NCBI RefSeq assembly: GCF_000172155.1 | Contig: NZ_ABIZ01000001.1 | Span: forward strand, 7,225,105-7,289,104 | From: Verrucomicrobium spinosum DSM 4136 = JCM 18804 | GTDB lineage: Bacteria; Verrucomicrobiota; Verrucomicrobiia; Verrucomicrobiales; Verrucomicrobiaceae | Direction of reading: 5' to 3' | Length of the DNA: 64,000 nucleotides | Part shown: positions 1-64,000 of the stretch, piece after piece | How positions within the stretch are numbered: the stretch's first letter is position 1 | How the letters are laid out: every line of letters begins with the position of its first letter | The notes under the pieces: generated by a model | The model's database searches: none | What the model was told of the DNA's origin: nothing | The model's input: only the letters and a program-made list of their open reading frames with translations | Position numbers and translations under genes: made by a program

Positions 1-40
1 GAACCTCCTTCCAACTTTTCTACCACCTTCCCCGCCGCAC

Positions 41-736
41 ATGCCCGACTTACTTTCCAAAGGAGGCCCGCTCGTCTGGTTGCTGCTTTGCTGCTTCGGA
101 CTCGCCCTGGCCATCTTTGCTGAGCGTCTTGCATACTTTCACCGGGCATCGCTGAATGTAGGGGAGTTTCTCGCGGGTCTGGCCAGCCTCATCCGTCGCA
201 AGAATTTCTCTGAAGCCCTCCAGGAGTGCGTGGCCACGCGGGTGCCCGTGGGTCGCGTGCTTCACGCGGCCCTGCTACGCCACCATGTCCCCCGCGAGCA
301 GCTCAAGGAGATCGTCCAGGAAGCCGGTCAGCTGGAAGTGCCCCGTCTGGAACGCTACCTGAGCGTCCTTCACGGCATCGCCCACGCCGCTCCTTTGATC
401 GGTCTGCTCGGCACCATCGCCGGCCTCATGGATACCTTCACGCAGCTCAACAACGTGAACGGCTACGCCACCCCGGCCGACGTGGCTCGCGGGGTTTACC
501 AGAGCCTCATCACCTCCGCCCTCGGCCTGGTGGTGGCCATCCCCAGCTTCCTCTTCTATTCCTTCCTCGCCGCCAAGGCCCGTCACCTGATGCACGACCT
601 CGAGCGCGCCGGCATCGAGGTGGTGAACATCCTCGATGACCACCGTGAATCTGCCCAGAGTGTAGATTCGGGTGCCCAGATCGTGGAGTTCCGCCAGAGC
701 GACTCCGGCATGCGCAAGATTGGCAAGAACGCCTGA
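41..736 (+). CDS. MotA/TolQ/ExbB proton channel family protein
   Basis: Inner-membrane channel subunit of an ExbB/TolQ-type energiser, which uses the proton gradient to drive an outer-membrane partner such as TonB or Tol. It has 231 residues with three predicted helices near 11-30, 111-134 and 157-178. The family motif GLLGTIAGLM lies at 121-130, and the second pore Thr is seen in SLITSALGL (about 158), matching the two conserved pore threonines of ExbB. The ATG at 41 starts right before the hydrophobic N-terminus. An ExbD-like gene follows 44 bp downstream, so the two are probably one operon. No TonB or TolA partner is visible in the window. Whether it serves TonB- or Tol-type work cannot be told. 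Confidence 0.9.
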   Translation: MPDLLSKGGPLVWLLLCCFGLALAIFAERLAYFHRASLNVGEFLAGLASLIRRKNFSEALQECVATRVPVGRVLHAALLRHHVPREQLKEIVQEAGQLEVPRLERYLSVLHGIAHAAPLIGLLGTIAGLMDTFTQLNNVNGYATPADVARGVYQSLITSALGLVVAIPSFLFYSFLAAKARHLMHDLERAGIEVVNILDDHRESAQSVDSGAQIVEFRQSDSGMRKIGKNA

Positions 737-780
737 GGCTCCTCCGGTCGTCCACCGCAAGCCAGTCCGCCTGTCCTGCC

Positions 781-1182
781 ATGAAGCTTGAGAGCCATCT
801 GCCCAAACAGACCTTTTGGCTCTACTTGGGGCCAGTGCTGAATGTGCTGCTCATCCTGCTCATCTTCTTCCTGCTGGGCTCCTCGTTTGTGATTCAGAGC
901 GGCGTGAGTGTGAAGCTCCCCGAGAGCGGCTTCCCTCTGCGCGACTTTCACCATCCGCTCGTCGCCACCGTCACGGCCAACTCGGACCAGTTCCTCTACC
1001 TGGAAGGCCGCCCTGTCACTCTCCTGGAGATGCGCAAAGGTCTGGAAGAAAAGAAGAAGGAGACCCGCCAGCTCATCATCCATGCCGACGAGATGGCCCC
1101 CTTCGGCAGGGTACAGGAAGTGGCCAACTCCGCACTGAGTCTCGGCTATGAAGTCGCCTATGCGACGCAGCCAGCCCGGTAA
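781..1182 (+). CDS. ExbD/TolR-like biopolymer transport protein with Asn at the usual Asp
   Basis: Single-pass partner of the ExbB-like channel encoded just upstream. The 133 residues show a short cytoplasmic N-terminus, one helix near 15-35 and a periplasmic ExbD-type domain. In characterised ExbD and TolR the helix carries a conserved Asp that takes part in proton flow (pattern PFIDVMLVLL). Here the matching segment reads GPVLNVLLILL, with Asn21 (codon aat at 841) in that place. That could mean a subunit that works structurally but does not carry protons itself, or one that depends on another acidic residue. The ORF is intact and well spaced after exbB, so it is unlikely to be a pseudogene. 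Confidence 0.85.
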   Translation: MKLESHLPKQTFWLYLGPVLNVLLILLIFFLLGSSFVIQSGVSVKLPESGFPLRDFHHPLVATVTANSDQFLYLEGRPVTLLEMRKGLEEKKKETRQLIIHADEMAPFGRVQEVANSALSLGYEVAYATQPAR

Positions 1183-1228
1183 TAGCATCGCTCCTTCACG
1201 CTGACTTTACAAAACGAGTGATCTCGTG

Positions 1229-3973
1229 ATGGTCGGGCTCATGCCTGTCAAACCGTCATCACAGATCAGCCTCCGGGATACCCTCTCCCATTTGGACCAC
1301 ATCGCCGCAGCCAAGCTGCTGGGTGCCGGCGGGCGGGAACTGCTGATCAAGGGCGGCTCCGCCACCATCGATGTCGCCGAGCAGGTGCATTTCACCGAGG
1401 ACCACTTCCAGGTGGTGTTTCCTCATCCCGAAAAGGAACCCTTGGTGGTGACGCTCAGCCTCCATCCCGGGGCCAAGCGTCGGCTGCAAATCGCCTGCAG
1501 CCACGAAGGCGAAGAAGCCGACTTTTACAAGGCCGCCATCTTTGCCCTCATCCTGGAGGAAAAGACACTGCTGGGCCTTGCCGCCGCACCGCCAGACCTG
1601 GACATCCCCTGGGAGCTACTGCCCGCCCACCAGCTGGAGGCCAGAGCCCTGGCCGAAAGGACGAAGCGAGCGGCCGAGGAAAAGATGCGGATCAAAACGG
1701 CCGACAAAACTCAACCCTGGACGGACTACACGGTCACCAATCCGGTCTCTGGCAAATCCTACCGGGTGGGCCTGCGCGGCCTGGGTCGTGGGCAGAGCTA
1801 CTGCGCCTGCCCTGACTTCCGGAGGAACCGGCTCGGCACCTGCAAGCATGTCATCGCCGTCCACACCTGGGTGGGCAAGAAGTTCGACAGCCGCACTCTC
1901 AAGCGAGCCTGGAAGCCCAAAAGCATCAATATCCATGCGCTCTACGATGGAGATCTGCGCCTGGCCGTGGAGCACCCCTCGAACCTGGCCCCTCCGGTCG
2001 CCGAGCTCCTTGCACCCTGGGAAAACTGGCATGCTAAAAGCCCCCAGGACATGCTCGCCCTCTTTGAGCTGATCCGGCAGCTCATTCAACTGGATCAGAA
2101 TCCGGTCATCTACCCCGATGCGGAAGAGATCCTCTCCCGAGCTCTGCATGAACACCGGATGGACGGCCTCGTGAAAGAGATCCGCAAAGCCCCCGCGAAA
2201 CACCCGCTGCGCACGTCCCTGCTCAAGACGGAGCTTCTGCCCTACCAGCTGGATGGCATCGCCTTCGCTGCAGGAAAAGGGCGCGCCGTGCTCGCTGATG
2301 AGATGGGTCTTGGCAAGACCATTCAGGGTGTCGGGGTTGCAGAGTTCCTGGCGCGGCATGCAGATGTCCGCCGTGTGCTGGTGGTGTGCCCCGCCTCGCT
2401 CAAGTCCCAGTGGAAGCTGGAGATTGAAAGGTTCTGCGGCCGGAGCGTGCAGATCGTCTCGGGCAAGACCTCGGAGCGCAATGCCCTCTACTCTGGCGAC
2501 GCGTTTTTCACCCTCTGCAATTATGAGCAGGTGCTCCGGGACTACCTTGATATAGAGCGGACCTCGTGGGACCTCATCATCCTGGATGAGGCCCAGCGCA
2601 TCAAGAACTGGGAGGCGAAGACGAGCCGCATCATCAAGGGCCTGCGCTCCCCCTTCGCCCTGGTCCTGACCGGCACCCCGCTGGAAAACCGGCTCGATGA
2701 CCTTTTCTCCGTGGTGGAGTTTGTTGATGACCGGAGGCTCGGACCCGCCTATCGCTTCTTCCACAGTCACCGGGTGGCCACAGAGACCGGCCGAGTCTCC
2801 GGCTACAAGAACCTGGATGCGCTGCGTCAACAACTGGAACCCGTGCTGCTCCGCCGCACCCGGGCCAGCATCGCCCTGGACCTGCCTCCGCGGACGACCG
2901 AAATCGTCCGCATCCCCGCCACGGAGGAACAGCAGCAGCTGCACAATAGCCACATGGTGACGGTGAATGCCATCACTTCGAAGAAGTTCCTCAGTGAGAT
3001 GGATCTGCTGAGGCTTCAAAAGGCGCTGCTGATGGCGAGAATGAGCGCCAACAGCACCTACCTCGTGGACAAGCAGTCGCCCGGCTTCTCCAGCAAGCTC
3101 GACCGCCTGGCCGAGCTGCTGGAGGCCCTGAGCGCCGAACCCGAGCGGAAGATCATCCTCTTCACGGAATGGACCACGATGCTTAATCTCATCGAACCCA
3201 TTCTGGAGAGGCTCAAGATGGACTTTGTGAGGCTGGACGGCCAGGTGGCCCAGAAGAAGCGGCAGGCGCTGGTGTCGGAGTTCCAGGGGAATCCCAAGTG
3301 CCGGGTGTTCCTCACCACCAACGCCGGCTCCACCGGACTCAACCTCCAGGCCGCCGATACGGTGATCAACGTGGATCTGCCGTGGAATCCGGCCTTGCTG
3401 GAGCAACGCATCGCCCGGGCCCATCGCATGGGCCAGAAGCGCAAGGTCCAGGTGCACCTGCTGGTGACGGAAGGCACCATTGAGGAGAACCTTCTGGCCA
3501 CACTGGGGGCCAAGCACGAACTGGCGTCCGCCGTTTTGGATCCTGACTCCACCCTTCAAGAAGTGGCTCTAACCTCCGGCATTGAGGAACTCAAAAGACG
3601 TCTGGAGGTGTTGCTGGGTGCCAAGGTCGAGGCGGATCTGGATGTGTCTTCCCAGAATCAGGCCGAAGTCGCGGCAGGAATCAGCGCAGGAGCTCCGCCT
3701 CCCGATGCCGAACGCAAGGCCCGCGTCGCGGAGGCAACGGGCACCCTGGTGGCCAGCGCCTTCAGCCTCCTGGGTGAACTTCTGCCCTCCGGGAACGTGG
3801 CTCCCCCTGCAGAATCGGTGAATGCCCTTCAGGCAGCCCTGCTGGAGAATGTGGTGCTGGGTGAGGATGGCCAACCCACGCTGACGCTGAAACTGCCCAA
3901 CCAGGAAAGCGTCAACGCCATGGCCTCGGCATTGGCGAAGTTGATGAGCCTTGGGAGCGGTGTGGGGTCGTGA
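1229..3973 (+). CDS. SNF2-family DEAD/DEAH helicase with SWIM zinc finger
   Basis: Large Swi2/Snf2-type ATPase (about 914 residues), likely a DNA translocase or remodeller of RapA/HepA style. A SWIM zinc-finger (CAC ... C-x-H pattern in CACPDFRRN...CKHV) is at about 193-210. The helicase core follows: Walker A DEMGLGKT near 358, the DEAQ box near 455, the TGTPLEN motif III region, and in the C-terminal lobe motif V/VI (GLNLQAADTVI; QRIARAHRMGQ). The C-terminal 150 residues are low in motifs. A GTG at 1226 directly precedes the ATG at 1229, and a further ATG at 1241 is equally plausible. There is no operon partner: about 570 bp of non-coding DNA follows. SWIM-SNF2 proteins are common in bacteria, but their role is mostly unproven. 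Confidence 0.92.
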   Translation: MVGLMPVKPSSQISLRDTLSHLDHIAAAKLLGAGGRELLIKGGSATIDVAEQVHFTEDHFQVVFPHPEKEPLVVTLSLHPGAKRRLQIACSHEGEEADFYKAAIFALILEEKTLLGLAAAPPDLDIPWELLPAHQLEARALAERTKRAAEEKMRIKTADKTQPWTDYTVTNPVSGKSYRVGLRGLGRGQSYCACPDFRRNRLGTCKHVIAVHTWVGKKFDSRTLKRAWKPKSINIHALYDGDLRLAVEHPSNLAPPVAELLAPWENWHAKSPQDMLALFELIRQLIQLDQNPVIYPDAEEILSRALHEHRMDGLVKEIRKAPAKHPLRTSLLKTELLPYQLDGIAFAAGKGRAVLADEMGLGKTIQGVGVAEFLARHADVRRVLVVCPASLKSQWKLEIERFCGRSVQIVSGKTSERNALYSGDAFFTLCNYEQVLRDYLDIERTSWDLIILDEAQRIKNWEAKTSRIIKGLRSPFALVLTGTPLENRLDDLFSVVEFVDDRRLGPAYRFFHSHRVATETGRVSGYKNLDALRQQLEPVLLRRTRASIALDLPPRTTEIVRIPATEEQQQLHNSHMVTVNAITSKKFLSEMDLLRLQKALLMARMSANSTYLVDKQSPGFSSKLDRLAELLEALSAEPERKIILFTEWTTMLNLIEPILERLKMDFVRLDGQVAQKKRQALVSEFQGNPKCRVFLTTNAGSTGLNLQAADTVINVDLPWNPALLEQRIARAHRMGQKRKVQVHLLVTEGTIEENLLATLGAKHELASAVLDPDSTLQEVALTSGIEELKRRLEVLLGAKVEADLDVSSQNQAEVAAGISAGAPPPDAERKARVAEATGTLVASAFSLLGELLPSGNVAPPAESVNALQAALLENVVLGEDGQPTLTLKLPNQESVNAMASALAKLMSLGSGVGS

Positions 3974-4055
3974 TGGAGGGTAACGATGGGCTTCGCTTTG
4001 ACTGCATGGTGACTCGCGCTTGGTCACGGTCAGAAAACGGTGTCGAGCCACCGTA

Positions 4056-4081
4056 CTCCAAGACGCTTCGCGTTGTTGGAG
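4056..4081. repeat. Hairpin, TCCAA...TTGGA type, copy 1
   Basis: Outer stem CTCCAA/TTGGAG and inner stem ACGC/GCGT close on the loop TTC. Copy 2 at 4360-4389 has the same plan, with different inner-stem bases that still pair. Compensating changes of this kind suggest that the folded form matters. Confidence 0.5.
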
Positions 4082-4359
4082 TAGTGGGAGTGAGAGCTTG
4101 ATGCGGATGGTTGGATGCCTCAATGAGAACAACTTGGGCTGACATCCTCGAAGCTCGCGACAGCGTCTTGGAGATCGTCTGAGTTGGTCTGCAAGCAGTT
4201 TTGCATGACTTTTTCATATGCAAGAGCAAGTCATGTCACGGCGGCTTTGGCACCCAGTTGGTAGCGTCGCCTTTCACCCACGCACACTGCCTCGTCGTAC
4301 ACGGTTTGATCGTGCCAGCTCCACACAGGACTCCCCCAAGCGGCGGTTCCCGCGCGCAC

Positions 4360-4389
4360 TCCAAAGATGCTTCGCATCCAGGTGTTGGA
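4360..4389. repeat. Hairpin, TCCAA...TTGGA type, copy 2
   Basis: Outer stem TCCAA/TTGGA and inner stem GATGC/GCATC close on the loop TTC. The layout is the same as at 4056-4081, with an asymmetric 6-base insert on the 3' side. Confidence 0.5.
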
Positions 4390-4484
4390 AGCACCGGGAC
4401 AAGATTACTACATCGAACCCGCCTCCGAACCCGGAGGGTTCGCCATCGCGTCGCCCCCCCCCCCGATGCCCCCACCCCACCCAC

Positions 4485-4514
4485 AAAAAAGCCGCCCAGG
4501 TTTCCCGGGGCGGC
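4485..4514 (-). terminator. Rho-independent terminator of carB
   Basis: Read on the minus strand, a GC-rich stem (GCCGCCC/GGGCGGC at 4508-4514 and 4491-4497, extended by inner GG/CC pairs) is followed by six T. It begins about 27 bases past the carB stop. Confidence 0.88.
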
Positions 4515-4540
4515 AGTTGCAACTCGATCGACTCACCAGA

Positions 4541-7500
4541 TCAAGCCTTGTGATAATCCTGAAGGGCGCGCACCTCAATGTCAGCGGCCTGGAGGGACTT
4601 GATCGCTCTCAGGCTTGCATCCGCAGCACGCAGGGTGGTCATGATGGGGATGCGGTTGGCCACGGCGGCGGTGCGGATCTTGATTTCATCGGCACGCGGG
4701 CTCTTGCCAGAGGGCGTGTTGATGATGAACTGGATCTGCTTGTTCTTGATGAGGTCCAGCACATTCGGGCGCTGGCCGCTGGCCAGTTTCGGAAGCACCT
4801 TCACGGGAATGCCCTCGGCCTCCAGAAGCTGGGCGGTGCCAGGGGTCGCGTAGAGGACGAACCCGAGATCCGAGTAGCCCTTGGAAACGGCAGCCACGCT
4901 GGCCTTGTCAGCCTCCTTCACGCTCACGAAGATGTTGCCCCCCTTTGGCAGGGCACCACCGGCGGCCATCTGGCTCTTGGCGAAGGCCATGCCGAGGTCG
5001 GGGTCGATGCCCATCACCTCGCCGGTGGATTTCATCTCAGGCCCTAGCGTGATGTCCACGCCGGGGAACTTGCTGAAGGGGAAAACCGCTTCTTTGACGC
5101 TGTAGTGGGGAGGAGTCACCTCGGTGGTGAAGCCTAGATCCTTGAGCTTCTCACCCATCATGATCTTGGCCGCGTACTTGGCGAGCGGCACGCCGATCGC
5201 CTTGCTGACAAATGGCACCGTGCGGCTGGCACGAGGATTGACTTCGATGACATACAGATCATCGCCTTTCACGGCGAGCTGCATGTTCATCAGACCACGC
5301 ACGTCCAGAGCGCGGGCCAGCTTCTTGGCGGCATCCGTGATGCGGACCTGCATCTCCTTGGTCAGGCTGAAGGGTGGGATCACACAGGCGCTGTCGCCGC
5401 TGTGAATACCCGCTTCCTCAATGTGCTCCATGATGGCACCCACTACCGTAGTCTCGCCATCGCTGATGCAGTCCACGTCCACTTCGGTGGCGTCTTCCAG
5501 GAAGCGGTCCACGAGCACCGGGCGCTCCGGGCTGGCCTCCACGGCGTTTTGCATGTAGTGAATGAGTTCCGCGTCGCTGTACACGATCTGCATGGCGCGA
5601 CCACCCAGCACGAAGGAGGGGCGGACAAGGCTCGGATAACCAATGCGGGCGGTGATGGCGAGGGCCTCCTCGGTGGAGACCGCCGTGCCACTGGGGGCCT
5701 GGTTCAAGCCCAGCTCATCCAGCAAGGCAGCGAAGAGTTTGCGGTCCTCAGCGAGCTCGATGCTCTTGGGGCTGGTGCCAATGATCGGCACACCCGCAGC
5801 GGCAAGCCCGGCAGCGAGATTCAGCGGCGTCTGACCACCAAACTGCACAATCACCCCCCAAGGCTTCTCCTGCTCGCAGATGTTCAGCACATCTTCCAGA
5901 GTCAGCGGCTCAAAGTAGAGCTTGTCACTGGTGTCATAGTCCGTGGATACCGTCTCAGGGTTGGAGTTGACCATGATGGCCTCAAAACCCAGTTCACGGG
6001 CAGCAAAGGCGGCATGCACACAACAGTAGTCGAACTCAATGCCCTGGCCGATGCGGTTGGGACCACCCCCTAGAATGAGGACCTTCTTCTTGTCAGAGTC
6101 GCGACGTTCATTCTCCACCCCATAGGTGGAGTAGTAGTAGGGCGTGTAGGCCTCGAACTCGGCGGCGCAGGTATCCACCAGACGGTAGGTGGGGATCACG
6201 CCGTACTTGATGCGGCCGGCACGGATCTGCTGCTCAGTGATGCCATACTGGGTGGCGAGCTGCTTGTCTGAGAAGCCCTGCTTTTTAAGCTTGAGCATCG
6301 AGGCACGCAGAACCGAGGCTTTGCGCTCCTCAGTGAGCTCCGCTGCGGGAATCTGGCTGAAGAGATGCTCGGACGTGTTCACCGAGATCTGCTGGGTCGC
6401 GTGCACAATCTCCTGAATCTGCCGGAGGAACCAGCGGTCGATCTGGGTGAGTGAGAACACTTTCTCTACATCCCAGCCCCGATCGAAGGCCTGGGCGAGG
6501 AAGAAGATGCGCTCCGCATTCGGCACGGTGAGCTTCGTGGTGAGCGTCTCGTCATCCACTTCCCTGTCTGCGCCGTCACCGAGCAGACCGAAGCGCTTGA
6601 TCTCCAGAGAACGCAGCGCCTTCTGGAGGCTTTCCTTGAAGGTGCGGCCGATGGCCATCGCCTCACCCACGGACTTCATCTGGGTGGTCAGCGTGGTGTC
6701 CGCCCCGGGGAATTTCTCAAAAGTGAACCGGGGCACCTTGGTCACCACGTAGTCGATGGTGGGCTCGAAGCTGGCGGGAGTCTCGCGGGTGATATCGTTC
6801 TTCAGCTCATCCAGCGTGTAGCCGACAGCGAGCTTCGCGGCGATCTTGGCGATCGGGAACCCTGTGGCCTTGGAGGCCAGCGCGGAGCTGCGGCTCACGC
6901 GGGGGTTCATCTCGATCACGATCATGCGGCCCGAGGTGGGATGCACGGCAAACTGGATGTTGGACCCACCCGTCTCCACCCCGATCTCGCGAATACAGGC
7001 GAAGCTGGCATCCCGCATGATCTGGTACTCGCGGTCTGTGAGCGTCTGGATGGGAGCCACGGTGATCGAGTCACCCGTGTGCACACCCATGGGGTCCAGG
7101 TTCTCAATGGAGCAGATGACCACGCAGTTGTCCGCGCGGTCCCGCATCACTTCCATTTCAAATTCCTTCCAACCCAGGAGCGATTCCTCGATCAGCACCT
7201 CGTTCACCGGAGACATGTCGATGCCGCGGGCCACAATGGTCTCGAACTCTTCGCGGTTGTACGCGATGCCGCCGCCGCTGCCGCCCAGCGTGAAGGCAGG
7301 GCGGATGATGAGAGGGTAGGTGCCAATCTCTTCGGCAATGATAGTGGCCTCCTCCATCTTGTGGGCCACGCCCGACTGGGGCAGGTCCAGTCCGATCTTG
7401 AGCATGGCATTCTTGAAGAGCAGCCGGTCTTCGCCCTTCTCAATGGCATCCGCCTTCGCCCCGATCATGCGCACGTTGTACTTCTCCAGCACACCGCTTT

Positions 7501-7810
7501 TGAAAAGGGACATGGCCGTGTTCAGAGCCGTCTGCCCACCCAGGGTGGGCAGCAGCGCGTCCGGACGTTCTTTGGCGATGATCTTCTCCACCACCTCTGG
7601 GGTGATCGGCTCTACGTAGGTACGGGCCGCGAACTCCGGGTCGGTCATGATCGTGGCCGGGTTGGAGTTCACGAGCACCACCTCGTAGCCCTCCTCCCTC
7701 AGGGCCTTGCAGGCCTGGACGCCGGAATAGTCAAACTCACAACCCTGACCAATGACGATAGGGCCGGAGCCGATCAGGAGAATCTTGTGGATACTAGTGT
7801 CTTTGGGCAT
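4541..7810 (-). CDS. carB: Carbamoyl-phosphate synthase large subunit
   Basis: The synthase makes carbamoyl phosphate from bicarbonate, ATP and glutamine-derived ammonia for pyrimidine and arginine synthesis. The 1089 residues are close to the 1073 of E. coli CarB. The duplicated architecture is clear: N-half [18 protein letters not shown] near 13-30, its repeat [15 protein letters not shown] near 570, one ATP-grasp domain in each half (ends at [16 protein letters not shown] and [16 protein letters not shown]), and a C-terminal MGS-like allosteric domain. The open frame extends 34 codons upstream, but the ATG at 7810 ([16 protein letters not shown]) matches the family start. carA is not adjacent. 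A strong terminator follows. Confidence 0.98.
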
Positions 7811-7954
7811 GGGAGGGAGGACGGGACGCGGGCAAAAATGGTGATTTACATGGCACGCCCGAGGGGTGGTGTAAAGGGGAGAGACGAGGCAAGAGTCCAC
7901 AAGCTCTCCCACCCTGACTCCAAAGGCCGCACCAGAACGGGCGGAAGAGGCTCA

Positions 7955-7971
7955 GTCACCCGGGCGGTGAC
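7955..7971. other. Perfect 6-bp hairpin in the carB upstream region
   Basis: GTCACC-CGGGC-GGTGAC lies in the 291-bp gap between carB (minus) and the small gene at 8102 (plus). It lies about 145 bp upstream of the carB ATG and has no T-run, so it is not an intrinsic terminator. It might be an operator or a leader structure. Confidence 0.3.
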
Positions 7972-8101
7972 GATAAAATCACATGAGCCGACAGTGATGC
8001 AGCAGTGACCGGGACCGCACCTCGCTTTTTCACAGATTCCCGCCAGCGGGCTGGACAAAATCCCCCGCCCTCCCCTAGACTCAAAATTAACTGCTGCCCC
8101 T

Positions 8102-8362
8102 ATGACTGAACTTCTTGTGTATGCCCCAGGTCTCCGTGATGAGGAAAAAGTCCTCCAACTGGGCCACCAGATGGACATGCTGCCTGCCCGCTACAAGCTC
8201 GATGCGCCGCATGATATGGTGTACTTCGAGATTGATGATCCCAATCGGGTCACGCTGAAGCAGTTTAGCGACCTTTTCGAGAATATCGGTCTCCAGGCCC
8301 GCTTCGTCGGCCAGATTCCCACGAATCTGCGCCGGGGCGATGTGACAGACCGGCTGGTTTGA
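8102..8362 (+). CDS. Small hypothetical protein (86 aa)
   Basis: I do not recognise the family. The 86 residues are soluble, with no signal peptide or membrane helix. The mixed polar/hydrophobic pattern (segments such as HDMVYFEIDDPNRVTLKQF) suggests a compact alpha/beta fold, perhaps of ferredoxin-like or HMA-like size but without a CxxC motif. It starts at an ATG and stops about 100 bp before the MlaE gene. Coding is supported by regular codon use and the lack of a better frame here. Confidence 0.7.
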   Translation: MTELLVYAPGLRDEEKVLQLGHQMDMLPARYKLDAPHDMVYFEIDDPNRVTLKQFSDLFENIGLQARFVGQIPTNLRRGDVTDRLV

Positions 8363-8464
8363 GTGAGCCAGACCTCACCAAAAGGTTAGGGATGTTTCAT
8401 CCTGTGGCTTTAAACCGTCACAGACTGACAGAGAACGTTCATTGCGCTGTGCCTATGACGGTGC

Positions 8465-9277
8465 ATGGTGCGATTCTGTCTCATGGACCTCCTTTGCCTA
8501 CCCGGACGTCTCTTCCTCAACTTCCTGATCTACATGGGTCAGCTTGCCGCGCTTTTGCGGGAGCTGGGCATTGCCATCAAGTCCGGGGTCTGGCGCATGC
8601 GCCTGGTTGCGCAGCAGATTGTCTCGATCGGCTACGGTTCCCAGGTGGTGGTCATCGTGACCGGAGCTTTCACTGGTGCGGTGTTCACGGCTCAGACCTA
8701 TTTTAAGTTCAAAGACTTCGGGGTGGAAACTGGAGTGGGCGCGATCGTCTCGGTGGCCATGTGCCGTGAACTCGGCCCCGTGCTGGCAGGGCTGATGGTG
8801 ACGGGGCGCGTGGGCGCGGCGATGGCGGCGGAGATTGGTACCATGAAGGTGACCGAGCAGATCGACGCCCTGCGAGCTCTCGGGGTGCATCCGGTGGATT
8901 ACCTGATGTTGCCGCGGTTCTTCGCCATGCTCATCAGCATGCCGCTCCTCATCGCAGAGAGCATCACCTTCGGCCTCGCGGCCTCTTACTGTGTGGTTGT
9001 GTTTGGCTTCGGCGTGCCCAGCGCCTGGTTCTGGCAACATGTGGTGGAGCACACCAATGAGGAGGACATCATCTATGGCATGATCAAGGGTCTGATCTTC
9101 GGCATTCTGATCACGGTGATCTCCTGCCACCAGGGCCTCACGGCAAGCGATGGTGCAGTAGGGGTGGGCATCGGCACGACCCGTGCGGTCGTTTACTCCT
9201 CATTGGCACTGCTCATCTGCAATTTCTTCCTCTCCCTCCTTCTGAACTACTTCTTCCCGCTCGGCACTGGGATGTAA
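8465..9277 (+). CDS. mlaE: MlaE-family ABC transporter permease
   Basis: Inner-membrane permease of an Mla-type ABC system, which moves phospholipids between the outer and inner membranes and so keeps outer-membrane lipid asymmetry. It has 270 residues with about five to six hydrophobic helices. The family core is visible: GAFTGAVFTAQTYF, RELGPVLAGLMVTGRVGAAMAAEIGTM and EQIDALRALGVHP spread over about 58-145. The ATG at 8465 gives a short N-terminal tail; the ATG at 8483 is an alternative. MlaF-like and MlaD-like genes follow 20 and 71 bp apart, so this is an mlaEFD operon. MlaB and MlaC are not seen here. Confidence 0.95.
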   Translation: MVRFCLMDLLCLPGRLFLNFLIYMGQLAALLRELGIAIKSGVWRMRLVAQQIVSIGYGSQVVVIVTGAFTGAVFTAQTYFKFKDFGVETGVGAIVSVAMCRELGPVLAGLMVTGRVGAAMAAEIGTMKVTEQIDALRALGVHPVDYLMLPRFFAMLISMPLLIAESITFGLAASYCVVVFGFGVPSAWFWQHVVEHTNEEDIIYGMIKGLIFGILITVISCHQGLTASDGAVGVGIGTTRAVVYSSLALLICNFFLSLLLNYFFPLGTGM

Positions 9278-9297
9278 GCAGCCCCCAAGCCGCCTCT

Positions 9298-10065
9298 ATG
9301 GCCCAAGCCCCCCCCAATTCCACACCCTTCATCTCCGTTCGCGGCCTGACTCGCAAGATCGGCTGGCAGGAGATCCTGCGTGGGCTGGACCTGGATGTTC
9401 ATCGAGGCGAGACCCTTATGCTCATCGGCCCCAGTGGCGAGGGGAAGAGCGTGCTGCTGAAGCACCTGATCGGTCTGATGAAGCCCGACAGCGGGACCAT
9501 CGTCGTGAATGGAACGAGCATGACCGGCCTGCGGGAGCGTCAAATGGCCCCCGTGCGCAAGCAGATTGGCATCCTTTTCCAAAACGCAGCCCTCTTTGAC
9601 AGCATGACGGTGGAGCAAAATGTAGGCTTCCCTCTGATGGAAGGTGGCATCCGGGATCGCAAGGAGATCGAGCAGCGCGTGCATGAGGCGCTGGAAGTCG
9701 TGGAACTGTCCCAGCACAAGGACAAGATGCCAGTGAACCTTTCCGGCGGCATGCGCAAGCGGGTGGGCATCGCCCGGGCCATCGTTCCCCGTCCTCAGTG
9801 CGTGTTGTATGATGAGCCCACGGCTGGTCTGGATCCGATCGTCTCAGACGTGATCGACCAGATGATCCTCCGCCTCCAGAGGCGTTATGGCGTGACCTCC
9901 ATCGTGGTGACGCACGATATGAAGAGCGTCTTCAAGATCGCCGACCGTGTCGCCATGTTAAAGCGTGGGGTGATTCACTTCCTTGGAACGCCCGAGGAAT
10001 TGCGCAACTCCCCGGATCCCGAAGTTCAAGACTTTATAGAGGGCCGCTCTGGTGTGACGGGCTGA
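9298..10065 (+). CDS. mlaF: MlaF-like ABC transporter ATP-binding protein
   Basis: Cytoplasmic ATPase that powers the Mla lipid transporter. The 255 residues show a complete ABC cassette: Walker A GPSGEGKS near 42-49, Q-loop in KQIGILFQNAALFDS, signature LSGGMRKR near 149, Walker B VLYDEPTAGLDP near 165-176, and the H-loop VVTHDM. The SGGMRKR form of the signature and the acidic EGRSG tail fit the Mla/Ttg2A group. It lies 20 bp after mlaE and 71 bp before the MCE-domain gene. Confidence 0.96.
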   Translation: MAQAPPNSTPFISVRGLTRKIGWQEILRGLDLDVHRGETLMLIGPSGEGKSVLLKHLIGLMKPDSGTIVVNGTSMTGLRERQMAPVRKQIGILFQNAALFDSMTVEQNVGFPLMEGGIRDRKEIEQRVHEALEVVELSQHKDKMPVNLSGGMRKRVGIARAIVPRPQCVLYDEPTAGLDPIVSDVIDQMILRLQRRYGVTSIVVTHDMKSVFKIADRVAMLKRGVIHFLGTPEELRNSPDPEVQDFIEGRSGVTG

Positions 10066-10136
10066 TCCTTCACCCCGTTTCCACACTGCCAGCCTCCTCT
10101 TTCATCCATTCCCCGCCCCCCTGACCTTGCCCCACC

Positions 10137-11201
10137 ATGGAAGAACGCGATAGAAAATCTGAATTGCTCGTCGGGCTGTTCCTGTTCGTAGGCATGCTGT
10201 TGCTCGCCTATTTGATCCTGCAGTTTGGCAGTGTGCGGGAGCTCTTCAGGCCGACGTACCCCCTGACGGTGGAGTTGGCCGATGGCACGGGCATCCGCGA
10301 AGCCACGCCGGTGATGCTGGGAGGCTCCCGCGTGGGCAAGGTGACGGAGAAGCCCACCCTCAATGCCGCCCAAAACGGGGTCATCATCTCCCTGCAGTTG
10401 TACCAGGACACAAAGATTGGCTCGGACGCCAAGTTCGGCATTGGCACCTCCGGCCTGCTGGGTGACTCGTTCATCGAGATCAAGCCGAGCGGGAAGACGC
10501 CCGCGACCTTCATCGAACCCGGAGCTCACATCAAAGGGGAGGTTTCCGCCGGGCTCGCCGGACTCCAGAACTCCGCCGAGCAGATCGCAAACAAGGTGGA
10601 TGTGGCCCTCGAGGACATCCGGCTGGCCGTGGCGGACCTGCGAGTCTCGCTGAAGCGCGTCAATGAAGGCGCTTTTTCGGAGAAGGGCATGTCTGATGTG
10701 AAGGACTCGTTCGCGAAGTTCAACAACATCGTGACCCGCCTGGATGAGAAGACTCTGAACGAAGAGACCAGCCAGAACGTGAAAGATGCTGTGCACAGTT
10801 TTAAAGAAGCCGCCAAAGCCCTGGAGGAAGCCGTGAAGAAGCTCCAGCCCGCCTTTGCAAAGCTGGACGGCGTGGTGACCAAGATCGATGGTGTCGTCAC
10901 GAAGGCTGATACCGTCATGGGCAGTGCCGATGGAGCCATGAAGTCCATTGACGAAAGCGCCGACGCAATCGGCAAAGTCGCCACGGACCTTCGCCGCGGC
11001 GAAGGCTTGCTGCCCGCATTAATCAACGATTCAGCGCTCAAGACTGACTTCAAGAACCTGATCTCCAACATGCGCCAACGGGGCATCTTGTTCTACAAGG
11101 ACAAGTCCGACCCCGGTGCCAGCCCACCTCTGGCTCCCACTCAAAAGTCCCGCTCAGGCTCATCACGCCCCAATCCGCCTCTGGGCGGTCGGGGTCGCTG
11201 A
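10137..11201 (+). CDS. mlaD: MlaD/MCE-domain lipid-transport protein
   Basis: Membrane-anchored periplasmic substrate-binding subunit of the Mla system. The 354 residues show a short cytoplasmic head, one helix near 13-31, an MCE domain near 40-120 (LTVELADGTGIREATPVMLG...GLLGDSFIEI), and then a long helical tail to about 320. The tail contains a short repeated stretch (KLDGVVTKIDGVVTKADTV). The C-terminus is Pro/Arg/Gly-rich and probably disordered. E. coli MlaD is 183 residues, so the tail is long; such tails resemble those of PqiB/YebT-like or plastid TGD2-like members. It is the last gene of the mlaEFD run. Confidence 0.93.
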   Translation: MEERDRKSELLVGLFLFVGMLLLAYLILQFGSVRELFRPTYPLTVELADGTGIREATPVMLGGSRVGKVTEKPTLNAAQNGVIISLQLYQDTKIGSDAKFGIGTSGLLGDSFIEIKPSGKTPATFIEPGAHIKGEVSAGLAGLQNSAEQIANKVDVALEDIRLAVADLRVSLKRVNEGAFSEKGMSDVKDSFAKFNNIVTRLDEKTLNEETSQNVKDAVHSFKEAAKALEEAVKKLQPAFAKLDGVVTKIDGVVTKADTVMGSADGAMKSIDESADAIGKVATDLRRGEGLLPALINDSALKTDFKNLISNMRQRGILFYKDKSDPGASPPLAPTQKSRSGSSRPNPPLGGRGR

Positions 11202-11388
11202 GATCAAAATGGGCTGGGAGGACCGGTCATCAGGCGGGCGTTGTTTGTTACCTGTGGTAATGCGGTTGGCGAAATTGCATTTGCATTTCGAATAACAAAT
11301 AACGAATAACCGCTCTCGCCCACCCATTCTCTTGCGCCAGCGGCAGGGTGGACGAAGATTGCTCCACCTCTTTCCCTTTTCTCCCTGG

Positions 11389-12432
11389 ATGCCTGTCCCT
11401 TGGTCCATCCGGCTTGTCCGGACCCTTTTTCTTACGGTAGCAGTTCTCATCGGTGCCACCATCGCGCTGGGCTTTCAGCAGCCCGCCTGGCTGGGGATTG
11501 TGTGCGGACTCATCGCGGGCGGATTCTTTGTGCTCGTGGACTCCTTGCTGGCTCAGTTCAGCTTTCGGGAATTCTCGTTCAGCGTTTTCGGTCTGCTTGT
11601 GGGCATGTTCTGCGCCTTCCTGATCACCAAGATCGGTCTGTTCGACCTGCCGTGGTTTCGCAATCTCGATGTTTCCACGGACTCCATTCGGAGCATCGTG
11701 GAAATCTGTCTCTACAGCATCTTCGGATTTCTGGGCATGAGTCTGGCCCTCCGCAGCGATCGCGATCAGTTTTCCTTCATCATTCCCTACGTACGCTTCC
11801 GCCGTGACGCCTCTGAAGGCGAGCCGATGCTGCTGGACAGCAATGTCATCATCGATGGCCGCATTCCCAAAGTTTTCGCCACTGGCTTTCTCAGCGGACG
11901 CTTTGTGATCCCCCGATTCGTGCTGGATGAGCTACAGCGTCTGGCCGACTCCCGGGAGCCGCTGAAAAGCGCACGTGGGAAACGTGGGCTGGACTGCGTG
12001 CAGGCCATGCGGGAGGCCCATGGCATCGAACTCACGATTCATGAAGATCCTCTACACGAGAACCAGCCTGTGGATACCCGGCTGGTCACCCTGGCCCGCG
12101 AGCTGAATGCCCGGCTCCTTACCAATGACGTAAATCTGGGCAAGGTGGCCTCTGTCCGGAGCGTGACCGTGCTGAACTTCAACGATCTTGCACGGGCCCT
12201 ACAGCCGGAGGTCGCCACGGGGGATGAGTTTGACCTCAGCCTCGTCAAACCAGGCAAGGACAAGCATCAGGCAGTGGGCTATCTGCCCGATGGGGCCATG
12301 ATCGTGGTCAATCACGCCTCTCAATTCCTGGGGGAAACCGTGCCCATCGTGGTAAGCGGCACCCTCCAAACGTCCGCAGGCAGATTGATCTTTGCGGAGC
12401 TTCGATCCGCTGACACCTCAGTGGAACGTTGA
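11389..12432 (+). CDS. PIN/TRAM-domain membrane protein (YacL-like)
   Basis: Probable membrane-bound nuclease of the PilT/PIN-TRAM family. About 347 residues: four N-terminal membrane helices (about 8-110), then a PIN domain opening with LLDSNVIIDGRI near 145. Its acidic residues in DSNVIIDGR, VLDELQ and LLTNDVNL match PIN metal ligands. A C-terminal TRAM-like beta domain follows (about 285-345, EFDLSLVKPGKDKHQAVGYL). The order matches Bacillus YacL. The ATG at 11389 directly precedes the first helix; the frame is open for 19 more codons upstream but those residues look non-coding. Its cellular role is unproven; it may act in RNA processing. Confidence 0.9.
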   Translation: MPVPWSIRLVRTLFLTVAVLIGATIALGFQQPAWLGIVCGLIAGGFFVLVDSLLAQFSFREFSFSVFGLLVGMFCAFLITKIGLFDLPWFRNLDVSTDSIRSIVEICLYSIFGFLGMSLALRSDRDQFSFIIPYVRFRRDASEGEPMLLDSNVIIDGRIPKVFATGFLSGRFVIPRFVLDELQRLADSREPLKSARGKRGLDCVQAMREAHGIELTIHEDPLHENQPVDTRLVTLARELNARLLTNDVNLGKVASVRSVTVLNFNDLARALQPEVATGDEFDLSLVKPGKDKHQAVGYLPDGAMIVVNHASQFLGETVPIVVSGTLQTSAGRLIFAELRSADTSVER

Positions 12433-12450
12433 TCGATCCCTGATCCGCCC

Positions 12451-13314
12451 ATGCACTCCGCTCGACGCTGCTGGTTCCGAGGGCTGACGTTGGCGGCATT
12501 GCTCTCCGCCACCCAGTGCAACAAGGAAAAACCGCCCGGGGCGCTGGATCGCTCCGGCTATCATGTGCGCGGCAGCAAGGTTTACTTCCTGCCCAACTGG
12601 ACCAGCCGCGCCTGGGAAATCCCCGAGGTGGAACTGGCCACCTTTGAATTTCCCCTGCCGAAAGGCACCGAAACGGACTACGCGAGAGACAGGCAATCCG
12701 TGTACTGGCGGGGAAACAAGATCTCGGGCGTGGACCCGAAGACCTTTGAGATCCTGGACTCAGGGTATGCGCACGACGCCTCAAACGTCTATCGCAACGG
12801 GACCCTGATCTGCGATGATGCCGCCCACTTCGAGATGGTGAGCGGCAACTTCGTCAAGAACAGCCACACCGTCTACGCCCTCTACCCGGCGACAACGCCG
12901 GTTTCCCATGACCCTGCCAACTTTCGCGAGATCTCCGCTCAGGATGGCTACAGCTTCTGCGCTGATCTCGCACAAGTGTTTGTGAACGGGAATACGATCC
13001 CCGGAGCCCATCCCGCGACCTTCCGGGTCCTGCAAGGCGGTTACACCCAGGATGCTGGGCAGAGCTTCTACTTTGACAAGCCCATGCCGGAAGGGACCGA
13101 GATCGAGTCCCTGGAGATCCTGGCGGGAGCCTACGCAAAGGACGCGGCGCGCGTCTATCACCTGGGTCAGGTGGTGGCAGGAGCAGATCCCGCCACCTTC
13201 ATCGTCACTGATGACAAGTTTCAGCGTGCCAGAGATGCCCACCAGGAATACGAGCAGGGCCAACGCAAACCCAGGCCTGCCCCACCAGAACCACCTCCGC
13301 AAAGGGGTCAGTAA
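12451..13314 (+). CDS. DKNYY-type repeat protein, secreted
   Basis: Exported protein of 287 residues built of repeated units like YARDRQSVYW, YAHDASNVYRNG, YTQDAGQSFYFD and YAKDAARVYHLG. This is the Tyr/Asp pattern of the DKNYY repeat family, which has no known function. The N-terminus has a basic stretch and a hydrophobic core ending near ATQCN; the Cys suggests a lipoprotein, but Gln before Cys is not a good lipobox. The C-terminus is Pro-rich. It begins 18 bp after the YacL-like gene on the same strand and may share its transcript. Confidence 0.85.
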   Translation: MHSARRCWFRGLTLAALLSATQCNKEKPPGALDRSGYHVRGSKVYFLPNWTSRAWEIPEVELATFEFPLPKGTETDYARDRQSVYWRGNKISGVDPKTFEILDSGYAHDASNVYRNGTLICDDAAHFEMVSGNFVKNSHTVYALYPATTPVSHDPANFREISAQDGYSFCADLAQVFVNGNTIPGAHPATFRVLQGGYTQDAGQSFYFDKPMPEGTEIESLEILAGAYAKDAARVYHLGQVVAGADPATFIVTDDKFQRARDAHQEYEQGQRKPRPAPPEPPPQRGQ

Positions 13315-13388
13315 GCCCCTTGTTTTATAGCACAGCGCAGAAGGGCACACCGTATGAATAGCCGTCACCCCATCTCAGCAGATCCATC

Positions 13389-13961
13389 ATGAAAGTCCTC
13401 CTGAATGTCCTGCTCTGCCTTCTCGTCCCGGTCAGCCTCACCCTTGGCCAGGACAAGCCCCTTGAACTTGCCGATGTGGAGGGCAATCCCCACCAGCCGC
13501 TGAAGGTGGGGGATGGGAAGAAGGCGGTGGTGCTGCTCTTTGTCTCACCCTACTGCCCCACTGCGGGAAAGTTTCTCCCCGAGTTCAACCGCATCGCTGC
13601 CGAGCAGTCTCAGTCGTTTTCCTTTTACCTCGTGCATTCCGATCCTGAGACCAAGGCGACCGATGCCTACAAGCAGGCCGTCCTGAACGAGGTGAAGTCC
13701 ACCGTGCTGCTCGACAAGGACCAGGCTCTGGCGAAGAAGCTGAATGCCCGCATCACGCCGGAGTGCGTGGTGCTGAACCCCGCGGCCGAGGTGGTTTATC
13801 AGGGGCGCATGAACGACCTCTACCTGGCCCCTACCAAACGCCAGCGTCAGGCCACGACCAAGGAACTCAGCGATGCGCTGGAGGCGATCGCCGCTGGCAA
13901 ACCGGTGGCCACGCCGCGTACAGAAGCGGTGGGCTGCAAGATTGGGGGGCTGGCTCCCTGA
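13389..13961 (+). CDS. Exported thioredoxin-fold (redoxin) protein
   Basis: Secreted protein of 190 residues with a signal peptide (about 1-20) and a redoxin/AhpC-TSA-like domain. The active-site loop reads VSPYCPTAGKF with one Cys (about 56) in place of a CxxC pair, so it is not a standard disulfide reductase. A second Cys in TPECVVL (about 126) and a third near the C-terminus could be resolving residues. The cis-Pro expected before the third strand is seen in ITPECV. It may act as a peroxiredoxin-like or Cys-based sensor protein in the periplasm. There is no clear operon partner. Confidence 0.83.
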   Translation: MKVLLNVLLCLLVPVSLTLGQDKPLELADVEGNPHQPLKVGDGKKAVVLLFVSPYCPTAGKFLPEFNRIAAEQSQSFSFYLVHSDPETKATDAYKQAVLNEVKSTVLLDKDQALAKKLNARITPECVVLNPAAEVVYQGRMNDLYLAPTKRQRQATTKELSDALEAIAAGKPVATPRTEAVGCKIGGLAP

Positions 13962-14039
13962 GGAGAACGGACCAACCGCTCGCGTTCTGGGGTGGATGCC
14001 AAGGAACCAGCCTTGAGGCGGCCGCCCCAGATCGAAGCT

Positions 14040-14056
14040 GATCCCCAGCGGGGATC
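14040..14056. repeat. Perfect 7-bp hairpin GATCCCC-AGC-GGGGATC
   Basis: Both arms match fully with a 3-base loop. It lies about 80 bp past the redoxin gene. A T-run is absent, so termination here would not be of the standard intrinsic kind. Confidence 0.4.
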
Positions 14057-14067
14057 TCTAACACAGC

Positions 14068-14104
14068 CCAACATTGGACGAGCCCTAAGCGAGTCAACGT
14101 TGGG
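14068..14104. repeat. 10-bp inverted repeat, one mismatch
   Basis: CCCAACATTG is mirrored by CAACGTTGGG across 17 bases. It forms a pair with the hairpin just upstream and may be a protein-binding dyad or part of a dispersed repeat. Confidence 0.35.
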
Positions 14105-14464
14105 TATCTCCCAGGACGATGATCAGGTGGGAAAGCCGACTGCATCTGCTTTCTCCCCACCGCCATCAACACCCCCACGTCAGTTGGACCTGATGTCTTG
14201 TGTTGCCTGACGTTCGCGGCAAGATGCCGCAAACAGCACACAGGATGCGTGCGCTCCCCGAGCTTCACAACCCCAGGTTCCTTGGCAGGTCACAAGCTCG
14301 CTCCTCCAGCCCCCCCTGATGCCCCTCCGCCTCAAAATTCCGGTCACGTCGGACCAGGTGTTCGACAACCAATGGAGACTCTGTGCGCCCTGACAGCACG
14401 GAGAGAGCGCATGCGCCATTGCGCCCACCCTGTTCCTGAGTCAGAATTGCGACCCTGATTGTCC

Positions 14465-15736
14465 ATGAACCCACCTGAATCTTCCGAGCACCCCTGGGAT
14501 GTTGTCATCATTGGCGGAGGTCCCGCAGGATCTTCTGCCGCCACCACCCTGGCCCAGGCCGGACGCAAGGTGCTGGTGCTCGAGAAAGAGAAGTTTCCTC
14601 GCTTCCACATCGGCGAATCCCTCCTGCCCTACAACCGGCAGGTGTACGAAGAGCTCGGCGTGTGGGAAAAGATCTCCCAGGCAGGCTTCATGCGCAAAAA
14701 GGGTGCCCAGTTCCTGCTCGGCGATGGCACGCGCAAGGTGCGGCTGGATTTCTCCAAAGGCTCCTTCACCGAGTTCCCCGAAGCCGTGCAGGTGGAGCGG
14801 GCCAAGTTTGACAACATCCTCCTCACCCACTCCCAGGAGTGCGGCGCGGAGGTGCGGCAGGAATCACTGGTGCAGGATCTTCAGGTCGATGCCGATGGCG
14901 TCGCAGTGAAGTACCGGGACAAAGAAGGAGCATCCCACCAGGTGAAGGCCAAGTTCCTGATCGACGCCAGCGGCCTGTCCAACTTCACGGCCAACCGCGA
15001 AAATCGCCGCACCTACTACGCAGAGCACAAGAAGATCGCGATCTTCAACCACTTCGCCGGGGTGGACATGCCACAGGGTGAGGAATACGGGGACATCCTC
15101 GTGATCCGCCGGAACAACTCGTGGTTCTGGATGATCCCGCTGGAAGACGACAAGGTGAGCGTGGGGCTGGTGATGGATCGCGGCGACTTCCAGGCGCTTG
15201 GGCAGGAGCCCAGACAGGTGTTCGAGGAGGCCGTACGCACCACCCCCGCCGTGCAGGAGCGTTTCACCAAGGTGGCACCGCCCGCCTCCGTGCATGTGGC
15301 CACCGACTTCTCCTACCGGAACAACTCACTGGTCTCTGATCGCGTAATCCGCGCCGGGGATGCTTCCGGTTTCATCGATCCCGTCTTCTCCAGCGGCGTG
15401 CTGCTTGCCACCACCAGTGGCCGCCAGGCCGGACTGGTGGCGGATGAAGCCATCAAGCTGGGCGAATCCATGACTCCTGCCATGCAGGCGTATGAGACCG
15501 ACACCCGCAACCGCATCGGCCAGTACTGGCAGTTCATCGAGCGCTTCTACACGCAGCCGTTCGCCCAGCTCTTCTTCCAGCCCTCCAACCGCTTTAAGAT
15601 GATGTGCTCCATCAATGCGGTTCTGGCGGGATGCACCCGGTTGCCTTTCCATGTCCGGATGCGCCTGCGCCTGTTCTTCGGCCTGGTATGGCTGCACAAG
15701 AAGTTCGGCATCGCGGAACAAATCCCGATCAAATAG
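14465..15736 (+). CDS. FAD-dependent oxidoreductase, halogenase/geranylgeranyl-reductase-like
   Basis: Flavoprotein monooxygenase of 423 residues. The Rossmann motif is VVIIGGGPAGSSAA near 14, followed by the conserved KFPRFHIGESLLP segment. WFWMIP (about 222-227) fits the WxWxIP motif of flavin-dependent halogenases, and the GD motif is in RAGDASGFIDPVFSSG. Substrate and reaction cannot be read from the sequence: related proteins include true halogenases, prenyl reductases and hydroxylases. The ATG at 14465 is preferred over TTG 14459. A second flavoprotein gene starts 5 bp after the stop, so the two are very likely co-transcribed. Confidence 0.88.
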   Translation: MNPPESSEHPWDVVIIGGGPAGSSAATTLAQAGRKVLVLEKEKFPRFHIGESLLPYNRQVYEELGVWEKISQAGFMRKKGAQFLLGDGTRKVRLDFSKGSFTEFPEAVQVERAKFDNILLTHSQECGAEVRQESLVQDLQVDADGVAVKYRDKEGASHQVKAKFLIDASGLSNFTANRENRRTYYAEHKKIAIFNHFAGVDMPQGEEYGDILVIRRNNSWFWMIPLEDDKVSVGLVMDRGDFQALGQEPRQVFEEAVRTTPAVQERFTKVAPPASVHVATDFSYRNNSLVSDRVIRAGDASGFIDPVFSSGVLLATTSGRQAGLVADEAIKLGESMTPAMQAYETDTRNRIGQYWQFIERFYTQPFAQLFFQPSNRFKMMCSINAVLAGCTRLPFHVRMRLRLFFGLVWLHKKFGIAEQIPIK

Positions 15737-15741
15737 CGGCA

Positions 15742-16791
15742 GTGAGTGATCTGCGCCCCGTCCTCATCGCCGGCCAGGGGCTGGCGGGCACGGCTGTGGC
15801 CTGGCGGCTCTGGGAGCGGCAGGTGCCGTTCCTCATCGTGGATCCCCAGGCGGAGCAGACCAGTTCGAAGGTCGCTGCCGGGCTGGTAACCCCCATCACC
15901 GGCATGCGGCTGAACTTGAGCTGGCGCATGCCCACCCTGGCCCCGGAGGCAGTCAGGTTCTATGAAAGCATCGAAGGCCGCCTCGGACGAAAGTTCTACC
16001 ATGCCACCCCGCACGTCCGGCTTTTCAAGAACGACCGGGAACTGAAAATCTGGGAGACACGCGCCACCGCGCCCGAACTCCAGCCGTGGCTGGACGCAGC
16101 CCCGCCCTCCCCGCTGGTGGACGAGGCCAGCTTTCACGGTGAGCTGGGCGGCTTCCAGCAGAGAGACTCGGGCTGGCTGGACACGGCCTCCTATTTGGAA
16201 GCCAGCCGCACTTTCTTTGCTGCAGAACAACGGGTGCAAGCGGGCGAGGTGAATGACCAGGATCTGGCCGTGACGGCGGAAGAGCTGACGTGGCAGGGCG
16301 TGGGCTTCTCCCATGTGGTCTTCTGCCGGGGCTGGCAGGAATCAGGCCCCTCACGGTTCTTCCCCTGGCTGGAGTTCGATGCCGCCCGTGGGGTAATCGT
16401 GACCCTGCGCACGGATGTTGTGGAGCACCGCATCCTCAATCGCGGTGCCTGGATGCTGCGACGCCCGGATGGCGCCTGGCGGGCGGGGTCCACGTACGAG
16501 TTTGATTTCAACCGTCCCATCGAGGACTCGGTGGCTGACGTGCGGCGCAAGCTGGAAGGCCTGCTAAAAGCTCCCTATGAAATAACCGCCGCCCAGGCCG
16601 GGGTGCGCCCCATCATCAAGCGAATGCCCGCCGTGGTGGGACGCCACCCTTCCCACGAACGCGTCTGCGTGCTCAATGGCCTCGGATCGAAAGGCGTGCT
16701 GCGCTCCCCCACCATGGCCCGGCTGCTGGTGGAGCATCTGCTGGATGGCAGCCAGCTGGACGCGGAGGTGGATGTGCGCAGTCATCCCTGA
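15742..16791 (+). CDS. DAO-family FAD oxidoreductase, possible MnmC(o)/MnmL-type tRNA enzyme
   Basis: FAD oxidoreductase of about 349 residues with an N-terminal dinucleotide fold (VLIAGQGLAGTAVAWRL) and a SSKVAAGLVTPITG segment typical of a DAO subgroup. GTG 15742, 5 bp after the previous stop, is the natural start; the frame is open further upstream but there overlaps the previous gene. The next gene encodes an MnmM-like tRNA methyltransferase. In E. coli the bifunctional MnmC joins a DAO domain (cmnm5U to nm5U) to a methyltransferase (nm5U to mnm5U). This neighbouring pair could do the same two steps as separate proteins. That role is inference from context; other amine oxidations are possible. 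Confidence 0.82.
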   Translation: MSDLRPVLIAGQGLAGTAVAWRLWERQVPFLIVDPQAEQTSSKVAAGLVTPITGMRLNLSWRMPTLAPEAVRFYESIEGRLGRKFYHATPHVRLFKNDRELKIWETRATAPELQPWLDAAPPSPLVDEASFHGELGGFQQRDSGWLDTASYLEASRTFFAAEQRVQAGEVNDQDLAVTAEELTWQGVGFSHVVFCRGWQESGPSRFFPWLEFDAARGVIVTLRTDVVEHRILNRGAWMLRRPDGAWRAGSTYEFDFNRPIEDSVADVRRKLEGLLKAPYEITAAQAGVRPIIKRMPAVVGRHPSHERVCVLNGLGSKGVLRSPTMARLLVEHLLDGSQLDAEVDVRSHP

Positions 16792-16835
16792 CGGGGTTGA
16801 CAGCGCCCGCCACCGTGAGTCCCGTGACGAGGTCC

Positions 16836-17456
16836 ATGGCCAACGCTCAACGCCCCCACTCCACACCCCTGCCCACCGCCGTGCGCTGGGTGCACGCCAT
16901 CCTGGAACCCCGCCTGCTGCCTGGCGATCTGGTGGTGGACGCGACGGCGGGCAATGGCCATGATACACTCTTTCTCGCACAACGGGTGTTGCCAGAGGGA
17001 CAGGTCTTCGCCTTCGACATTCAGGCTGACGCGATCCAGCAGACAGAGATCCGGCTGCGTGAAGCGGGCGTGGACATGAGCCGTATCACCCTGCATGTGG
17101 CCGGTCATGAGACCCTATCGGCCGCCCTCCCGACCGGAGTCCATCAACGATTGCGGCTCTGCATGTTCAACCTCGGCTACCTGCCCGGTGGCGACAAAGC
17201 GCGCATCACCCAGGTGGAGACCACACTCTCTGCCATTCAGCAGGCAATGGATCTGCTGGAGGAAGATGGCCTGCTCACGGTGGTTGTCTATCCCGGCCAT
17301 GATGGGGGCATGCAGGAAGCAGGGCGTGTCACGGCGATGCTGGAAGCCGCATCACCAGACACCTGGGAGGTTCAGCGCATCGGCTATCTGAACTTCCGCC
17401 CCACCACGCCCTTCTGCCTGGTGGCACGCCGCCGCACTGCGGCCAGGCCGACGTGA
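16836..17456 (+). CDS. MnmM/YtqB-like SAM-dependent methyltransferase
   Basis: Class I methyltransferase of about 206 residues. SAM motif I reads VVDATAGNGHDTLFLA, an exact style match to the YtqB family ('rRNA methylase' in older databases, shown in Bacillus to methylate nm5s2U34 of tRNA). FNLGYLPGGDK and VVVYPGHDGG are other family hallmarks. The frame is open from TTG 16797 with a GTG at 16815; ATG 16836 is chosen as the best start, with low certainty. It is the last of three co-directional genes and faces a NUDIX gene on the other strand. Confidence 0.85.
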   Translation: MANAQRPHSTPLPTAVRWVHAILEPRLLPGDLVVDATAGNGHDTLFLAQRVLPEGQVFAFDIQADAIQQTEIRLREAGVDMSRITLHVAGHETLSAALPTGVHQRLRLCMFNLGYLPGGDKARITQVETTLSAIQQAMDLLEEDGLLTVVVYPGHDGGMQEAGRVTAMLEAASPDTWEVQRIGYLNFRPTTPFCLVARRRTAARPT

Positions 17457-17528
17457 CCCTCTCAGGCGTTAAGACCTGGAGCCAACGGGGGATTCAGGAA
17501 ACAAGCTGACCACGCCAGTTCCCTCTCC

Positions 17529-18131
17529 CTAGTTGAAATAGGCAGGTCCTCCGCCCTGGCGGTTGAAGGCATGGGCCCGCTCGATGTCCTGACGAGCCGC
17601 GCGATGGGGATCCAACTCAGGAAGCGAGGCCATGTCGAAGAACTCAATCTGGCTGCTCTCCAGGTTCGGGGTCGGCTGCCCGCCAATGATCTCGCAGAGG
17701 AAAAACATCTTGTAGATCGTATTGGCATGCCTGGGATATCCGGCGCGATCGCGGTCAATGATGGAGACCAGGGCGGTGGCCTTCACCTCATACCCGGTCT
17801 CTTCCAGACACTCACGTGCCACACCCTCACCCGGGCTCTCATTCACATCGGCCCACCCTCCGGGCAAGGTCCACAAGTTGGACGCGGTCTCCTTGATCAG
17901 GAGCACCTGATCCCCCTGGAAGATGGCTGCCCGCACGTCGAGCTTGGGAGTTGGATAGCCGATCTCGGCCGGCCACGTGAACTCCGGTTGCCGGAGAGGA
18001 GACCGGAGGAGTTCACCCGCTATCTGTCGGAGCCGCAGAAAGCGCTCTCTATCGAAAGCATCCTTGGTATAAGTCAGGCCTGCCTGGGCAATGGCAGCCA
18101 GTTCGCGGGAGATTTCCAAAAGATCCGTCAT
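17529..18131 (-). CDS. NUDIX hydrolase with NUDIX_N-type N-terminus
   Basis: Hydrolase of nucleoside-diphosphate-linked compounds, about 200 residues. The Nudix box is complete (GGWADVNESPGEGVARECLEETGYEV spaced over about 91-116), with the REC-x-EE metal-binding core. The first 60 residues are helical and resemble the N-terminal domain of ADP-ribose pyrophosphatase-like Nudix proteins (SRELAAIAQAGLTY). ATG 18131 is preferred over TTG 18137. It ends 72 bp from the convergent methyltransferase gene. The substrate is not predictable here. Confidence 0.93.
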   Translation of the reverse strand: MTDLLEISRELAAIAQAGLTYTKDAFDRERFLRLRQIAGELLRSPLRQPEFTWPAEIGYPTPKLDVRAAIFQGDQVLLIKETASNLWTLPGGWADVNESPGEGVARECLEETGYEVKATALVSIIDRDRAGYPRHANTIYKMFFLCEIIGGQPTPNLESSQIEFFDMASLPELDPHRAARQDIERAHAFNRQGGGPAYFN

Positions 18132-18294
18132 GACCAAGGATTAAGCACCGCCCGGTGAAGAATAGGTGAACGCACCACGAATTCTTCGCGAATCGTGGCC
18201 CTGAATAAGCTGGCAAAAGGCACGATAGCACCATTGGAAACCCTTCACAGGTCCGACGGAGGCTCGTGTTCCGCCTTGGTGCGACCTGAATCTT

Positions 18295-18732
18295 CTATTT
18301 CCCTTTATCTTCTTCTTCCATTTCCCGAAAGGCCTCTTCGAGAGCCTCATTCAGTTCCTCGATTGTCGCCTTGGCCAACCCAGGGTCCACCTCAGGCTCC
18401 GGCACGGGAGTGGCCTGGCTGGCAAAATCTCCTTTGTTGAAGGCCACGATGTTGCTCATGGCAGATTGGGGAGCGGCTTCCATGAGATGCTGCAAATCCA
18501 CTGGTCCTCCCTCAGATGAGTCCTGGTTCACCTTGGTTTCCATGTTCACGGTGGGGTCAAAGGATTGCAGCGCTTGCAGCCAGCCGCGCACGGAGGACAA
18601 CTCCCGGTCAAAGGTGGATACGACCCTCAACCGTGCATCCACCAACGTGGCCTCGATCCGGGCCAGCTTTTCCTGAAGCAGGCTGTTCACCGGATGCGTG
18701 GGTTGGGAGGCAAGGGCCAACGATGAGGACAT
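18295..18732 (-). CDS. Hypothetical protein with acidic coiled-coil ends (145 aa)
   Basis: No family recognised. It is cytoplasmic, without a signal peptide. Residues about 15-60 form a likely amphipathic helix (QEKLARIEATLVDARLRV), the middle is low-complexity, and the C-terminus is strongly acidic (EELNEALEEAFREMEEEDKG). ATG 18732 is taken as the start because the six residues upstream are read through AT-rich DNA. The 145 bp upstream are AT-rich and could hold its promoter. Confidence 0.65.
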   Translation of the reverse strand: MSSSLALASQPTHPVNSLLQEKLARIEATLVDARLRVVSTFDRELSSVRGWLQALQSFDPTVNMETKVNQDSSEGGPVDLQHLMEAAPQSAMSNIVAFNKGDFASQATPVPEPEVDPGLAKATIEELNEALEEAFREMEEEDKGK

Positions 18733-18877
18733 GATGGAAATTATATACAATTTCCATAATTACACAATTAAAAATGACATTCCACACCTACCGGATTGCC
18801 GTGATTGAGAGCTTCGCAGTCAACATCGCATGGCACACTCAACTTAATTCAATCATCGTCAGCTAGTTGCGCATGCA

Positions 18878-19753
18878 TTAACTGCGGTGATGCCGTGAGC
18901 GATATTGGCTGGGAGCCATCCCTTTGGCATCCGCAAAAACGCGATTGAAGTTGGAGAGGGACTGGAAACCGGTCAAAAACGCGATTTCACTCACGGACTG
19001 CGTCGTCTCCACCAATGTCTTGCAAGCTCTCGCCACCCGTAGCTCATTGATCAGGGAAGTCAGAGTTCGACCCGTCACCTTCTTGCAGTATCGGCTGAAG
19101 GCTGCATCACTCATCCTGGCCACTTGAGCGATCTCTGGAAGACTCAACGGCTCCGCCAGATGGGCGTAGAGATAATCGTACACCCTGCGCATGCGGTCGG
19201 CAGCCCGGGAGTCATTGTCAGGAGAGTATCCCACGCCGGTCAGACTTACAGCCGAGTCAGCCCCCTCCGCGAGGATCTGGAGAATCTCCAGCAAACCAAG
19301 CAAACGGTTAGTTCCCTCGGAAGACTCCAGCGATTCCATCAGGGGCTGCACCTGGGCGGAAATCACAGGATCGAAGCAGAGCCCCCGTGGAGCCACGTCC
19401 AAGAGCTGCTTCCATTCCCGGCATTCTGGCAGCTCCCAGAACCCTTGCCCCAGAGAGGTGGGACGCATATGGAGTACCAATGCCCGAGCACGCTGGTTTT
19501 TCCCGCCCGTACCAACGCTCCGCCAGTAGTGCGGGAGATTGGGCCCCAGCAATACCAGATCTCCCACCGTGAAGGCCCCCAGATGATCGCCCACGCAGCG
19601 GTCCCCCTCCCCTTCTACAATACAGGCGAGCTCAATTTCCGGGTGAAAATGCCACGGCACGTCAAAGCGGGGGAGGTTGTAGCTCCGCACGAGGAAAGAC
19701 TCGTCCGGCCCCCATTGCACATCTTCCAGGCGGGCTCGCATCGCGCTCCACAT
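18878..19753 (-). CDS. AraC-family transcriptional regulator with cupin domain
   Basis: Regulator of 291 residues. The N-terminal cupin sensor (about 15-110) shows the HFHPEIELACIVEGEG pattern. The C-terminal double HTH (about 185-288) shows LSLPEIAQVARMSDAAFSRYCKKVTG and the second-helix block VSEIAFLTGFQSLSNFNRVF. It is divergent from the ferritin-like gene at 19867 across a 113-bp spacer, so it most likely controls that gene and itself. The effector is probably a small sugar or metabolite bound in the cupin, but cannot be named. Confidence 0.93.
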   Translation of the reverse strand: MWSAMRARLEDVQWGPDESFLVRSYNLPRFDVPWHFHPEIELACIVEGEGDRCVGDHLGAFTVGDLVLLGPNLPHYWRSVGTGGKNQRARALVLHMRPTSLGQGFWELPECREWKQLLDVAPRGLCFDPVISAQVQPLMESLESSEGTNRLLGLLEILQILAEGADSAVSLTGVGYSPDNDSRAADRMRRVYDYLYAHLAEPLSLPEIAQVARMSDAAFSRYCKKVTGRTLTSLINELRVARACKTLVETTQSVSEIAFLTGFQSLSNFNRVFADAKGMAPSQYRSRHHRS

Positions 19754-19866
19754 TGCCAGCTATTTACCTGGTGAGTCAAACCTGCTACCTCAATCCAGTC
19801 AAAATTCTGGGAGCACTGGGCAAGCCGCGGGTGGCGGCATCCAAGCCATTTCGCTAGGATGGTCCC

Positions 19867-21312
19867 ATGAAGCCGGCTGCCGATTTCGCCTCCTCCTACC
19901 GTCCCTATCGCAATTTGCCACCGCTCGCCGGCGTCACCACCTTTGCAGAGGCAGTGGAGCCGGGTCTCGCGGTAGAAGCTGGAGTGGATCGCTTGAAGCG
20001 CCATCACTACACGCTCAAGCGACTCATGCAGATCCTGCAGTCCCGATTGACGGCTGAGCCGGTGTACGAGCTGAAGATGACCTACAGTCTGCACTCCCAC
20101 TACTGTGCGGAGCATTGCACCGCCATGCGGGAAAGGGTGGCCGAGATGCGCACCCCGCCGCTAGGTCTGGAGAAGGTGCCTAACGAGTCCCTGAAGACCT
20201 TCTTCGACGAGATCCAAAACGCGCCCACAACGGCAGAGATGCTCACCGGCATCTACGACCACGCGTTGCCCGCCCTTCAAAAAGCCATGCAGCGGCACCG
20301 GGAGGAAACGCATCCCATGGCGGACCACCCCACCGTGCGCATCCTCAGATTCGCCCTCATGGAGATCGAGGAAATGACCTATTGGGGCCGGGAGGCGCTG
20401 CCCTGCCTGGTGTCTGCTGATGACAAGGCAAAGATGATCGACTGGGAGCGCCTGCTGGAGGGGCTGCTGGCCGCGGCCGGAGGCTTGGATGGGGCGGCGA
20501 CACCGGAGCCGTGCACCCTCCCCCCCCTCTACAGTGACCTGCCGCTGACCTACGACAAGACCCCGCGGCGGGACGAACGCTTCCCGGACCCCTACAACAT
20601 GGGCGTGCATGCGGAAGAGTTCCTCTATGATCCCCAGTACTCCGCGCGGGACAAGACGCTCATGATGTACTACAAGCGGCTGCGGGAGATCGATGTGCCG
20701 GAGATGATGGCCAGCATCCTCACCGAGACGCCGGACAAGCCCTGGGGCTACTATCGTGACATGACACGTCAGCTCTGGGACGAGGCACGCCACGCCATGC
20801 TGGGCGAGATCGGCTTTGTCGCCAGGGGCATCGACTGGCCCCACCGCGTGATGGTGAACTTCACCTGGTCGCTGGGTCTGAACACGCAACTCAAGCCGTG
20901 GGAGCGGCATGCAGTGCTTTATTTCATCGAACAGGGCCTTATGACCAAGACGGGCAAACGATTCGAGTGGGAAGTGGGGGCGGAGTCTGGTGATCCGCTG
21001 GCGGAGACCTTCCAGGACTTTGACTGGGCAGATGAGGTGCTGCATGCCCAGATTGGCAAGCAGTGGTATGTGAGCGCCTTTGGCGACCAGAAGCAGGCCA
21101 TTGAATACGGCAGCAACTGCTGGAGCAAAGTGCTCATCGGCTGGCGTGAGTGGCAGCAGCAGGGCCTCACCCAGCACCGGAACTGGTGGCCAGAGCTGTA
21201 TCAGGAATACTGCGCAGTCCAGGGCGTCGAACCGGATCCCGCGGCTTTGGCCTACCACACCACGTATGAAACGTCCCGTGCAGATCTGGAGAAGCTGGCG
21301 GCGTCAGCGTGA
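19867..21312 (+). CDS. Ferritin-like diiron-fold protein, unknown function
   Basis: Large protein of 481 residues without signal peptide. It carries a ferritin-like helix pattern: YCAEHC near 79-84, an ALMEIEEMTYWG block near 163-174, PEMM near 278-281, and DEARHAMLGE at 305-314. The last has the E-x-x-H pair of diiron carboxylate proteins. Acidic and His residues in these four helices could bind two metals, as in DUF455-type or MiaE-like oxygenases. The substrate is unknown. It lies alone, divergent from a cupin AraC regulator, so its expression is probably inducible. Possible 3' hairpin at 21313-21336. Confidence 0.8.
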   Translation: MKPAADFASSYRPYRNLPPLAGVTTFAEAVEPGLAVEAGVDRLKRHHYTLKRLMQILQSRLTAEPVYELKMTYSLHSHYCAEHCTAMRERVAEMRTPPLGLEKVPNESLKTFFDEIQNAPTTAEMLTGIYDHALPALQKAMQRHREETHPMADHPTVRILRFALMEIEEMTYWGREALPCLVSADDKAKMIDWERLLEGLLAAAGGLDGAATPEPCTLPPLYSDLPLTYDKTPRRDERFPDPYNMGVHAEEFLYDPQYSARDKTLMMYYKRLREIDVPEMMASILTETPDKPWGYYRDMTRQLWDEARHAMLGEIGFVARGIDWPHRVMVNFTWSLGLNTQLKPWERHAVLYFIEQGLMTKTGKRFEWEVGAESGDPLAETFQDFDWADEVLHAQIGKQWYVSAFGDQKQAIEYGSNCWSKVLIGWREWQQQGLTQHRNWWPELYQEYCAVQGVEPDPAALAYHTTYETSRADLEKLAASA

Positions 21313-21336
21313 GTGTGTGGGGCGTGTGCCACACAC
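21313..21336 (+). terminator. Possible terminator hairpin after the ferritin-like gene
   Basis: A perfect 8-bp stem GTGTGTGG/CCACACAC with an 8-base loop begins at the base after the stop codon. There is no T-run, so it may instead stabilise the 3' end. Confidence 0.4.
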
Positions 21337-21354
21337 AGACATACCAGCAGCCAG

Positions 21355-21416
21355 GTCCCGGAGGGACGTCGGACAGCAGCCGGTGGTGACGGGAGCGTAG
21401 CGACCACAACCACCGG
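21355..21416. repeat. Compound hairpin element, candidate dispersed repeat
   Basis: Contains GTCCC-GGA-GGGAC (21355-21367) followed by CCGGTGGT/ACCACCGG (21380-21387 and 21409-21416) enclosing a GC-rich loop. The region up to 21483 is non-coding between convergent genes. The layout resembles REP-like intergenic elements, but copy number cannot be known from this window. Confidence 0.45.
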
Positions 21417-21483
21417 ATGACACGCGTAAAAACATCGTGTCCCGAAGGCGACGCCGGACCGGGCCACACGTCCACAAAATTTC

Positions 21484-22401
21484 CTACCGCCCCGCCGGCT
21501 GCGGCAAACGATTGCCCTTCCTGGCCATCACCCCAGCCATCCACGAAATCCAAAACGGCAGGTTCACCAGGAAGATGAAGCACATCACCTGGTTCACCCG
21601 GAAGTCCAGCTTCATGATCAGCTCCACCCCGAAGTGAAAGGCGATGAAACTGGTGCCGATGAACAGCGCCCAGGCGCGGTTCCACAGCGCCACAAAGGCG
21701 AACAGTTCAAGGAAGAAACCCGCCCCAAAGACCAGCCGGGTGATGATGTGATGCTCCGCGAGCCACTGGGCAATACCGATGACCGGCTCAAACACGCCCT
21801 TGCTGGGGTTGTCATAGTAGAGCTGGCGGTGGGTCTTCACCACGGCCTTGGCCAGGTAGTGGCTCTTGAACAGCCAGAGCCCATCGGTCTTGCTCAGCTT
21901 CGTGATCGCGGAGGTGACATAGACCGCCGCCACGGCGCACTGGGAGAAATAGAGCTGGTACGAGGCCGCACCGAGCCCCGCCGCAAAAGCGAAAGGACGC
22001 CCCTTCACCAGCCGCCAGCCGAGCCAGAACAGCTCTGCCACAGACTGGGTGATGAGGATGAGCCCGATCATGTTATTTCCATGAAACGTGAAACCCTGGG
22101 AATTGTGCAGGGTGTTGTACCCCAGGTGGGCCAGGGTCAGGACGACCACCCCCAGCGGATTCAGAAAGCCGGTCACGTACAGCACGGCCGCCACGATCAC
22201 AAGGGGGCGGAACCAGGTCATGGCTTCTGGGCCGCCCAAGAATGAGAGGTCCACAAAATGGGCGATGCCATTGGGCATCTCCTGCCGGGCAAAAGGGAGC
22301 GCCTCCCAGAGGCCCCAGACAACGGCCATGGCAAAAAAGAGGCGGAGGAGGAACCACTCCCTCGCACACACTGGGACTGGACTGAATGCTTTGGACTCCA
22401 T
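21484..22401 (-). CDS. HTTM-like polytopic membrane protein
   Basis: Membrane protein of 305 residues with about seven hydrophobic helices starting near 17. The pattern (early helix with FFAMAVVWGLWEALPF, the NTLHNSQGFTFHGNN loop, the later TKLSKTDGLWLF segment, then VFGAGFFLELFAF) resembles HTTM-domain proteins, the membrane family related to vitamin K-dependent gamma-carboxylase. Catalytic activity is not shown for most bacterial members. A gene for a small membrane-anchored protein lies 54 bp upstream on the same strand, as often seen beside HTTM genes. Confidence 0.7.
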   Translation of the reverse strand: MESKAFSPVPVCAREWFLLRLFFAMAVVWGLWEALPFARQEMPNGIAHFVDLSFLGGPEAMTWFRPLVIVAAVLYVTGFLNPLGVVVLTLAHLGYNTLHNSQGFTFHGNNMIGLILITQSVAELFWLGWRLVKGRPFAFAAGLGAASYQLYFSQCAVAAVYVTSAITKLSKTDGLWLFKSHYLAKAVVKTHRQLYYDNPSKGVFEPVIGIAQWLAEHHIITRLVFGAGFFLELFAFVALWNRAWALFIGTSFIAFHFGVELIMKLDFRVNQVMCFIFLVNLPFWISWMAGVMARKGNRLPQPAGR

Positions 22402-22455
22402 AGGACGGATCGGATCAGGTCAAAGACGCATCTTGGCGGACGAAGAAACGAGGGA

Positions 22456-22905
22456 TCAGCCCTCACCCAGCACCTGGGGCTCCTCCCGGAAGGTGGTTTC
22501 CTCCTGGTAGATAAGCATGTCTGTGATGCGCACCATTTCCGGCAGCGGGCGCTTCCGCTTGGTGGCCGCCTCACGGAGCTGCCGCATCGTTTCTGCAAAG
22601 GCTTCCTTGCGGATCTCCGGCGTGGCCTCCTCCGGCTCCAGCCCGTTCTTTTTGCAGGTGCGGTTGAGGCGCTCGGTGTAGATCTTCTTCACTTTGGCAG
22701 AGCTCAGGCCGGTGTGCTTCTTGATGTCCAGCGCATTCCCCGCCCCATCCGCCACCACCAGGTAGTTTGACGGGTATTCACTGGGGTCCGCATACATGGG
22801 GAAGCTGTTGAAGGGGTAGGCATTCTTCACCCCACGACACAGCAAGGTGAGCACCACCATCACCATGATGGGATGCTTGAGAACTCGACGGATGCGCGGC
22901 CACAT
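22456..22905 (-). CDS. Small membrane-anchored protein next to the HTTM gene
   Basis: Protein of 149 residues with one N-terminal hydrophobic segment (about 12-25) followed by NAYPFNSFPMYADP, a segment I associate with partners of HTTM-type proteins. The remainder is helical and charged and probably periplasmic. It shares a strand with the HTTM gene 54 bp downstream, so the two are likely co-expressed. Function unknown. Confidence 0.7.
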   Translation of the reverse strand: MWPRIRRVLKHPIMVMVVLTLLCRGVKNAYPFNSFPMYADPSEYPSNYLVVADGAGNALDIKKHTGLSSAKVKKIYTERLNRTCKKNGLEPEEATPEIRKEAFAETMRQLREAATKRKRPLPEMVRITDMLIYQEETTFREEPQVLGEG

Positions 22906-23053
22906 GCCCCTGTCGTAAGCGAGCCCTGCGGCCGCTGCAACGGGAAAGGATCGAGTCGCAGGATCCGCCCTGAAAATGCCATCTCACACACATGAGGATC
23001 TGCTTTAGCCATCAGGAAGTTGACGATTACGTCAAACAAGGGCACGGGCGGGA

Positions 23054-23581
23054 GTGCGAGTCTTCCCCACCCTCGGCTGTTTCGCGGTTGCCCTCTCTGT
23101 AGCTCTGGCGTGGGGGCTCCCACTGACTCCGCTCTGTTCCCAGGCACGCCATGCTGAGGCAGGCGTGAGGGGAACCGTTGTGCGCGTGCATGACGGTGAT
23201 ACGGTGACGATCCTGACGCCTGACAAAACGGAGATAAAGATCCGGCTGTTGGGCATCGATGCGCCGGAAGCTGGTCAGCCCTATGGATCAGCCGCCAAGA
23301 AGTCGCTCTCCTCGCTGATTTTTGGACGCGAAGTGCACCTGCACGCCACCGGCACAGACAAATATGGCCGCACTCTGGGCCAGCTCCACATGGGAGATGT
23401 CTGGGTGAATCATGAGCAAATCCACCGAGGCATGGCCTGGCACTACCTTCAATACAGCCAGGATGCCCAGCTCGCTTTGGCAGAGGCGGATGCCCGGCGG
23501 GCGCGGCGCGGCCTCTGGCAGGATGCCAGGCCCGTAGCCCCATGGCTGTGGCGGAGGCAGCCGCACAAGAAGAATGGGTGA
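23054..23581 (+). CDS. Exported thermonuclease-family (SNase-like) protein
   Basis: Secreted nuclease-fold protein of 175 residues. A signal peptide spans about 1-36 (hydrophobic core CFAVALSVALAWGL). The SNase domain shows VVRVHDGDTVTI, the IKIRLLGIDAPE block with the catalytic Arg/Asp pattern, and DKYGRTLGQL near 112-121, which keeps the second catalytic Arg. The start is GTG 23054; no ATG lies upstream in frame. It may degrade extracellular nucleic acids. The beta-helix gene begins 34 bp past its stop. Confidence 0.88.
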   Translation: MRVFPTLGCFAVALSVALAWGLPLTPLCSQARHAEAGVRGTVVRVHDGDTVTILTPDKTEIKIRLLGIDAPEAGQPYGSAAKKSLSSLIFGREVHLHATGTDKYGRTLGQLHMGDVWVNHEQIHRGMAWHYLQYSQDAQLALAEADARRARRGLWQDARPVAPWLWRRQPHKKNG

Positions 23582-23615
23582 TGGGCCTGGGGTAGGCATG
23601 GCGTATTGCTCCCCC

Positions 23616-25268
23616 ATGCATACGCCCAAGCGCCGCCTGCTCAGCCCTTCTTCCGCCATCCCTATGGGCTTATGCCTGGCTCTGGCCAGCTTGACCTTGC
23701 AGGCTGCGGAGATCTTCGTGAGTCCGGACCCCGCAGGCCAGAACCAACCGATCAAGACGGCACTGGCCTCCGCGGCTGAAGGAGAGGTGCTGGTGCTCAA
23801 GCCCGGGATCTATCGGGAGACTCTGGTGATCGGAAAGCGCGTCACTCTCAAGGGAGAACCTGGGGCAGCGCTGGACGGCACCATACCCCTTCCGGCCGAC
23901 TGGCAGCCAGCTGGAGCAGAGCTGCCGGGAGTGCTCACGGCTCCCCTCCCCTCCCAGCCTGCCGGACTGCTCCTGGATGGCAGGTTCATCGCCGAGCTGC
24001 GCTTTGACCGCGCCCAAAAGTCCGGGGACTGGCACTGGAAAATGCTGCTGCAGAAAGGCCCGCCATTGAGCGGGTTCAATGAAATCAAGGCGCTCTGGAT
24101 CTGGCATCCCGGGGAGAGACGCGCCTACTTGCGACTGCCCGCTGGCATCTCACCCTCCACGGCCAGGCTGACCATGGTCGCTCAAGATAGACCCCTCATT
24201 GCGGTGAAGGGGGCCTCCGGGGTGGTCATCGAGAACCTGGAACTCATCGGGGGCTCAACCGCCGTCAGCATTGGCGAAGGTGCAGACCGCACGGTGGTGA
24301 GAGGCTGCCACATCCGCTCGTATGAGGACACCGGCATTGGCCTTTCAGGCGGGGCCAGCCAATGCATCGTGGAGAACTGTGAAATCACCCGCGGAGCGCT
24401 GGAGGAATGGGCACCGAGCATGGAACACAGTCGCTCCAACTACGAGATCTGGCGCATCCACAAGGATGTGGGCAAGTATGACCGTGTGGGCATCAATCTG
24501 TTCCGAGCCGGCGTCGGCAACCAAATCCTCCACAACCGCCTGGACCGGGTCTTCGACGGCATCTGCTTGGGCGATTACAAAGCGGAGTCCCTGGATGACC
24601 CGCTGCCAGATGCCGCTCATGGGCGGGGCACCCTGATCGCGGGGAATGTGATCGAAAACACGCGTGACTCCGGCATCGAACTCGGGGTGGGCTGCGTGGA
24701 GGTGGAAGTGAAGGACAACACGCTGCGCCGCACTCATGGCGGATTCCGTTTCAAGGTGCCCCGCATCGGTCCGGTGTTCATCCACCACAACCGCCTCATC
24801 GATGGTGCCCCCTTTAACTTCTGGTTCAGCATGGATTCCTCACCCGCCGAGGGCTACATCTACCACAACACAGTGGTGGGCAGGAAGCCAGCTCTGGCGC
24901 TGCATGTGGAGAAGGGAAAGCGGGACTTCAGCGTGCCCAGGTGGCATTTCCTCAACAATCTCTTCGCCGTCAAAGAGGGCTATCTGGACAAGCCTGACAA
25001 AGGAAACACGGTGGACTTTACCAGCGCCCATAATGTCTGTCTGCGCCAGGATGCCAGCCCCTGGCCGGGTGATGCCACCAAAGACAAAGGCAGCCGCTAT
25101 GGACTGCCCCTCACGCTGAACGACCAGGGGGCTCCGGCTCCAGACAGTGCGGCCGTGGATGCAGGCATGGACTTGAGCACCTATTGGAAAGGCAAACCCC
25201 TGCCCGGAGCAGAGAAAGGCACTTACAAAGGAGCCGCGCCCGATGTCGGCGCGGCGGAGGTGCAGTAG
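23616..25268 (+). CDS. Exported right-handed beta-helix protein
   Basis: Secreted protein of about 550 residues. A signal peptide (about 1-32) ends near LQAAEIFV, followed by the opening IFVSPDPAG...PIKTALASAAEGEVLVLKPGIY typical of pectate-lyase-like beta-helix proteins. Repeated coil units with N-rich turns (VIENLEL, IVENCEI, ILHNRL, VIENTRDSGIEL) span about 200-420. Such folds bind or cleave acidic polysaccharides, but no catalytic residues are recognisable. ATG 23616 is chosen because the upstream 14 codons overlap the nuclease gene end. Confidence 0.87.
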   Translation: MHTPKRRLLSPSSAIPMGLCLALASLTLQAAEIFVSPDPAGQNQPIKTALASAAEGEVLVLKPGIYRETLVIGKRVTLKGEPGAALDGTIPLPADWQPAGAELPGVLTAPLPSQPAGLLLDGRFIAELRFDRAQKSGDWHWKMLLQKGPPLSGFNEIKALWIWHPGERRAYLRLPAGISPSTARLTMVAQDRPLIAVKGASGVVIENLELIGGSTAVSIGEGADRTVVRGCHIRSYEDTGIGLSGGASQCIVENCEITRGALEEWAPSMEHSRSNYEIWRIHKDVGKYDRVGINLFRAGVGNQILHNRLDRVFDGICLGDYKAESLDDPLPDAAHGRGTLIAGNVIENTRDSGIELGVGCVEVEVKDNTLRRTHGGFRFKVPRIGPVFIHHNRLIDGAPFNFWFSMDSSPAEGYIYHNTVVGRKPALALHVEKGKRDFSVPRWHFLNNLFAVKEGYLDKPDKGNTVDFTSAHNVCLRQDASPWPGDATKDKGSRYGLPLTLNDQGAPAPDSAAVDAGMDLSTYWKGKPLPGAEKGTYKGAAPDVGAAEVQ

Positions 25269-25273
25269 CCAAC

Positions 25274-26290
25274 CTACTCCACTTTTTCCCCGGTCTCCAT
25301 GAAGAGAAACTCCACATCATCCGGACGGGGGGCGGTGCCTTTGAACAGGAACTGGCCCTTCGCCGCATCCCACTCATAGTAGAGGGCTCGCACCAATCCG
25401 GTGAGCGGCTTGAACAGTGCCGGGGTGGCGCTGCCGCCCAGGGAGGCCCACTCCAGCACCATGTCGGTGCCACCAGCATTGATCCAATACGGCTGAATGA
25501 GAACGCCATCACCCTTGGGCGCACGATGCAGGGACCACTGGGGGGCGTGGTCTTCCTGAGCAAGCCGTTTGCGCAACGCCTCGAATGTTGACTCCTCATC
25601 CCAGCCCTGCCCGCCCTCCGCGAGCGCATGTTTTCTTGCGGCGTCCACCGCCACGACGAGGGCCTTCGTTGATTCCCCTTTGGGCAGGCAAAGAGGGGCC
25701 TCCGGAACCTGGTCCATGAACGGACCCAGCCCTTTGACGGCCGATAACACCACCCTGCGCCCAATGCGGCCGTATTGGTAGAGCTGGAAGCTGCGGGCCT
25801 CCACATCGCCCTCCGCGTCAGAAGTGCTCACCGCCACCAGAGCCAAAGGATGGGTGGGCACTTCCCCGCCGGCAGAGGGGGGATACATCCACTTCTGCTG
25901 ACGGTCGGCAAAGGGATGAATGGACAAATGCACGTCGATCCCGCGGTCTTCATTCGCAGGAGCCACCGTGCGCAGAGTGAGCGTGCGGCTCTTCTCGTCA
26001 AGCTCCAGCAGGTGACCCTCTTTGTTGCCAGCAACCTTCAGCACCACGGCAGCGTCCCTGCCAAGGCCTTTGAAGGCTTCTGCCTGCGCCTCCCGGGGAT
26101 GGTCAAACTGCATCTCCATGCCCGCCACCCGGTCTGCCCAGAGGAGCAGTTCAGAGAACACGATCTTCACATCCGGCACGACCGCATCCGCGGCCTCCGC
26201 CTGAGTCAGAAAGCCGCCGCCCGCAAGGGCGAACAAGGCCGCTGCGCACCACTGGCGGCGTGAAGAGAAGGTCAAATCGAGGTGAGACAT
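25274..26290 (-). CDS. Exported protein of unknown function, possible Tat substrate (338 aa)
   Basis: I do not recognise the family. The N-terminus SSRRQWCAAALFALAGG has a twin-arginine followed by a hydrophobic core and an AEA-ADA cleavage region, so it may use the Tat or Sec route. The mature part is mixed alpha/beta without motif. ATG 26290 is used instead of TTG 26299. It is convergent with the beta-helix gene, the stops being 5 bp apart. Confidence 0.7.
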   Translation of the reverse strand: MSHLDLTFSSRRQWCAAALFALAGGGFLTQAEAADAVVPDVKIVFSELLLWADRVAGMEMQFDHPREAQAEAFKGLGRDAAVVLKVAGNKEGHLLELDEKSRTLTLRTVAPANEDRGIDVHLSIHPFADRQQKWMYPPSAGGEVPTHPLALVAVSTSDAEGDVEARSFQLYQYGRIGRRVVLSAVKGLGPFMDQVPEAPLCLPKGESTKALVVAVDAARKHALAEGGQGWDEESTFEALRKRLAQEDHAPQWSLHRAPKGDGVLIQPYWINAGGTDMVLEWASLGGSATPALFKPLTGLVRALYYEWDAAKGQFLFKGTAPRPDDVEFLFMETGEKVE

Positions 26291-26318
26291 GGCAACCAAA
26301 GCTGACGGTGGGCTGGCA

Positions 26319-26355
26319 GAAAAACGGGCGGCAATCTTTGCAGACGGCCGCCCGT
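26319..26355 (-). terminator. Rho-independent terminator of the 96-aa gene
   Basis: On the minus strand a perfect 9-bp stem ACGGGCGGC/GCCGCCCGT (26347-26355 and 26324-26332, 14-base loop) is followed by a short T-run (26320-26324). It lies 20 bp past the stop of the small secreted gene. Confidence 0.85.
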
Positions 26356-26374
26356 GAGAGGGAGGGCGCTCCGC

Positions 26375-26665
26375 TTACTTGCGGTCGGTGCGGATTACGA
26401 TGGCACTGATGTCATCCAGGATGACCACCGCATCGTAGTATTCCTGGCCGGTGATGGTGGAAAGATGAAGGGCTGCACCGCCCACGGACTCGACCTTGCC
26501 GGAGATCTTGTCGCCTGACTTGAGGCGGATTTCCACTTTCTGTCCGATCTGACGCTCCAGCACGGTGCCGGCGACGTCGTCTTTTTTAAAGCCCACTTTG
26601 TCGTCAGCGGACACAACAGCAGTGGCAAGGGTGGTCATAAGGGCAATAAGAGCAATGGCTTTCAT
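26375..26665 (-). CDS. Small exported protein with possible Sm-like beta fold (96 aa)
   Basis: Signal peptide about 1-20 (ALIALMTTLATAVVSA). The mature 75 residues read as strands: KVEIRLKSGDKISGKVESVGG then VVILDDISAIVI. This alternating pattern is like Sm/Hfq or LSm-type barrels used outside the RNA world for protein binding. That fold is inference. Another small secreted protein gene lies 66 bp upstream, and a clear terminator follows, so the two may form a short operon. Confidence 0.72.
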   Translation of the reverse strand: MKAIALIALMTTLATAVVSADDKVGFKKDDVAGTVLERQIGQKVEIRLKSGDKISGKVESVGGAALHLSTITGQEYYDAVVILDDISAIVIRTDRK

Positions 26666-26731
26666 GGTTCTGATTTCGACGGTGTGAATGGATTTACTGA
26701 AGTGTTGCGTGTTTCTGGGGGAAAATGGGTC

Positions 26732-27133
26732 TTACTGGATCTCAAACTGGATGGTCGCGGTGGCTTCACCCGCAGAGATGCTGAGCAGGTATTTGCCTGC
26801 TGGCAACTTCTGTTTGTCCATGGTCTGGTCAAGTGAACCCTTGTTCGTTCCCTGGAGCAGAATGACCGCCGGCTGCGCCGTTTCATCCGTCGTGCCGTCT
26901 GCCTTCAGCTTGTGCACGTTGATGATCGCCATGTCTGCCTTGACGGCGATGCTGAGCGGGGCATTGGCTGCCACAGGTTTCTCCAGTTTGGCAAAGGCCT
27001 CACCCGCCTTGTAGGTCGCCGCTTGGCCGCCCACGTTCACGGCGAAGGGAAGTGAGCCCTCCGCGTGAAGGGAAGAGAGGCCGGTGAAGGCGGTCAGGAG
27101 GCTGGCGAGCACTGCGAATTTGATCTTTTTCAT
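26732..27133 (-). CDS. Small exported protein (133 aa)
   Basis: Signal peptide about 1-24 (KFAVLASLLTAFTGLSSLHA). The mature part is beta-rich with a C-terminal segment LPAGKYLLSISAGEATATIQFEI of the kind seen in Ig-like or fibronectin-like domains. No family recognised. ATG 27133 (MKKIKFAV) is preferred to the start 20 codons upstream since it gives a standard signal peptide. Confidence 0.72.
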   Translation of the reverse strand: MKKIKFAVLASLLTAFTGLSSLHAEGSLPFAVNVGGQAATYKAGEAFAKLEKPVAANAPLSIAVKADMAIINVHKLKADGTTDETAQPAVILLQGTNKGSLDQTMDKQKLPAGKYLLSISAGEATATIQFEIQ

Positions 27134-27272
27134 ATCTACAGAGTGCATGTGAGGCGGGCGGAGTTTGTGACAGCCATTCCCCACTCTCTTCATCCATGGA
27201 CGCTCCCCCGGGAAGAGTCGGCGGGGCTTTTTGACCTTGAAAGATCACGAGGAATTTCGTCGCATAGAGGTC

Positions 27273-28085
27273 ATGCTTCCCCGCTCCCTCTCCACCGCCA
27301 TCCTGCTGCTTGCCTCGCTCGGCACAGGCCAGTCCGCCACCGCCGCCGAACCCGCCACCCGCCAGCGCCTCGCCATCATCAAAGCGGATGATGTAAAGGG
27401 CGTGAACGGCAAATGGGACCGCTTCATCGCGCTCTCCCAGCAGCGGGACATCGTCGTCTCCCTGGGCATCATCACCGAGTCTCTGGCCACCCAGGATCCC
27501 AAGTACGTGGCCTGGATCAAAAAATGGGCGGACACCGGCGAGGTGGAGTTCTGGAACCACGGCTGGGATCACAAGAGCTGGACCGACACAGCGGGCAAAA
27601 AGCTCTCAGAGTTTGGCGGCTCCGGTCTGGAGCACCAGAAAGATCACTTGCTGAAGGCGCAGTCCTCCTTCAAGACCGCCACCGGCAGCCCCTACACGAT
27701 CTTTGGCAGCCCGTTCAACGCCATGGATGGTGACACCGCCCGCGCGCTCAACGAGATTCCAGAGCTCAAGCTCATCTATTGCTACCCCGGCTCCGTGGTG
27801 AACGCCCAGCTCAAGGGCAAGGTGCTGCTCCCCATGACTCTCCGTGGCGAACACGATGGGACAAGCAAGCCCAACTTCCCCAAGTTCAAGGAAGAGTATC
27901 AAAAAAAGGACGGTCCCGCCCTCAACCTCGCCGCCATCCAGTTTCATCCTCTTGGCTTCAGCGAAGAAGGATTCAAACACTATACCGACATCCTTGATTT
28001 CTTGAAAACTGAAGGCTGGACCTTCATCCTGCCCACGAAATACCTCGAACTCCAAACTCAGGCTGCTGCTGCGGCCAGGCCTTAG
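27273..28085 (+). CDS. Exported polysaccharide-deacetylase-like protein
   Basis: Secreted protein of about 270 residues. A signal peptide (about 1-24) precedes LAIIKADDVKG, which has the position and form of the NodB-type catalytic/metal Asp motif, and EFWNHGWDHKSW near 93-104, which gives the metal-binding His pair. It is therefore likely a carbohydrate esterase-like (NodB homology) enzyme, but the sequence is divergent and the second half gives no further motif. ATG 27273 gives the clean signal peptide. It is divergent from the small secreted gene at 26732-27133. Confidence 0.82.
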   Translation: MLPRSLSTAILLLASLGTGQSATAAEPATRQRLAIIKADDVKGVNGKWDRFIALSQQRDIVVSLGIITESLATQDPKYVAWIKKWADTGEVEFWNHGWDHKSWTDTAGKKLSEFGGSGLEHQKDHLLKAQSSFKTATGSPYTIFGSPFNAMDGDTARALNEIPELKLIYCYPGSVVNAQLKGKVLLPMTLRGEHDGTSKPNFPKFKEEYQKKDGPALNLAAIQFHPLGFSEEGFKHYTDILDFLKTEGWTFILPTKYLELQTQAAAAARP

Positions 28086-28219
28086 AGCGGCCGATGGCTT
28101 CCCTCTGGAGAACATCCGCAAGCAATCTGCGCTTTGATTTTTGGCCATCCCCTCCGCTCAGCACACAAACGTGCGAATAAGGAGGCAGAGAGCCCGATCT
28201 GCGTCGATGTAGCACCATC

Positions 28220-29278
28220 ATGCCCAACAGTCCGTCCGATGAAGTCCCGCCTTCTGCACCGGTGCACAAGCGCCGCCAGAGGTATAGCGGCAAGAACCCA
28301 CGCCGATTCGAGGACAAGTACAAGGAACTCCAGCCGGAGCGTTATGCTGACACCGTCGCCAAGGTCCGGGCCTCAGGGAAAACACCCGCGGGCCAGCATA
28401 TCCCCATCATGCTGCCCGAGATCTTGGAGGTCCTCGCTCCCCAGCCCGGCGAACGCGCCCTCGACTGCACTCTTGGCTACGGTGGTCATGCGGAGGCCCT
28501 TCTCCGCGCCGTCCAACCAGATGGCTGTCTCATGGGCCTCGATCAGGACGCCATCGAAATCGAGAAGACCGGTGCCAGGTTGAAGGCCCTCGGCTTCCCA
28601 GAAGCCACCCTGCGCGTGGTCCGCATGAACTTCGCGGGCCTGCGCAAGGCCCTTGATGAAGCGGCCTGGAGCGACGGCGCGGACGTCATCCTGGCCGATC
28701 TCGGTGTCTCCTCCATGCAGATTGACAACCCCGCCCGGGGCTTCAGCTTCAAGTCAGACGGCCCGCTCGATATGCGCATGAACCCACTGCGCGGCGTGCC
28801 TGCCCGCGAGCTCTTGCGCAAGATTTCTGTGCCAAAACTCACCGCCCTCCTGGAGGAGAACGCAGATGAGACAAACTCCATCCTGCTCGCCGCGGCGCTC
28901 GCAGGCCAGGACTTCGCCAAGACGCCCACCCTGGCCGCGGCCGTGAAACGCGCCCTGCCACGACACCTCGACGAGGAGGAAGTCACTGCCACCACCCGCC
29001 GCGTCTTCCAGGCCCTCCGCATCGCCGTGAATGACGAGTTCGGTGCCCTCGACTCCTTCCTGCGGGTTCTCCCCACCGCCCTCCGCCCCGGCGGGCGGGT
29101 GGCCGTGCTGACCTTTCACTCCGGCGAAGACCGCCGGGTGAAAAAAGCCTTCCTCGCCGGCTCCCGCGACGGCACCTTCAGCGCCATCAGCGATGAAGTG
29201 CAGCGCCCCTCCCCGGAGGAAATCCGCCTCAACACCCGCGCCGCCTCTGCCAAACTCCGGTGGGCCGTGCGTGCCTAG
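28220..29278 (+). CDS. rsmH: 16S rRNA (cytosine1402-N4)-methyltransferase
   Basis: RsmH adds the N4 methyl group to C1402 of 16S rRNA in the decoding centre. The 352 residues exceed the usual 310-315 because of a basic N-terminal extension of about 50. Hallmarks include DCTLGYGGHAEALL near 75-88, SMQIDNPARGFSF near 165-177, GPLDMRMNP, and the C-terminal VAVLTFHSGEDRRVKKAF. It usually opens the dcw cluster, but no mraZ or ftsL is adjacent here, so it lies alone upstream of the tRNA. Confidence 0.97.
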   Translation: MPNSPSDEVPPSAPVHKRRQRYSGKNPRRFEDKYKELQPERYADTVAKVRASGKTPAGQHIPIMLPEILEVLAPQPGERALDCTLGYGGHAEALLRAVQPDGCLMGLDQDAIEIEKTGARLKALGFPEATLRVVRMNFAGLRKALDEAAWSDGADVILADLGVSSMQIDNPARGFSFKSDGPLDMRMNPLRGVPARELLRKISVPKLTALLEENADETNSILLAAALAGQDFAKTPTLAAAVKRALPRHLDEEEVTATTRRVFQALRIAVNDEFGALDSFLRVLPTALRPGGRVAVLTFHSGEDRRVKKAFLAGSRDGTFSAISDEVQRPSPEEIRLNTRAASAKLRWAVRA

Positions 29279-29370
29279 AATCATCACGCGACGCCAGCAG
29301 GCAATTGGGGGCAATCGAATCCCATTTGCTCCCCGGCCGATTCCGTTTATGGTAGTCGGCCCAGCCCACT

Positions 29371-29443
29371 GCACCCGTAGCTCAGTGGATAGAGCAGCGG
29401 ATTTCTAATCCGTAGGTCGAAGGTTCGATCCCTTCCGGGTGCG
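29371..29443 (+). tRNA. tRNA-Arg (anticodon TCT)
   Basis: A full cloverleaf is seen. The acceptor stem is GCACCCG (29371-29377) with CGGGTGC (29436-29442), the D-stem is GCTC/GAGC, the anticodon stem is GCGGA/TCCGT with the loop TTTCTAA, and the T-arm is GAAGG-TTCGATC-CCTTC. The anticodon TCT reads AGA, hence Arg. No CCA is encoded. Confidence 0.96.
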
Positions 29444-29621
29444 CGGTTTTCAAGAATGCGTTCGGAAGTCCGGTCCCCACCCTGTGCCTCCCCGTATTTT
29501 AGGAGGTTCCGTGCTTCTGGAGCTCAAAAGCAAGACTGCGGGCGAGAACAGGTCTCGCAAAGTTCGCCGGATTGTCCAGCAGGCTTTACCTGTTTTCAGA
29601 CGATGACTTTGCTCGCCAGCT

Positions 29622-31076
29622 TCATCTGGGGCGCGCTCCATCTGTCGCGGTCTGTTTCTGGCAGATTTGTGCAAATTGATTGGCCAGGCGGTCGGCAAGT
29701 TTGACCATCTCATCTACAGACAGTTTCTCTTGGGGGGCCACAACAATGAAGTGCACTCCTGGGGAGGCCCCTGGATAGAACGTATGGCGCACGTATTCTG
29801 CATAGCTGTCCAGCAGCGCCCCTCCAGTGAGGAAGTATTCTTTGTAAACGCGAGTGCCATCTGTGGAAAGATTACCCGGCGCATCAAGCTCTGTGAGCGT
29901 GACGCCACGGTATTTAAAGCACACTTGCATGGTATGGTGCCTCTCCCTGCCTGAAGGGGCAAAGCAGACCACTGCGACATCGTCCGGCTGGTCTGGAAGC
30001 TTTAACTCATACCCCTGATTCCCAAGCGCACGCGACGGGATGACCGCCGGTGGCAGCCAGGTGTCCTGCCCCAATGCCAGGACGGTGGATGCCGTAAAGG
30101 GCAAAACAAATGCCGCCAAAGTCAATCCATTGAGCGCTGATGCCGCCCAGCTAAAGGGGGTGTTTCCTGGCACTGAAGCACTGAGGGATGTTCCCTGGCC
30201 GTGACCTTGAGATTTGAACTCGCGTGACACGGCGAACAGCAAGCCCGCCCCGCCAACCCAGAGAGACCACGACTGCATGGCAAACACGGCATTGGTGGAG
30301 AGTAACACTGCCAATCCGGGCCAGCTAAAAATCCAGGTTGCAGGTGCCAACGCCGGACACGCCAGGAGCCAGGGAAGCCATAGCGAATCCAAATTCGTCA
30401 GGGCAATGCCAGCTCCAGCCATGCCCCAGGCTCCCAAGAGCAAGCCATCCCGCCATCCCCCGAAAGTTTGCTTGCGGCACTTTGCGAGGGCCACGACTGC
30501 AGCCAGGCAGACAAGTCCGCCCATGGGCACACCTGCCAATGGAGCGAGTAACGCGACCACGGCGGCCGCGTGCAAGGTCTCTGCAACGACATGAGACTTG
30601 GGCCGGTCATCCTCTGGCGTGACCAGCGTCACAAAGGGAACGAGCCAGAGCAGCCCCATAAAATAGTGAGTCTGCGGAGACTCCACGGAAGGATAAAAGG
30701 CCGATCGATAAGCCACCAGAGTCAGCACCCGGGCAGTGTTGGCAATCAATGCCGCTGGCACCATGGCCGCGACTCGAATCCAGAATCTCCGTGGGGAAGA
30801 TTCACGCCGATTTACCCAGACGGCCAGTGCAAGCAGGATCCATAAAAGATTGATGCCAGCACAGTCACGGGTCCAGGGCACCTGTAGTGCCCCCACCTTA
30901 ATGGACTCACCGCAGTCCTGCACCACAATTCCCAACATCCACAAAATTCCCATGACCACCGGCTTGGTAACATCCCGCAACTCGTCATGGGCGTGCGTGA
31001 GCTGTATGGCCATGAGGATCGCGCCCGCAGCCAACACTGTCCGCCAGGCATGGTCAGGAACCCGGGGTAAATTCAT
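29622..31076 (-). CDS. Exosortase 1 with extended C-terminal periplasmic domain
   Basis: Exosortases are inner-membrane cysteine transpeptidase-like enzymes that process proteins with C-terminal sorting tails. The 484-residue protein has the catalytic set Cys72 (DCAG), Arg116 (ANTARV) and His137 (HYFMGLL) in the first 160 residues, followed by several more membrane helices. The last 110 residues are periplasmic and share RHHTMQVCFKYRG with exosortase 2; this segment loosely recalls EpsI-type domains that accompany exosortases. The gene lies 84 bp downstream of its likely substrate (31161-31988). The subclass name cannot be assigned without a search. Confidence 0.9.
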   Translation of the reverse strand: MNLPRVPDHAWRTVLAAGAILMAIQLTHAHDELRDVTKPVVMGILWMLGIVVQDCGESIKVGALQVPWTRDCAGINLLWILLALAVWVNRRESSPRRFWIRVAAMVPAALIANTARVLTLVAYRSAFYPSVESPQTHYFMGLLWLVPFVTLVTPEDDRPKSHVVAETLHAAAVVALLAPLAGVPMGGLVCLAAVVALAKCRKQTFGGWRDGLLLGAWGMAGAGIALTNLDSLWLPWLLACPALAPATWIFSWPGLAVLLSTNAVFAMQSWSLWVGGAGLLFAVSREFKSQGHGQGTSLSASVPGNTPFSWAASALNGLTLAAFVLPFTASTVLALGQDTWLPPAVIPSRALGNQGYELKLPDQPDDVAVVCFAPSGRERHHTMQVCFKYRGVTLTELDAPGNLSTDGTRVYKEYFLTGGALLDSYAEYVRHTFYPGASPGVHFIVVAPQEKLSVDEMVKLADRLANQFAQICQKQTATDGARPR

Positions 31077-31160
31077 CGCGCTTCAAAAAAAGGGGGGCTT
31101 GCTCCAGGCTGCCATTCATCCAGCGGGCAGCCGTTCATCCTGTCATAGGGTGACTTTGAT

Positions 31161-31988
31161 CTATTCCTTCCTGGCTCTTCTGGCACGCAGGACGGTGACG
31201 CAGGCAAAGGCGAGAAGAAGCGTCCATGGTGGTACCGGAGCCCCGGGCACAGAAGCTGCGCTGTTTGCGCCCAACGCCCAGCGAGTGCCTGCCAGCGACT
31301 CGTTGGTCATCTGCTTGGTGGTGGTTCCGCTCACCTCGGCCACAACCACCCCAGGCAGGGCGCCATCAGCGAGTGGGTCCCATGCCGCCACGCGGGAAGT
31401 GTAGTTGTCGGATTCAAATCCAGAACCGGCCGTGTTGCTCAGAACCACCCGATCCCATGAAGTGGATGCATCCCCGAAGAAGTTGATAAATGCATAAGGC
31501 TCTCCTGCATTAAGTGTCTTGTTGCGTGGATTGCCATCGTATTCTCCCGGCAGCATAGACAGCAAACTGCCCGTCGTGAATTTGCTCACGATAGAATCCC
31601 CCAGATAGAAGGTGAGGACATTCTGCGCATCCCCCGCCGACCACCACATGCCAAAGTAGGCCGAAGCGGTGTCAAACGTGAGCGTGCTCTGATTGACAAC
31701 CACGCCAGCCCCCTGGAGAGAATACTTCGTCCCTCCGGGATTTAACGCGTCGGCAGCTCCGCCGTAAACATCTGCGGATTTGATGTACAACCTGTCGAAT
31801 GTGCCCACCCCCGCCCAGACCACGTTCTTGTTCACGCCATTGGCAAGATTGTTGAAGTCAAATATCTGCGTTCCCGTCAGGGTAGAGTTAAAATCCTTGG
31901 GTGCCTCCGCGTAAGTGATGACTACGCTGGCCGGGGCCGCCGCTGTAAGGAGGATCGTGAACAATGCGCTGAACAGCTGGTATTTCAT
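31161..31988 (-). CDS. Exosortase-dependent surface protein, APVPP-type C-terminal tail
   Basis: Secreted protein of 275 residues. Signal peptide about 1-20. The mature domain shows FGMWWSAGDAQNVLTFY and GEPYAFINFF, a pattern of a known family of exosortase-dependent surface proteins in cyanobacteria and proteobacteria. The C-terminus has APVPP at 250-254, then a hydrophobic helix and a basic tail RARRARKE. The position and form fit an exosortase sorting signal, but the motif is not VPEP. A dyad site lies at 32060-32074, about 70 bp upstream of the ATG. Exosortase 1 follows. Confidence 0.88.
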   Translation of the reverse strand: MKYQLFSALFTILLTAAAPASVVITYAEAPKDFNSTLTGTQIFDFNNLANGVNKNVVWAGVGTFDRLYIKSADVYGGAADALNPGGTKYSLQGAGVVVNQSTLTFDTASAYFGMWWSAGDAQNVLTFYLGDSIVSKFTTGSLLSMLPGEYDGNPRNKTLNAGEPYAFINFFGDASTSWDRVVLSNTAGSGFESDNYTSRVAAWDPLADGALPGVVVAEVSGTTTKQMTNESLAGTRWALGANSAASVPGAPVPPWTLLLAFACVTVLRARRARKE

Positions 31989-32059
31989 GAGGATGTTGGT
32001 TTGATGTGCGAGCTCTTGGGCTTGGTGACATTTTCCCCCATGTGCTCCATTCCCGCCAT

Positions 32060-32074
32060 CCCCCTAAATGTGGG
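32060..32074 (-). promoter_or_regulatory. Candidate operator, site f (CCCACATTTAGGGGG)
   Basis: Copy of the dyad CCCRCA-NN-YRNGGG, read on the minus strand, 71 bp upstream of the surface protein ATG. Confidence 0.6.
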
Positions 32075-32112
32075 ATTCGGCTTGCCGCAGGAAAGTGTGA
32101 ACCGCCGCTTCT

Positions 32113-34410
32113 TTACAGGCTCTCACATGCCACACGGCTGGTTCCTTTGTGGGGCAAATAGGCAGCCAGTTTGTTATGGAGGGCTTCTTTCCGGAGCGGC
32201 TTGGAAAGAAAGTCGTCCATGCCACAGTCCAGACAGGCTGCAATGTCATCCGGTTGAACGTTGGCTGAGAGAGCGATGATTGGCATCCGGCCCTGCCCCG
32301 TCTCCCCCTCGTGCAGGCGGATGACTCTTGTTGCCTCGAACCCGTTCATCACCGGCATCTGGCAGTCCATCAATATCATGTCATAGGCAGAGACAGCGCT
32401 GCGGACCCTCTCCACGGCCTCAGCGCCATTTGCGGCGATCTCCACCTCCAGGCCGAATTGCTGCAGCATCAAGCTGGCGACGGTTTGCCCGGTCTCATTG
32501 TCTTCCACCACCAAAACACGCCCCCGAAAAGCCGGAGGCAAACCCCCAGCCGGAGCCTGAGCCTTGAGGCTGGCCCCGAGGGGTGGGGGCACCACAGGCA
32601 GCGGCAAACCTATCTGAAACTGCGAACCTTGCTTTAACACACTGTGAGCCGAGATGCTCCCTCCCATAAGTTCCGCAAGTGACTTCGAGATGGCGAGGCC
32701 TAATCCTGTACCCCCCTGACGCAAGCCACCGGCTTCCTCATTCCGGCTGAAAGGTTGAAAAATGCGGGAGAAAAATTCCTCCCCGAATCCTACACCGGTA
32801 TCTCGTACAGAAACGTTGAGTTGTACCACTTTACCCCCTGGCTCACTTGATGGACGCAGGCTGCATTCCACCTCGACATCCACCCTCCCGCGTTCCGTGA
32901 ATTTCACGGCATTGCCAATGATGTTGATGAGGATCTGCCGGATGCAACCTGCGTCCCCTGCAACCCACTCTGGAAGGTCCGCAGGCACGGCGAATACCAT
33001 CTGGATGTCTTTGGCATCCGCACGTACCTGCATGAGGCTCTGAATCTCGGAGAACAATGACGCAAGCTGGAAAGGCTTGATCGTGAGTTCCATTTTCCCG
33101 GACTCGACCTTGGAAAGGTCCAGGATGTCTCCTATTACCTCCAGCAGGGCGTCGGTCGATCTCTCGGCACTATGCACAAGTTTTGCCTGGGCTTCTGAGA
33201 GCGGAGTATCACGGAGCAATTGAAGCATGCCAAGCACCCCATTCATCGGTGTGCGAATCTCGTGGCTCATGCTTGCAACAAAGATGCTCTTGGAGCGGCT
33301 TGCCGCCTCCGCTTGCTCACAGGCCATCCGCTGCATGGCCTGCACTTCCCGAAGCTGCTGCTCCAGCTCCTTCTGCCGGGTCATGTCCACATACGTACCC
33401 ACGAACCGGCAGACCCTGTCCCTCCCATCCCGCAGCGCCCTGCCCCTCGCCATCATCCACACATAGGTCCCATCCTTGCGGCGATAGCGGGCGATATTCT
33501 CGAACACCTCTGTCTCCCCTTGCAAATGACCCCTGATCAAGTCGTTGTTCCGGAAGCGATCGGCAGGATGCAGCAACTCCTCCCACGACGTCGGCCCCGA
33601 ACCGACGTCCTCTTTCTCGTACCCCAACATCGTCTTCCACAGGTCCGAGAAGGAGATGGTATTGGTGGCGAGATCCCAGTCCCACAGCCCCACTTTGCTT
33701 CCATCGATCGCCAGCTTCAGTTGCTCCTCGGATTTTCTGATCCTTTCCACCTGCGCGGCGATGACCTTGTGATTGCGGCGGTTCACCTCCAGCTCCGCGA
33801 CCTTCTGGACAAAGACCTCAAACGGCTCGCAGCGCCCTGCTTCCATCGGAGTGTGAAACGGACTTCTCCCTTTGGAAGTCCCGGTCAGCAGCAAGCAGAC
33901 AGGCTTGCCGCCATGGTCCAGACAGGTCCCCAAGACAAGCTGACCAAATGCCATGCCCTTTGGTTGGGAGGCCAGAGCTTCCGGGGAGAATACTGTGGTC
34001 TCCACCCCCACCTCTTCGAATCGATCTGCCAGCCAGGGGCGCAGCATGGTAAGTGAAGCGCGATCATACACTCCACCTTCCACTGCCAAAGGGCCCGGAG
34101 CCAAACGGCCTGCATCATCGACCGGCCAGTGGATCCCGTATTCTTGTTCGAACACGTCAACCAAGGCTTCTGCAACCACCCCGGCAAAGGCGACATCACT
34201 CCGCGCCTGCAGGGCCGCGGTGCTAAAGGCCGCAATACGCCGGAACCTTCCCAGCTCCTCATCCAGCTGATGCTGTGCTTCTACCAAACGCTGCTCAACC
34301 ACAGAGAACCGCGTCACGCGCAGTTGCAAGGCCTCATACTTCGAGCGCAGCTCTTCCATAGACAGTGAGCCTGCCTCGCTCGTCACCGGGATGGAGGTCT
34401 CTGAATTCAT
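32113..34410 (-). CDS. Hybrid sensor histidine kinase/response regulator, soluble
   Basis: Hybrid kinase of 765 residues with no membrane helix. Order: an N-terminal coiled coil (about 15-60), a GAF-sized region with no clear motif (about 60-240), PAS (about 245-365, SKVGLWDWDLATNTISFSD), HisKA with SHEIRTPMN near 400, HATPase with N-box NIIGNAVKFTERG, DTGVGFG and GGTGLGLAISK, then a C-terminal receiver with VVEDN, the phospho-Asp in LMDCQMPVMNG, and the Lys in SKPLR. The partner DNA-binding regulator is not fused. It lies 18 bp after the FIST gene, so FIST and kinase are probably one operon driven from the dyad site at 35661. Confidence 0.94.
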   Translation of the reverse strand: MNSETSIPVTSEAGSLSMEELRSKYEALQLRVTRFSVVEQRLVEAQHQLDEELGRFRRIAAFSTAALQARSDVAFAGVVAEALVDVFEQEYGIHWPVDDAGRLAPGPLAVEGGVYDRASLTMLRPWLADRFEEVGVETTVFSPEALASQPKGMAFGQLVLGTCLDHGGKPVCLLLTGTSKGRSPFHTPMEAGRCEPFEVFVQKVAELEVNRRNHKVIAAQVERIRKSEEQLKLAIDGSKVGLWDWDLATNTISFSDLWKTMLGYEKEDVGSGPTSWEELLHPADRFRNNDLIRGHLQGETEVFENIARYRRKDGTYVWMMARGRALRDGRDRVCRFVGTYVDMTRQKELEQQLREVQAMQRMACEQAEAASRSKSIFVASMSHEIRTPMNGVLGMLQLLRDTPLSEAQAKLVHSAERSTDALLEVIGDILDLSKVESGKMELTIKPFQLASLFSEIQSLMQVRADAKDIQMVFAVPADLPEWVAGDAGCIRQILINIIGNAVKFTERGRVDVEVECSLRPSSEPGGKVVQLNVSVRDTGVGFGEEFFSRIFQPFSRNEEAGGLRQGGTGLGLAISKSLAELMGGSISAHSVLKQGSQFQIGLPLPVVPPPLGASLKAQAPAGGLPPAFRGRVLVVEDNETGQTVASLMLQQFGLEVEIAANGAEAVERVRSAVSAYDMILMDCQMPVMNGFEATRVIRLHEGETGQGRMPIIALSANVQPDDIAACLDCGMDDFLSKPLRKEALHNKLAAYLPHKGTSRVACESL

Positions 34411-34428
34411 GCGTCCTGCATGAGGGCA

Positions 34429-35619
34429 TCAGTCTCGATACAGCGCATAGATCGCTGTGGTGTAGTTGTGATATGAGTTATTGCCTCCCAGCCGGGCAAA
34501 TTCCCCGAACCCGTACATCCCCAGCCAGGGGGGCACCTCCCCCCCGGCAGAAAGCGGATATTGCATGCGCCCGACCAGTTCCTCTTTCATGACCCTGTTG
34601 AAGAGGTACCTGCCGCGCGCCAGACAGTCAGCGTGAAATACCGCCACCGGTTTCTTCCCTCCCGCTCGTTCATTCATCTGAGTCATCATCCTGTCCATGT
34701 CGGCAAAGATGCGGTCCTCATCTCTCACTGTCAGCCACAGGCGGGTTCCTTCCGTGATGCCGGTGGAATAATGCATGGTGCCGTCCTCATCGCGCCGCGT
34801 CACCACCCTTAAAATGTGGGGATTTCCATATTCCGCCGCCAGGGATTCGGGCAGTGCTTCTGCGAGGGCGCCAATCGGGATGGAATCGCCGCAGTTGGCC
34901 AAGCCGGGCTCCAAACCCAGTCGGGTTGTGTACTCCGTCCAGGCTGGTTTGCCATCCAGCTCATAGACGCGAGTCCCCTCCGCACGCGTCACGATCATAG
35001 GCTCCCCGACTGCAACAAACCCATGCGTCGCCTGGGTGCTGACTGAGAGCGAAGGGTCGCAGAACCCCACCGCCCACGCTCCATGCTCGTACACCTGGTT
35101 GTCCACCATTTGAAAGCTCACCGCCCCTCGCATATTGTCGGAGGAAGTCGCTCCAAAGAGGGTCACTTCAGGGCCCAAGACGGCCTCAAAGCCAGCTATA
35201 GCAGCCTGATTGTCGATATCGATTCCAGAAGACAGATAGTTCACCATATTGATCCCAGGACGCTGAGACTTAAGGGATTGAGCCATCTCCACTGCACGTT
35301 CATAGGCGTTTCTGCCGTTGATGTCAGGCGTGTGCGCGACCGCAAAATCATCTCCCCGGACAGCCATCAACGCGACATCCTTCATGGACTCACTAACGCC
35401 CTCCCGCCCCACCGTCCCACAACATGACGCCCCCACCACACGGGCTCCTGGTGCCAACTTGCGCACTTGATCCACCAGCTGCTGGTAGTTGTGCCCGATC
35501 GAAGCGCAGACAAACACCAGATCGCAGGCTGGATCTTCGCCCAAAGCTGATTCCATACATTCTGAAATGGCTCCTTTGGAGCTGACCATTCGAGTCGAAG
35601 CGGAGAAAAAGTTCAGCAT
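34429..35619 (-). CDS. FIST-domain signal-transduction protein
   Basis: Soluble sensor of 396 residues of the FIST type (FIST_N about 40-230; FIST_C about 250-385). Family marks include VGASCCGTVGREG and LSSGIDIDNQAAIAGFEAVLG in the N-terminal half, and FHADCLARGRYLF in the C-terminal half. The gene next to it is a histidine kinase, the usual company of FIST proteins, which are thought to bind small ligands such as amino acids. The ATG at 35619 lies 41 bp from the dyad site at 35661-35675, on which a G10 tract ends. Confidence 0.92.
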   Translation of the reverse strand: MLNFFSASTRMVSSKGAISECMESALGEDPACDLVFVCASIGHNYQQLVDQVRKLAPGARVVGASCCGTVGREGVSESMKDVALMAVRGDDFAVAHTPDINGRNAYERAVEMAQSLKSQRPGINMVNYLSSGIDIDNQAAIAGFEAVLGPEVTLFGATSSDNMRGAVSFQMVDNQVYEHGAWAVGFCDPSLSVSTQATHGFVAVGEPMIVTRAEGTRVYELDGKPAWTEYTTRLGLEPGLANCGDSIPIGALAEALPESLAAEYGNPHILRVVTRRDEDGTMHYSTGITEGTRLWLTVRDEDRIFADMDRMMTQMNERAGGKKPVAVFHADCLARGRYLFNRVMKEELVGRMQYPLSAGGEVPPWLGMYGFGEFARLGGNNSYHNYTTAIYALYRD

Positions 35620-35660
35620 GGCAATGCAACCAATACATTCTGTACTGCCATTTAGTCATC

Positions 35661-35675
35661 CCCACAATCGGGGGG
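35661..35675 (+). promoter_or_regulatory. Candidate operator, site g (CCCACAATCGGGGGG)
   Basis: Copy of the CCCRCA-NN-YRNGGG dyad upstream of the FIST/kinase operon. Its right arm is inside a G10 run (35670-35679), so its length could change by slippage. Confidence 0.55.
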
Positions 35676-35710
35676 GGGGCGAAACTATTTATGAGAGCCC
35701 GCAGCGATCA

Positions 35711-37144
35711 TTATCGGGCTTCATCGGCGGACATTGAGTGCTCGCGAATTCTCGCCGCCAATCCGTCGGTGATCTGGGCGAATTGTCCCGGGGAGTAGGA
35801 GGAGGCTCGCGCCGAGAAAATCAAATGAATCCCGGGGGATGATCCAGGCCAGAAGGTGCGCTTGAGATAAACGCCGTAGCCGGACACCACTTCCGACCCC
35901 ATCAAAAAGTACTCCCGGTACAGCACCTCTCCGGTGGAGACAACTTCTGGCTCGGAGGGGGTTGGCTTCAACTGCAGTCCTCGGTAGGCGGCACATACCA
36001 TCAGCGTATGGTGCCGCCCCCCGCCCTGCGGGCCGAGCCAGTCAATGCGGATGTCCCGGGGCGAATTGGAAAGTCGTATCTGATACTCCGCTGGTGAAAT
36101 GGCGATGGGATGGAGGGACTTGGGTGGTCCCCCGCCGACTGCATCAGACGTCCACCACTGGGAGACGAACGGAAGGACGAAGAACACGGTGGCGAGGCAT
36201 GCCTGACGGATCTTTACCGGAGCGTCAACACCGGCTAAAGCTCCCATCCCCGGCCCTCCAGACTTTCGGAGGCCTCCTCGCATTTCCCAAGCTGCTGCAC
36301 ATGCTGCAACCACGAATAGCGCGATGGACCACGGCTGGCCTGCTACAACCGGAATACAAAGAAACGCAAGAACAGGCACCACCAGGCTTCGCCAGAAGCA
36401 AAATCCTCCCCAGGGGGAAAGCATCAACCAGGGAAGCCAGAGCGACTCCATACTGGACCACGCGATCCAAAGCCCACCGACCGACCAAATGATCACCGTC
36501 AGGCGCTGCTCAAGGGTGGTTCTAAAATCACGGCCAGCCATCCTTGCTGCCAGGGCGCTCAAGGCAGCCAAGGTCACCCACAAGCCACCGGGCTCCGGCA
36601 GCCTGACTGTGATGAGGCTGAACACCGCCGCAAGGAAGACGGCCGCCATCCACCGCGACTGACGCCCTGCCGGACGTTGCACTGAGAGAAAGGCCATCAT
36701 GGGAGGAAGCACCAGCAGGAACCCGAGCAGGTAATGCAGCTGGGGAGTTTCCACTCGCGGCCACACCATCCACCGATACCCCAATATTGCGGCGACCCTC
36801 AAAACGTTAAGGACAAATGCCAGGGGGAGTGAAACTGCCATCTGAATGGCAAGCGTCCTTACATTCCGCGTGAGCACCCAGTTCGCGGCCGCGGCCGCCA
36901 TCAGCACATACAGGGTCGCGAATCCCGCGCAATCCACCGACCATGGCACCCTCAGGTGACCCACACAGATATTGCCTGCCTCCCAAATGATTGGCACGCC
37001 AGCGACATTCAGCATTTTAACCATCGCCATGGCCACGATGCCGGACACTCGATCCTCGCCAAAGTACCCCACGCCGCCTGTAGCGACAGCAAGGCTGGCG
37101 GCAGCGCCCCAGAGCCAAGGAGAGAGAACTTTCCCTTCAGACAT
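35711..37144 (-). CDS. Exosortase 2 with extended C-terminal periplasmic domain
   Basis: Paralogue of exosortase 1, about 477 residues from ATG 37144. The catalytic triad is Cys72 (DCAG), Arg116 (LNVLRV) and His137 (HYLLGFL): the same residue numbers as in exosortase 1. A multi-helix middle follows and a C-terminal domain with RHHTLMVCAAYRG and, in both, EYFL and FxPGxSPGxH blocks. The start is 5 bp past the stop of the CTERM gene upstream (37150-38055), so the two are translationally tight. The extra GT2 gene ahead makes a GT2-CTERM-exosortase operon. Confidence 0.9.
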   Translation of the reverse strand: MSEGKVLSPWLWGAAASLAVATGGVGYFGEDRVSGIVAMAMVKMLNVAGVPIIWEAGNICVGHLRVPWSVDCAGFATLYVLMAAAAANWVLTRNVRTLAIQMAVSLPLAFVLNVLRVAAILGYRWMVWPRVETPQLHYLLGFLLVLPPMMAFLSVQRPAGRQSRWMAAVFLAAVFSLITVRLPEPGGLWVTLAALSALAARMAGRDFRTTLEQRLTVIIWSVGGLWIAWSSMESLWLPWLMLSPWGGFCFWRSLVVPVLAFLCIPVVAGQPWSIALFVVAACAAAWEMRGGLRKSGGPGMGALAGVDAPVKIRQACLATVFFVLPFVSQWWTSDAVGGGPPKSLHPIAISPAEYQIRLSNSPRDIRIDWLGPQGGGRHHTLMVCAAYRGLQLKPTPSEPEVVSTGEVLYREYFLMGSEVVSGYGVYLKRTFWPGSSPGIHLIFSARASSYSPGQFAQITDGLAARIREHSMSADEAR

Positions 37145-37149
37145 TGAGG

Positions 37150-38055
37150 TCAGTTCATTGTATTTCCGGCCAGCTGGGACCGGGCTCGGGACCAAACCGT
37201 CAGCGCTATGAGACCCAATGCCGCAATCAGGACCATCGCAGGCGGCGCGGGTGCCGCTGGTGCCGGGAGCATGGGGGCACCGCCAGGTGCCGCCGCGGTG
37301 GAATCAGAGGTCGGTGGCAGCGGAGAAGCACTGGAGCCGACCGCAGCAGCCTCGGTGGCATTTACCACCGACTCGGAAATGACGGGTGCGGAAGAGGTGG
37401 ACGCAACGGAAGACGGCAGAGCTGACCACCCAATATTGGCATTCTCAAGAGCCAGGGCGTCACGGGCGCTCAATAGTGCGAAGTCTTCAAACCCTCCTGA
37501 GAAGTCAAAAAAAGCGTCGTTCGCAGACTTGGAATTACCCGTGTCCAAAAACTGGACCTCTATCCTGGCGGCAAGGACTTGCCCCTCAAATGCGATTCGG
37601 TTGAATGACAGCACGTCGTCGAAATGACTCAGGTCGAAACCTTGTGTGGCACCGGTGATCTGACTGCTCCCCCCTTGGCCGATCAAAGTTTGATAACTTT
37701 GAAGGGTGCTGCCACCAGCGGGTATCAAAACTGCCGACGTGTTGGTCGAGTAGTTGGTAAATACATACGTCCCCTTGCTGGTGACCACTACCAACTGGGC
37801 AGACTTCAGCGCTACTCCTACAGAGGCGTTGCTTTCGTTGCCAGCGGCATCTTCATTGACATCCACACCAAGCAACAAGGAGCCACTGGAGGTAACTTGT
37901 TTGGCCAGTTGATCACCAGTGATGTCCTTGAGGAGATTGATGGTGCCCGACCCTCGATGGATCTTGTCCGTCAAGTTGGTGGAAACCTGGGCACTGACTG
38001 CGAGCACAGTGGAAGCGAAAAAGAGGAGGGCGATAACGTTGTGGTGGATTCTCAT
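37150..38055 (-). CDS. Exosortase-dependent surface protein, APAPP-type C-terminal tail
   Basis: Secreted protein of 301 residues. A signal peptide ends near VLAVSA (about 22), a beta-rich body follows, then a Ser/Ala/Pro-rich linker (about 235-265) and the tail: APAPP at 268-272, a hydrophobic helix, and WSRARSQ. The tail order matches the surface protein at 31161-31988. The body has no recognised family. The ATG at 38055 overlaps the GT2 stop as ATGA, and exosortase 2 starts 5 bp after its own stop. The linker suggests a cell-envelope anchor that spans the polysaccharide layer. Confidence 0.86.
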   Translation of the reverse strand: MRIHHNVIALLFFASTVLAVSAQVSTNLTDKIHRGSGTINLLKDITGDQLAKQVTSSGSLLLGVDVNEDAAGNESNASVGVALKSAQLVVVTSKGTYVFTNYSTNTSAVLIPAGGSTLQSYQTLIGQGGSSQITGATQGFDLSHFDDVLSFNRIAFEGQVLAARIEVQFLDTGNSKSANDAFFDFSGGFEDFALLSARDALALENANIGWSALPSSVASTSSAPVISESVVNATEAAAVGSSASPLPPTSDSTAAAPGGAPMLPAPAAPAPPAMVLIAALGLIALTVWSRARSQLAGNTMN

Positions 38056-38951
38056 GGCGTGATGGTTGGCGAGAGGCACGTTGACTGGCGGAAAACCGGG
38101 GGGCTAACCGCCGAAGATAATTGAAAAGCGATCCAGGCCTGCAGCCGCTCCCGCATCACCAGCTTCAGCGCACTCGCCCCCGGCCTCCCCGGGTGCAAAC
38201 ACGCCCCGGCGAGACATTTGAAGGTGGACCATCCGCCCGGCCAGGCTGGCTTCAGGTGGTGCATTGCCGCGAGTTGAAAGGTCACCTGCGCAAAGAGCCG
38301 CTCCCGGCGGGGGCCATTCCGAACATAGGAGAAGGGGAATTCCAGCCGGCGGCAGATGAAGCCCGCTGCAAGCTGTTGCAAGGCCCAAGCATAGTCCTCA
38401 GCGGTAGGCAGAGATTCGTCAAAAGGGCATTTCTCCCAGAGGTTCCGCCGGATCATCCCCATGCTGTTGCTATAGATGGAGCCAAATTTGAGCCCCTTTT
38501 CCCGAACCTCGCCCAGATCAATGCTGTCACTGTAAAAAGTGTCTTCATCCCATTTCCCGCTGACACAGGCAACCGTGGGATCCTCCATGGCAGCGGTCAT
38601 GCGCTCCAAGACGCAGGGGTCATCCAAGACGGTATGTGAACTCAAGACCAGGACATAATCCGTATGCAAATGCTGCAATCCAAAGTTGAGCACACGGGAA
38701 TGCTCATACTCGTGCATCCAGCGCAGAACCACTCCACCCGACTGGCGGATCAGCTCACCACAAGCGGCGCAACCAGCGCTGTCCACCCCCAGGATCTGGT
38801 CTGGTTTTCGAGTTTGTCGATCCAGTGAAGCCAGCACGCCCGGTAGCGTCTCCGCCGACTGGGCATAGCGGATGAGCACGCCCACTGTTGGCTTTGGAGA
38901 TATGGCGTTCGCGATCACAAGGTCAGCATATCTGCGCTCGTACGGTCTCAT
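38052..38951 (-). CDS. Family 2 glycosyltransferase (GT-A fold)
   Basis: GT2-type enzyme of about 299 residues, likely transferring sugars in EPS synthesis. Seen: VGVLIRYAQ near 22, a GVDSAG nucleotide-site segment, and the late ED pair in TAEDYAWALQ. The segment where the DxD metal motif is expected reads LSSHTVLDD, so the metal-site form is unusual. ATG 38951 lies only 4 bp from site e; GTG 38918 is an alternative that would put site e 37 bp upstream, like the other sites. Its stop overlaps the CTERM gene by ATGA. Confidence 0.82.
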   Translation of the reverse strand: MRPYERRYADLVIANAISPKPTVGVLIRYAQSAETLPGVLASLDRQTRKPDQILGVDSAGCAACGELIRQSGGVVLRWMHEYEHSRVLNFGLQHLHTDYVLVLSSHTVLDDPCVLERMTAAMEDPTVACVSGKWDEDTFYSDSIDLGEVREKGLKFGSIYSNSMGMIRRNLWEKCPFDESLPTAEDYAWALQQLAAGFICRRLEFPFSYVRNGPRRERLFAQVTFQLAAMHHLKPAWPGGWSTFKCLAGACLHPGRPGASALKLVMRERLQAWIAFQLSSAVSPPVFRQSTCLSPTITP

Positions 38952-38954
38952 AGT

Positions 38955-38969
38955 CCCACATTTGAGGGG
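38955..38969 (+). promoter_or_regulatory. Candidate operator, site e (CCCACATTTGAGGGG)
   Basis: Dyad copy in the divergent gap between the GT2-CTERM-exosortase unit and the O-antigen ligase-like gene; 42 bp upstream of the latter's ATG. Confidence 0.65.
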
Positions 38970-39010
38970 AAGGCGGATCGTCAAAACAAGCACAAGCTAG
39001 CTCTCCAAAC

Positions 39011-40399
39011 ATGAAGGACGTCGTCAAACTGCTGCTGGCCCTGCTGCTCTACGGAGGAGCCGCCCCCCTGCTGGGCCTGTGGCTGGCGAAGCACCGGATG
39101 GGCCAGCGGTTGCTGTTTGCGGGCATGCTGTTCATGACCGGCCTCAGGCCGGGAAACTTCATGATGATGATCGGGAGTGTGGAAACCTATAGAGGACACA
39201 CCAAAGGCTATGAGATCTCCCTCATCGAGGTTTTGGCCCTGGCTCTCATTGTCGCGGTGCGCCGCAGTGCCCCGCAGCTGGGGCGGAAGGGGGTTCCAGG
39301 GCTCTGGCTGTACCTGCTTTGGTGCACGGTAAGCCTCGCTTCGGCAATCGACTGTGCCATGCCATCATACGCTTGGATGGCTGCCACACGCTTTTTCAAA
39401 GGAGCGCTCATTTTTGCAGCGGCCGCCCTGTGCCTGCGAGATGAGGACGACGCCCGCTATGCGGTGGGTGGCCTGGCCCTGGCCCTGTTTCATCACGGCC
39501 TGCTGTGTCTGAAGATGCGCCTTCTGGACGGTTCGTGGCAGGTGAAGGGGTGGTTCGAGCACCAGAACCCCATGGCCATGTGGTGCTACCTCGGAGCACT
39601 CCCCGTGCTTGCCGTCGCTCTCTCCAGGCAGGCAAAGGGATGGCTGCCGTGGATCTGCCTGGCGGGATACGGCGGAGCCGGGCTTTGCATTCTGCTTTCG
39701 GTATCTCGGGCCGCGCTGGGAGCATATGCCGCGGGTTCGCTCATGGTGTTGGGCATGGCCTGGCTGTATGGAGAGAGAAGACGCGCATTGTGGTTCACCC
39801 TCGCCGGTGCCCTCGCAGGAGTTCTGGTCTTCGCCTTCGCGCTGGACTCGTTCAAAGCCCGGCTCAATGAGGTGGCCGCCACCAGCCAGGATGTGGAGGA
39901 GGACCTCCGTGACATCTTGAACCGCCAGAGTGGTGCCATGCTCCATGACCATCCTGTCAAAGGGGTGGGCTGGAACAACTTTGGCATCATGAACAGCCGT
40001 CCGGGTGGTGATGCCTACAGTGAGATACTTGAGGAGTGGGATCGTGAGCGGGGCTTTACCATCTACGATGAGAACTACTACCAGAACCCCCTTACAGAGA
40101 GCCTGTACTGGCTGTGGCTCGCGGAAACGGGCTACACAGGCTTTATCTCATTCGTTCTCTTTTGCGCCTTCTCGCTATGGTGCGCATGGAGAGGGGCGTG
40201 GCCGGTCCGGGGCACCCTGCTCGGCATGGTCGGCCTCGCGCTCGCAGTGGCGCTGACCCTCTGCTACCTCCACGGCATGGTTGAACGGATCCTCACCCAG
40301 ACAAAGAATCTCTCCCAGTGGCTCATGCTTGCAGGAATGGCCTCCGGCCTGGAGCTCAATCGCCGCAGCGCCGCGCACAGGGAATCGCGTTCAAAGTAG
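39011..40399 (+). CDS. O-antigen ligase/Wzy-like polymerase
   Basis: Polytopic membrane protein of 462 residues with about ten to twelve helices. The Wzy_C-type region with the long periplasmic loop is clear: LSVSRAALGAYAAG near 229-243, and HPVKGVGWNNF near 316-326, the family's motif. It would polymerise lipid-linked repeat units or ligate them. It is the only polymerase candidate of the EPS cluster seen here. It is divergent from the GT2 gene and convergent with a GT4 gene only 23 bp away. Confidence 0.87.
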   Translation: MKDVVKLLLALLLYGGAAPLLGLWLAKHRMGQRLLFAGMLFMTGLRPGNFMMMIGSVETYRGHTKGYEISLIEVLALALIVAVRRSAPQLGRKGVPGLWLYLLWCTVSLASAIDCAMPSYAWMAATRFFKGALIFAAAALCLRDEDDARYAVGGLALALFHHGLLCLKMRLLDGSWQVKGWFEHQNPMAMWCYLGALPVLAVALSRQAKGWLPWICLAGYGGAGLCILLSVSRAALGAYAAGSLMVLGMAWLYGERRRALWFTLAGALAGVLVFAFALDSFKARLNEVAATSQDVEEDLRDILNRQSGAMLHDHPVKGVGWNNFGIMNSRPGGDAYSEILEEWDRERGFTIYDENYYQNPLTESLYWLWLAETGYTGFISFVLFCAFSLWCAWRGAWPVRGTLLGMVGLALAVALTLCYLHGMVERILTQTKNLSQWLMLAGMASGLELNRRSAAHRESRSK

Positions 40400-40422
40400 T
40401 TGAACACCAAAGGGAAGATTCC

Positions 40423-41763
40423 TCATGCCGCCACCGGGTTGGCGAAGCCAAGCGGCGTACCCCAGTCAGGCTTGTCGCTTCGCCGGCCCAGCACCCACTC
40501 ATACACCTGCCGGATTTGTTCTGCTTTGGCATCCCAGGTCAAGAACTGCCTCACATGAGCTTGCGCATTTTTACCAAATGACGCCAGCGGCGCGGGATCA
40601 TTTGCCAGCTGGCTCAGAAGCTCTCTGAGATCACGGACAATCTGGTCACGAGATTGCAATGGGAGCACCCACCCACAGCCGGGCGGCACCAACTCGGGTG
40701 GTCCACCATGGTCGAGCACGACCGGGGGCAATCCCAGCGCCATGGCCTCAAGAACGGCACCTCCCCCGAACTCTCTGATACTGGGAAAGGCCAGAACATC
40801 GGCGCTGCACAGACGCGCCTGCAAAGACTCGTGGGGCACCCACCCATCCAGTTGCACCGCCCCTGCCAGGCCCAGACGCTCGCTTTGTGCCCTCAGGGAG
40901 GGCATCTCTGGTCCGTCACCGATGATGTCCAGCTCCACCTGGCCCGCCTTGATCAAGGATGCTGCCGCCTCCAGCAGCATCTCCACCCCTTTCAGAGCCA
41001 CCAGTCTTCCCACAAAGGCAGCTCGCAAGGGCCCTGGCGTTCGAGGCGGTCTGGCGACTAAAGGGAACTGGGCCGTATCAACCGCATTTTCCGGAATGAG
41101 GATGCAGCGTGACCTCAGATGTTCAGGCATCTCCCGGAGGGTGGTGCGTGAGCCAGCCAGGATGGCGGCGCTCAGCTCCCGCGTGCGTCGAATGCCGGGC
41201 TGCAGCCGGTACAGAGCTCTGAGCATGCCGGCCCGATCCCTCTCCTGCCTCCGCACCGACTCGAACCCTGCTGGCCAGGGCACGCCTCCATTGAGCGGTC
41301 CCAACACAAAAGGGATGCCAAGAGCTGCCAGCTTGCCGGACAACCAGCTGGGGGTGGTAGGAGATAACGGAAGAATCCGGTGTACCAGATCGAAACGCCC
41401 CCCTCTCAAGTCCCCTTCAAACTGCCTCCAGAGAGCCCGCTCGAAGAACGGATACGCAAGGTTGGATAATGCTGCGTACAAACTCCAGCCAAAGCTCTGG
41501 CTGCCGCTAAGCAGCTTGGAGAGTTGCCACGCCGCCCCCTGGGCCTTGCGTGAATTCACGGCCGTGAACTGCTCTGCCCCCATCCCCGCGCGCAGGAAGG
41601 CATCCCGGTTGCGCAGCTCTGTGACGATGTGCGCATCTGTCACCCTGCCCACGGCCCGGGCACACCCCCATCCCACCAGAGAGGCACTGGTGAGCTCAGG
41701 ATTGGCCCCCTCCGCAATGATCAACGGACGGATCGAACGAGAGGTGCTGGGTTCCGGGATCAT
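40423..41763 (-). CDS. Family 4 glycosyltransferase
   Basis: GT-B enzyme of 446 residues that probably adds a sugar to the EPS repeat unit. It has the donor-binding C-half with SIREFGGGAVLEAMALGLPPVV (E-x7-E pattern), AAFVGRLVALKGVEML, and an acceptor-binding N-half. The N-terminus does not have the typical KILxV start. The ATG at 41763 overlaps the stop of the export lipoprotein gene by ATGA. It is the last gene of the long minus-strand EPS unit. Confidence 0.9.
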   Translation of the reverse strand: MIPEPSTSRSIRPLIIAEGANPELTSASLVGWGCARAVGRVTDAHIVTELRNRDAFLRAGMGAEQFTAVNSRKAQGAAWQLSKLLSGSQSFGWSLYAALSNLAYPFFERALWRQFEGDLRGGRFDLVHRILPLSPTTPSWLSGKLAALGIPFVLGPLNGGVPWPAGFESVRRQERDRAGMLRALYRLQPGIRRTRELSAAILAGSRTTLREMPEHLRSRCILIPENAVDTAQFPLVARPPRTPGPLRAAFVGRLVALKGVEMLLEAAASLIKAGQVELDIIGDGPEMPSLRAQSERLGLAGAVQLDGWVPHESLQARLCSADVLAFPSIREFGGGAVLEAMALGLPPVVLDHGGPPELVPPGCGWVLPLQSRDQIVRDLRELLSQLANDPAPLASFGKNAQAHVRQFLTWDAKAEQIRQVYEWVLGRRSDKPDWGTPLGFANPVAA

Positions 41764-42881
41764 GGTTTTGCAGAAGCGCCAATGTCCACATTCACTCCCA
41801 CGTTGGGGCTCTCAGAGCTGACGGCATTCCCCCCTTCATTGGCCGCCACAATCCGTACAAAGGTGTTCAATGCCTCCCTGGCAAAGTAACTGGGGGATAA
41901 CTGCCCCTCACCTGGAACGAATACAATGTCTCCGGGCTCCAGGCGGATGTTGGTGGCAGCCCCCTTCATGATTTCCCTGGCATTCACGACCGCCACCTGC
42001 GGATTGGTCAGTGAGCCTCTCACAATGCTCACGCGCGTCAGATCGGCATCCGGCCGCAGCCCCAGCCCGCGGCCCAGGGCCGCCATCAAATTCATCTCAT
42101 TCATAAAGCCGACCGGTCGCGGTTCCATGACCGCTCCCAACACGTAAACTTCGTTGGAAAGTGATGAGGGCAGAAAGATGTAATCATCAGGCTGCAAGTA
42201 GATGTTCTGGCTCAAGTCACCGTCGCGGAGCAAGGCTTGAAAGTTCACCGGGATGATGCGCCCCTTGCGAATAAAAAAGCTGTGCTCGAGATCAGCGAGT
42301 TCTTCAGTCGTTCCCGTGAATCGTGACGTGAACAACCCTCCGGCCAACGAGATGGCATCCAGCACCTGCATGGGCCGCGTCAGCGGATAAATCCCCGGTT
42401 GATTAACTCTTCCCAGCACCCACACCCGCTGGCTGCGAGCATCAACAAGTGAGACACTCACTTGAGGCACCCGGTAGTACCGCTTGAGGGCCGCCTCCAA
42501 CCGATTTTGAGCCTCCACCAATGTAAGCCCTCCGACGGAGATTCCCGGCAACAAGTTGAAATAGATCTTGCTGTCAGGGGTGACAAACGTCTCGGCGCGA
42601 CTTCCCGTCTCACCCAGGATCTCGATGTCCAACTTATCCCCCGGTCCCAGACGATAAGGAGCTTGAGGGGCGTTCAGAAGTGCGGGGTCCACCCTGCTCT
42701 GCAGGCCGGCGGCGGTGAATTTGGCACTCTCCGCCCGGGGATCAAATTTGCTGCGGCTGCTCGTCTTGCACGCAGGCAGCAGCGCCAGAAACATCGCAAG
42801 CCCAACCCAGCACCAGCCTGGTTTCCGGCAATGGCTTGCCGGGTCTTTCACAACGCCATCGCGACACGTGCCAGAACTCAT
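41760..42881 (-). CDS. Polysaccharide export (OPX/Wza-like) lipoprotein
   Basis: Outer-membrane polysaccharide export component, 373 residues. A signal with lipobox LLPACK places the lipid Cys near 38. A Poly_export domain follows (YRLGPGDKLDIEILG), then SLBB-like repeats (GRVNQPGIYPLTRPMQVLDAI and VLGAVMEPRPVGFM). It shares many C-terminal blocks with the OPX part of the 1010-residue fusion, so the operon has two OPX domains. Both its start and stop overlap neighbours by ATGA. Confidence 0.93.
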   Translation of the reverse strand: MSSGTCRDGVVKDPASHCRKPGWCWVGLAMFLALLPACKTSSRSKFDPRAESAKFTAAGLQSRVDPALLNAPQAPYRLGPGDKLDIEILGETGSRAETFVTPDSKIYFNLLPGISVGGLTLVEAQNRLEAALKRYYRVPQVSVSLVDARSQRVWVLGRVNQPGIYPLTRPMQVLDAISLAGGLFTSRFTGTTEELADLEHSFFIRKGRIIPVNFQALLRDGDLSQNIYLQPDDYIFLPSSLSNEVYVLGAVMEPRPVGFMNEMNLMAALGRGLGLRPDADLTRVSIVRGSLTNPQVAVVNAREIMKGAATNIRLEPGDIVFVPGEGQLSPSYFAREALNTFVRIVAANEGGNAVSSESPNVGVNVDIGASAKP

Positions 42882-43567
42882 TCCGCGTTATGATGCAGAT
42901 ACTTGATGACCGCCTCAGTCCGTGATCTGACGTGAAGCTTTTGGTACACGCCCTTCAGATAGTCCCTGACAGTTTCATAGCTGAGCGAGAGGTCATATGC
43001 AACTTCCTTGGGAGCCATGCCCTGTGCCAGCCGTTCCAGAATTTGCGCCTCCCGGGGGGTCAGACCTGGAATGGTTCTTTTTTCCACCTTGGGCGGTTCC
43101 TGAAACGACTGAATGAGCAGCCGGGAAATCTCCTGGCTCAGCGGGGCACCGCCCTCACTGGCAGCTCGAATGCCAGCAAGAATCTCCCCGGGCTTGGACC
43201 CCTTGAGCAAATAGCCATGCGCCCCAGCCCGCAAAGCAGCAAACACTTTGGCGGAGTCATCGTGCACCGTCAGGACCACAAACGCCGCACAAATGAGTTT
43301 TCCCGCCAAGCGGGAGATGAGCTCTGCTCCGTTCATCGCGGGCAACTCCAAGTCCACCACCACCACGTCCGGAGTCAATGGCGGGAGGTCGTGGAGGGCC
43401 GTTTCGGCCTCCTCCCAGCCGCCCAGATACTCAAAACCATGCCGCGGATTGCCTAACAAGCGCTCCAGGAAGAGTCTCATCACGGGATCATCCTCCACCA
43501 CAGCGACCTTCAAGGTGCGGGGATGTTTGGAATGCGTTCCAACAGCGTCATCACTCTCCTCGACCAT
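42878..43567 (-). CDS. LuxR/NarL-type response regulator
   Basis: DNA-binding response regulator of 229 residues. The receiver (about 20-135) has VVEDDPVM, the phospho-Asp in VVVDLELPAMNG, the Thr in VLTVHD and the Lys in LLKGSKPG. The C-terminal HTH is GerE-like (LTPREAQILERLAQGMAPKEVA...YETVRDYLKGVYQKLHVRSR). ATG 43567 is preferred to the far upstream start. It lies within the EPS operon between the two OPX-coding genes, and is the only free DNA-binding regulator in the surface region, so it is a prime candidate for binding the dyad sites. Confidence 0.92.
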   Translation of the reverse strand: MVEESDDAVGTHSKHPRTLKVAVVEDDPVMRLFLERLLGNPRHGFEYLGGWEEAETALHDLPPLTPDVVVVDLELPAMNGAELISRLAGKLICAAFVVLTVHDDSAKVFAALRAGAHGYLLKGSKPGEILAGIRAASEGGAPLSQEISRLLIQSFQEPPKVEKRTIPGLTPREAQILERLAQGMAPKEVAYDLSLSYETVRDYLKGVYQKLHVRSRTEAVIKYLHHNAE

Positions 43568-43648
43568 GAACGGAACAAAACACGACACGGAGAAAACATC
43601 AACAAAAGAACATGCTTCACGAGACCAGAGCAGTCGCAAGGGGTGGAA

Positions 43649-46600
43649 TCATTTGATGAAGGGACCCACATTCGTACCCGCCCAAGTGGCCACCGCACTT
43701 TGCAAAAAGGCATTGATGGCAAAACCCGCGAGTTCCTCTGCGCGGGCCCATGGCTTGTCAGCGACATAAAGAATATCCTTGGGCTCCAGCCGGAAACCTT
43801 TTTCCCTGCCCTCCAGCATGGCTTCCAAATTGGCCACATGCAGCTCCGGCTTGTGAAGCGAGCCACGCACCACCAACACCCTCTTCGTGTACGCCTTGGG
43901 GGTGAATCCTCCCGCCTGGGTGACGGCACTGACCACCGTGGTGTAGGACAGGAGACCCTGGGTGCCCTGCATCTTCACGTTCCCGAGCACATAGATCTCA
44001 TTGGAGTTCGCCGAGGGGAAATACAAGTAGTCCCCCGCCTGCACACGAACATTCTGGCTCATGTCCCCCTTCAAGAAAAGCGCCTCCATATCGACCCCCA
44101 CCCGCGCATTCCCCCGCATGAGAAAACTGCGCCCCAGGTCCGCCAGTTCCACGGTGTTCTGCTGGAACAGCCCGGTTTCCAGGCCGCCCGCTTCCGCCAC
44201 AATTTCGACGAGGCTCATGGGCCGGTCCAGGTTGATCGCGCCCTTCTTCACCACCTTGCCCAACACATAAACTTTGCGGCTTTGGAAGGAACCCGGAGTC
44301 ACCACCACGACGGCGTTCTTGTAATACTTTGCCACGCTCTTGTTAAGGGCGGAGCGCAACTCATCCAGCGTCAGCCCCGCCGCCTTCATCCCCTGCACCT
44401 GTAGGTACGTGAGAGTCCCATCTGGCGCGAGCGAGACAGCGGAGCGGCTCAGCTCTGGCCTGCCCATCACCGCGATGTTCACACTATCACCGGCACCCAG
44501 CGTCAGCGGTGGCTCCTGGGCGACAGCCGCCCCTCCCACCGCCATCCACAAGCCCGCTGAGAAAATGCCTAGAGCCAACCGGTTCAGAAGGGGGATTCGG
44601 AACGGCTTGGGGCGATCCAACACGGCTCCAATCAAGCGGCATCTGCTGGAGAGGAACGGTTCGATCAAGCGTTGCATCTCACCCCCCCGGATTTCCCCGG
44701 AAGGGACGAGCAAAAGGAGGTTGGGCATGGTCTCTGCCGCAAGCAATGTCCGAGGAGCCCCAAGGTCCGTCAGTTGCACGAGCACCACTGCGGGAGGCAC
44801 GGGGCGGGACTGCTCGACGAACTGGCCCCACCGGCGACGGCCGTCGCTGTCCCAGGTCCATTTCTCTCCCTGGGGGATCAGAGTCACCGCCTCAGGGGAG
44901 AGCTCCGCAATCTCCAATCCTGCTCCCCCCATCACTTGATCCAAAGAAGCCGCTCCTGTGTCAGCACCCTGTTGCTGCGGCATCCAAACGACCCGGTGGC
45001 CTCGCAAGGCCGCAGCACTGGCGAGGATCATGGGGAGCTCGCCCGATGCCTGCTTGGTATCTGCATCAAGGATCCCGCACACGAGCATGCCACTGGGGCT
45101 GGGGCGAAGCAGGGGGTGGATCTGCGTCCATGTGTGGAATGCCCATGCAGAGGTTTCCGGGTCCCCCGCTCCCCTTGTACGGGGACTCGCCGCCACGTAG
45201 CCAAGACCGGTCACCCGTTTTAACATGAACCGGGAGGAAATGGTTGTTCCAAGTCCCGTCAGGAGGATGCTCGTCATCGCCACCGCACCCATGCCGCCAG
45301 CAAACCCCGCGGCTCCGGCCATGGCCAGCTTCTTGACAGGTTTTTCCACGGTGACCTCGGCAGGTCTGGGCATTGACAGCAACCGGAAGGGATTGGTTGC
45401 CCTCTCCTCCTGGAGCGCCGCTTCCCGTTGCCGGGCTTCCAGGAGAGATCGCGATGTCTCCAGCACCTTCTTCTCTGAAAGTATCCGGGCGTACTCAAGT
45501 GCCTTGCGCGGCAATTGCTCGAGTTTGGCCGCCAGCTCAGCGCGCACGCCTTGCAGCTTCTCCAGTTGCTTGCCGATGACTTCTTTTTCCGCGCGGAGTT
45601 TGACGATGTCCAAGTAGAGGCTTTCCGCCAGGGGGTTCTCTCCGGGTTTGGGGAGAACGTTGGAGTTTTCAGGAGCCATCTTGAACTCTGACTCAGCCAC
45701 CAGAAGCCGCTCCCTCGCCTCGATCACGGCGGGATGTTCATTCGTGTAACGCAGGAGCAGCCTGGCCAGTTCATCTTGTGCATCCCGCAGTTTTGCTGAT
45801 GAACTGGCAGCCTTGCCCAGTTCCTTCTCCAAACTCGCGATTCTCAGGTCGATCGTTTCGTAATCCAGCCGGGCGGTCTCGTACTTGAGACCAAAGTTCC
45901 CCAACTCAGCCAGGTAGGCATCCATCTGCTTGTCTGCATCCAGCAGATTTTCGCGTCTGGAGTACTCCAGCAAATGCCGGGCATTCTCCTCCAGATCCAG
46001 GTCCACCCTGGCAAGCTGACCACGCAGGAATCGATTCATCTCAGCCGCTTCCTCACTCTGGAGATTCCGGGTGAAGGCGAGCAATTCCTCTACGAATGCC
46101 TGCAACACCTTCAACACAGACGAAGCGTCCACATCGGAGGTGTAGGAAACTTTGACCACATCCGTGTTTCGTTCCGGCTGGATGATGAGCCCCCCTCTGA
46201 TCATGCCTTCGGAATATTCTCCATTCAGCCGCAAGGCAGTTTTCTCGATGACCGTGAAACTCCGTGCGATGACGCCGAGGTTCGGGATCGTCAGATCATG
46301 CGGCTGGTAAGGATCACCGCCTTCCGACTGGCGCAGGGAATTGGCCGGAGCCTGCTTGATGATCTGCGCGACAGCGATGTAATGAGTGCTGAACCGGCGC
46401 TCCCCATAGGCTACGAAAAGCGCCGCGACAACCACGCCAGCCAGCAGCATGAGGATCCAATGCGCAAAGGCAGCATCCACCACCCTCCACGGGTCAACAG
46501 GCAGGGGAAACCCGGGAGTGGCTCTGGGTGCCTCACCCTCTGCGCCCGCCCCTGGTGCCGCCTCCCCAGAACCAGGCGGATCGTCGTAGGAGCCTCCCAC

Positions 46601-46681
46601 CTGGAGGTCTTTGGCCGGTGTCTCGTGGGCACGCTTCTTCTGGATTGCGCTAAACGCCAGCTTGGGTGGATCCGGAGACAT
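43649..46681 (-). CDS. PCP (Wzz-like)-pseudokinase-OPX export fusion
   Basis: Single 1010-residue protein. Order: cytoplasmic N-tail (1-70), helix 1 (about 73-91), a Wzz-like periplasmic PCP domain with long coiled coil (about 100-450), helix 2 (about 452-476), then a cytoplasmic part (about 490-700) shaped like a BY-kinase but with GILDADTKQASGE where a Walker A would be, so it probably cannot bind ATP normally. Helix 3 (about 702-722, signal-like, ending AVAQ) leads to an OPX domain (about 725-1000, LTLGAGDSVNIAVMG, SLBB units). PCP and OPX are normally separate proteins. The operon also has a lipoprotein OPX. Confidence 0.88.
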   Translation of the reverse strand: MSPDPPKLAFSAIQKKRAHETPAKDLQVGGSYDDPPGSGEAAPGAGAEGEAPRATPGFPLPVDPWRVVDAAFAHWILMLLAGVVVAALFVAYGERRFSTHYIAVAQIIKQAPANSLRQSEGGDPYQPHDLTIPNLGVIARSFTVIEKTALRLNGEYSEGMIRGGLIIQPERNTDVVKVSYTSDVDASSVLKVLQAFVEELLAFTRNLQSEEAAEMNRFLRGQLARVDLDLEENARHLLEYSRRENLLDADKQMDAYLAELGNFGLKYETARLDYETIDLRIASLEKELGKAASSSAKLRDAQDELARLLLRYTNEHPAVIEARERLLVAESEFKMAPENSNVLPKPGENPLAESLYLDIVKLRAEKEVIGKQLEKLQGVRAELAAKLEQLPRKALEYARILSEKKVLETSRSLLEARQREAALQEERATNPFRLLSMPRPAEVTVEKPVKKLAMAGAAGFAGGMGAVAMTSILLTGLGTTISSRFMLKRVTGLGYVAASPRTRGAGDPETSAWAFHTWTQIHPLLRPSPSGMLVCGILDADTKQASGELPMILASAAALRGHRVVWMPQQQGADTGAASLDQVMGGAGLEIAELSPEAVTLIPQGEKWTWDSDGRRRWGQFVEQSRPVPPAVVLVQLTDLGAPRTLLAAETMPNLLLLVPSGEIRGGEMQRLIEPFLSSRCRLIGAVLDRPKPFRIPLLNRLALGIFSAGLWMAVGGAAVAQEPPLTLGAGDSVNIAVMGRPELSRSAVSLAPDGTLTYLQVQGMKAAGLTLDELRSALNKSVAKYYKNAVVVVTPGSFQSRKVYVLGKVVKKGAINLDRPMSLVEIVAEAGGLETGLFQQNTVELADLGRSFLMRGNARVGVDMEALFLKGDMSQNVRVQAGDYLYFPSANSNEIYVLGNVKMQGTQGLLSYTTVVSAVTQAGGFTPKAYTKRVLVVRGSLHKPELHVANLEAMLEGREKGFRLEPKDILYVADKPWARAEELAGFAINAFLQSAVATWAGTNVGPFIK

Positions 46682-46695
46682 CTGCTAAGAGGGAA

Positions 46696-47541
46696 CTAGT
46701 TCGATGAAGCGACAAGAGGATGCCGGTGGTGCAACAAATCTCCCATGACAAGATTCACATGTCGGGAATCCACCAGGGCAGAGCCTACACACCAGGCGTG
46801 TTCCAGGGCCAGCTTCGCCAGCCGGTTCATCTCCCGAGGCACCCCATGCGCGAGAGTGTGCACCAGCGCCATGGCATCTTCCGCAAAGGCCCCGTGACCG
46901 GAATGGCCCGCCACCTTGAGCCGGTGCTCCAGATAGCGCACGCCGTCTTCAAGTGGCAAGGGCCCCATGTGAAAACGCACCCCGATGCGCTGGTCGATGG
47001 ACGGTATCTGGCGCACCATCTCCGCCAGCCGCGGCTGCCCCACCAGAACCACGGTGATGAGCGAACGTCCGCCGCCGTTGAAGTTGGTGAGCCAGCGCAA
47101 TTGCTCGATCGAGGCGGGCTGGAGATCCTGCGCCTCATCAAGGATAAGGGTATGGTGGCCGCGGCGTTGGACTGCGCCGGCCAGACACTGTCCGAATCTT
47201 TCCAGCAAAGCAGGCAACCCAGGCAGAACATCGCCCGCCCTCCCCTCGAGCTTTTGAATAAGAATGGGGAGCAGGTCCGCCAGCTCAAACCCGCCGTTTT
47301 CAAGACTCAGGAAGGGCATCTGCGCGCCCCTCAGGTGCCGCTCCAGCATGGAGCGGGTGAGGGTTTTGCCACTTCCCACTTCGCCGGTGAGCATGGCAAA
47401 GTTCAATGTTTCCTCCTGCACGGCGTAGAGCAACCGTTGCAGGGCCTCTGTGTGCGTTTCCGAAGGATAGAAGTAGCGGGTATCCCAGGCCGCCTCGAAC
47501 GGTTTTTCCTTGAGGTGCCAGTGGCTGAGCAGATCCGACAT
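46696..47541 (-). CDS. XrtA/PEP-CTERM-locus type AAA ATPase (ExeA-like)
   Basis: Secretion-type ATPase of 281 residues. It starts MSDLLSHWHLKEKPFEA; Walker A is GEVGSGKT near 50-57 and Walker B LILDEAQDL near 134-142. The later GVPREMNRLAKLAL is typical of the ExeA/AAA_22-like family, a subgroup of which is a regular member of EPS/exosortase loci. Its role there is unproven and may be regulatory or in export. ATG 47541 is chosen; it stops 14 bp before the fusion gene. A dyad overlapping a promoter-like box lies just upstream. Confidence 0.9.
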   Translation of the reverse strand: MSDLLSHWHLKEKPFEAAWDTRYFYPSETHTEALQRLLYAVQEETLNFAMLTGEVGSGKTLTRSMLERHLRGAQMPFLSLENGGFELADLLPILIQKLEGRAGDVLPGLPALLERFGQCLAGAVQRRGHHTLILDEAQDLQPASIEQLRWLTNFNGGGRSLITVVLVGQPRLAEMVRQIPSIDQRIGVRFHMGPLPLEDGVRYLEHRLKVAGHSGHGAFAEDAMALVHTLAHGVPREMNRLAKLALEHAWCVGSALVDSRHVNLVMGDLLHHRHPLVASSN

Positions 47542-47558
47542 GATGGCTGGGGAGGATC

Positions 47559-47598
47559 GAGGTACAGGTTCAGTATAATCGATGGAGACCTGTACCTC
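47559..47598 (-). promoter_or_regulatory. Perfect 11-bp inverted repeat around a -10-like box
   Basis: GAGGTACAGGT (47559-47569) is mirrored exactly by ACCTGTACCTC (47588-47598). The 18-bp spacer contains TATACT on the minus strand (47577-47572). It sits in the 64-bp gap ahead of the ATPase gene, so it looks like an operator covering an internal promoter of the EPS operon. No good -35 is seen. Confidence 0.6.
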
Positions 47599-47605
47599 CG
47601 CAAGC

Positions 47606-48793
47606 TTATACTCCCACGCCTTCCGGCAGTGCCCCAGAGGCCAGCCCGGCCAGGGGACGGGCCGCCAGTTCCCGGTAGAGCTGCACGAGACGCTGTGCAT
47701 TGCTGCGCCAGCAGTATTGCTGGGCGTGAAGGAGCCCCCGACTGGCGAGTTCCGATCGCAGGGCTTCCTGGGTGGCCACTTCCGCCAGAGCATGCGCCAT
47801 GTGGGGAATGCTCTCCGGATCCACGGCATACGCAGCCGGGCCCGCGACTTCCTCCAACGACCCCCGCGTGGAACTGATCACAGGAGTGCCAGAAGCCATG
47901 GCCTCAACCGGGGGCATGCCAAATCCCTCGAAGAGTGAGGGATACACGAAGGCCGACGCGGCCCGGTAGAAATCCGGCAACTCGGCATCACTCACAAAAC
48001 CGGGCGTCTGGATGTCCTCAGCGCAAGGTGAATGGCGGACGGCGGCGTGGATGTGCTCTGCACCATGCCAGTCACTTCCAGCCAGAACGAGCTTCCATGG
48101 AGAAGCGGTTGATTGCTTGAACTGTTCAAAGGCCCGGATGAGCCTCACATGGTTTTTGGCAGGGTGCTCCAGTCTCGAGACGTACAGGAAAAAAGGCGTC
48201 TCATGCCCGAGGCGGCGCGAGGTGCGTTGCAAAGAAGCGGCTCTTCCCCCCGGGTGAAAGCGCTTGTGATCCAGCCCGTTCAGGATGACCGTCTGGCGGG
48301 ACACCGGGATATGAAAGAACTTCTCAATATCCCGGGCCGTGTTCTGGCTCACGGCCACCACCGCTTCCTGGCGGCCCGCCAGCCAGCGCGCACCCACCCG
48401 CCCGTAGAGCATGCGCAGGGGGTCATACTTCGCTTTTACGTGAAACGGAGCCAGGTCGTGAATGGTTGCCACCTTGGGACACGGGGCACGCCAAAGCATG
48501 CGCCGGTAGCTGGGAACATGCACCACATCCACCCGCTCCTGCTTCAACCACACGGGCAGCGCCATTTGATGCCACAAGATATTCCGGGCAGGTGAGCGGT
48601 ATCGCTCTGGCACCGTCACCAGCCGGGCCCGTCCTCTCGCAAACTCAAACAAGGGCAGATCTTCCTCCAGGACCAGCAAATTGAGCTCGTCTCCGGTCTC
48701 CAGTTCCAACATCGCCTGGACAAGCGCAAACACATATTGCGCCACCCCCGTTTTGCCTCTTTGAATGACGCTGGTGGACAATGCAATCTTCAT
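47606..48793 (-). CDS. Family 4 glycosyltransferase
   Basis: GT-B enzyme of 395 residues, likely in EPS repeat-unit assembly. N-half marks include [19 protein letters not shown] and [14 protein letters not shown]. The C-half shows the [21 protein letters not shown] nucleotide block and [18 protein letters not shown] with the E-x7-E motif. Typical mannosyl- or other hexosyltransferase class; the sugar cannot be told. Overlaps the GT4-WecG gene by ATGA. Followed by the regulatory gap ahead of the ATPase. Confidence 0.93.
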
Positions 48794-50766
48794 GGCCGGC
48801 TGCAGGAATGATGGTTGGATGAGACCAGTTCACGCAGGATGGCCCAAGCGAAAACCACCAGGCCAACTGCATAGCGCCGGGCCAGCCGCCGTGGCTCCTG
48901 GAACAGGCGAAACACCCACTCCAGCCCCAGGCCATGCATCCACCGCGGTGCGCGCCGTTTCGCTCCGGCCAGGAAATCGATCGTGGCACCCACACCGATG
49001 CTTACCGGGACCCCTGTAGCATGCGCATTCATGTCGATCCACTTCTCCTGCTTGGGACAGCCAAAGGAGACCAGCAGCAGATCCGGGCGGGCGGCACGGA
49101 TGCGCTGGCAGATCCCCTCGTTATCCATCTGGGCCAGGGGCGCGTAGGCGGGTGACTCAGCCCCTGCGATGCACAGCCGTGGATGCCGGGCACGCACGTT
49201 CTTCATGGCTGCCTCCAGCACTTCAGGAGCCCCACCGAGGAAATAAACCCGCCAGCCCCTGCCCTCCGCCTCATGCAAAAGGCGCGGCACCAGGTCTGAG
49301 CCCGCCACTCGCTCCGGAAGCGGACGGCCCAAAAGCCGGGACAACCAGATGAGAGGCGTGCCGTCACAAACCACCAACTGAGCCCGCTTCAGGATATCCG
49401 CGAGTTGTGCATCCTTTCTGGCCTGTACGACAAAGTCCACATTGGCTGTCGCCACACAGGAAGGGATACGCTCCTTCACCATGTCAGCAATCCCGGCCAC
49501 TGCTTCCTCCATGGTTACAGGGTCAAAGGACACGCCGAGGAGCTCCTGACGAGACGGAGGAGCAAACCGCTTCTCGTATTCACCCGCAAGGAGGTGACCT
49601 ATGCCCTTCCACGAGAAACGTTCCCGGGCCACCGCGCAGCCTGCCACAGCGACCCGCTCACGCAGCGCCGGATCGGTGAGGAGGCGGTACATCTGTTGGA
49701 CAAAAACTTCCGCTGTGTCAGCGAGCAAGATTTCCTCGTCAGACTTCAGGTCCAGACCCTGCGCGCCTATCGACGTTGAAACCACCGGGGTGCCCATGGC
49801 GAGGCTTTCGACGATTTTCAGACGCGTGCCCCCTCCAATTCGCAAGGGGACCATTTGCAACCAGGCACCGCGATAGTAAGGGCGCACATCAGGCACACTC
49901 CCACAGACTTGCACCTCCTCCCGCTTCGCATAAGCCTGCACTTCTGGAAGAGGATTCTTCCCCACAATCTGCACGCGCAGATGGGGAACGAACATGCGAA
50001 GACGCTCATGAATCTCCCCGAAGTACCATCTAAGGGCATCCACGTTAGGGGTATAATCCATCGCACCGCAGAACAACACGGTGGGCCTCACCGCCTGCAC
50101 GTCTGGCTCGGCGGCTGCGTCAGGCTTGAAGTATTCCAGATCCACCCCGTTGGCCACCACGGAGACCGGCACCGACCGACTCACGTACCTGCGGACAAAG
50201 GTCTTGTCGTCTGGCCCGCATAGCACCTCAAGACTGACCCGCCGTGCAGCCCGCTTCTCATACAGCCACATTTTTGTGATGTTCTCCCAGGACAGCAACC
50301 TGTCCTTCCACGAACGCGCCATGATGGAGGTGCTCTGCACCTGGTATTGCAAATCGACGCGGCTGCGATCCATGGACAGGGGGATCTCGCGATGCCGTGT
50401 CATGAAGTACTGGGCCATGACGATGTCGCAGACGTGGACCATGTCGTATTTCCTTTCCCTAAGCGCCTTCTCGAGGGTCAGCTCAAGTTGAGGCGATTCC
50501 CAATGGCGGATGGTGACGGGCACCAGATCCAACAACCTGCGCAACCCCAGCTTGGGCCAGGCAGGATGAGTGAATGGGACCACCTTCACCTCACGGCAGA
50601 ACTCCTCAAACACAGGCCGATGCTCTGCACCCTCACCATTCTCGCACAAGGCAATCAGATCAACGGTGTGTTCTGACGCCAGAGCCTTCAGAAGGTGAAA
50701 GGTCCTCTGGAAGGTGCCCCGATCCAGGGGATACGGCAGATACGGATAGACGACCAGAATGTTCAT
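48790..50766 (-). CDS. Two-domain glycosyltransferase: GT4 + WecG/TagA/CpsF
   Basis: Fusion of 658 residues. Residues about 1-395 form a GT4 enzyme (NILVVYPYLPYPLDRG start, MVPLRIGGGTRLKIVESLAMGTPVV). Residues about 405-645 are a WecG/TagA/CpsF (GT26) domain (ATANVDFVVQAR, CDGTPLIWLSRLLG, SFGCPKQEKWI, IGVGATIDFLAGAKRRAPRWM). In most loci these are two proteins. The fusion would pass the glycan from one site to the other. Both ends overlap neighbours by ATGA, so it is well embedded in the operon. Confidence 0.92.
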   Translation of the reverse strand: MNILVVYPYLPYPLDRGTFQRTFHLLKALASEHTVDLIALCENGEGAEHRPVFEEFCREVKVVPFTHPAWPKLGLRRLLDLVPVTIRHWESPQLELTLEKALRERKYDMVHVCDIVMAQYFMTRHREIPLSMDRSRVDLQYQVQSTSIMARSWKDRLLSWENITKMWLYEKRAARRVSLEVLCGPDDKTFVRRYVSRSVPVSVVANGVDLEYFKPDAAAEPDVQAVRPTVLFCGAMDYTPNVDALRWYFGEIHERLRMFVPHLRVQIVGKNPLPEVQAYAKREEVQVCGSVPDVRPYYRGAWLQMVPLRIGGGTRLKIVESLAMGTPVVSTSIGAQGLDLKSDEEILLADTAEVFVQQMYRLLTDPALRERVAVAGCAVARERFSWKGIGHLLAGEYEKRFAPPSRQELLGVSFDPVTMEEAVAGIADMVKERIPSCVATANVDFVVQARKDAQLADILKRAQLVVCDGTPLIWLSRLLGRPLPERVAGSDLVPRLLHEAEGRGWRVYFLGGAPEVLEAAMKNVRARHPRLCIAGAESPAYAPLAQMDNEGICQRIRAARPDLLLVSFGCPKQEKWIDMNAHATGVPVSIGVGATIDFLAGAKRRAPRWMHGLGLEWVFRLFQEPRRLARRYAVGLVVFAWAILRELVSSNHHSCSRP

Positions 50767-51290
50767 GACAGCTCGGCTTGTTGATTCTTACCCAAAATTC
50801 GGGCGGGGATCCCCGCCGCAGTAACTCCTTCTGGAAGGTCCCGGGTGACCACCGCTGAGACCCCGACCACAGTCCCCTTGCCAATCCGGACCGGGCCCAC
50901 GGCCTTCGCCCCATCTCCCATGAATACCCCGTCACCCAAGCTGGGGCCCTGCCTCACGCCGTGCGCCAGGACCAGCCGCACATCTGCGTAGAGATCACAA
51001 TTGGCACCCACATGGGACCAGGGCCCGATGATGATCCCCATGGGATGGGGAAGGCGCAGACCGGGTCCGATGTAGGCATGCCTGCTGACTTCGATCTTGA
51101 ACATCCAAAACAAAATCTTCGCCACCGGCAGAGTGGGCAGCCCATGACGGGCCATCCAGAACTGAAGCCGGATCAATGTCACCGCCTGGGTGCTGTTGAG
51201 AGTAAGGGTAAGCAACCACCCCTTCCATCGCGACTTGGGCTGATAGTCCGCCAGGTTTCTGGTGATGTCTTGGGCAAGAGTCTCGAACAT
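50763..51290 (-). CDS. Left-handed beta-helix (hexapeptide) acetyltransferase
   Basis: Acetyltransferase of about 175 residues, likely modifying a sugar of the EPS. Hexapeptide-repeat units are visible (GIIIGPWSHVGANCDLYADV, VGPVRIGKGTVVGVSAVVTRD) with a serine-acetyltransferase-like ending GIPARILGKN. The first 90 residues are helical as in CysE-type proteins. The start at ATG 51290 (MFETLAQDITRNL) is better than the upstream reading. It overlaps the GT4-WecG gene by ATGA. Confidence 0.85.
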   Translation of the reverse strand: MFETLAQDITRNLADYQPKSRWKGWLLTLTLNSTQAVTLIRLQFWMARHGLPTLPVAKILFWMFKIEVSRHAYIGPGLRLPHPMGIIIGPWSHVGANCDLYADVRLVLAHGVRQGPSLGDGVFMGDGAKAVGPVRIGKGTVVGVSAVVTRDLPEGVTAAGIPARILGKNQQAELS

Positions 51291-51307
51291 GGGAACCAGC
51301 TTTCCGT

Positions 51308-52444
51308 TTAGTTGAACCGCTGCCAGAGCCGGAGGTAAGTGTCTGAACGTACTTTTGCTCCATCCTCCGCCAGCAACGATGTGAGCAGTTTGTCCGATAG
51401 TTTCTGGTCTGTCTGTACCCACAAAAGGAGGGAAAGAGCTCTCAAGAGCCGCTCCCGTGGATATCTCAGTGGCCCGGGCCAGCCCAGAGCGCCACCTCCC
51501 AGATGCTGGAAGCTCAATACCATGTTTTTCACCCAGGAGTGTTGGGGACACAGGTCGTGATCAAGGGTCGCGTAGGCCAGCGCATCGGGCAGCTCCACCC
51601 CCAGCCGTTTTTCCTCCACCAGCCGCCAGGTCCGCCACATCAGTTCCGTCGTCTCCGCCAGCCGGGTTTCCAAGTCCTCCCGCTCCAGCAATGTCTTCGC
51701 CGGGCGCAGCTTGAACCTCACTCCCTCTCTGTGCCTGGACAGGAGGTCGGGCACCAGGCCCTGAGGCTGTTCTCCCGCCAATATTTGCAGCCTCTCATGC
51801 CGTTCGCGGCAGCTCCAGTGGTAGTGGCCTGCCGCCGCCAGCACCGCATCTCCCATGGCCAGCCACGCCTTCGCCAGATTCCGTGCACAGAAGTCTGCAT
51901 CCTCGGGCCCGAATTCCTTCGCCATCAGGCGCAATGAGGCGAAGTGCAGACCGGATGCCCTGTTAAAGAGCAGACGGGTCACTTCATGAAGGGGAATGGC
52001 ATGAGCCTCTGCATGGTGTTCACAGCCAGCGAAGACCCCCTCAGTTCCCAGCACCGTCTTGTGCCCGGTGTAGAGGTCATAGTAAAACATGGAAACGGGG
52101 CTGCTCCTGAATGCCAGGGACGACGTGATCTTGAACTCCACCTCGATACCGCACATGGCCGACAGATCATGCCCCAAGGTCTGGAGGGCCTTCCCGTATC
52201 TCCTTTCGTTCACCCGCGGAGATCCATTCAGAAAGAGGAAATACTCGATGTCATTGTAAGGTTGATCGCCCTGGTCGGAATGCAGCACGCCGCCCTCTCC
52301 CCGCCCATACCCGCCTCCCAACACCAGGGCCTCCAGGCGTTCCTTGGGCACCATGGCGGACACCCTCTCGGAAGCTGCTTGAGAAACGGAATGGAGGAGA
52401 CGCTCCAGGCGGTCGTCTCCATCGAGGGTGTGGCGCGCATTCAT
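51308..52444 (-). CDS. Nucleotidyltransferase-like protein in the EPS operon
   Basis: Protein of 378 residues. LGGGYGRGEGG near 42-52 followed by NDIEYFLF near 64-71 matches the GG/S-x-GRGE...D-x-E/D plan of the minimal nucleotidyltransferase (Pol beta) fold. The rest is helical. Such proteins are seen as odd members of polysaccharide clusters, with no assigned task; sugar nucleotidylation or glycan tailoring is possible. It lies 5 bp past the GT4 gene stop and 17 bp before the acetyltransferase start. Confidence 0.75.
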   Translation of the reverse strand: MNARHTLDGDDRLERLLHSVSQAASERVSAMVPKERLEALVLGGGYGRGEGGVLHSDQGDQPYNDIEYFLFLNGSPRVNERRYGKALQTLGHDLSAMCGIEVEFKITSSLAFRSSPVSMFYYDLYTGHKTVLGTEGVFAGCEHHAEAHAIPLHEVTRLLFNRASGLHFASLRLMAKEFGPEDADFCARNLAKAWLAMGDAVLAAAGHYHWSCRERHERLQILAGEQPQGLVPDLLSRHREGVRFKLRPAKTLLEREDLETRLAETTELMWRTWRLVEEKRLGVELPDALAYATLDHDLCPQHSWVKNMVLSFQHLGGGALGWPGPLRYPRERLLRALSLLLWVQTDQKLSDKLLTSLLAEDGAKVRSDTYLRLWQRFN

Positions 52445-52449
52445 AGGTC

Positions 52450-53709
52450 TCAGAAAGGCGGTAACGTCGCCGGCCTCCAGCAGGACAGCGTTTCCTCCAG
52501 GTAGCGCTCGATCCGGGTTACGATATGGGCGAGAGGATACTGCTCACGCACCTCCTTGCGCCCGCAGGATGCCATTTGAAAGCGCCATTCGGGATGGGAG
52601 ACCAGTTGCAAAATACGCTGGGACAGCTCCCAGGAGTCTCCAGAACGGTAGGTGAGGGCATTTTGACCGTGGCGGAAGAGTTCGGCACTTCCTCCAGTGG
52701 TGGTGCCCACCACCGGCAGCCCGCTGGACATGGCCTCCAACGGCGTCAACGCAAAAGGCTCTTCCCATTCAGAGGTGAAGAGCAGAGCATCGTGCTCTTT
52801 GTAAACCTTCGGCATCTCTTCGGGGCCAGCGGCGTGAAAGGTCACCCGCAACTCGTTGGTGCGGGCATATTCCTTGAGCCGTGCTTCGTAGGCGGCCTCT
52901 CCGCGACCATAAATGCTCAATTCGCCATCGAACTTCCCCTTGAGGAGCTTCATCGCCTTGAGGGCCGTAAAGACGCCTTTGTCTTCGGCAAGACGTCCCG
53001 CATACAACAGCTTCTTCACAGGTCTCTCCGCGGGTTTCGGCATTCCGTCATAGAGCATCGTGTCCACTGGACAATGGATCACCCCGCCATGCCCCACGCT
53101 GTACCCCTTCTCGACCGTGAGGTCTTTGAGCCTCTGGCTGCAAAAATAGATGCGCTGAAACTGCACGTGCGAGCGGGGGTTGGTGGGGGCGACCGTCTGC
53201 CATCGGCGACGCCAACCCAACGCCGTCACCAAGCCTCTGGCCAGTCGTGACCACACCGGCAGATTGGCATTGTTCCACCATGCAAGCCAGACATCCGCTG
53301 CCAGGCTGCGGGCAATCCAGTGATCAGAGACATCATACACGGTGGGCACTTGCATGCCCTGCAAGGTGAGGGCCAGAGACTTCGAAAGTCCTCCCATGTT
53401 CCAGACATGCACAATATCGGGAGCGACCTCAGTCAGCAGAGCCCGGAGCTGTTCATTGTTGTGCCGCTCCACATGCCGCAACTTCCAGATGCCGCGCCAC
53501 GGTTTCCCGCAGTATCCATTGAGTCTGAGGACCCGGTGCACGGGGTAGCGGGATGGTGCCTCCTGGACACCCGGAAGGTGATGGTCCGACGTAAGCACCA
53601 CGACCTCGTGTCCCTTGCCCACCAGGGCCTCCACCACATCCCTGCAGCGGAGCTCGTAACCGCCCACGTAGTGCGGAGGATAAAGATTGCTCAATACTAG
53701 CACTTTCAT
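52450..53709 (-). CDS. Family 4 glycosyltransferase, first gene of the long EPS unit
   Basis: GT-B enzyme of 419 residues. It starts KVLVLSNLYPPHYVGGYELRC, the usual GT4 start pattern (Leu-Tyr-Pro-Pro-x-x-G-G). The C-half has LLYAGRLAEDKGVFTAL, and EWEEPFALTPLEAMSSGLPVV with the E-x7-E. ATG 53709 fits the family; the longer reading upstream does not. The operator pair at 53748 and 53791 lies 39-96 bp upstream. The nucleotidyltransferase-like gene starts 5 bp after its stop. Confidence 0.93.
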   Translation of the reverse strand: MKVLVLSNLYPPHYVGGYELRCRDVVEALVGKGHEVVVLTSDHHLPGVQEAPSRYPVHRVLRLNGYCGKPWRGIWKLRHVERHNNEQLRALLTEVAPDIVHVWNMGGLSKSLALTLQGMQVPTVYDVSDHWIARSLAADVWLAWWNNANLPVWSRLARGLVTALGWRRRWQTVAPTNPRSHVQFQRIYFCSQRLKDLTVEKGYSVGHGGVIHCPVDTMLYDGMPKPAERPVKKLLYAGRLAEDKGVFTALKAMKLLKGKFDGELSIYGRGEAAYEARLKEYARTNELRVTFHAAGPEEMPKVYKEHDALLFTSEWEEPFALTPLEAMSSGLPVVGTTTGGSAELFRHGQNALTYRSGDSWELSQRILQLVSHPEWRFQMASCGRKEVREQYPLAHIVTRIERYLEETLSCWRPATLPPF

Positions 53710-53747
53710 TGGCACCAGTTTGCCCGATGGGAAGTCCGGCGTCAGCC

Positions 53748-53762
53748 CCCACAAGCGGGGGA
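53748..53762 (+). promoter_or_regulatory. Candidate operator, site c (CCCACAAGCGGGGGA)
   Basis: Dyad copy in the divergent gap; 39 bp upstream of the GT4 ATG (minus). A second copy (site d) is 43 bp away, about four helical turns. Confidence 0.6.
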
Positions 53763-53790
53763 AAATTTTCTCCGCCGCCTGCCAATTCCA

Positions 53791-53805
53791 CCCGCAAATG
53801 AGGGG
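53791..53805 (+). promoter_or_regulatory. Candidate operator, site d (CCCGCAAATGAGGGG)
   Basis: Second dyad copy in the same gap; 65 bp upstream of the histidine kinase ATG (plus). Confidence 0.6.
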
Positions 53806-53869
53806 GGTGCCAATCTGTGCACGTATAGGACCATTGGCATACCCCAAAGCCCCGGCAGACCTCCCAGCA

Positions 53870-55735
53870 ATGTCACCAAAAAAACTCCACCCCACCACGC
53901 CCCCCAACGTCGCCCCCCTCCTCCTGCTGTGGGCACACTGGCCCGCATGGCTGGTGGGGATGATGGCCATGCTTGCTTTTGCCCTGCCCATGTCAGTCAT
54001 CATCCGGAGCATGCATGAGAATGCGCGTGAAGTAATGGAGAACTCTTTGCGGCAGGGTCTGCTCTCCTATGCACGAGCCCTGGCTGGAGTCGTCGATCCA
54101 GATCAACATTCCCAATTCACGAGAAGGGAGCAGGAGACCTCGCCCGAGTACCTTCAACAACTTGTCGCCCTGGACACGCTCAAACGGGCGCTGGATGTGA
54201 AGGGCATGGTGAAATATGTGTACACGTGCGTCCTCCATGATGGGGAGGTCAGGCTCGTTCTGGACACCACACCGGAAGGCGATGCGGATGGGGACGGTCA
54301 GGACGACAAGGCTCATATCCTGGACCCCTACCCTGAGGCATCCCACACTCTCCGCAGGACCCTTGAGAAGGGTGTCCCAGCGGTTGACTCGATCCCTTAC
54401 ACGGACCGCTGGGGCACGTTCCTCAGTGCGTACGCCCCTGTCTTCAACTCTGCCCGGGAGGTGGTGGCTTGTCTCGGCGTGGATGTGGAACTCACCGACT
54501 TCAATGCCCAGCTGGCATCTCTCCATACCGCTGAGTTGCTTCATTTTGTCGGAGCGTTTTCCCTCTCGTTGCTCGCGGGAATATTCATGTACATCTACCA
54601 CCTCCGCCTGCGGGTGGCCGTGGGGGACCTCACCACCGCAGAGATGGCAGCGCAAGCCTCCTCCCGGGCCAAGAGTGATTTCCTCGCCACCATGAGCCAC
54701 GAGTTGCGCACCCCCATGAATGCCGTATTGGGGATGATCCAGCTCCTCCAGAAGGCGAATTTGAAGCCCGTAGAGCATGAGTACCTGAAGACCGCCTATG
54801 AGGTGGGGGACCGCCTCATGACGATGATCAACGACATTCTGGACTTCTCCCAGATCGATGTCGGAACGATTGCGCTCGTGCGCGACCGCGTTGACCTGCC
54901 CGCGCTGTTGGAAGATGTGACCGCATCCGTCCGTGATGAAGCCAGATTGAGAAAGCTCGATCTCACCGCGCACATTGCCCCCGGCTGCCCCACCCTGTTC
55001 TGGGGCGACAATACGCGATTGCGACAGCTGCTACGACATGTGGTGGGAAATGCAGTAAAGTTCACCGACTCTGGCTACGTGAGAATCACAGCAAAAGTGG
55101 TGCTGCCGGGTGAGATCCAATTTAAGATTGAGGACACGGGAGTTGGCATTGGAAAGGAGAATCAGGAGGCCCTGTTTGATGCGTTCTACCAGTCCGATAG
55201 CAGCATCCGCAGACGCCATGGCGGCACTGGCCTGGGGCTGGCCATCTCCAAACGCCTGTGCGACGCCATGAAGGGGCGCATCTGGTTCGAATCCGAGGTG
55301 GGACGCGGCACGACATTCCACATTGCTCTGCCCGGTGAACCGGTGATGGAGCCCCCGCAAGGCGAAGCGAAAGCCCCTGAAGGTGCAGGCTCCCGCAGCG
55401 TCCTGCTTGCCACGGACGACGATCTTGTTCAACTTCTTGTCGCCGGTGTGGCTCGGAAGATGGAGTTGCCCATCCACTCGGTGACAACCGCCTCCGATCT
55501 GCCCGCCTCCGTTGAGGCCGAGGATGCCAGGTACGTGATGGTGGACGCATCCATTCTGGATGCGCCCACAGTCGAGTGGGTGCGCGAGCAGAGGAAGAAG
55601 ATCCGGAAGAATTCCGTGCAATATTGCCTGCTCAACGCCACCGCCGGGGACACCCGCAATGAAGCGTTTCATCATGTTCTCACCTCTCCCCTGAAACCGT
55701 CCACGATCCGGGAGACATTGACGCACCCCGTCTGA
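53870..55735 (+). CDS. Membrane sensor histidine kinase with C-terminal receiver-like domain
   Basis: Kinase of 621 residues. Helix 1 near 20-40, an extracytoplasmic sensor (about 45-220) containing the EF-hand-like loop DADGDGQDD, helix 2 near 228-250. The cytoplasmic part has HisKA (SHELRTPMN near 280), HATPase (NAVKFTDSG, DTGVGIG, GGTGLGLAISK) and a weak receiver (about 505-615) with TDDD, MVDASIL and the Lys of SPLKPS. ATG 53870 gives a natural start. It is divergent from the GT4 operon and shares its operator region. Confidence 0.9.
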   Translation: MSPKKLHPTTPPNVAPLLLLWAHWPAWLVGMMAMLAFALPMSVIIRSMHENAREVMENSLRQGLLSYARALAGVVDPDQHSQFTRREQETSPEYLQQLVALDTLKRALDVKGMVKYVYTCVLHDGEVRLVLDTTPEGDADGDGQDDKAHILDPYPEASHTLRRTLEKGVPAVDSIPYTDRWGTFLSAYAPVFNSAREVVACLGVDVELTDFNAQLASLHTAELLHFVGAFSLSLLAGIFMYIYHLRLRVAVGDLTTAEMAAQASSRAKSDFLATMSHELRTPMNAVLGMIQLLQKANLKPVEHEYLKTAYEVGDRLMTMINDILDFSQIDVGTIALVRDRVDLPALLEDVTASVRDEARLRKLDLTAHIAPGCPTLFWGDNTRLRQLLRHVVGNAVKFTDSGYVRITAKVVLPGEIQFKIEDTGVGIGKENQEALFDAFYQSDSSIRRRHGGTGLGLAISKRLCDAMKGRIWFESEVGRGTTFHIALPGEPVMEPPQGEAKAPEGAGSRSVLLATDDDLVQLLVAGVARKMELPIHSVTTASDLPASVEAEDARYVMVDASILDAPTVEWVREQRKKIRKNSVQYCLLNATAGDTRNEAFHHVLTSPLKPSTIRETLTHPV

Positions 55736-55749
55736 GGACGGGGAAGGGG

Positions 55750-56628
55750 TCAGTTGGGATGGGCGACCGCCCCCGCCCGCCCATCTCTGATGCCGGCCAG
55801 CCGCCCCCTCCGCTGCTGCCAGCGGATCTGCAAACACGATCTTAGTTCAGGCAACCGATGGTGCTGGCGACAATAGTGAAAGTCGCGAACGACATCTTTC
55901 ACCCACCCCAGCGCCATCGTCCGGTACCAACTGTCATCCCCTTCTCGCGTGTTTCCAGCCAGGCCCATGGCACGGGCATCTCCGTAGGCGCGACGGTAAC
56001 ACTGCTCTGGGGTGTAGTTGTGACTGTGCATCACCACGGACGTGGGCACATACACCACCTCGTACCCTTCTGAGAGGCACCAGCGCGTGTACTCATCATC
56101 CTCGGCATACTGGAGGTCTTCCCGGAACCCACGCTTCTCCCAAACATCTTTCCGCAGACCGCTGCTGACCATGCTGAAGAAATGGTCCCAGGTGGCCGAC
56201 TCCCTGGGTTCGCCGAAACAGCGGTCATAGTCGCATGCAAAGGGAGCCCTGCAATCCGGGCGGGGGATCTGGCGACCAAAGCAAGCTGCAACTGACTCAC
56301 GTTGCAACGGGGCTGCCAGTTCTGAAAGCCAGTTGCTTCCCTGCGGGGTCGCATCGGCATTCAAGAACAAAAGGGTCTCTGCCGCAGCCAGCCGGGCGCC
56401 CAGGTTCAGCACCCTGCTCGGGTTGTACTCTTCCGGCCGGATCTGAACGAAGTGCCGGGGCCGGGCTGCCCTGATCAACTCCTGTGATCCGTCCGAGCTG
56501 CCGCTGTCGATGACGATCAACTCCCAGTTTTGCTCGAGCTGGGCTGCAAGCGCCGGGAGGGTTTCCTTGAGCGCCCACGCCTCATTGAAGCTGCGCATGA
56601 TGATGCTGAACTGCGGGCTGGAGCTCAT
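55750..56628 (-). CDS. Family 2 glycosyltransferase
   Basis: GT-A enzyme of 292 residues. Seen: SIIMRSFNEAWALKETLPAL, VIDSGSSDGS, LFLNADATPQGSN (metal-site form NADA) and AEDDEYTRWC, giving the usual GT2 acid residues. It is likely a rhamnosyl- or other hexosyltransferase for the EPS. Its ATG overlaps the flippase stop by ATGA. The stop is 14 bp from that of the convergent kinase gene. Confidence 0.92.
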   Translation of the reverse strand: MSSSPQFSIIMRSFNEAWALKETLPALAAQLEQNWELIVIDSGSSDGSQELIRAARPRHFVQIRPEEYNPSRVLNLGARLAAAETLLFLNADATPQGSNWLSELAAPLQRESVAACFGRQIPRPDCRAPFACDYDRCFGEPRESATWDHFFSMVSSGLRKDVWEKRGFREDLQYAEDDEYTRWCLSEGYEVVYVPTSVVMHSHNYTPEQCYRRAYGDARAMGLAGNTREGDDSWYRTMALGWVKDVVRDFHYCRQHHRLPELRSCLQIRWQQRRGRLAGIRDGRAGAVAHPN

Positions 56629-58187
56629 ACAGGAAGAGTGGGGACGGCGGTGGGACGACGTTGGAGACGGCAGATGAGGATGTTACGTTCCGCGCGGGTG
56701 ATCGCTGAAAACCAGGTGCCCGCGATCGCGCTGAGTGCGACGAGGGTCCCCTCCACTCCCAACCGGACCAGCACATGACTGTGGTCAAACCAGCCCTGCC
56801 AGCGGAAAACAAACACCAGCAACAGAGCACCGGTGCAGCCAACAAGAGAAGGAACGAGGGTGCGCCCCAGCAGTGCGAGATACCCCACCCCCGCTTCCCT
56901 GGCCATCCACGGCCACAGGAAGCCCCACCCAAAAAGCAGGGTGGGAATCAAGGATCCAATGGCAACAGCCACCACACTGCGGAACTTCCAGACCAGGGTG
57001 CAGCTCACTGCCAGGTTCAACACCGCCTCTCCCACCCCCAACCACATCAGCTTCTTCTCATGCCCGGTCATCATGAAGATGCGCTTGGAAACGCTGTGAG
57101 TGATGATGGTGGTGTAGTACCAGAAGAGCAACACCTGCCCGGTCAACCAGGTCTCGAAAGCCAGGTGGGTGTCACCTGTGAGCAACTTGAGGAGGTCCTC
57201 CAAGTAGGAGGCACACAGCAGATACAGGGGGGTGGCCAGGATGATGCTCCACCTCGTGCCTCCCACGAGCAGTTCCTGAAGATCCTCCCCACGCCCGGAC
57301 GCGTGCAAATGCGCCGCCGCAGGGGAGAGCGCGTCTTGCACCTGACGGGTAAAGTCCCGGAAGACCTCTGCCACCTTCGCCCCCGCCTGATAGAGCACCA
57401 CCGCGCCCACCCCCAGTCCAGAAGTGATGACCAGCTGGTCGGTTTTTGAAAGGATCAAGTTCGTGGTGGTGCCAAGGTAGGCGTAAACGGAAAAGGCAGC
57501 CGTCTCCCGCATGGACTGCCACGAACAGTGCCGCCAGGAGATTCTCACCTGAGGCATGCTTCGCAGCGCAAAGAATGCCGCAAAGAAGTCCGGGAGAAGG
57601 GACATCCCCAGTGCGATCGACATGATGACGACAAAACTCCACTGGTAGTGGAGCGCCAGAAGCGTCAGCCCCAGGCGAATGATCAAGGCACCCGTAATGA
57701 GCCAGTTCACCAGCTGCAGCCGCTGCTGACCCCGCAAAATCTCAGGATACACCCCCATGGGAAAGGCCATCCCTATCCCGCAGAAAAACAAGATCATCAC
57801 CGTGCGAAACTCTGCGGCCCGTTGCTGAGGCACCCCAAAGGCATCCACCAACCAGGGGGCACTGATCAGGACGCTGAGGGTGAGGAGCGCTGCGACCCCC
57901 AGATACAGAAAAATAATGGTGCTCAACACCTTGCTCAAGGTCTCCCAGTTCCCCTGCACCGAGAGTTCAGCGACGCGTTTCTGCGCGGCAAAGCCAAACC
58001 CGAAATCCAACAACACCCCGTAGCCAAAGACACTCCAGAGCAAAGACCAGAAGCCGAACTCCTCCTTGTCAAAATGCTGGTAGAGAAGACGGAAGGTGAC
58101 CAGCCCAACCACCATGGCGACGACAGTTCGCACATAGTTGGAGAGCGTGTTCTTCACCAGACGACGGTGCAATTCTTCACGGTTCAT
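56625..58187 (-). CDS. Wzx-like flippase (polysaccharide transporter, MOP family)
   Basis: Polytopic protein of 520 residues with about twelve to fourteen helices. The N-terminus VKNTLSNYVRTVVAMVVGLVTFRLLYQHFDKEEFGFW is spread over the first 45 residues and is typical of MOP-family flippases (Wzx), which move lipid-linked repeat units across the inner membrane. With the Wzy-like gene at 39 kb and the PCP/OPX parts it completes a Wzx/Wzy-dependent EPS pathway. It overlaps the GT2 by ATGA and lies 25 bp after the GT4. Confidence 0.93.
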   Translation of the reverse strand: MNREELHRRLVKNTLSNYVRTVVAMVVGLVTFRLLYQHFDKEEFGFWSLLWSVFGYGVLLDFGFGFAAQKRVAELSVQGNWETLSKVLSTIIFLYLGVAALLTLSVLISAPWLVDAFGVPQQRAAEFRTVMILFFCGIGMAFPMGVYPEILRGQQRLQLVNWLITGALIIRLGLTLLALHYQWSFVVIMSIALGMSLLPDFFAAFFALRSMPQVRISWRHCSWQSMRETAAFSVYAYLGTTTNLILSKTDQLVITSGLGVGAVVLYQAGAKVAEVFRDFTRQVQDALSPAAAHLHASGRGEDLQELLVGGTRWSIILATPLYLLCASYLEDLLKLLTGDTHLAFETWLTGQVLLFWYYTTIITHSVSKRIFMMTGHEKKLMWLGVGEAVLNLAVSCTLVWKFRSVVAVAIGSLIPTLLFGWGFLWPWMAREAGVGYLALLGRTLVPSLVGCTGALLLVFVFRWQGWFDHSHVLVRLGVEGTLVALSAIAGTWFSAITRAERNILICRLQRRPTAVPTLPV

Positions 58188-58212
58188 ATGGAGGGATCAG
58201 CAAATGGTCGTT

Positions 58213-59514
58213 TCAGCAAGGAAAGCTCTGGACCTGGGAGGCTGGAGAACCAAGCCGGGCCTGATGATGATGCTCTGCCTGCTGGTAAATTTGTTCCAAC
58301 TGAGAGTGAACGGCGGACCAGTCATATCTCTCCTGGGCCTCCCTCCGCCCTGCGGAGGCGATCTTCTCCCGAAGGGCCTGGTCGGTGATCAAACGCTCCA
58401 TTTGAGCGGCAAGTTGCTCCACCGAACCTTGCGTGCCGGGATCGAAGCACAGACCATTGCACTCATCCTTGACCAAGCCCACCAGGCCTCCCACCCGACT
58501 GGCAATGACGGGGCGACTGGCGCTCCAAGCCTCCAGTACCACGATGCCGAACGGTTCATGCCTGCTGGGCAGGACGAAGGCATCGCACGCTGCATACGCG
58601 TCAGGAAGCGCCCTGTCATCGTTGCGCAGGCCGGGCAGCAAGATAACTCGATCAGCCAGTCCCGCCTGAGCCACCTCCCGGCGAATCTTCTCTGCGTACT
58701 CGGGCTGAGTTTCAGGGCCCATCAGCAGCAGGCGGGCTTCTGGCCGCCGAGCTGCCACCCGGGAGAAGGCAGCCACGAGTTCTGCCTGGTTTTTCTGAGC
58801 GTCAATCCGGCTGATATTCGCGAACAAAAACGCATCCTGAGGAATTCCGAAGCGTTTCCGGAACCGCCCCCCCTCTCCTTGGGAAAACCTCTCCACATCC
58901 ACGCCATTGGGCAGGTGAGCCACCCTCCCATGGGGCAAAGCTTGAGCAGCCGCCTCAGCCTCGCTGCGACCCACGCAAATCACCATGTCCGCCCGCTCCA
59001 ACACCTGCCTGGAACCGAAGATGGCACCAAACAGACGGCCCCATTCCATCTTGCCCCGGATGGGGCGGACCAGATCCTCCCGCTCTGCCTGGGGAACATC
59101 GAAAACCCCGCCGTGCAGTGTGACCACGAAGGGGATCCTGCGCCATCGCGCCGCGGTGGCCACTTCGCCCCCCAGACGCTTCAAGCAGTGAGCATGATAC
59201 AGTCTGACGCCAGGCTCGCGCAACAGCCCGGCAAACAAGCCGAGGGAGAGGAGGTTGCCCCCCTTTTTGTCCAGAAGCTGGATTTCGTCCTTCGAGAGGC
59301 CAAAGAATGGATAATGATGAGGATACCGCTCGACAGGGATGTTCTGGATGGTTTCACGCCTGCAGTCTGCGAGCGCCATGGACGTCACGATTTTTGGCGC
59401 ATAGCCCGCCTTCTGCTGCTGCCTCGCCACCTCCGCGACCACGGTTTCCGTGCCCCCCCATTCATGGGCGACAAACCGTCTTGGCACGTGTATGATGGAA
59501 GTTGAATTGTTCAT
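58213..59514 (-). CDS. Family 4 glycosyltransferase
   Basis: GT-B enzyme of 433 residues. The N-half has HVPRRFVAHEWGGTETVVAEVAR spread over about 8-30. The C-half has ISRIDAQKNQAELVAAFS and HEPFGIVVLEAWSASRPVIASRVGG with the E-x7-E. ATG 59514 precedes the family start; the frame is open seven codons upstream. The operator pair at 59565 and 59583 lies 50-83 bp upstream. Flippase and GT2 follow, so GT4-flippase-GT2 is one unit. Confidence 0.93.
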   Translation of the reverse strand: MNNSTSIIHVPRRFVAHEWGGTETVVAEVARQQQKAGYAPKIVTSMALADCRRETIQNIPVERYPHHYPFFGLSKDEIQLLDKKGGNLLSLGLFAGLLREPGVRLYHAHCLKRLGGEVATAARWRRIPFVVTLHGGVFDVPQAEREDLVRPIRGKMEWGRLFGAIFGSRQVLERADMVICVGRSEAEAAAQALPHGRVAHLPNGVDVERFSQGEGGRFRKRFGIPQDAFLFANISRIDAQKNQAELVAAFSRVAARRPEARLLLMGPETQPEYAEKIRREVAQAGLADRVILLPGLRNDDRALPDAYAACDAFVLPSRHEPFGIVVLEAWSASRPVIASRVGGLVGLVKDECNGLCFDPGTQGSVEQLAAQMERLITDQALREKIASAGRREAQERYDWSAVHSQLEQIYQQAEHHHQARLGSPASQVQSFPC

Positions 59515-59564
59515 AAGTCCGACTGGATTCACCATTCTTCATTCCACGGAACAATTTGTACATA

Positions 59565-59579
59565 CCCACACCTGAGGGG
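59565..59579 (+). promoter_or_regulatory. Candidate operator, site a (CCCACACCTGAGGGG)
   Basis: Dyad copy 50 bp upstream of the GT4 ATG. A second copy begins 18 bp further (site b), so the pair is on nearly the same face with a short linker. Confidence 0.6.
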
Positions 59580-59582
59580 CTC

Positions 59583-59597
59583 CCCACAAATGTGGGT
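59583..59597 (+). promoter_or_regulatory. Candidate operator, site b (CCCACAAATGTGGGT)
   Basis: The most symmetric dyad copy: CCCACA-AA-TGTGGG is a perfect 6-bp inverted repeat. Located in the divergent gap between the GT4 unit and the kinase-GT unit. Confidence 0.65.
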
Positions 59598-59708
59598 GGT
59601 TCCATCGCTCAATATGCGTTGCCATGACCACAGTTTGAGAGAGGTTAGAAGGCGGGCTGCTGAGGCCACGCCGCCGACACCCCAACCCACTGAGCCAAGA
59701 CTTACGCC

Positions 59709-62700
59709 ATGAACTCCACGTTCCTCGGGCTCCGACCGCCGCCTGGTGTGACGGCGCAACTCTTTCCGCAGTACCTTGCCTGGGACCGTAGCGGCGGGAT
59801 CGCTGCCGCCTCAGAGGAGTTGCAGACTCTTTTGGCAGAGGAAGGCGCAGGAAAAGTCGTCTCGGATCTGTTCATCGCTGAGGATGAGATGTTTCCCAAG
59901 GCCTGCGCTCCCTTGCGTCTCGTTCATCGGGAGTCTGGAAGAAGGCTGGATGGGTATTGTGTTCCTGAGCCGGACGCATCTCTGGTCTGGTTCCTTGTCG
60001 CGGCCAGGGTTGGTCGATCCACGGTGTACCCGCAGGCCAGCACGAATCTGTTTGATGTGGTGGCTGACCGCACCATAAACGGTGTCGTCATGACCGACCG
60101 GGCGGGGCGCATCCTGTGGATCAACCATAGATTCGAAAAAATCACCGGGTGGACGCTGGACGAGGTGCGGGGACTCTCCCCCGGGAGTTTTCTCCAGGGT
60201 CCCGAAACAGATCCCGCCACGGTGGACCTGATGCGGGAAAAGATCCGCACTGGACAGCCCTTTACCACCCAAGTGCTCAACTACAGGAGGAATGGAGAAC
60301 GCTACTGGCTCCATCTGGACGTCCAGCCACTGCGCGACCCATCGGGTGAAGTGACCAGCTTCCTTGCCATTGAAAACGACATCTCTCAATCCCGCCGGCA
60401 TGAGCAGAGGATAGCCGTTCAATTGGAAGTCTCCAAAATCCTCGCAGAGGCCATCAGCATTGAGCAGGCCATTCCGTTGCTCCTCGAGACCGTAGGGAAG
60501 AGTCTGGAATGGCATGCAGGTGCCGTGTGGATGAAAGACACGAAAGCCGACGAACTCATGCTCCGCGCCTTTTGGAAGAACGCTGCGGTTGAAATGCGGC
60601 CATTCGAGCAAGTCTGCCGCAGTCTGAAGGTGGTGAAGGGGCAGGGCATGCTGGGCAGGGTCTGGGAGACTGGTGTGTGTGTCTGGGAGGAGGATCTGGC
60701 CGGCAACGAGCAATGCCCGCGCAGCCAGGCACTGCAAGCCTCCGGGCTGCATGGCGCCCTTTGCTTTCCGGTGGTAAAGGACACGGAGTTTCTGGGAGCC
60801 TTTGAGTTCATCAGCACGTCTGTGGAATTCTCCGACACCGAGATGCTCGGCATCCTCAAAAGCATTGGCAGCCAAGTCGGCCAGTTCGTCGTGCGCAAAC
60901 GGGCGGAGGCGGCGCTACTGGTGGCCAACCGGCTCAACCAGGCCATTCTAGACGGCACCAGGTACTCCATCATCTCCACCGATCTCGATGGAGTGATCCA
61001 GACCTTCAATTCCGGGGCCGAATCCCTGCTGGGGTACCGAGCAGCAGAAATGGTGGGAATAAAGACGCCAGAAGTCATTCACGATGCCCGGGAGGTGGTC
61101 ATGCGGGCAGCCGCGCTGACGGCGGAACTGGGTGTGCCCGTCCCGGCGGGATTCGAAACGTTCGTGGCGAAGGCCCGCATCAGAGTGCCTGACGAGGGTG
61201 AGTGGACTTACATTCGCAAAGACGGCACCCGGCTGCCGGTGCTGCTCTCAGTGACTGGCCTCACCAATGCTGAGGGAGCTCTCACTGGATTCCTCGGAAT
61301 CGCCGCAGACATCACAGAGAGGAGACGGTTCGAGAACGAACTGCGCATGGCCAAGGAGCAGGCTGAATCTGCCAACCGGGCCAAGGGGGAATTCCTGGCA
61401 ACGATGAGTCACGAGATCCGCACGCCCATGAACGGCATCATCGGGATGTCAGGCCTGCTCCTTGAGACCAAGCTGGAGTCATCGCAGCGGGACATGGTGG
61501 ATGCCATTCGCACCAGTGGCGAGGCGCTCATGGACATCATTGAGGATATTCTGGACTTTTCCAAGATCGAGGCGCGGCGCCTGGATCTGGTGGAGGAAAC
61601 ATTTTCTCTCGATGCGGTGATCGACGGCGTGGTGGACCTCCTCAACCACAAGATCCAGTCCAAGGGGCTTACCATGGGCGTGATTCTGGATCCGGATGTT
61701 CCTCTGTCCATGAGAGGTGACGCAGGGAGGCTGCGACAAATCCTCTTCAACCTGATGGGCAACGCCTCAAAGTTCACCGACGAGGGAGAGGTCAATCTTT
61801 TCATCAGCGTGGCTCGGGGACCGGGTGGAAACAACATGCTGGAGTTCACAGTAGCGGACACGGGGATTGGCATGACGCCACAACAGATCGAGCGACTGTT
61901 TCAGCCGTTCAGCCAGGTGGACAGCTCCAGCACGCGCCGTTTCGGTGGCACGGGGCTGGGCCTGGTGATCAGCAAGCGGCTGGTGGAAATGATGGGCGGC
62001 GCCATCCATGTGGAAAGCACCCCGGGGAAAGGCTCACGATTCTTCTTCCGCCTTCCCGCCAGACACTCCGCTCCGGAGGAGCCCGGGCTCAGCTGGCCGG
62101 AGGAGGTGCGGGACATTCGCGTCCTGGTCGCAGAACCGCATCCCATTGCCATGCTCGCCGTGCGGAATGCCCTGGAGGGCCTCACTCATCGTCCAGACTC
62201 TGTATATGACGAAGAGTCCCTCACACTCGCACTTGCCGATGCGGACAAGCAATGGGACGTGCTCATTGTGGACCGCCGGCTCGCTGGAGACCACTTTACC
62301 TCTCTCATGGCCAAACAAAAAGCCGAAGGCAACGCAGCCAAGCTGATCGTCTCTGGACAGATCACGGACAGTCTGACCGACGACCGACTGGGCGACCTCA
62401 TGAACGGCCAGCTCACCCGCCCCCTGCGGCGGCTCCAGCTCCGCTCCGCGCTGATCCGCCTCATGAAACCCGCGGAGACGGAGTCCGAGAAAAACGCTGC
62501 CCCTGCCGATACCCCCAATGGGCGGGCGTCCGATCATATCCCTCACATGCTGGTGGTGGAGGACAATGAAGTGAACGCGCGACTGGCGATTCTCCTCCTG
62601 GAAAAGCTGGGTTACACGTATGAACTGGCCCGGGATGGTGCAGAAGGGCTGGATCGCTTCACCTGCGGAAAGTTTGACGCCGTACTGATGGATTGTCATA

Positions 62701-63326
62701 TGCCAGTGATGGATGGGTATGAGGCCACCCGCCGCATCCGGGCGCTGGAGGAATCAACGGACTGGCAGAGACCTCATTCGAGAATCATTGCCATGACTGC
62801 CAATGCCATGACCGGCGAGCGTGAACGCTGTCTGCTGGCCGGCATGGACGATTACCTCGCCAAGCCCCTGAAGGCCACGCTTCTGATGGAGACCCTGTCC
62901 CGAGTACCGGTGATCACCCAGCGCGAGGCGAATCCCTCTGCGGCGAGTGTGAGCGCCCATGATGAGGCCGACTGCCGTCAGGCATTGAGGCAGCTTGTAG
63001 AGGAGATCAGCCTGGAGGCCGCCGTGGAGCTTGTCGGGCGCTGGCTCCATGACGCGCCCAGCCGCATCGATGAGATGATCCGGCTGGCTGGCGGTTCCGA
63101 ACAGGCGGTGCTGAAGAGGGTCGCGCACTCCCTCAAAGGCAGCAGTTCACTCTTTGGTCTGACCAGGCTGATCAATCTATGCCACGATATGGAAAAACTG
63201 GCCGAGGCCAACATCAAGACGGGTCAAGCCCCTCTGGCTGCAGAGATGGTGGCCACGTTTGATGAAGTGGAGACATTCCTCAAAACTGAACTGGAAAAAT
63301 TCACCTCCCAGACGGGCAACCTATGA
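59709..63326 (+). CDS. Hybrid sensor histidine kinase with PAS-GAF-PAS, two receivers and HPt
   Basis: Cytoplasmic kinase of 1205 residues. Order: N-terminal PAS-like region, PAS (about 113-235, [21 protein letters not shown]), GAF (about 240-400), PAS (about 415-540), HisKA (SHEIRTPMN near 565), HATPase ([31 protein letters not shown]), a degenerate receiver (about 800-915, lacking the acidic pair and with Arg for Lys), a full receiver (about 940-1065, [21 protein letters not shown]), and a C-terminal HPt (AHSLKGSSS near 1140). It has every phosphorelay part but no DNA-binding domain. A GT4 gene overlaps its stop by ATGA. Confidence 0.95.
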
Positions 63327-64000
63327 AGCTGCTGTACGTTCACGAGCGATTCGGTGCCCTGGCCGGTGCGGAAGCGAACGCCTTCATCACGGGCCAGGAA
63401 TTGGGAGGCCGGGGCCATGTCCTGGGCTTGCTCCACGGCCCCTCCACCGGCAAAAATGAGGCTGCCTGGCACGCCGCCTTTCCCCACACGTTTGCCCTGC
63501 CGCCCCCGGAAGAGGGCACCTATGCCGCGACCCGCCGGGCTCTGGAGCAATTCCAGCCTGACGCGGTGTATGTGCACAAGATGGCGGATTTAAAGGTGAT
63601 AGCCGCCCTCGTGGATTCACAAGTCCCACTCGTCCGCATGGTGCACGACCATGACATCTACTGCATGCGGAGTTACAAGTACAATTACTTCACCCGCGAG
63701 ATCTGCACCCGGCCGGCTTCCGCAGCGTGCGTGTTCCCCTGTCTGGCCTCTCTGGTGAAGAACTCCGGGGGTGGGTTCCCTTTAAAGTGGGTGAGCTACT
63801 CTGAGAAAAAGCGGGAGATCCGCATGAACCAGCAATTCAACCGGATGATCGTGGTGACGCGATACATGCGGGACGAGCTGCTCCGCAACGGGTTTGATCC
63901 GGAGCGCATCAAGATCCTGGCCCCGGTCCCCCGCATGGGGGAGGCCGGGCTCCGCAGCTCTTTCAGTGACCGGAACCTGATCATCTATGCCGGTCAGATC
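63323..64000 (+). CDS. Family 4 glycosyltransferase, N-terminal part (runs off the window)
   Basis: Partial GT-B enzyme; 226 residues are visible and the frame is open at the edge. It starts [20 protein letters not shown] (the x-G-G/A-AE form of the GT4 acceptor-binding start). [23 protein letters not shown] follows near 109-131, with Cys residues in [13 protein letters not shown] as in some GT4 subgroups. LIIYAGQI at the window end is the start of the donor half. Its ATG overlaps the kinase stop as ATGA. The cluster therefore continues to the right. Confidence 0.88.

Follow-up and report, generated by a model that had tools for sequence, protein, structure and literature searches.

How the inner-membrane co-polymerase (PCP) and the export protein (OPX) of a capsule or exopolysaccharide exporter are paired, in what stoichiometry and at what time, are open points, and they are raised by a gene of Verrucomicrobium spinosum DSM 4136. 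In the window, by which we mean the whole stretch of 64,000 nucleotides analysed, a single frame encodes a PCP, a BY-kinase-like domain and an OPX, here OPX1, and a separate gene nearby encodes a second one, OPX2 (Table 1). Does the product remain one chain, or is it divided into the two components that an exporter would otherwise obtain from two genes?

Table 1. Features of the locus, with positions in the window and the basis of each assignment.
Feature	Position	Strand	Basis
Whole fusion ORF (PCP, BY-pseudokinase, putative internal signal peptide, OPX1), 1010 aa	43649..46681	-	Same fusion in 27 other distinct loci
TM1 of PCP, residues 75-96	46394..46459	-	Predicted helix in AF2 model; hydropathy
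PCP periplasmic helical domain and TM2, residues 97-476	45254..46393	-	TIGR03007; Wzc matches
BY-kinase-like domain without catalytic motifs, residues 478-693	44603..45250	-	CapAB structure and profile matches; motif decay
Putative internal signal peptide, residues ~695-721, ending AVA|Q	44519..44599	-	Hydropathy, by-eye site, matrix test
OPX1 (mature part if cut), residues 722-1010: Poly_export, SLBB domains, C-terminal helix 981-1008	43652..44518	-	Pfam, profile, model
LuxR-type response regulator between fusion and OPX2	42878..43639	-	Pfam; adjoins fusion in 10/13 other fused loci compared
OPX2, separate export protein, probable lipoprotein (LPAC, by eye)	41760..42881	-	Pfam; in 13/13 other fused loci compared
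AAA ATPase resembling XrtA-system-associated ATPase, directly upstream of fusion	46696..47829	-	TIGR03015 151.9 bits, under cut-off 324.5
Wzy_C/O-antigen-ligase-type protein, candidate polymerase or ligase of cluster	39011..40399	+	Pfam

The three parts that the initial annotation placed in one frame do lie in a single intact frame of 1010 codons on the minus strand, with its ATG at 46681 and its stop at 43649-43651, and profile and structure matches bear them out. No obvious Shine-Dalgarno sequence accompanies this ATG and the first ~55 residues are poorly conserved, so that the exact start is provisional. The OPX part is the sole Pfam match in the protein, with Poly_export (721-795), SLBB_2 (803-887) and SLBB (896-940) each over the gathering score; at E up to 0.1 these three domains are found in 28, 28 and 27, respectively, of the 28 fused proteins. 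Pfam Wzz has no match in the window protein and, at E up to 0.1, is found in just seven of the 28. The NCBIfam PCP model TIGR03007 matches residues 187-500 (E = 3.4e-17) with 61.9 bits against a cut-off of 278.85, and the protein stays under the curated XrtA/EpsEF equivalog cut-offs of the OPX model TIGR03027 (103.8 against 180) and of TIGR03028 (73.9 against 262.65). A profile of the 28 fused proteins, compared with the PDB, matched Wza (8.7e-35), Wzc (2.5e-16), PslE (1.4e-15) and a CapAB BY-kinase (1.9e-6).

An AlphaFold2 model of the fusion protein (mean pLDDT 77.3) has a pTM of 0.38, so that its domain folds can be trusted and their arrangement cannot. Residues 478-693 align with CapAB (Z 19.1, rmsd 3.1, 211 residues), residues ~63-696 with Wzc (Z about 19 with a large rmsd; Foldseek matches Wzc as well), residues 719-975 with Wza (Z 17.9, rmsd 13.5) and residues 723-891 with another OPX (Z 18.3, rmsd 1.8). 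The predicted folds present the PCP-2a architecture, in which two TM helices enclose a helical domain in the periplasm and a kinase fold comes next in the cytoplasm, and homology to Wzc suggests that TM1 and TM2 would be inserted in the inner membrane with the pseudokinase in the cytoplasm.

Besides the window, the fusion recurs at 27 distinct loci in related Verrucomicrobia, copies of one genome from two collections having been merged by identical OPX sequence. The initial annotation had allowed that a frameshift or a missed start might disguise two genes as one; nothing was found in favour of such a sequencing or assembly artefact, and the 27 other copies, from other assemblies, rule it out and leave it a negligible probability. 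In the class sample 45 of 384 genomes match at 1e-30, of which at least 13, among the matches listed, have both parts in one frame; in the order sample 67 of 288 match at 1e-60, at least 19 of the matches listed being fused (G522, truncated by the end of its contig, still holds both parts, while the fusion state of the contig-cut G440 is unreadable); and 91 of the 387 genomes sampled from the phylum match at 1e-40. The eight relatives with names are Verrucomicrobia MAGs, including Verrucomicrobiaceae and a Prosthecobacter. The distribution of the locus is patchy: within the window's genus, three further genomes, one with a completeness of just 76%, gave no match to it. A plasmid collection gave none either. 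Four other candidates were rejected as fusions: in the long open frames of L138 and L139 the PCP and OPX lie in different frames, the frame of L140 holds an OPX match only, and the OPX of L142 continues into another gene across sequence that appears to be out of frame.

The signal-peptide-like third hydrophobic segment ending AVAQ, to which the initial annotation drew attention, is indeed present, and its likely cut was placed by eye after residue 721. It was compared across 28 fused proteins (the window's included, the truncated L023 swapped for L053 and the contig-cut L096 omitted; the frame of L038 opens at its contig end). The n-region of the segment is basic in all 28 and net positive in 27, and the sites picked by eye have Ala at -1 in 27 and Gln at +1 in 16, those of L055 and L056 being weak. 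As an objective test, a site matrix was trained on the OPX1s of 27 relatives in which the genes are split. The internal segments score a mean of 4.0 bits against 0.94 (sd 0.43) for shuffles, with none of 1000 as high, and 14 thinned representatives score 4.27 against 1.24, again with none of 1000 as high; these p-values are only indicative since the sequences are related. TM1, a control of the same orientation, scores 0.84 against -0.29 for its own shuffles (9/1000 as high), or 1.07 against -0.06 (39/1000) in the thinned set. As TM1 also exceeds its own shuffles, part of the site signal comes from hydrophobic-then-polar order alone, and in seven of the 28 proteins the matrix does not score the internal segment over TM1. 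Counts of a strict AxA motif after the two segments were set aside in favour of the matrix, being uninformative because TM1 regions are Ala-rich. By 19-residue hydropathy the internal segment lies below TM1 in 26 of 28 proteins (p 2e-6, uncorrected for relatedness), with mean KD19 values of 1.48 and 1.96. Conserved n-, h- and c-regions are thus found inside the frame, and by its sequence the third segment resembles an internal signal peptide, conserved among the fused proteins and bearing a signal peptidase I-type site. A Peptidase_S26 protein is encoded in the window's genome.

Were the third segment instead a stable anchor, the chain would remain whole, its OPX protomers tethered beside the PCP and OPX2 forming the outer-membrane ring. 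This would suit the single frame of the window and 27 other loci, and the window's own segment, ~20 residues long, is hydrophobic enough (KD19 1.83) to serve as a transmembrane anchor. A tether is also permitted by the distance from the site to GxGD, the start of the OPX fold, in 16 of the 28 proteins, where it amounts to 30-103 residues; in the other 12, window included, OPX begins 6-9 residues past the site, whereas in E. coli, according to the accessible part of PMC12881504, Wza D1 is met by the extended forearm, or helical arm, of Wzc. The PCP helices predicted in the AlphaFold2 model at 186-244 and 350-426 comprise 59 and 77 residues and, at 1.5 angstroms per residue, would be ~90 and ~115 angstroms long; with so short a linker beside such helices, an uncut OPX in the short-linker proteins, the window's included, could hardly reach the PCP tip. 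The signal-peptidase-type site, scoring beyond shuffles, and the existence of relatives that encode the parts as two genes also tell against an uncut chain, which we regard as unlikely. The mature single chain joining both membranes, as initially envisaged, is therefore probably wrong, the comparative sequence evidence favouring a signal peptidase split into PCP and OPX.

The comparison of fused with separate genes, which the initial annotation had proposed as a check, yielded 27 split OPX1s beside the 27 other fused loci (a 28th split row, L024, is a fragment of the window's own gene and was removed). The split relatives keep the gene order PCP, OPX1, OPX2: in L048, for example, a 755-aa PCP is followed after 16 bases by a 317-aa OPX1, whose N-terminal signal peptide ends in SSAQ, and then by OPX2. 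Such a signal peptide can be seen by eye in 26 of the 27 split OPX1s, in several past an overlong first start, L071 being unreadable. Among the 19 split loci with both genes visible on one strand, OPX1 is in frame 2 relative to the PCP in 15 and in frame 1 in two; in the other two, L054 (gap of 3 bases) and L059 (15 bases), the genes share a frame and are separated by a single stop codon. In L054, L063, L064 and L065 the PCP has no Tyr tail and terminates within a few residues of the GxVLN strand, close to where the signal peptide of the fused proteins begins.

A tree of OPX1 with 56 rows (27 split and 29 fused, the latter including L096) was rooted with nine OPX2. It has split forms on its deepest branches and places split rows amid fused groups (L054, L064/L065, L059/L078 and L071). 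The fused label needs at least five changes, four of them forced by the starred branches, against a mean of 21.6 when shuffled; several backbone supports are modest (84/52, 85/31), and the direction of single changes is our inference. As read from this tree, fused and split forms interconvert repeatedly.

This switching also bears on partial or regulated cutting, in which the full chain would coexist with both products and act as an assembly intermediate or tether. The intermediate hydrophobicity of the segment fits that idea, which is quite unlikely all the same: the sequences hold no evidence for regulation, and the repeated switch to separate genes suggests that a tether is dispensable. OPX1 might also be made from a start codon within the frame, since 24 of the 28 proteins, window included, have an ATG, GTG or TTG among the 30 codons that precede the h-region, and a few of these codons have a Shine-Dalgarno-like stretch before them. 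The positions of these codons are scattered, and the remaining four proteins (L021, L037, L057 and L093) have none in that range, on which ground we reject initiation within the frame as a general origin of OPX1 and consider it very improbable.

The BY-kinase-like domain was initially judged to lack Walker A and, apparently, phosphorylation control, a view that the sequence motifs support well. BY-kinases carry Asp at the Walker B position as a consensus; the window protein has VLVQL there, with Gln for Asp, and many relatives have VELPP, with Glu. The Walker A Gly-Lys-Ser/Thr is absent from the window protein. Its position reads [GN]EGK[ST] in L021, L093, L023, L056, L095 and L097 and [GN]EGR[ST] in L054, L055, L057, L058, L060-L062, L066 and others, while the window protein and its nearest relatives have lost the motif altogether; the separate PCP of L142, by contrast, retains GEGKST and CVDFDA. 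No A' Asp was seen by eye in the kinase part, and no Tyr lies between residue 690 and the predicted cut of the window protein, so the Tyr tail is absent as well. With all four features lost or replaced, tyrosine-phosphorylation control of the window protein is unlikely. The protein has a BY-kinase fold with lost catalytic motifs, as in EcpK/HfsB-like BY-pseudokinases. In its accessible part, PMC12004946 describes the BY-kinase Walker motifs and the EcpK/HfsB pseudokinases, which go with PCP-2 proteins and likewise have a BY-kinase fold without Walker motifs or Tyr tail; it proposes that the pseudokinase is a scaffold and also cites PCP and pseudokinase in one polypeptide. That same part differs in mentioning neither an OPX part nor an internal signal peptide. 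By analogy, EcpK-type scaffolding is the closest published idea for what the window pseudokinase may do.

The fusion gene lies in an exopolysaccharide cluster. Directly upstream are the XrtA-type ATPase and glycosyltransferases; on its other side follow the response regulator, OPX2, a glycosyltransferase (a GT4 gene follows OPX2 in 11 of 13 other fused loci compared), the plus-strand Wzy_C protein and an exosortase-like gene. The downstream lipoprotein OPX reported initially is this OPX2, whose LPAC makes it a probable lipoprotein and falls outside the strict lipobox pattern on account of its Pro. That pattern is matched by 44 of 55 OPX2; the window's is among the other 11, ten of which have a near-lipobox Cys by eye, the remaining one (L063) being an OPX1 fragment. 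The window's OPX1 and OPX2, between which the initial annotation thought mixed oligomers possible, are 35% identical, and their clades separate at 100/100 support; the two proteins may or may not mix in one ring. Wza_C, the outer-membrane helix of class 1 OPX, gave no Pfam match in the window protein at E up to 1. The predicted C-terminal helix has a mean amphipathic moment of 0.165 against 0.136 for shuffles, which is no clear signal of an outer-membrane pore.

Taken together, the sequences make a polyprotein the likely product of the gene, one that signal peptidase I would divide into a membrane-bound PCP-pseudokinase and an OPX1 in the periplasm, both serving with the separate lipoprotein OPX2 in a Wzx/Wzy-type exopolysaccharide exporter. 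The PCP would enter the inner membrane by way of TM1 and TM2, with the pseudokinase folding in the cytoplasm; the Sec machinery would then recognise the third segment as a signal peptide and move OPX to the periplasm, and cleavage after residue 721 would follow. One product would be a PCP-pseudokinase of ~721 residues, its C-terminus a signal-peptide remnant lying in the membrane in place of a Tyr-rich tail. The other, OPX1 with ~289 residues, would be produced in equal number to the PCP; it would bind at the PCP tip, and together with OPX2 it would extend the route as far as the outer membrane. Such an exporter probably relies on scaffolding for its assembly rather than on control by tyrosine phosphorylation.

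Other OPX fusions in the phylum may point to a wider pattern. A glycosyltransferase-2 and an OPX share a frame with an internal lipobox in G048 (L050, MTGC), in G432 (L136, LTSC; 68% identical to the G048 protein) and in G760 (L144, LAGC; frame cut at its end); against 39 genomes, the G048 protein matches two at 1e-40, G048 itself and G432. Outside the class, L137 and L141 each encode PCP and OPX as a single frame in which a lipobox-like motif (SSGC and FTGC, respectively) lies shortly ahead of the OPX; the PCP part is detected in L137 by TIGR03007 only, and in L141 by the fused-protein profile only, at 26 bits. These lipobox-type fusions are few and come from many-contig genomes. We tentatively suggest, as plausible rather than probable, that the phylum has repeatedly used internal signal peptides to process polyproteins for polysaccharide export, with OPX set behind a PCP-pseudokinase by a signal peptidase I site and behind other PCPs or a glycosyltransferase by a lipobox, which would yield matched inner- and outer-envelope parts from one translation event; in the PCP-pseudokinase kind, the remnant would anchor the pseudokinase C-terminus in the membrane, at the place of the Tyr tail of classical kinases.

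A natural one-to-one polyprotein, switched on and off in evolution, makes it possible to test directly if matching or tethering of the two rings is required. Annotation that looks for signal peptides at the N-terminus would overlook polyproteins with internal ones, and the decayed kinase adds to the cases of probably phosphorylation-independent co-polymerases. In the literature searched, partly accessible and including few subscription papers, so that an earlier mention is possible, the parts are known and their arrangement in one frame was not found; in the accessible part of PMC11340318, 'fused' refers to cloning and to an unrelated domain. The periplasmic OPX/beta-barrel systems with class 3 OPX, as described in the accessible parts of PMC9601211 and PMC9603273, resemble the locus in an OPX without detected Wza_C, presumed periplasmic, and differ in that their OPX proteins are encoded by separate genes. 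With the Wzc-Wza capsule exporter (PCP-2a and OPX) the folds of PCP, kinase domain and OPX are shared; here, however, a single frame supplies both PCP and OPX, the kinase has decayed and carries no Tyr tail, and a second OPX gene is present. To our knowledge, bacterial polyproteins cut at an internal signal peptide have rarely been described. In FbcH, the cytochrome b/c1 polyprotein of Bradyrhizobium japonicum, one chain is cut by signal peptidase at an internal signal peptide, and this respiratory complex, for which no homology is claimed, provides a mechanistic parallel to the fusion.

In two loci of other genomes, L054 and L059, OPX1 shares the reading frame of the PCP, from which one stop codon separates it, the gap measuring 3 bases in the former and 15 in the latter. 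Both are placed among the fused rows of the OPX1 tree and are apparent splits of a former fusion. The fusion itself found no match at 1e-5 in G001, G002 and G003, three further genomes from the genus to which the window belongs (one of them only 76% complete), so that its locus looks accessory.

The window carries two exosortase-like genes. The proteins adjoining them (see table), one of which (37150-38079) was without match in a family search, are possible sorting substrates.

Joined frames are also seen in other combinations. The window contains a frame with two glycosyltransferase parts. The OPX frame of L142 that runs on into another protein is probably the product of a frameshift in a draft assembly. 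The frames of L050, L136 and L144 apparently represent a further export polyprotein, of lipoprotein type. Finally, PCP-OPX fusions occur outside the window's class in L137 and L141, but these have a lipobox-like motif where the window fusion has a signal peptidase I-type site.

Coordinates and strands of the features discussed (GT, glycosyltransferase)
Feature	Location	Strand	Remarks
Exosortase-like gene, first	window 29622-31076	-	likeness to second judged by eye
Adjoining protein	window 31161-31988	-	N- and C-terminal hydrophobic stretches, basic tail
Exosortase-like gene, second	window 35711-37195	-	XrtZ 317 bits (cut-off 475); passes TIGR04178
Adjoining protein	window 37150-38079	-	N- and C-terminal hydrophobic stretches, basic tail
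GT4 (TIGR03087-like) + WecG/TagA/CpsF GT	window 48790-50766	-	single frame
OPX into flippase-like protein	L142:2378-5011	-	flippase likeness judged by eye; via apparently out-of-frame sequence
GT family 2 + OPX	L050:2217-4289	+	single frame; internal lipobox MTGC
GT family 2 + OPX	L136:1498-3549	-	single frame; internal lipobox LTSC
GT family 2 + OPX	L144:1-1959	-	single frame; internal lipobox LAGC
PCP-OPX fusion	L137:1236-4304	+	lipobox-like motif SSGC
PCP-OPX fusion	L141:2133-5081	-	lipobox-like motif FTGC
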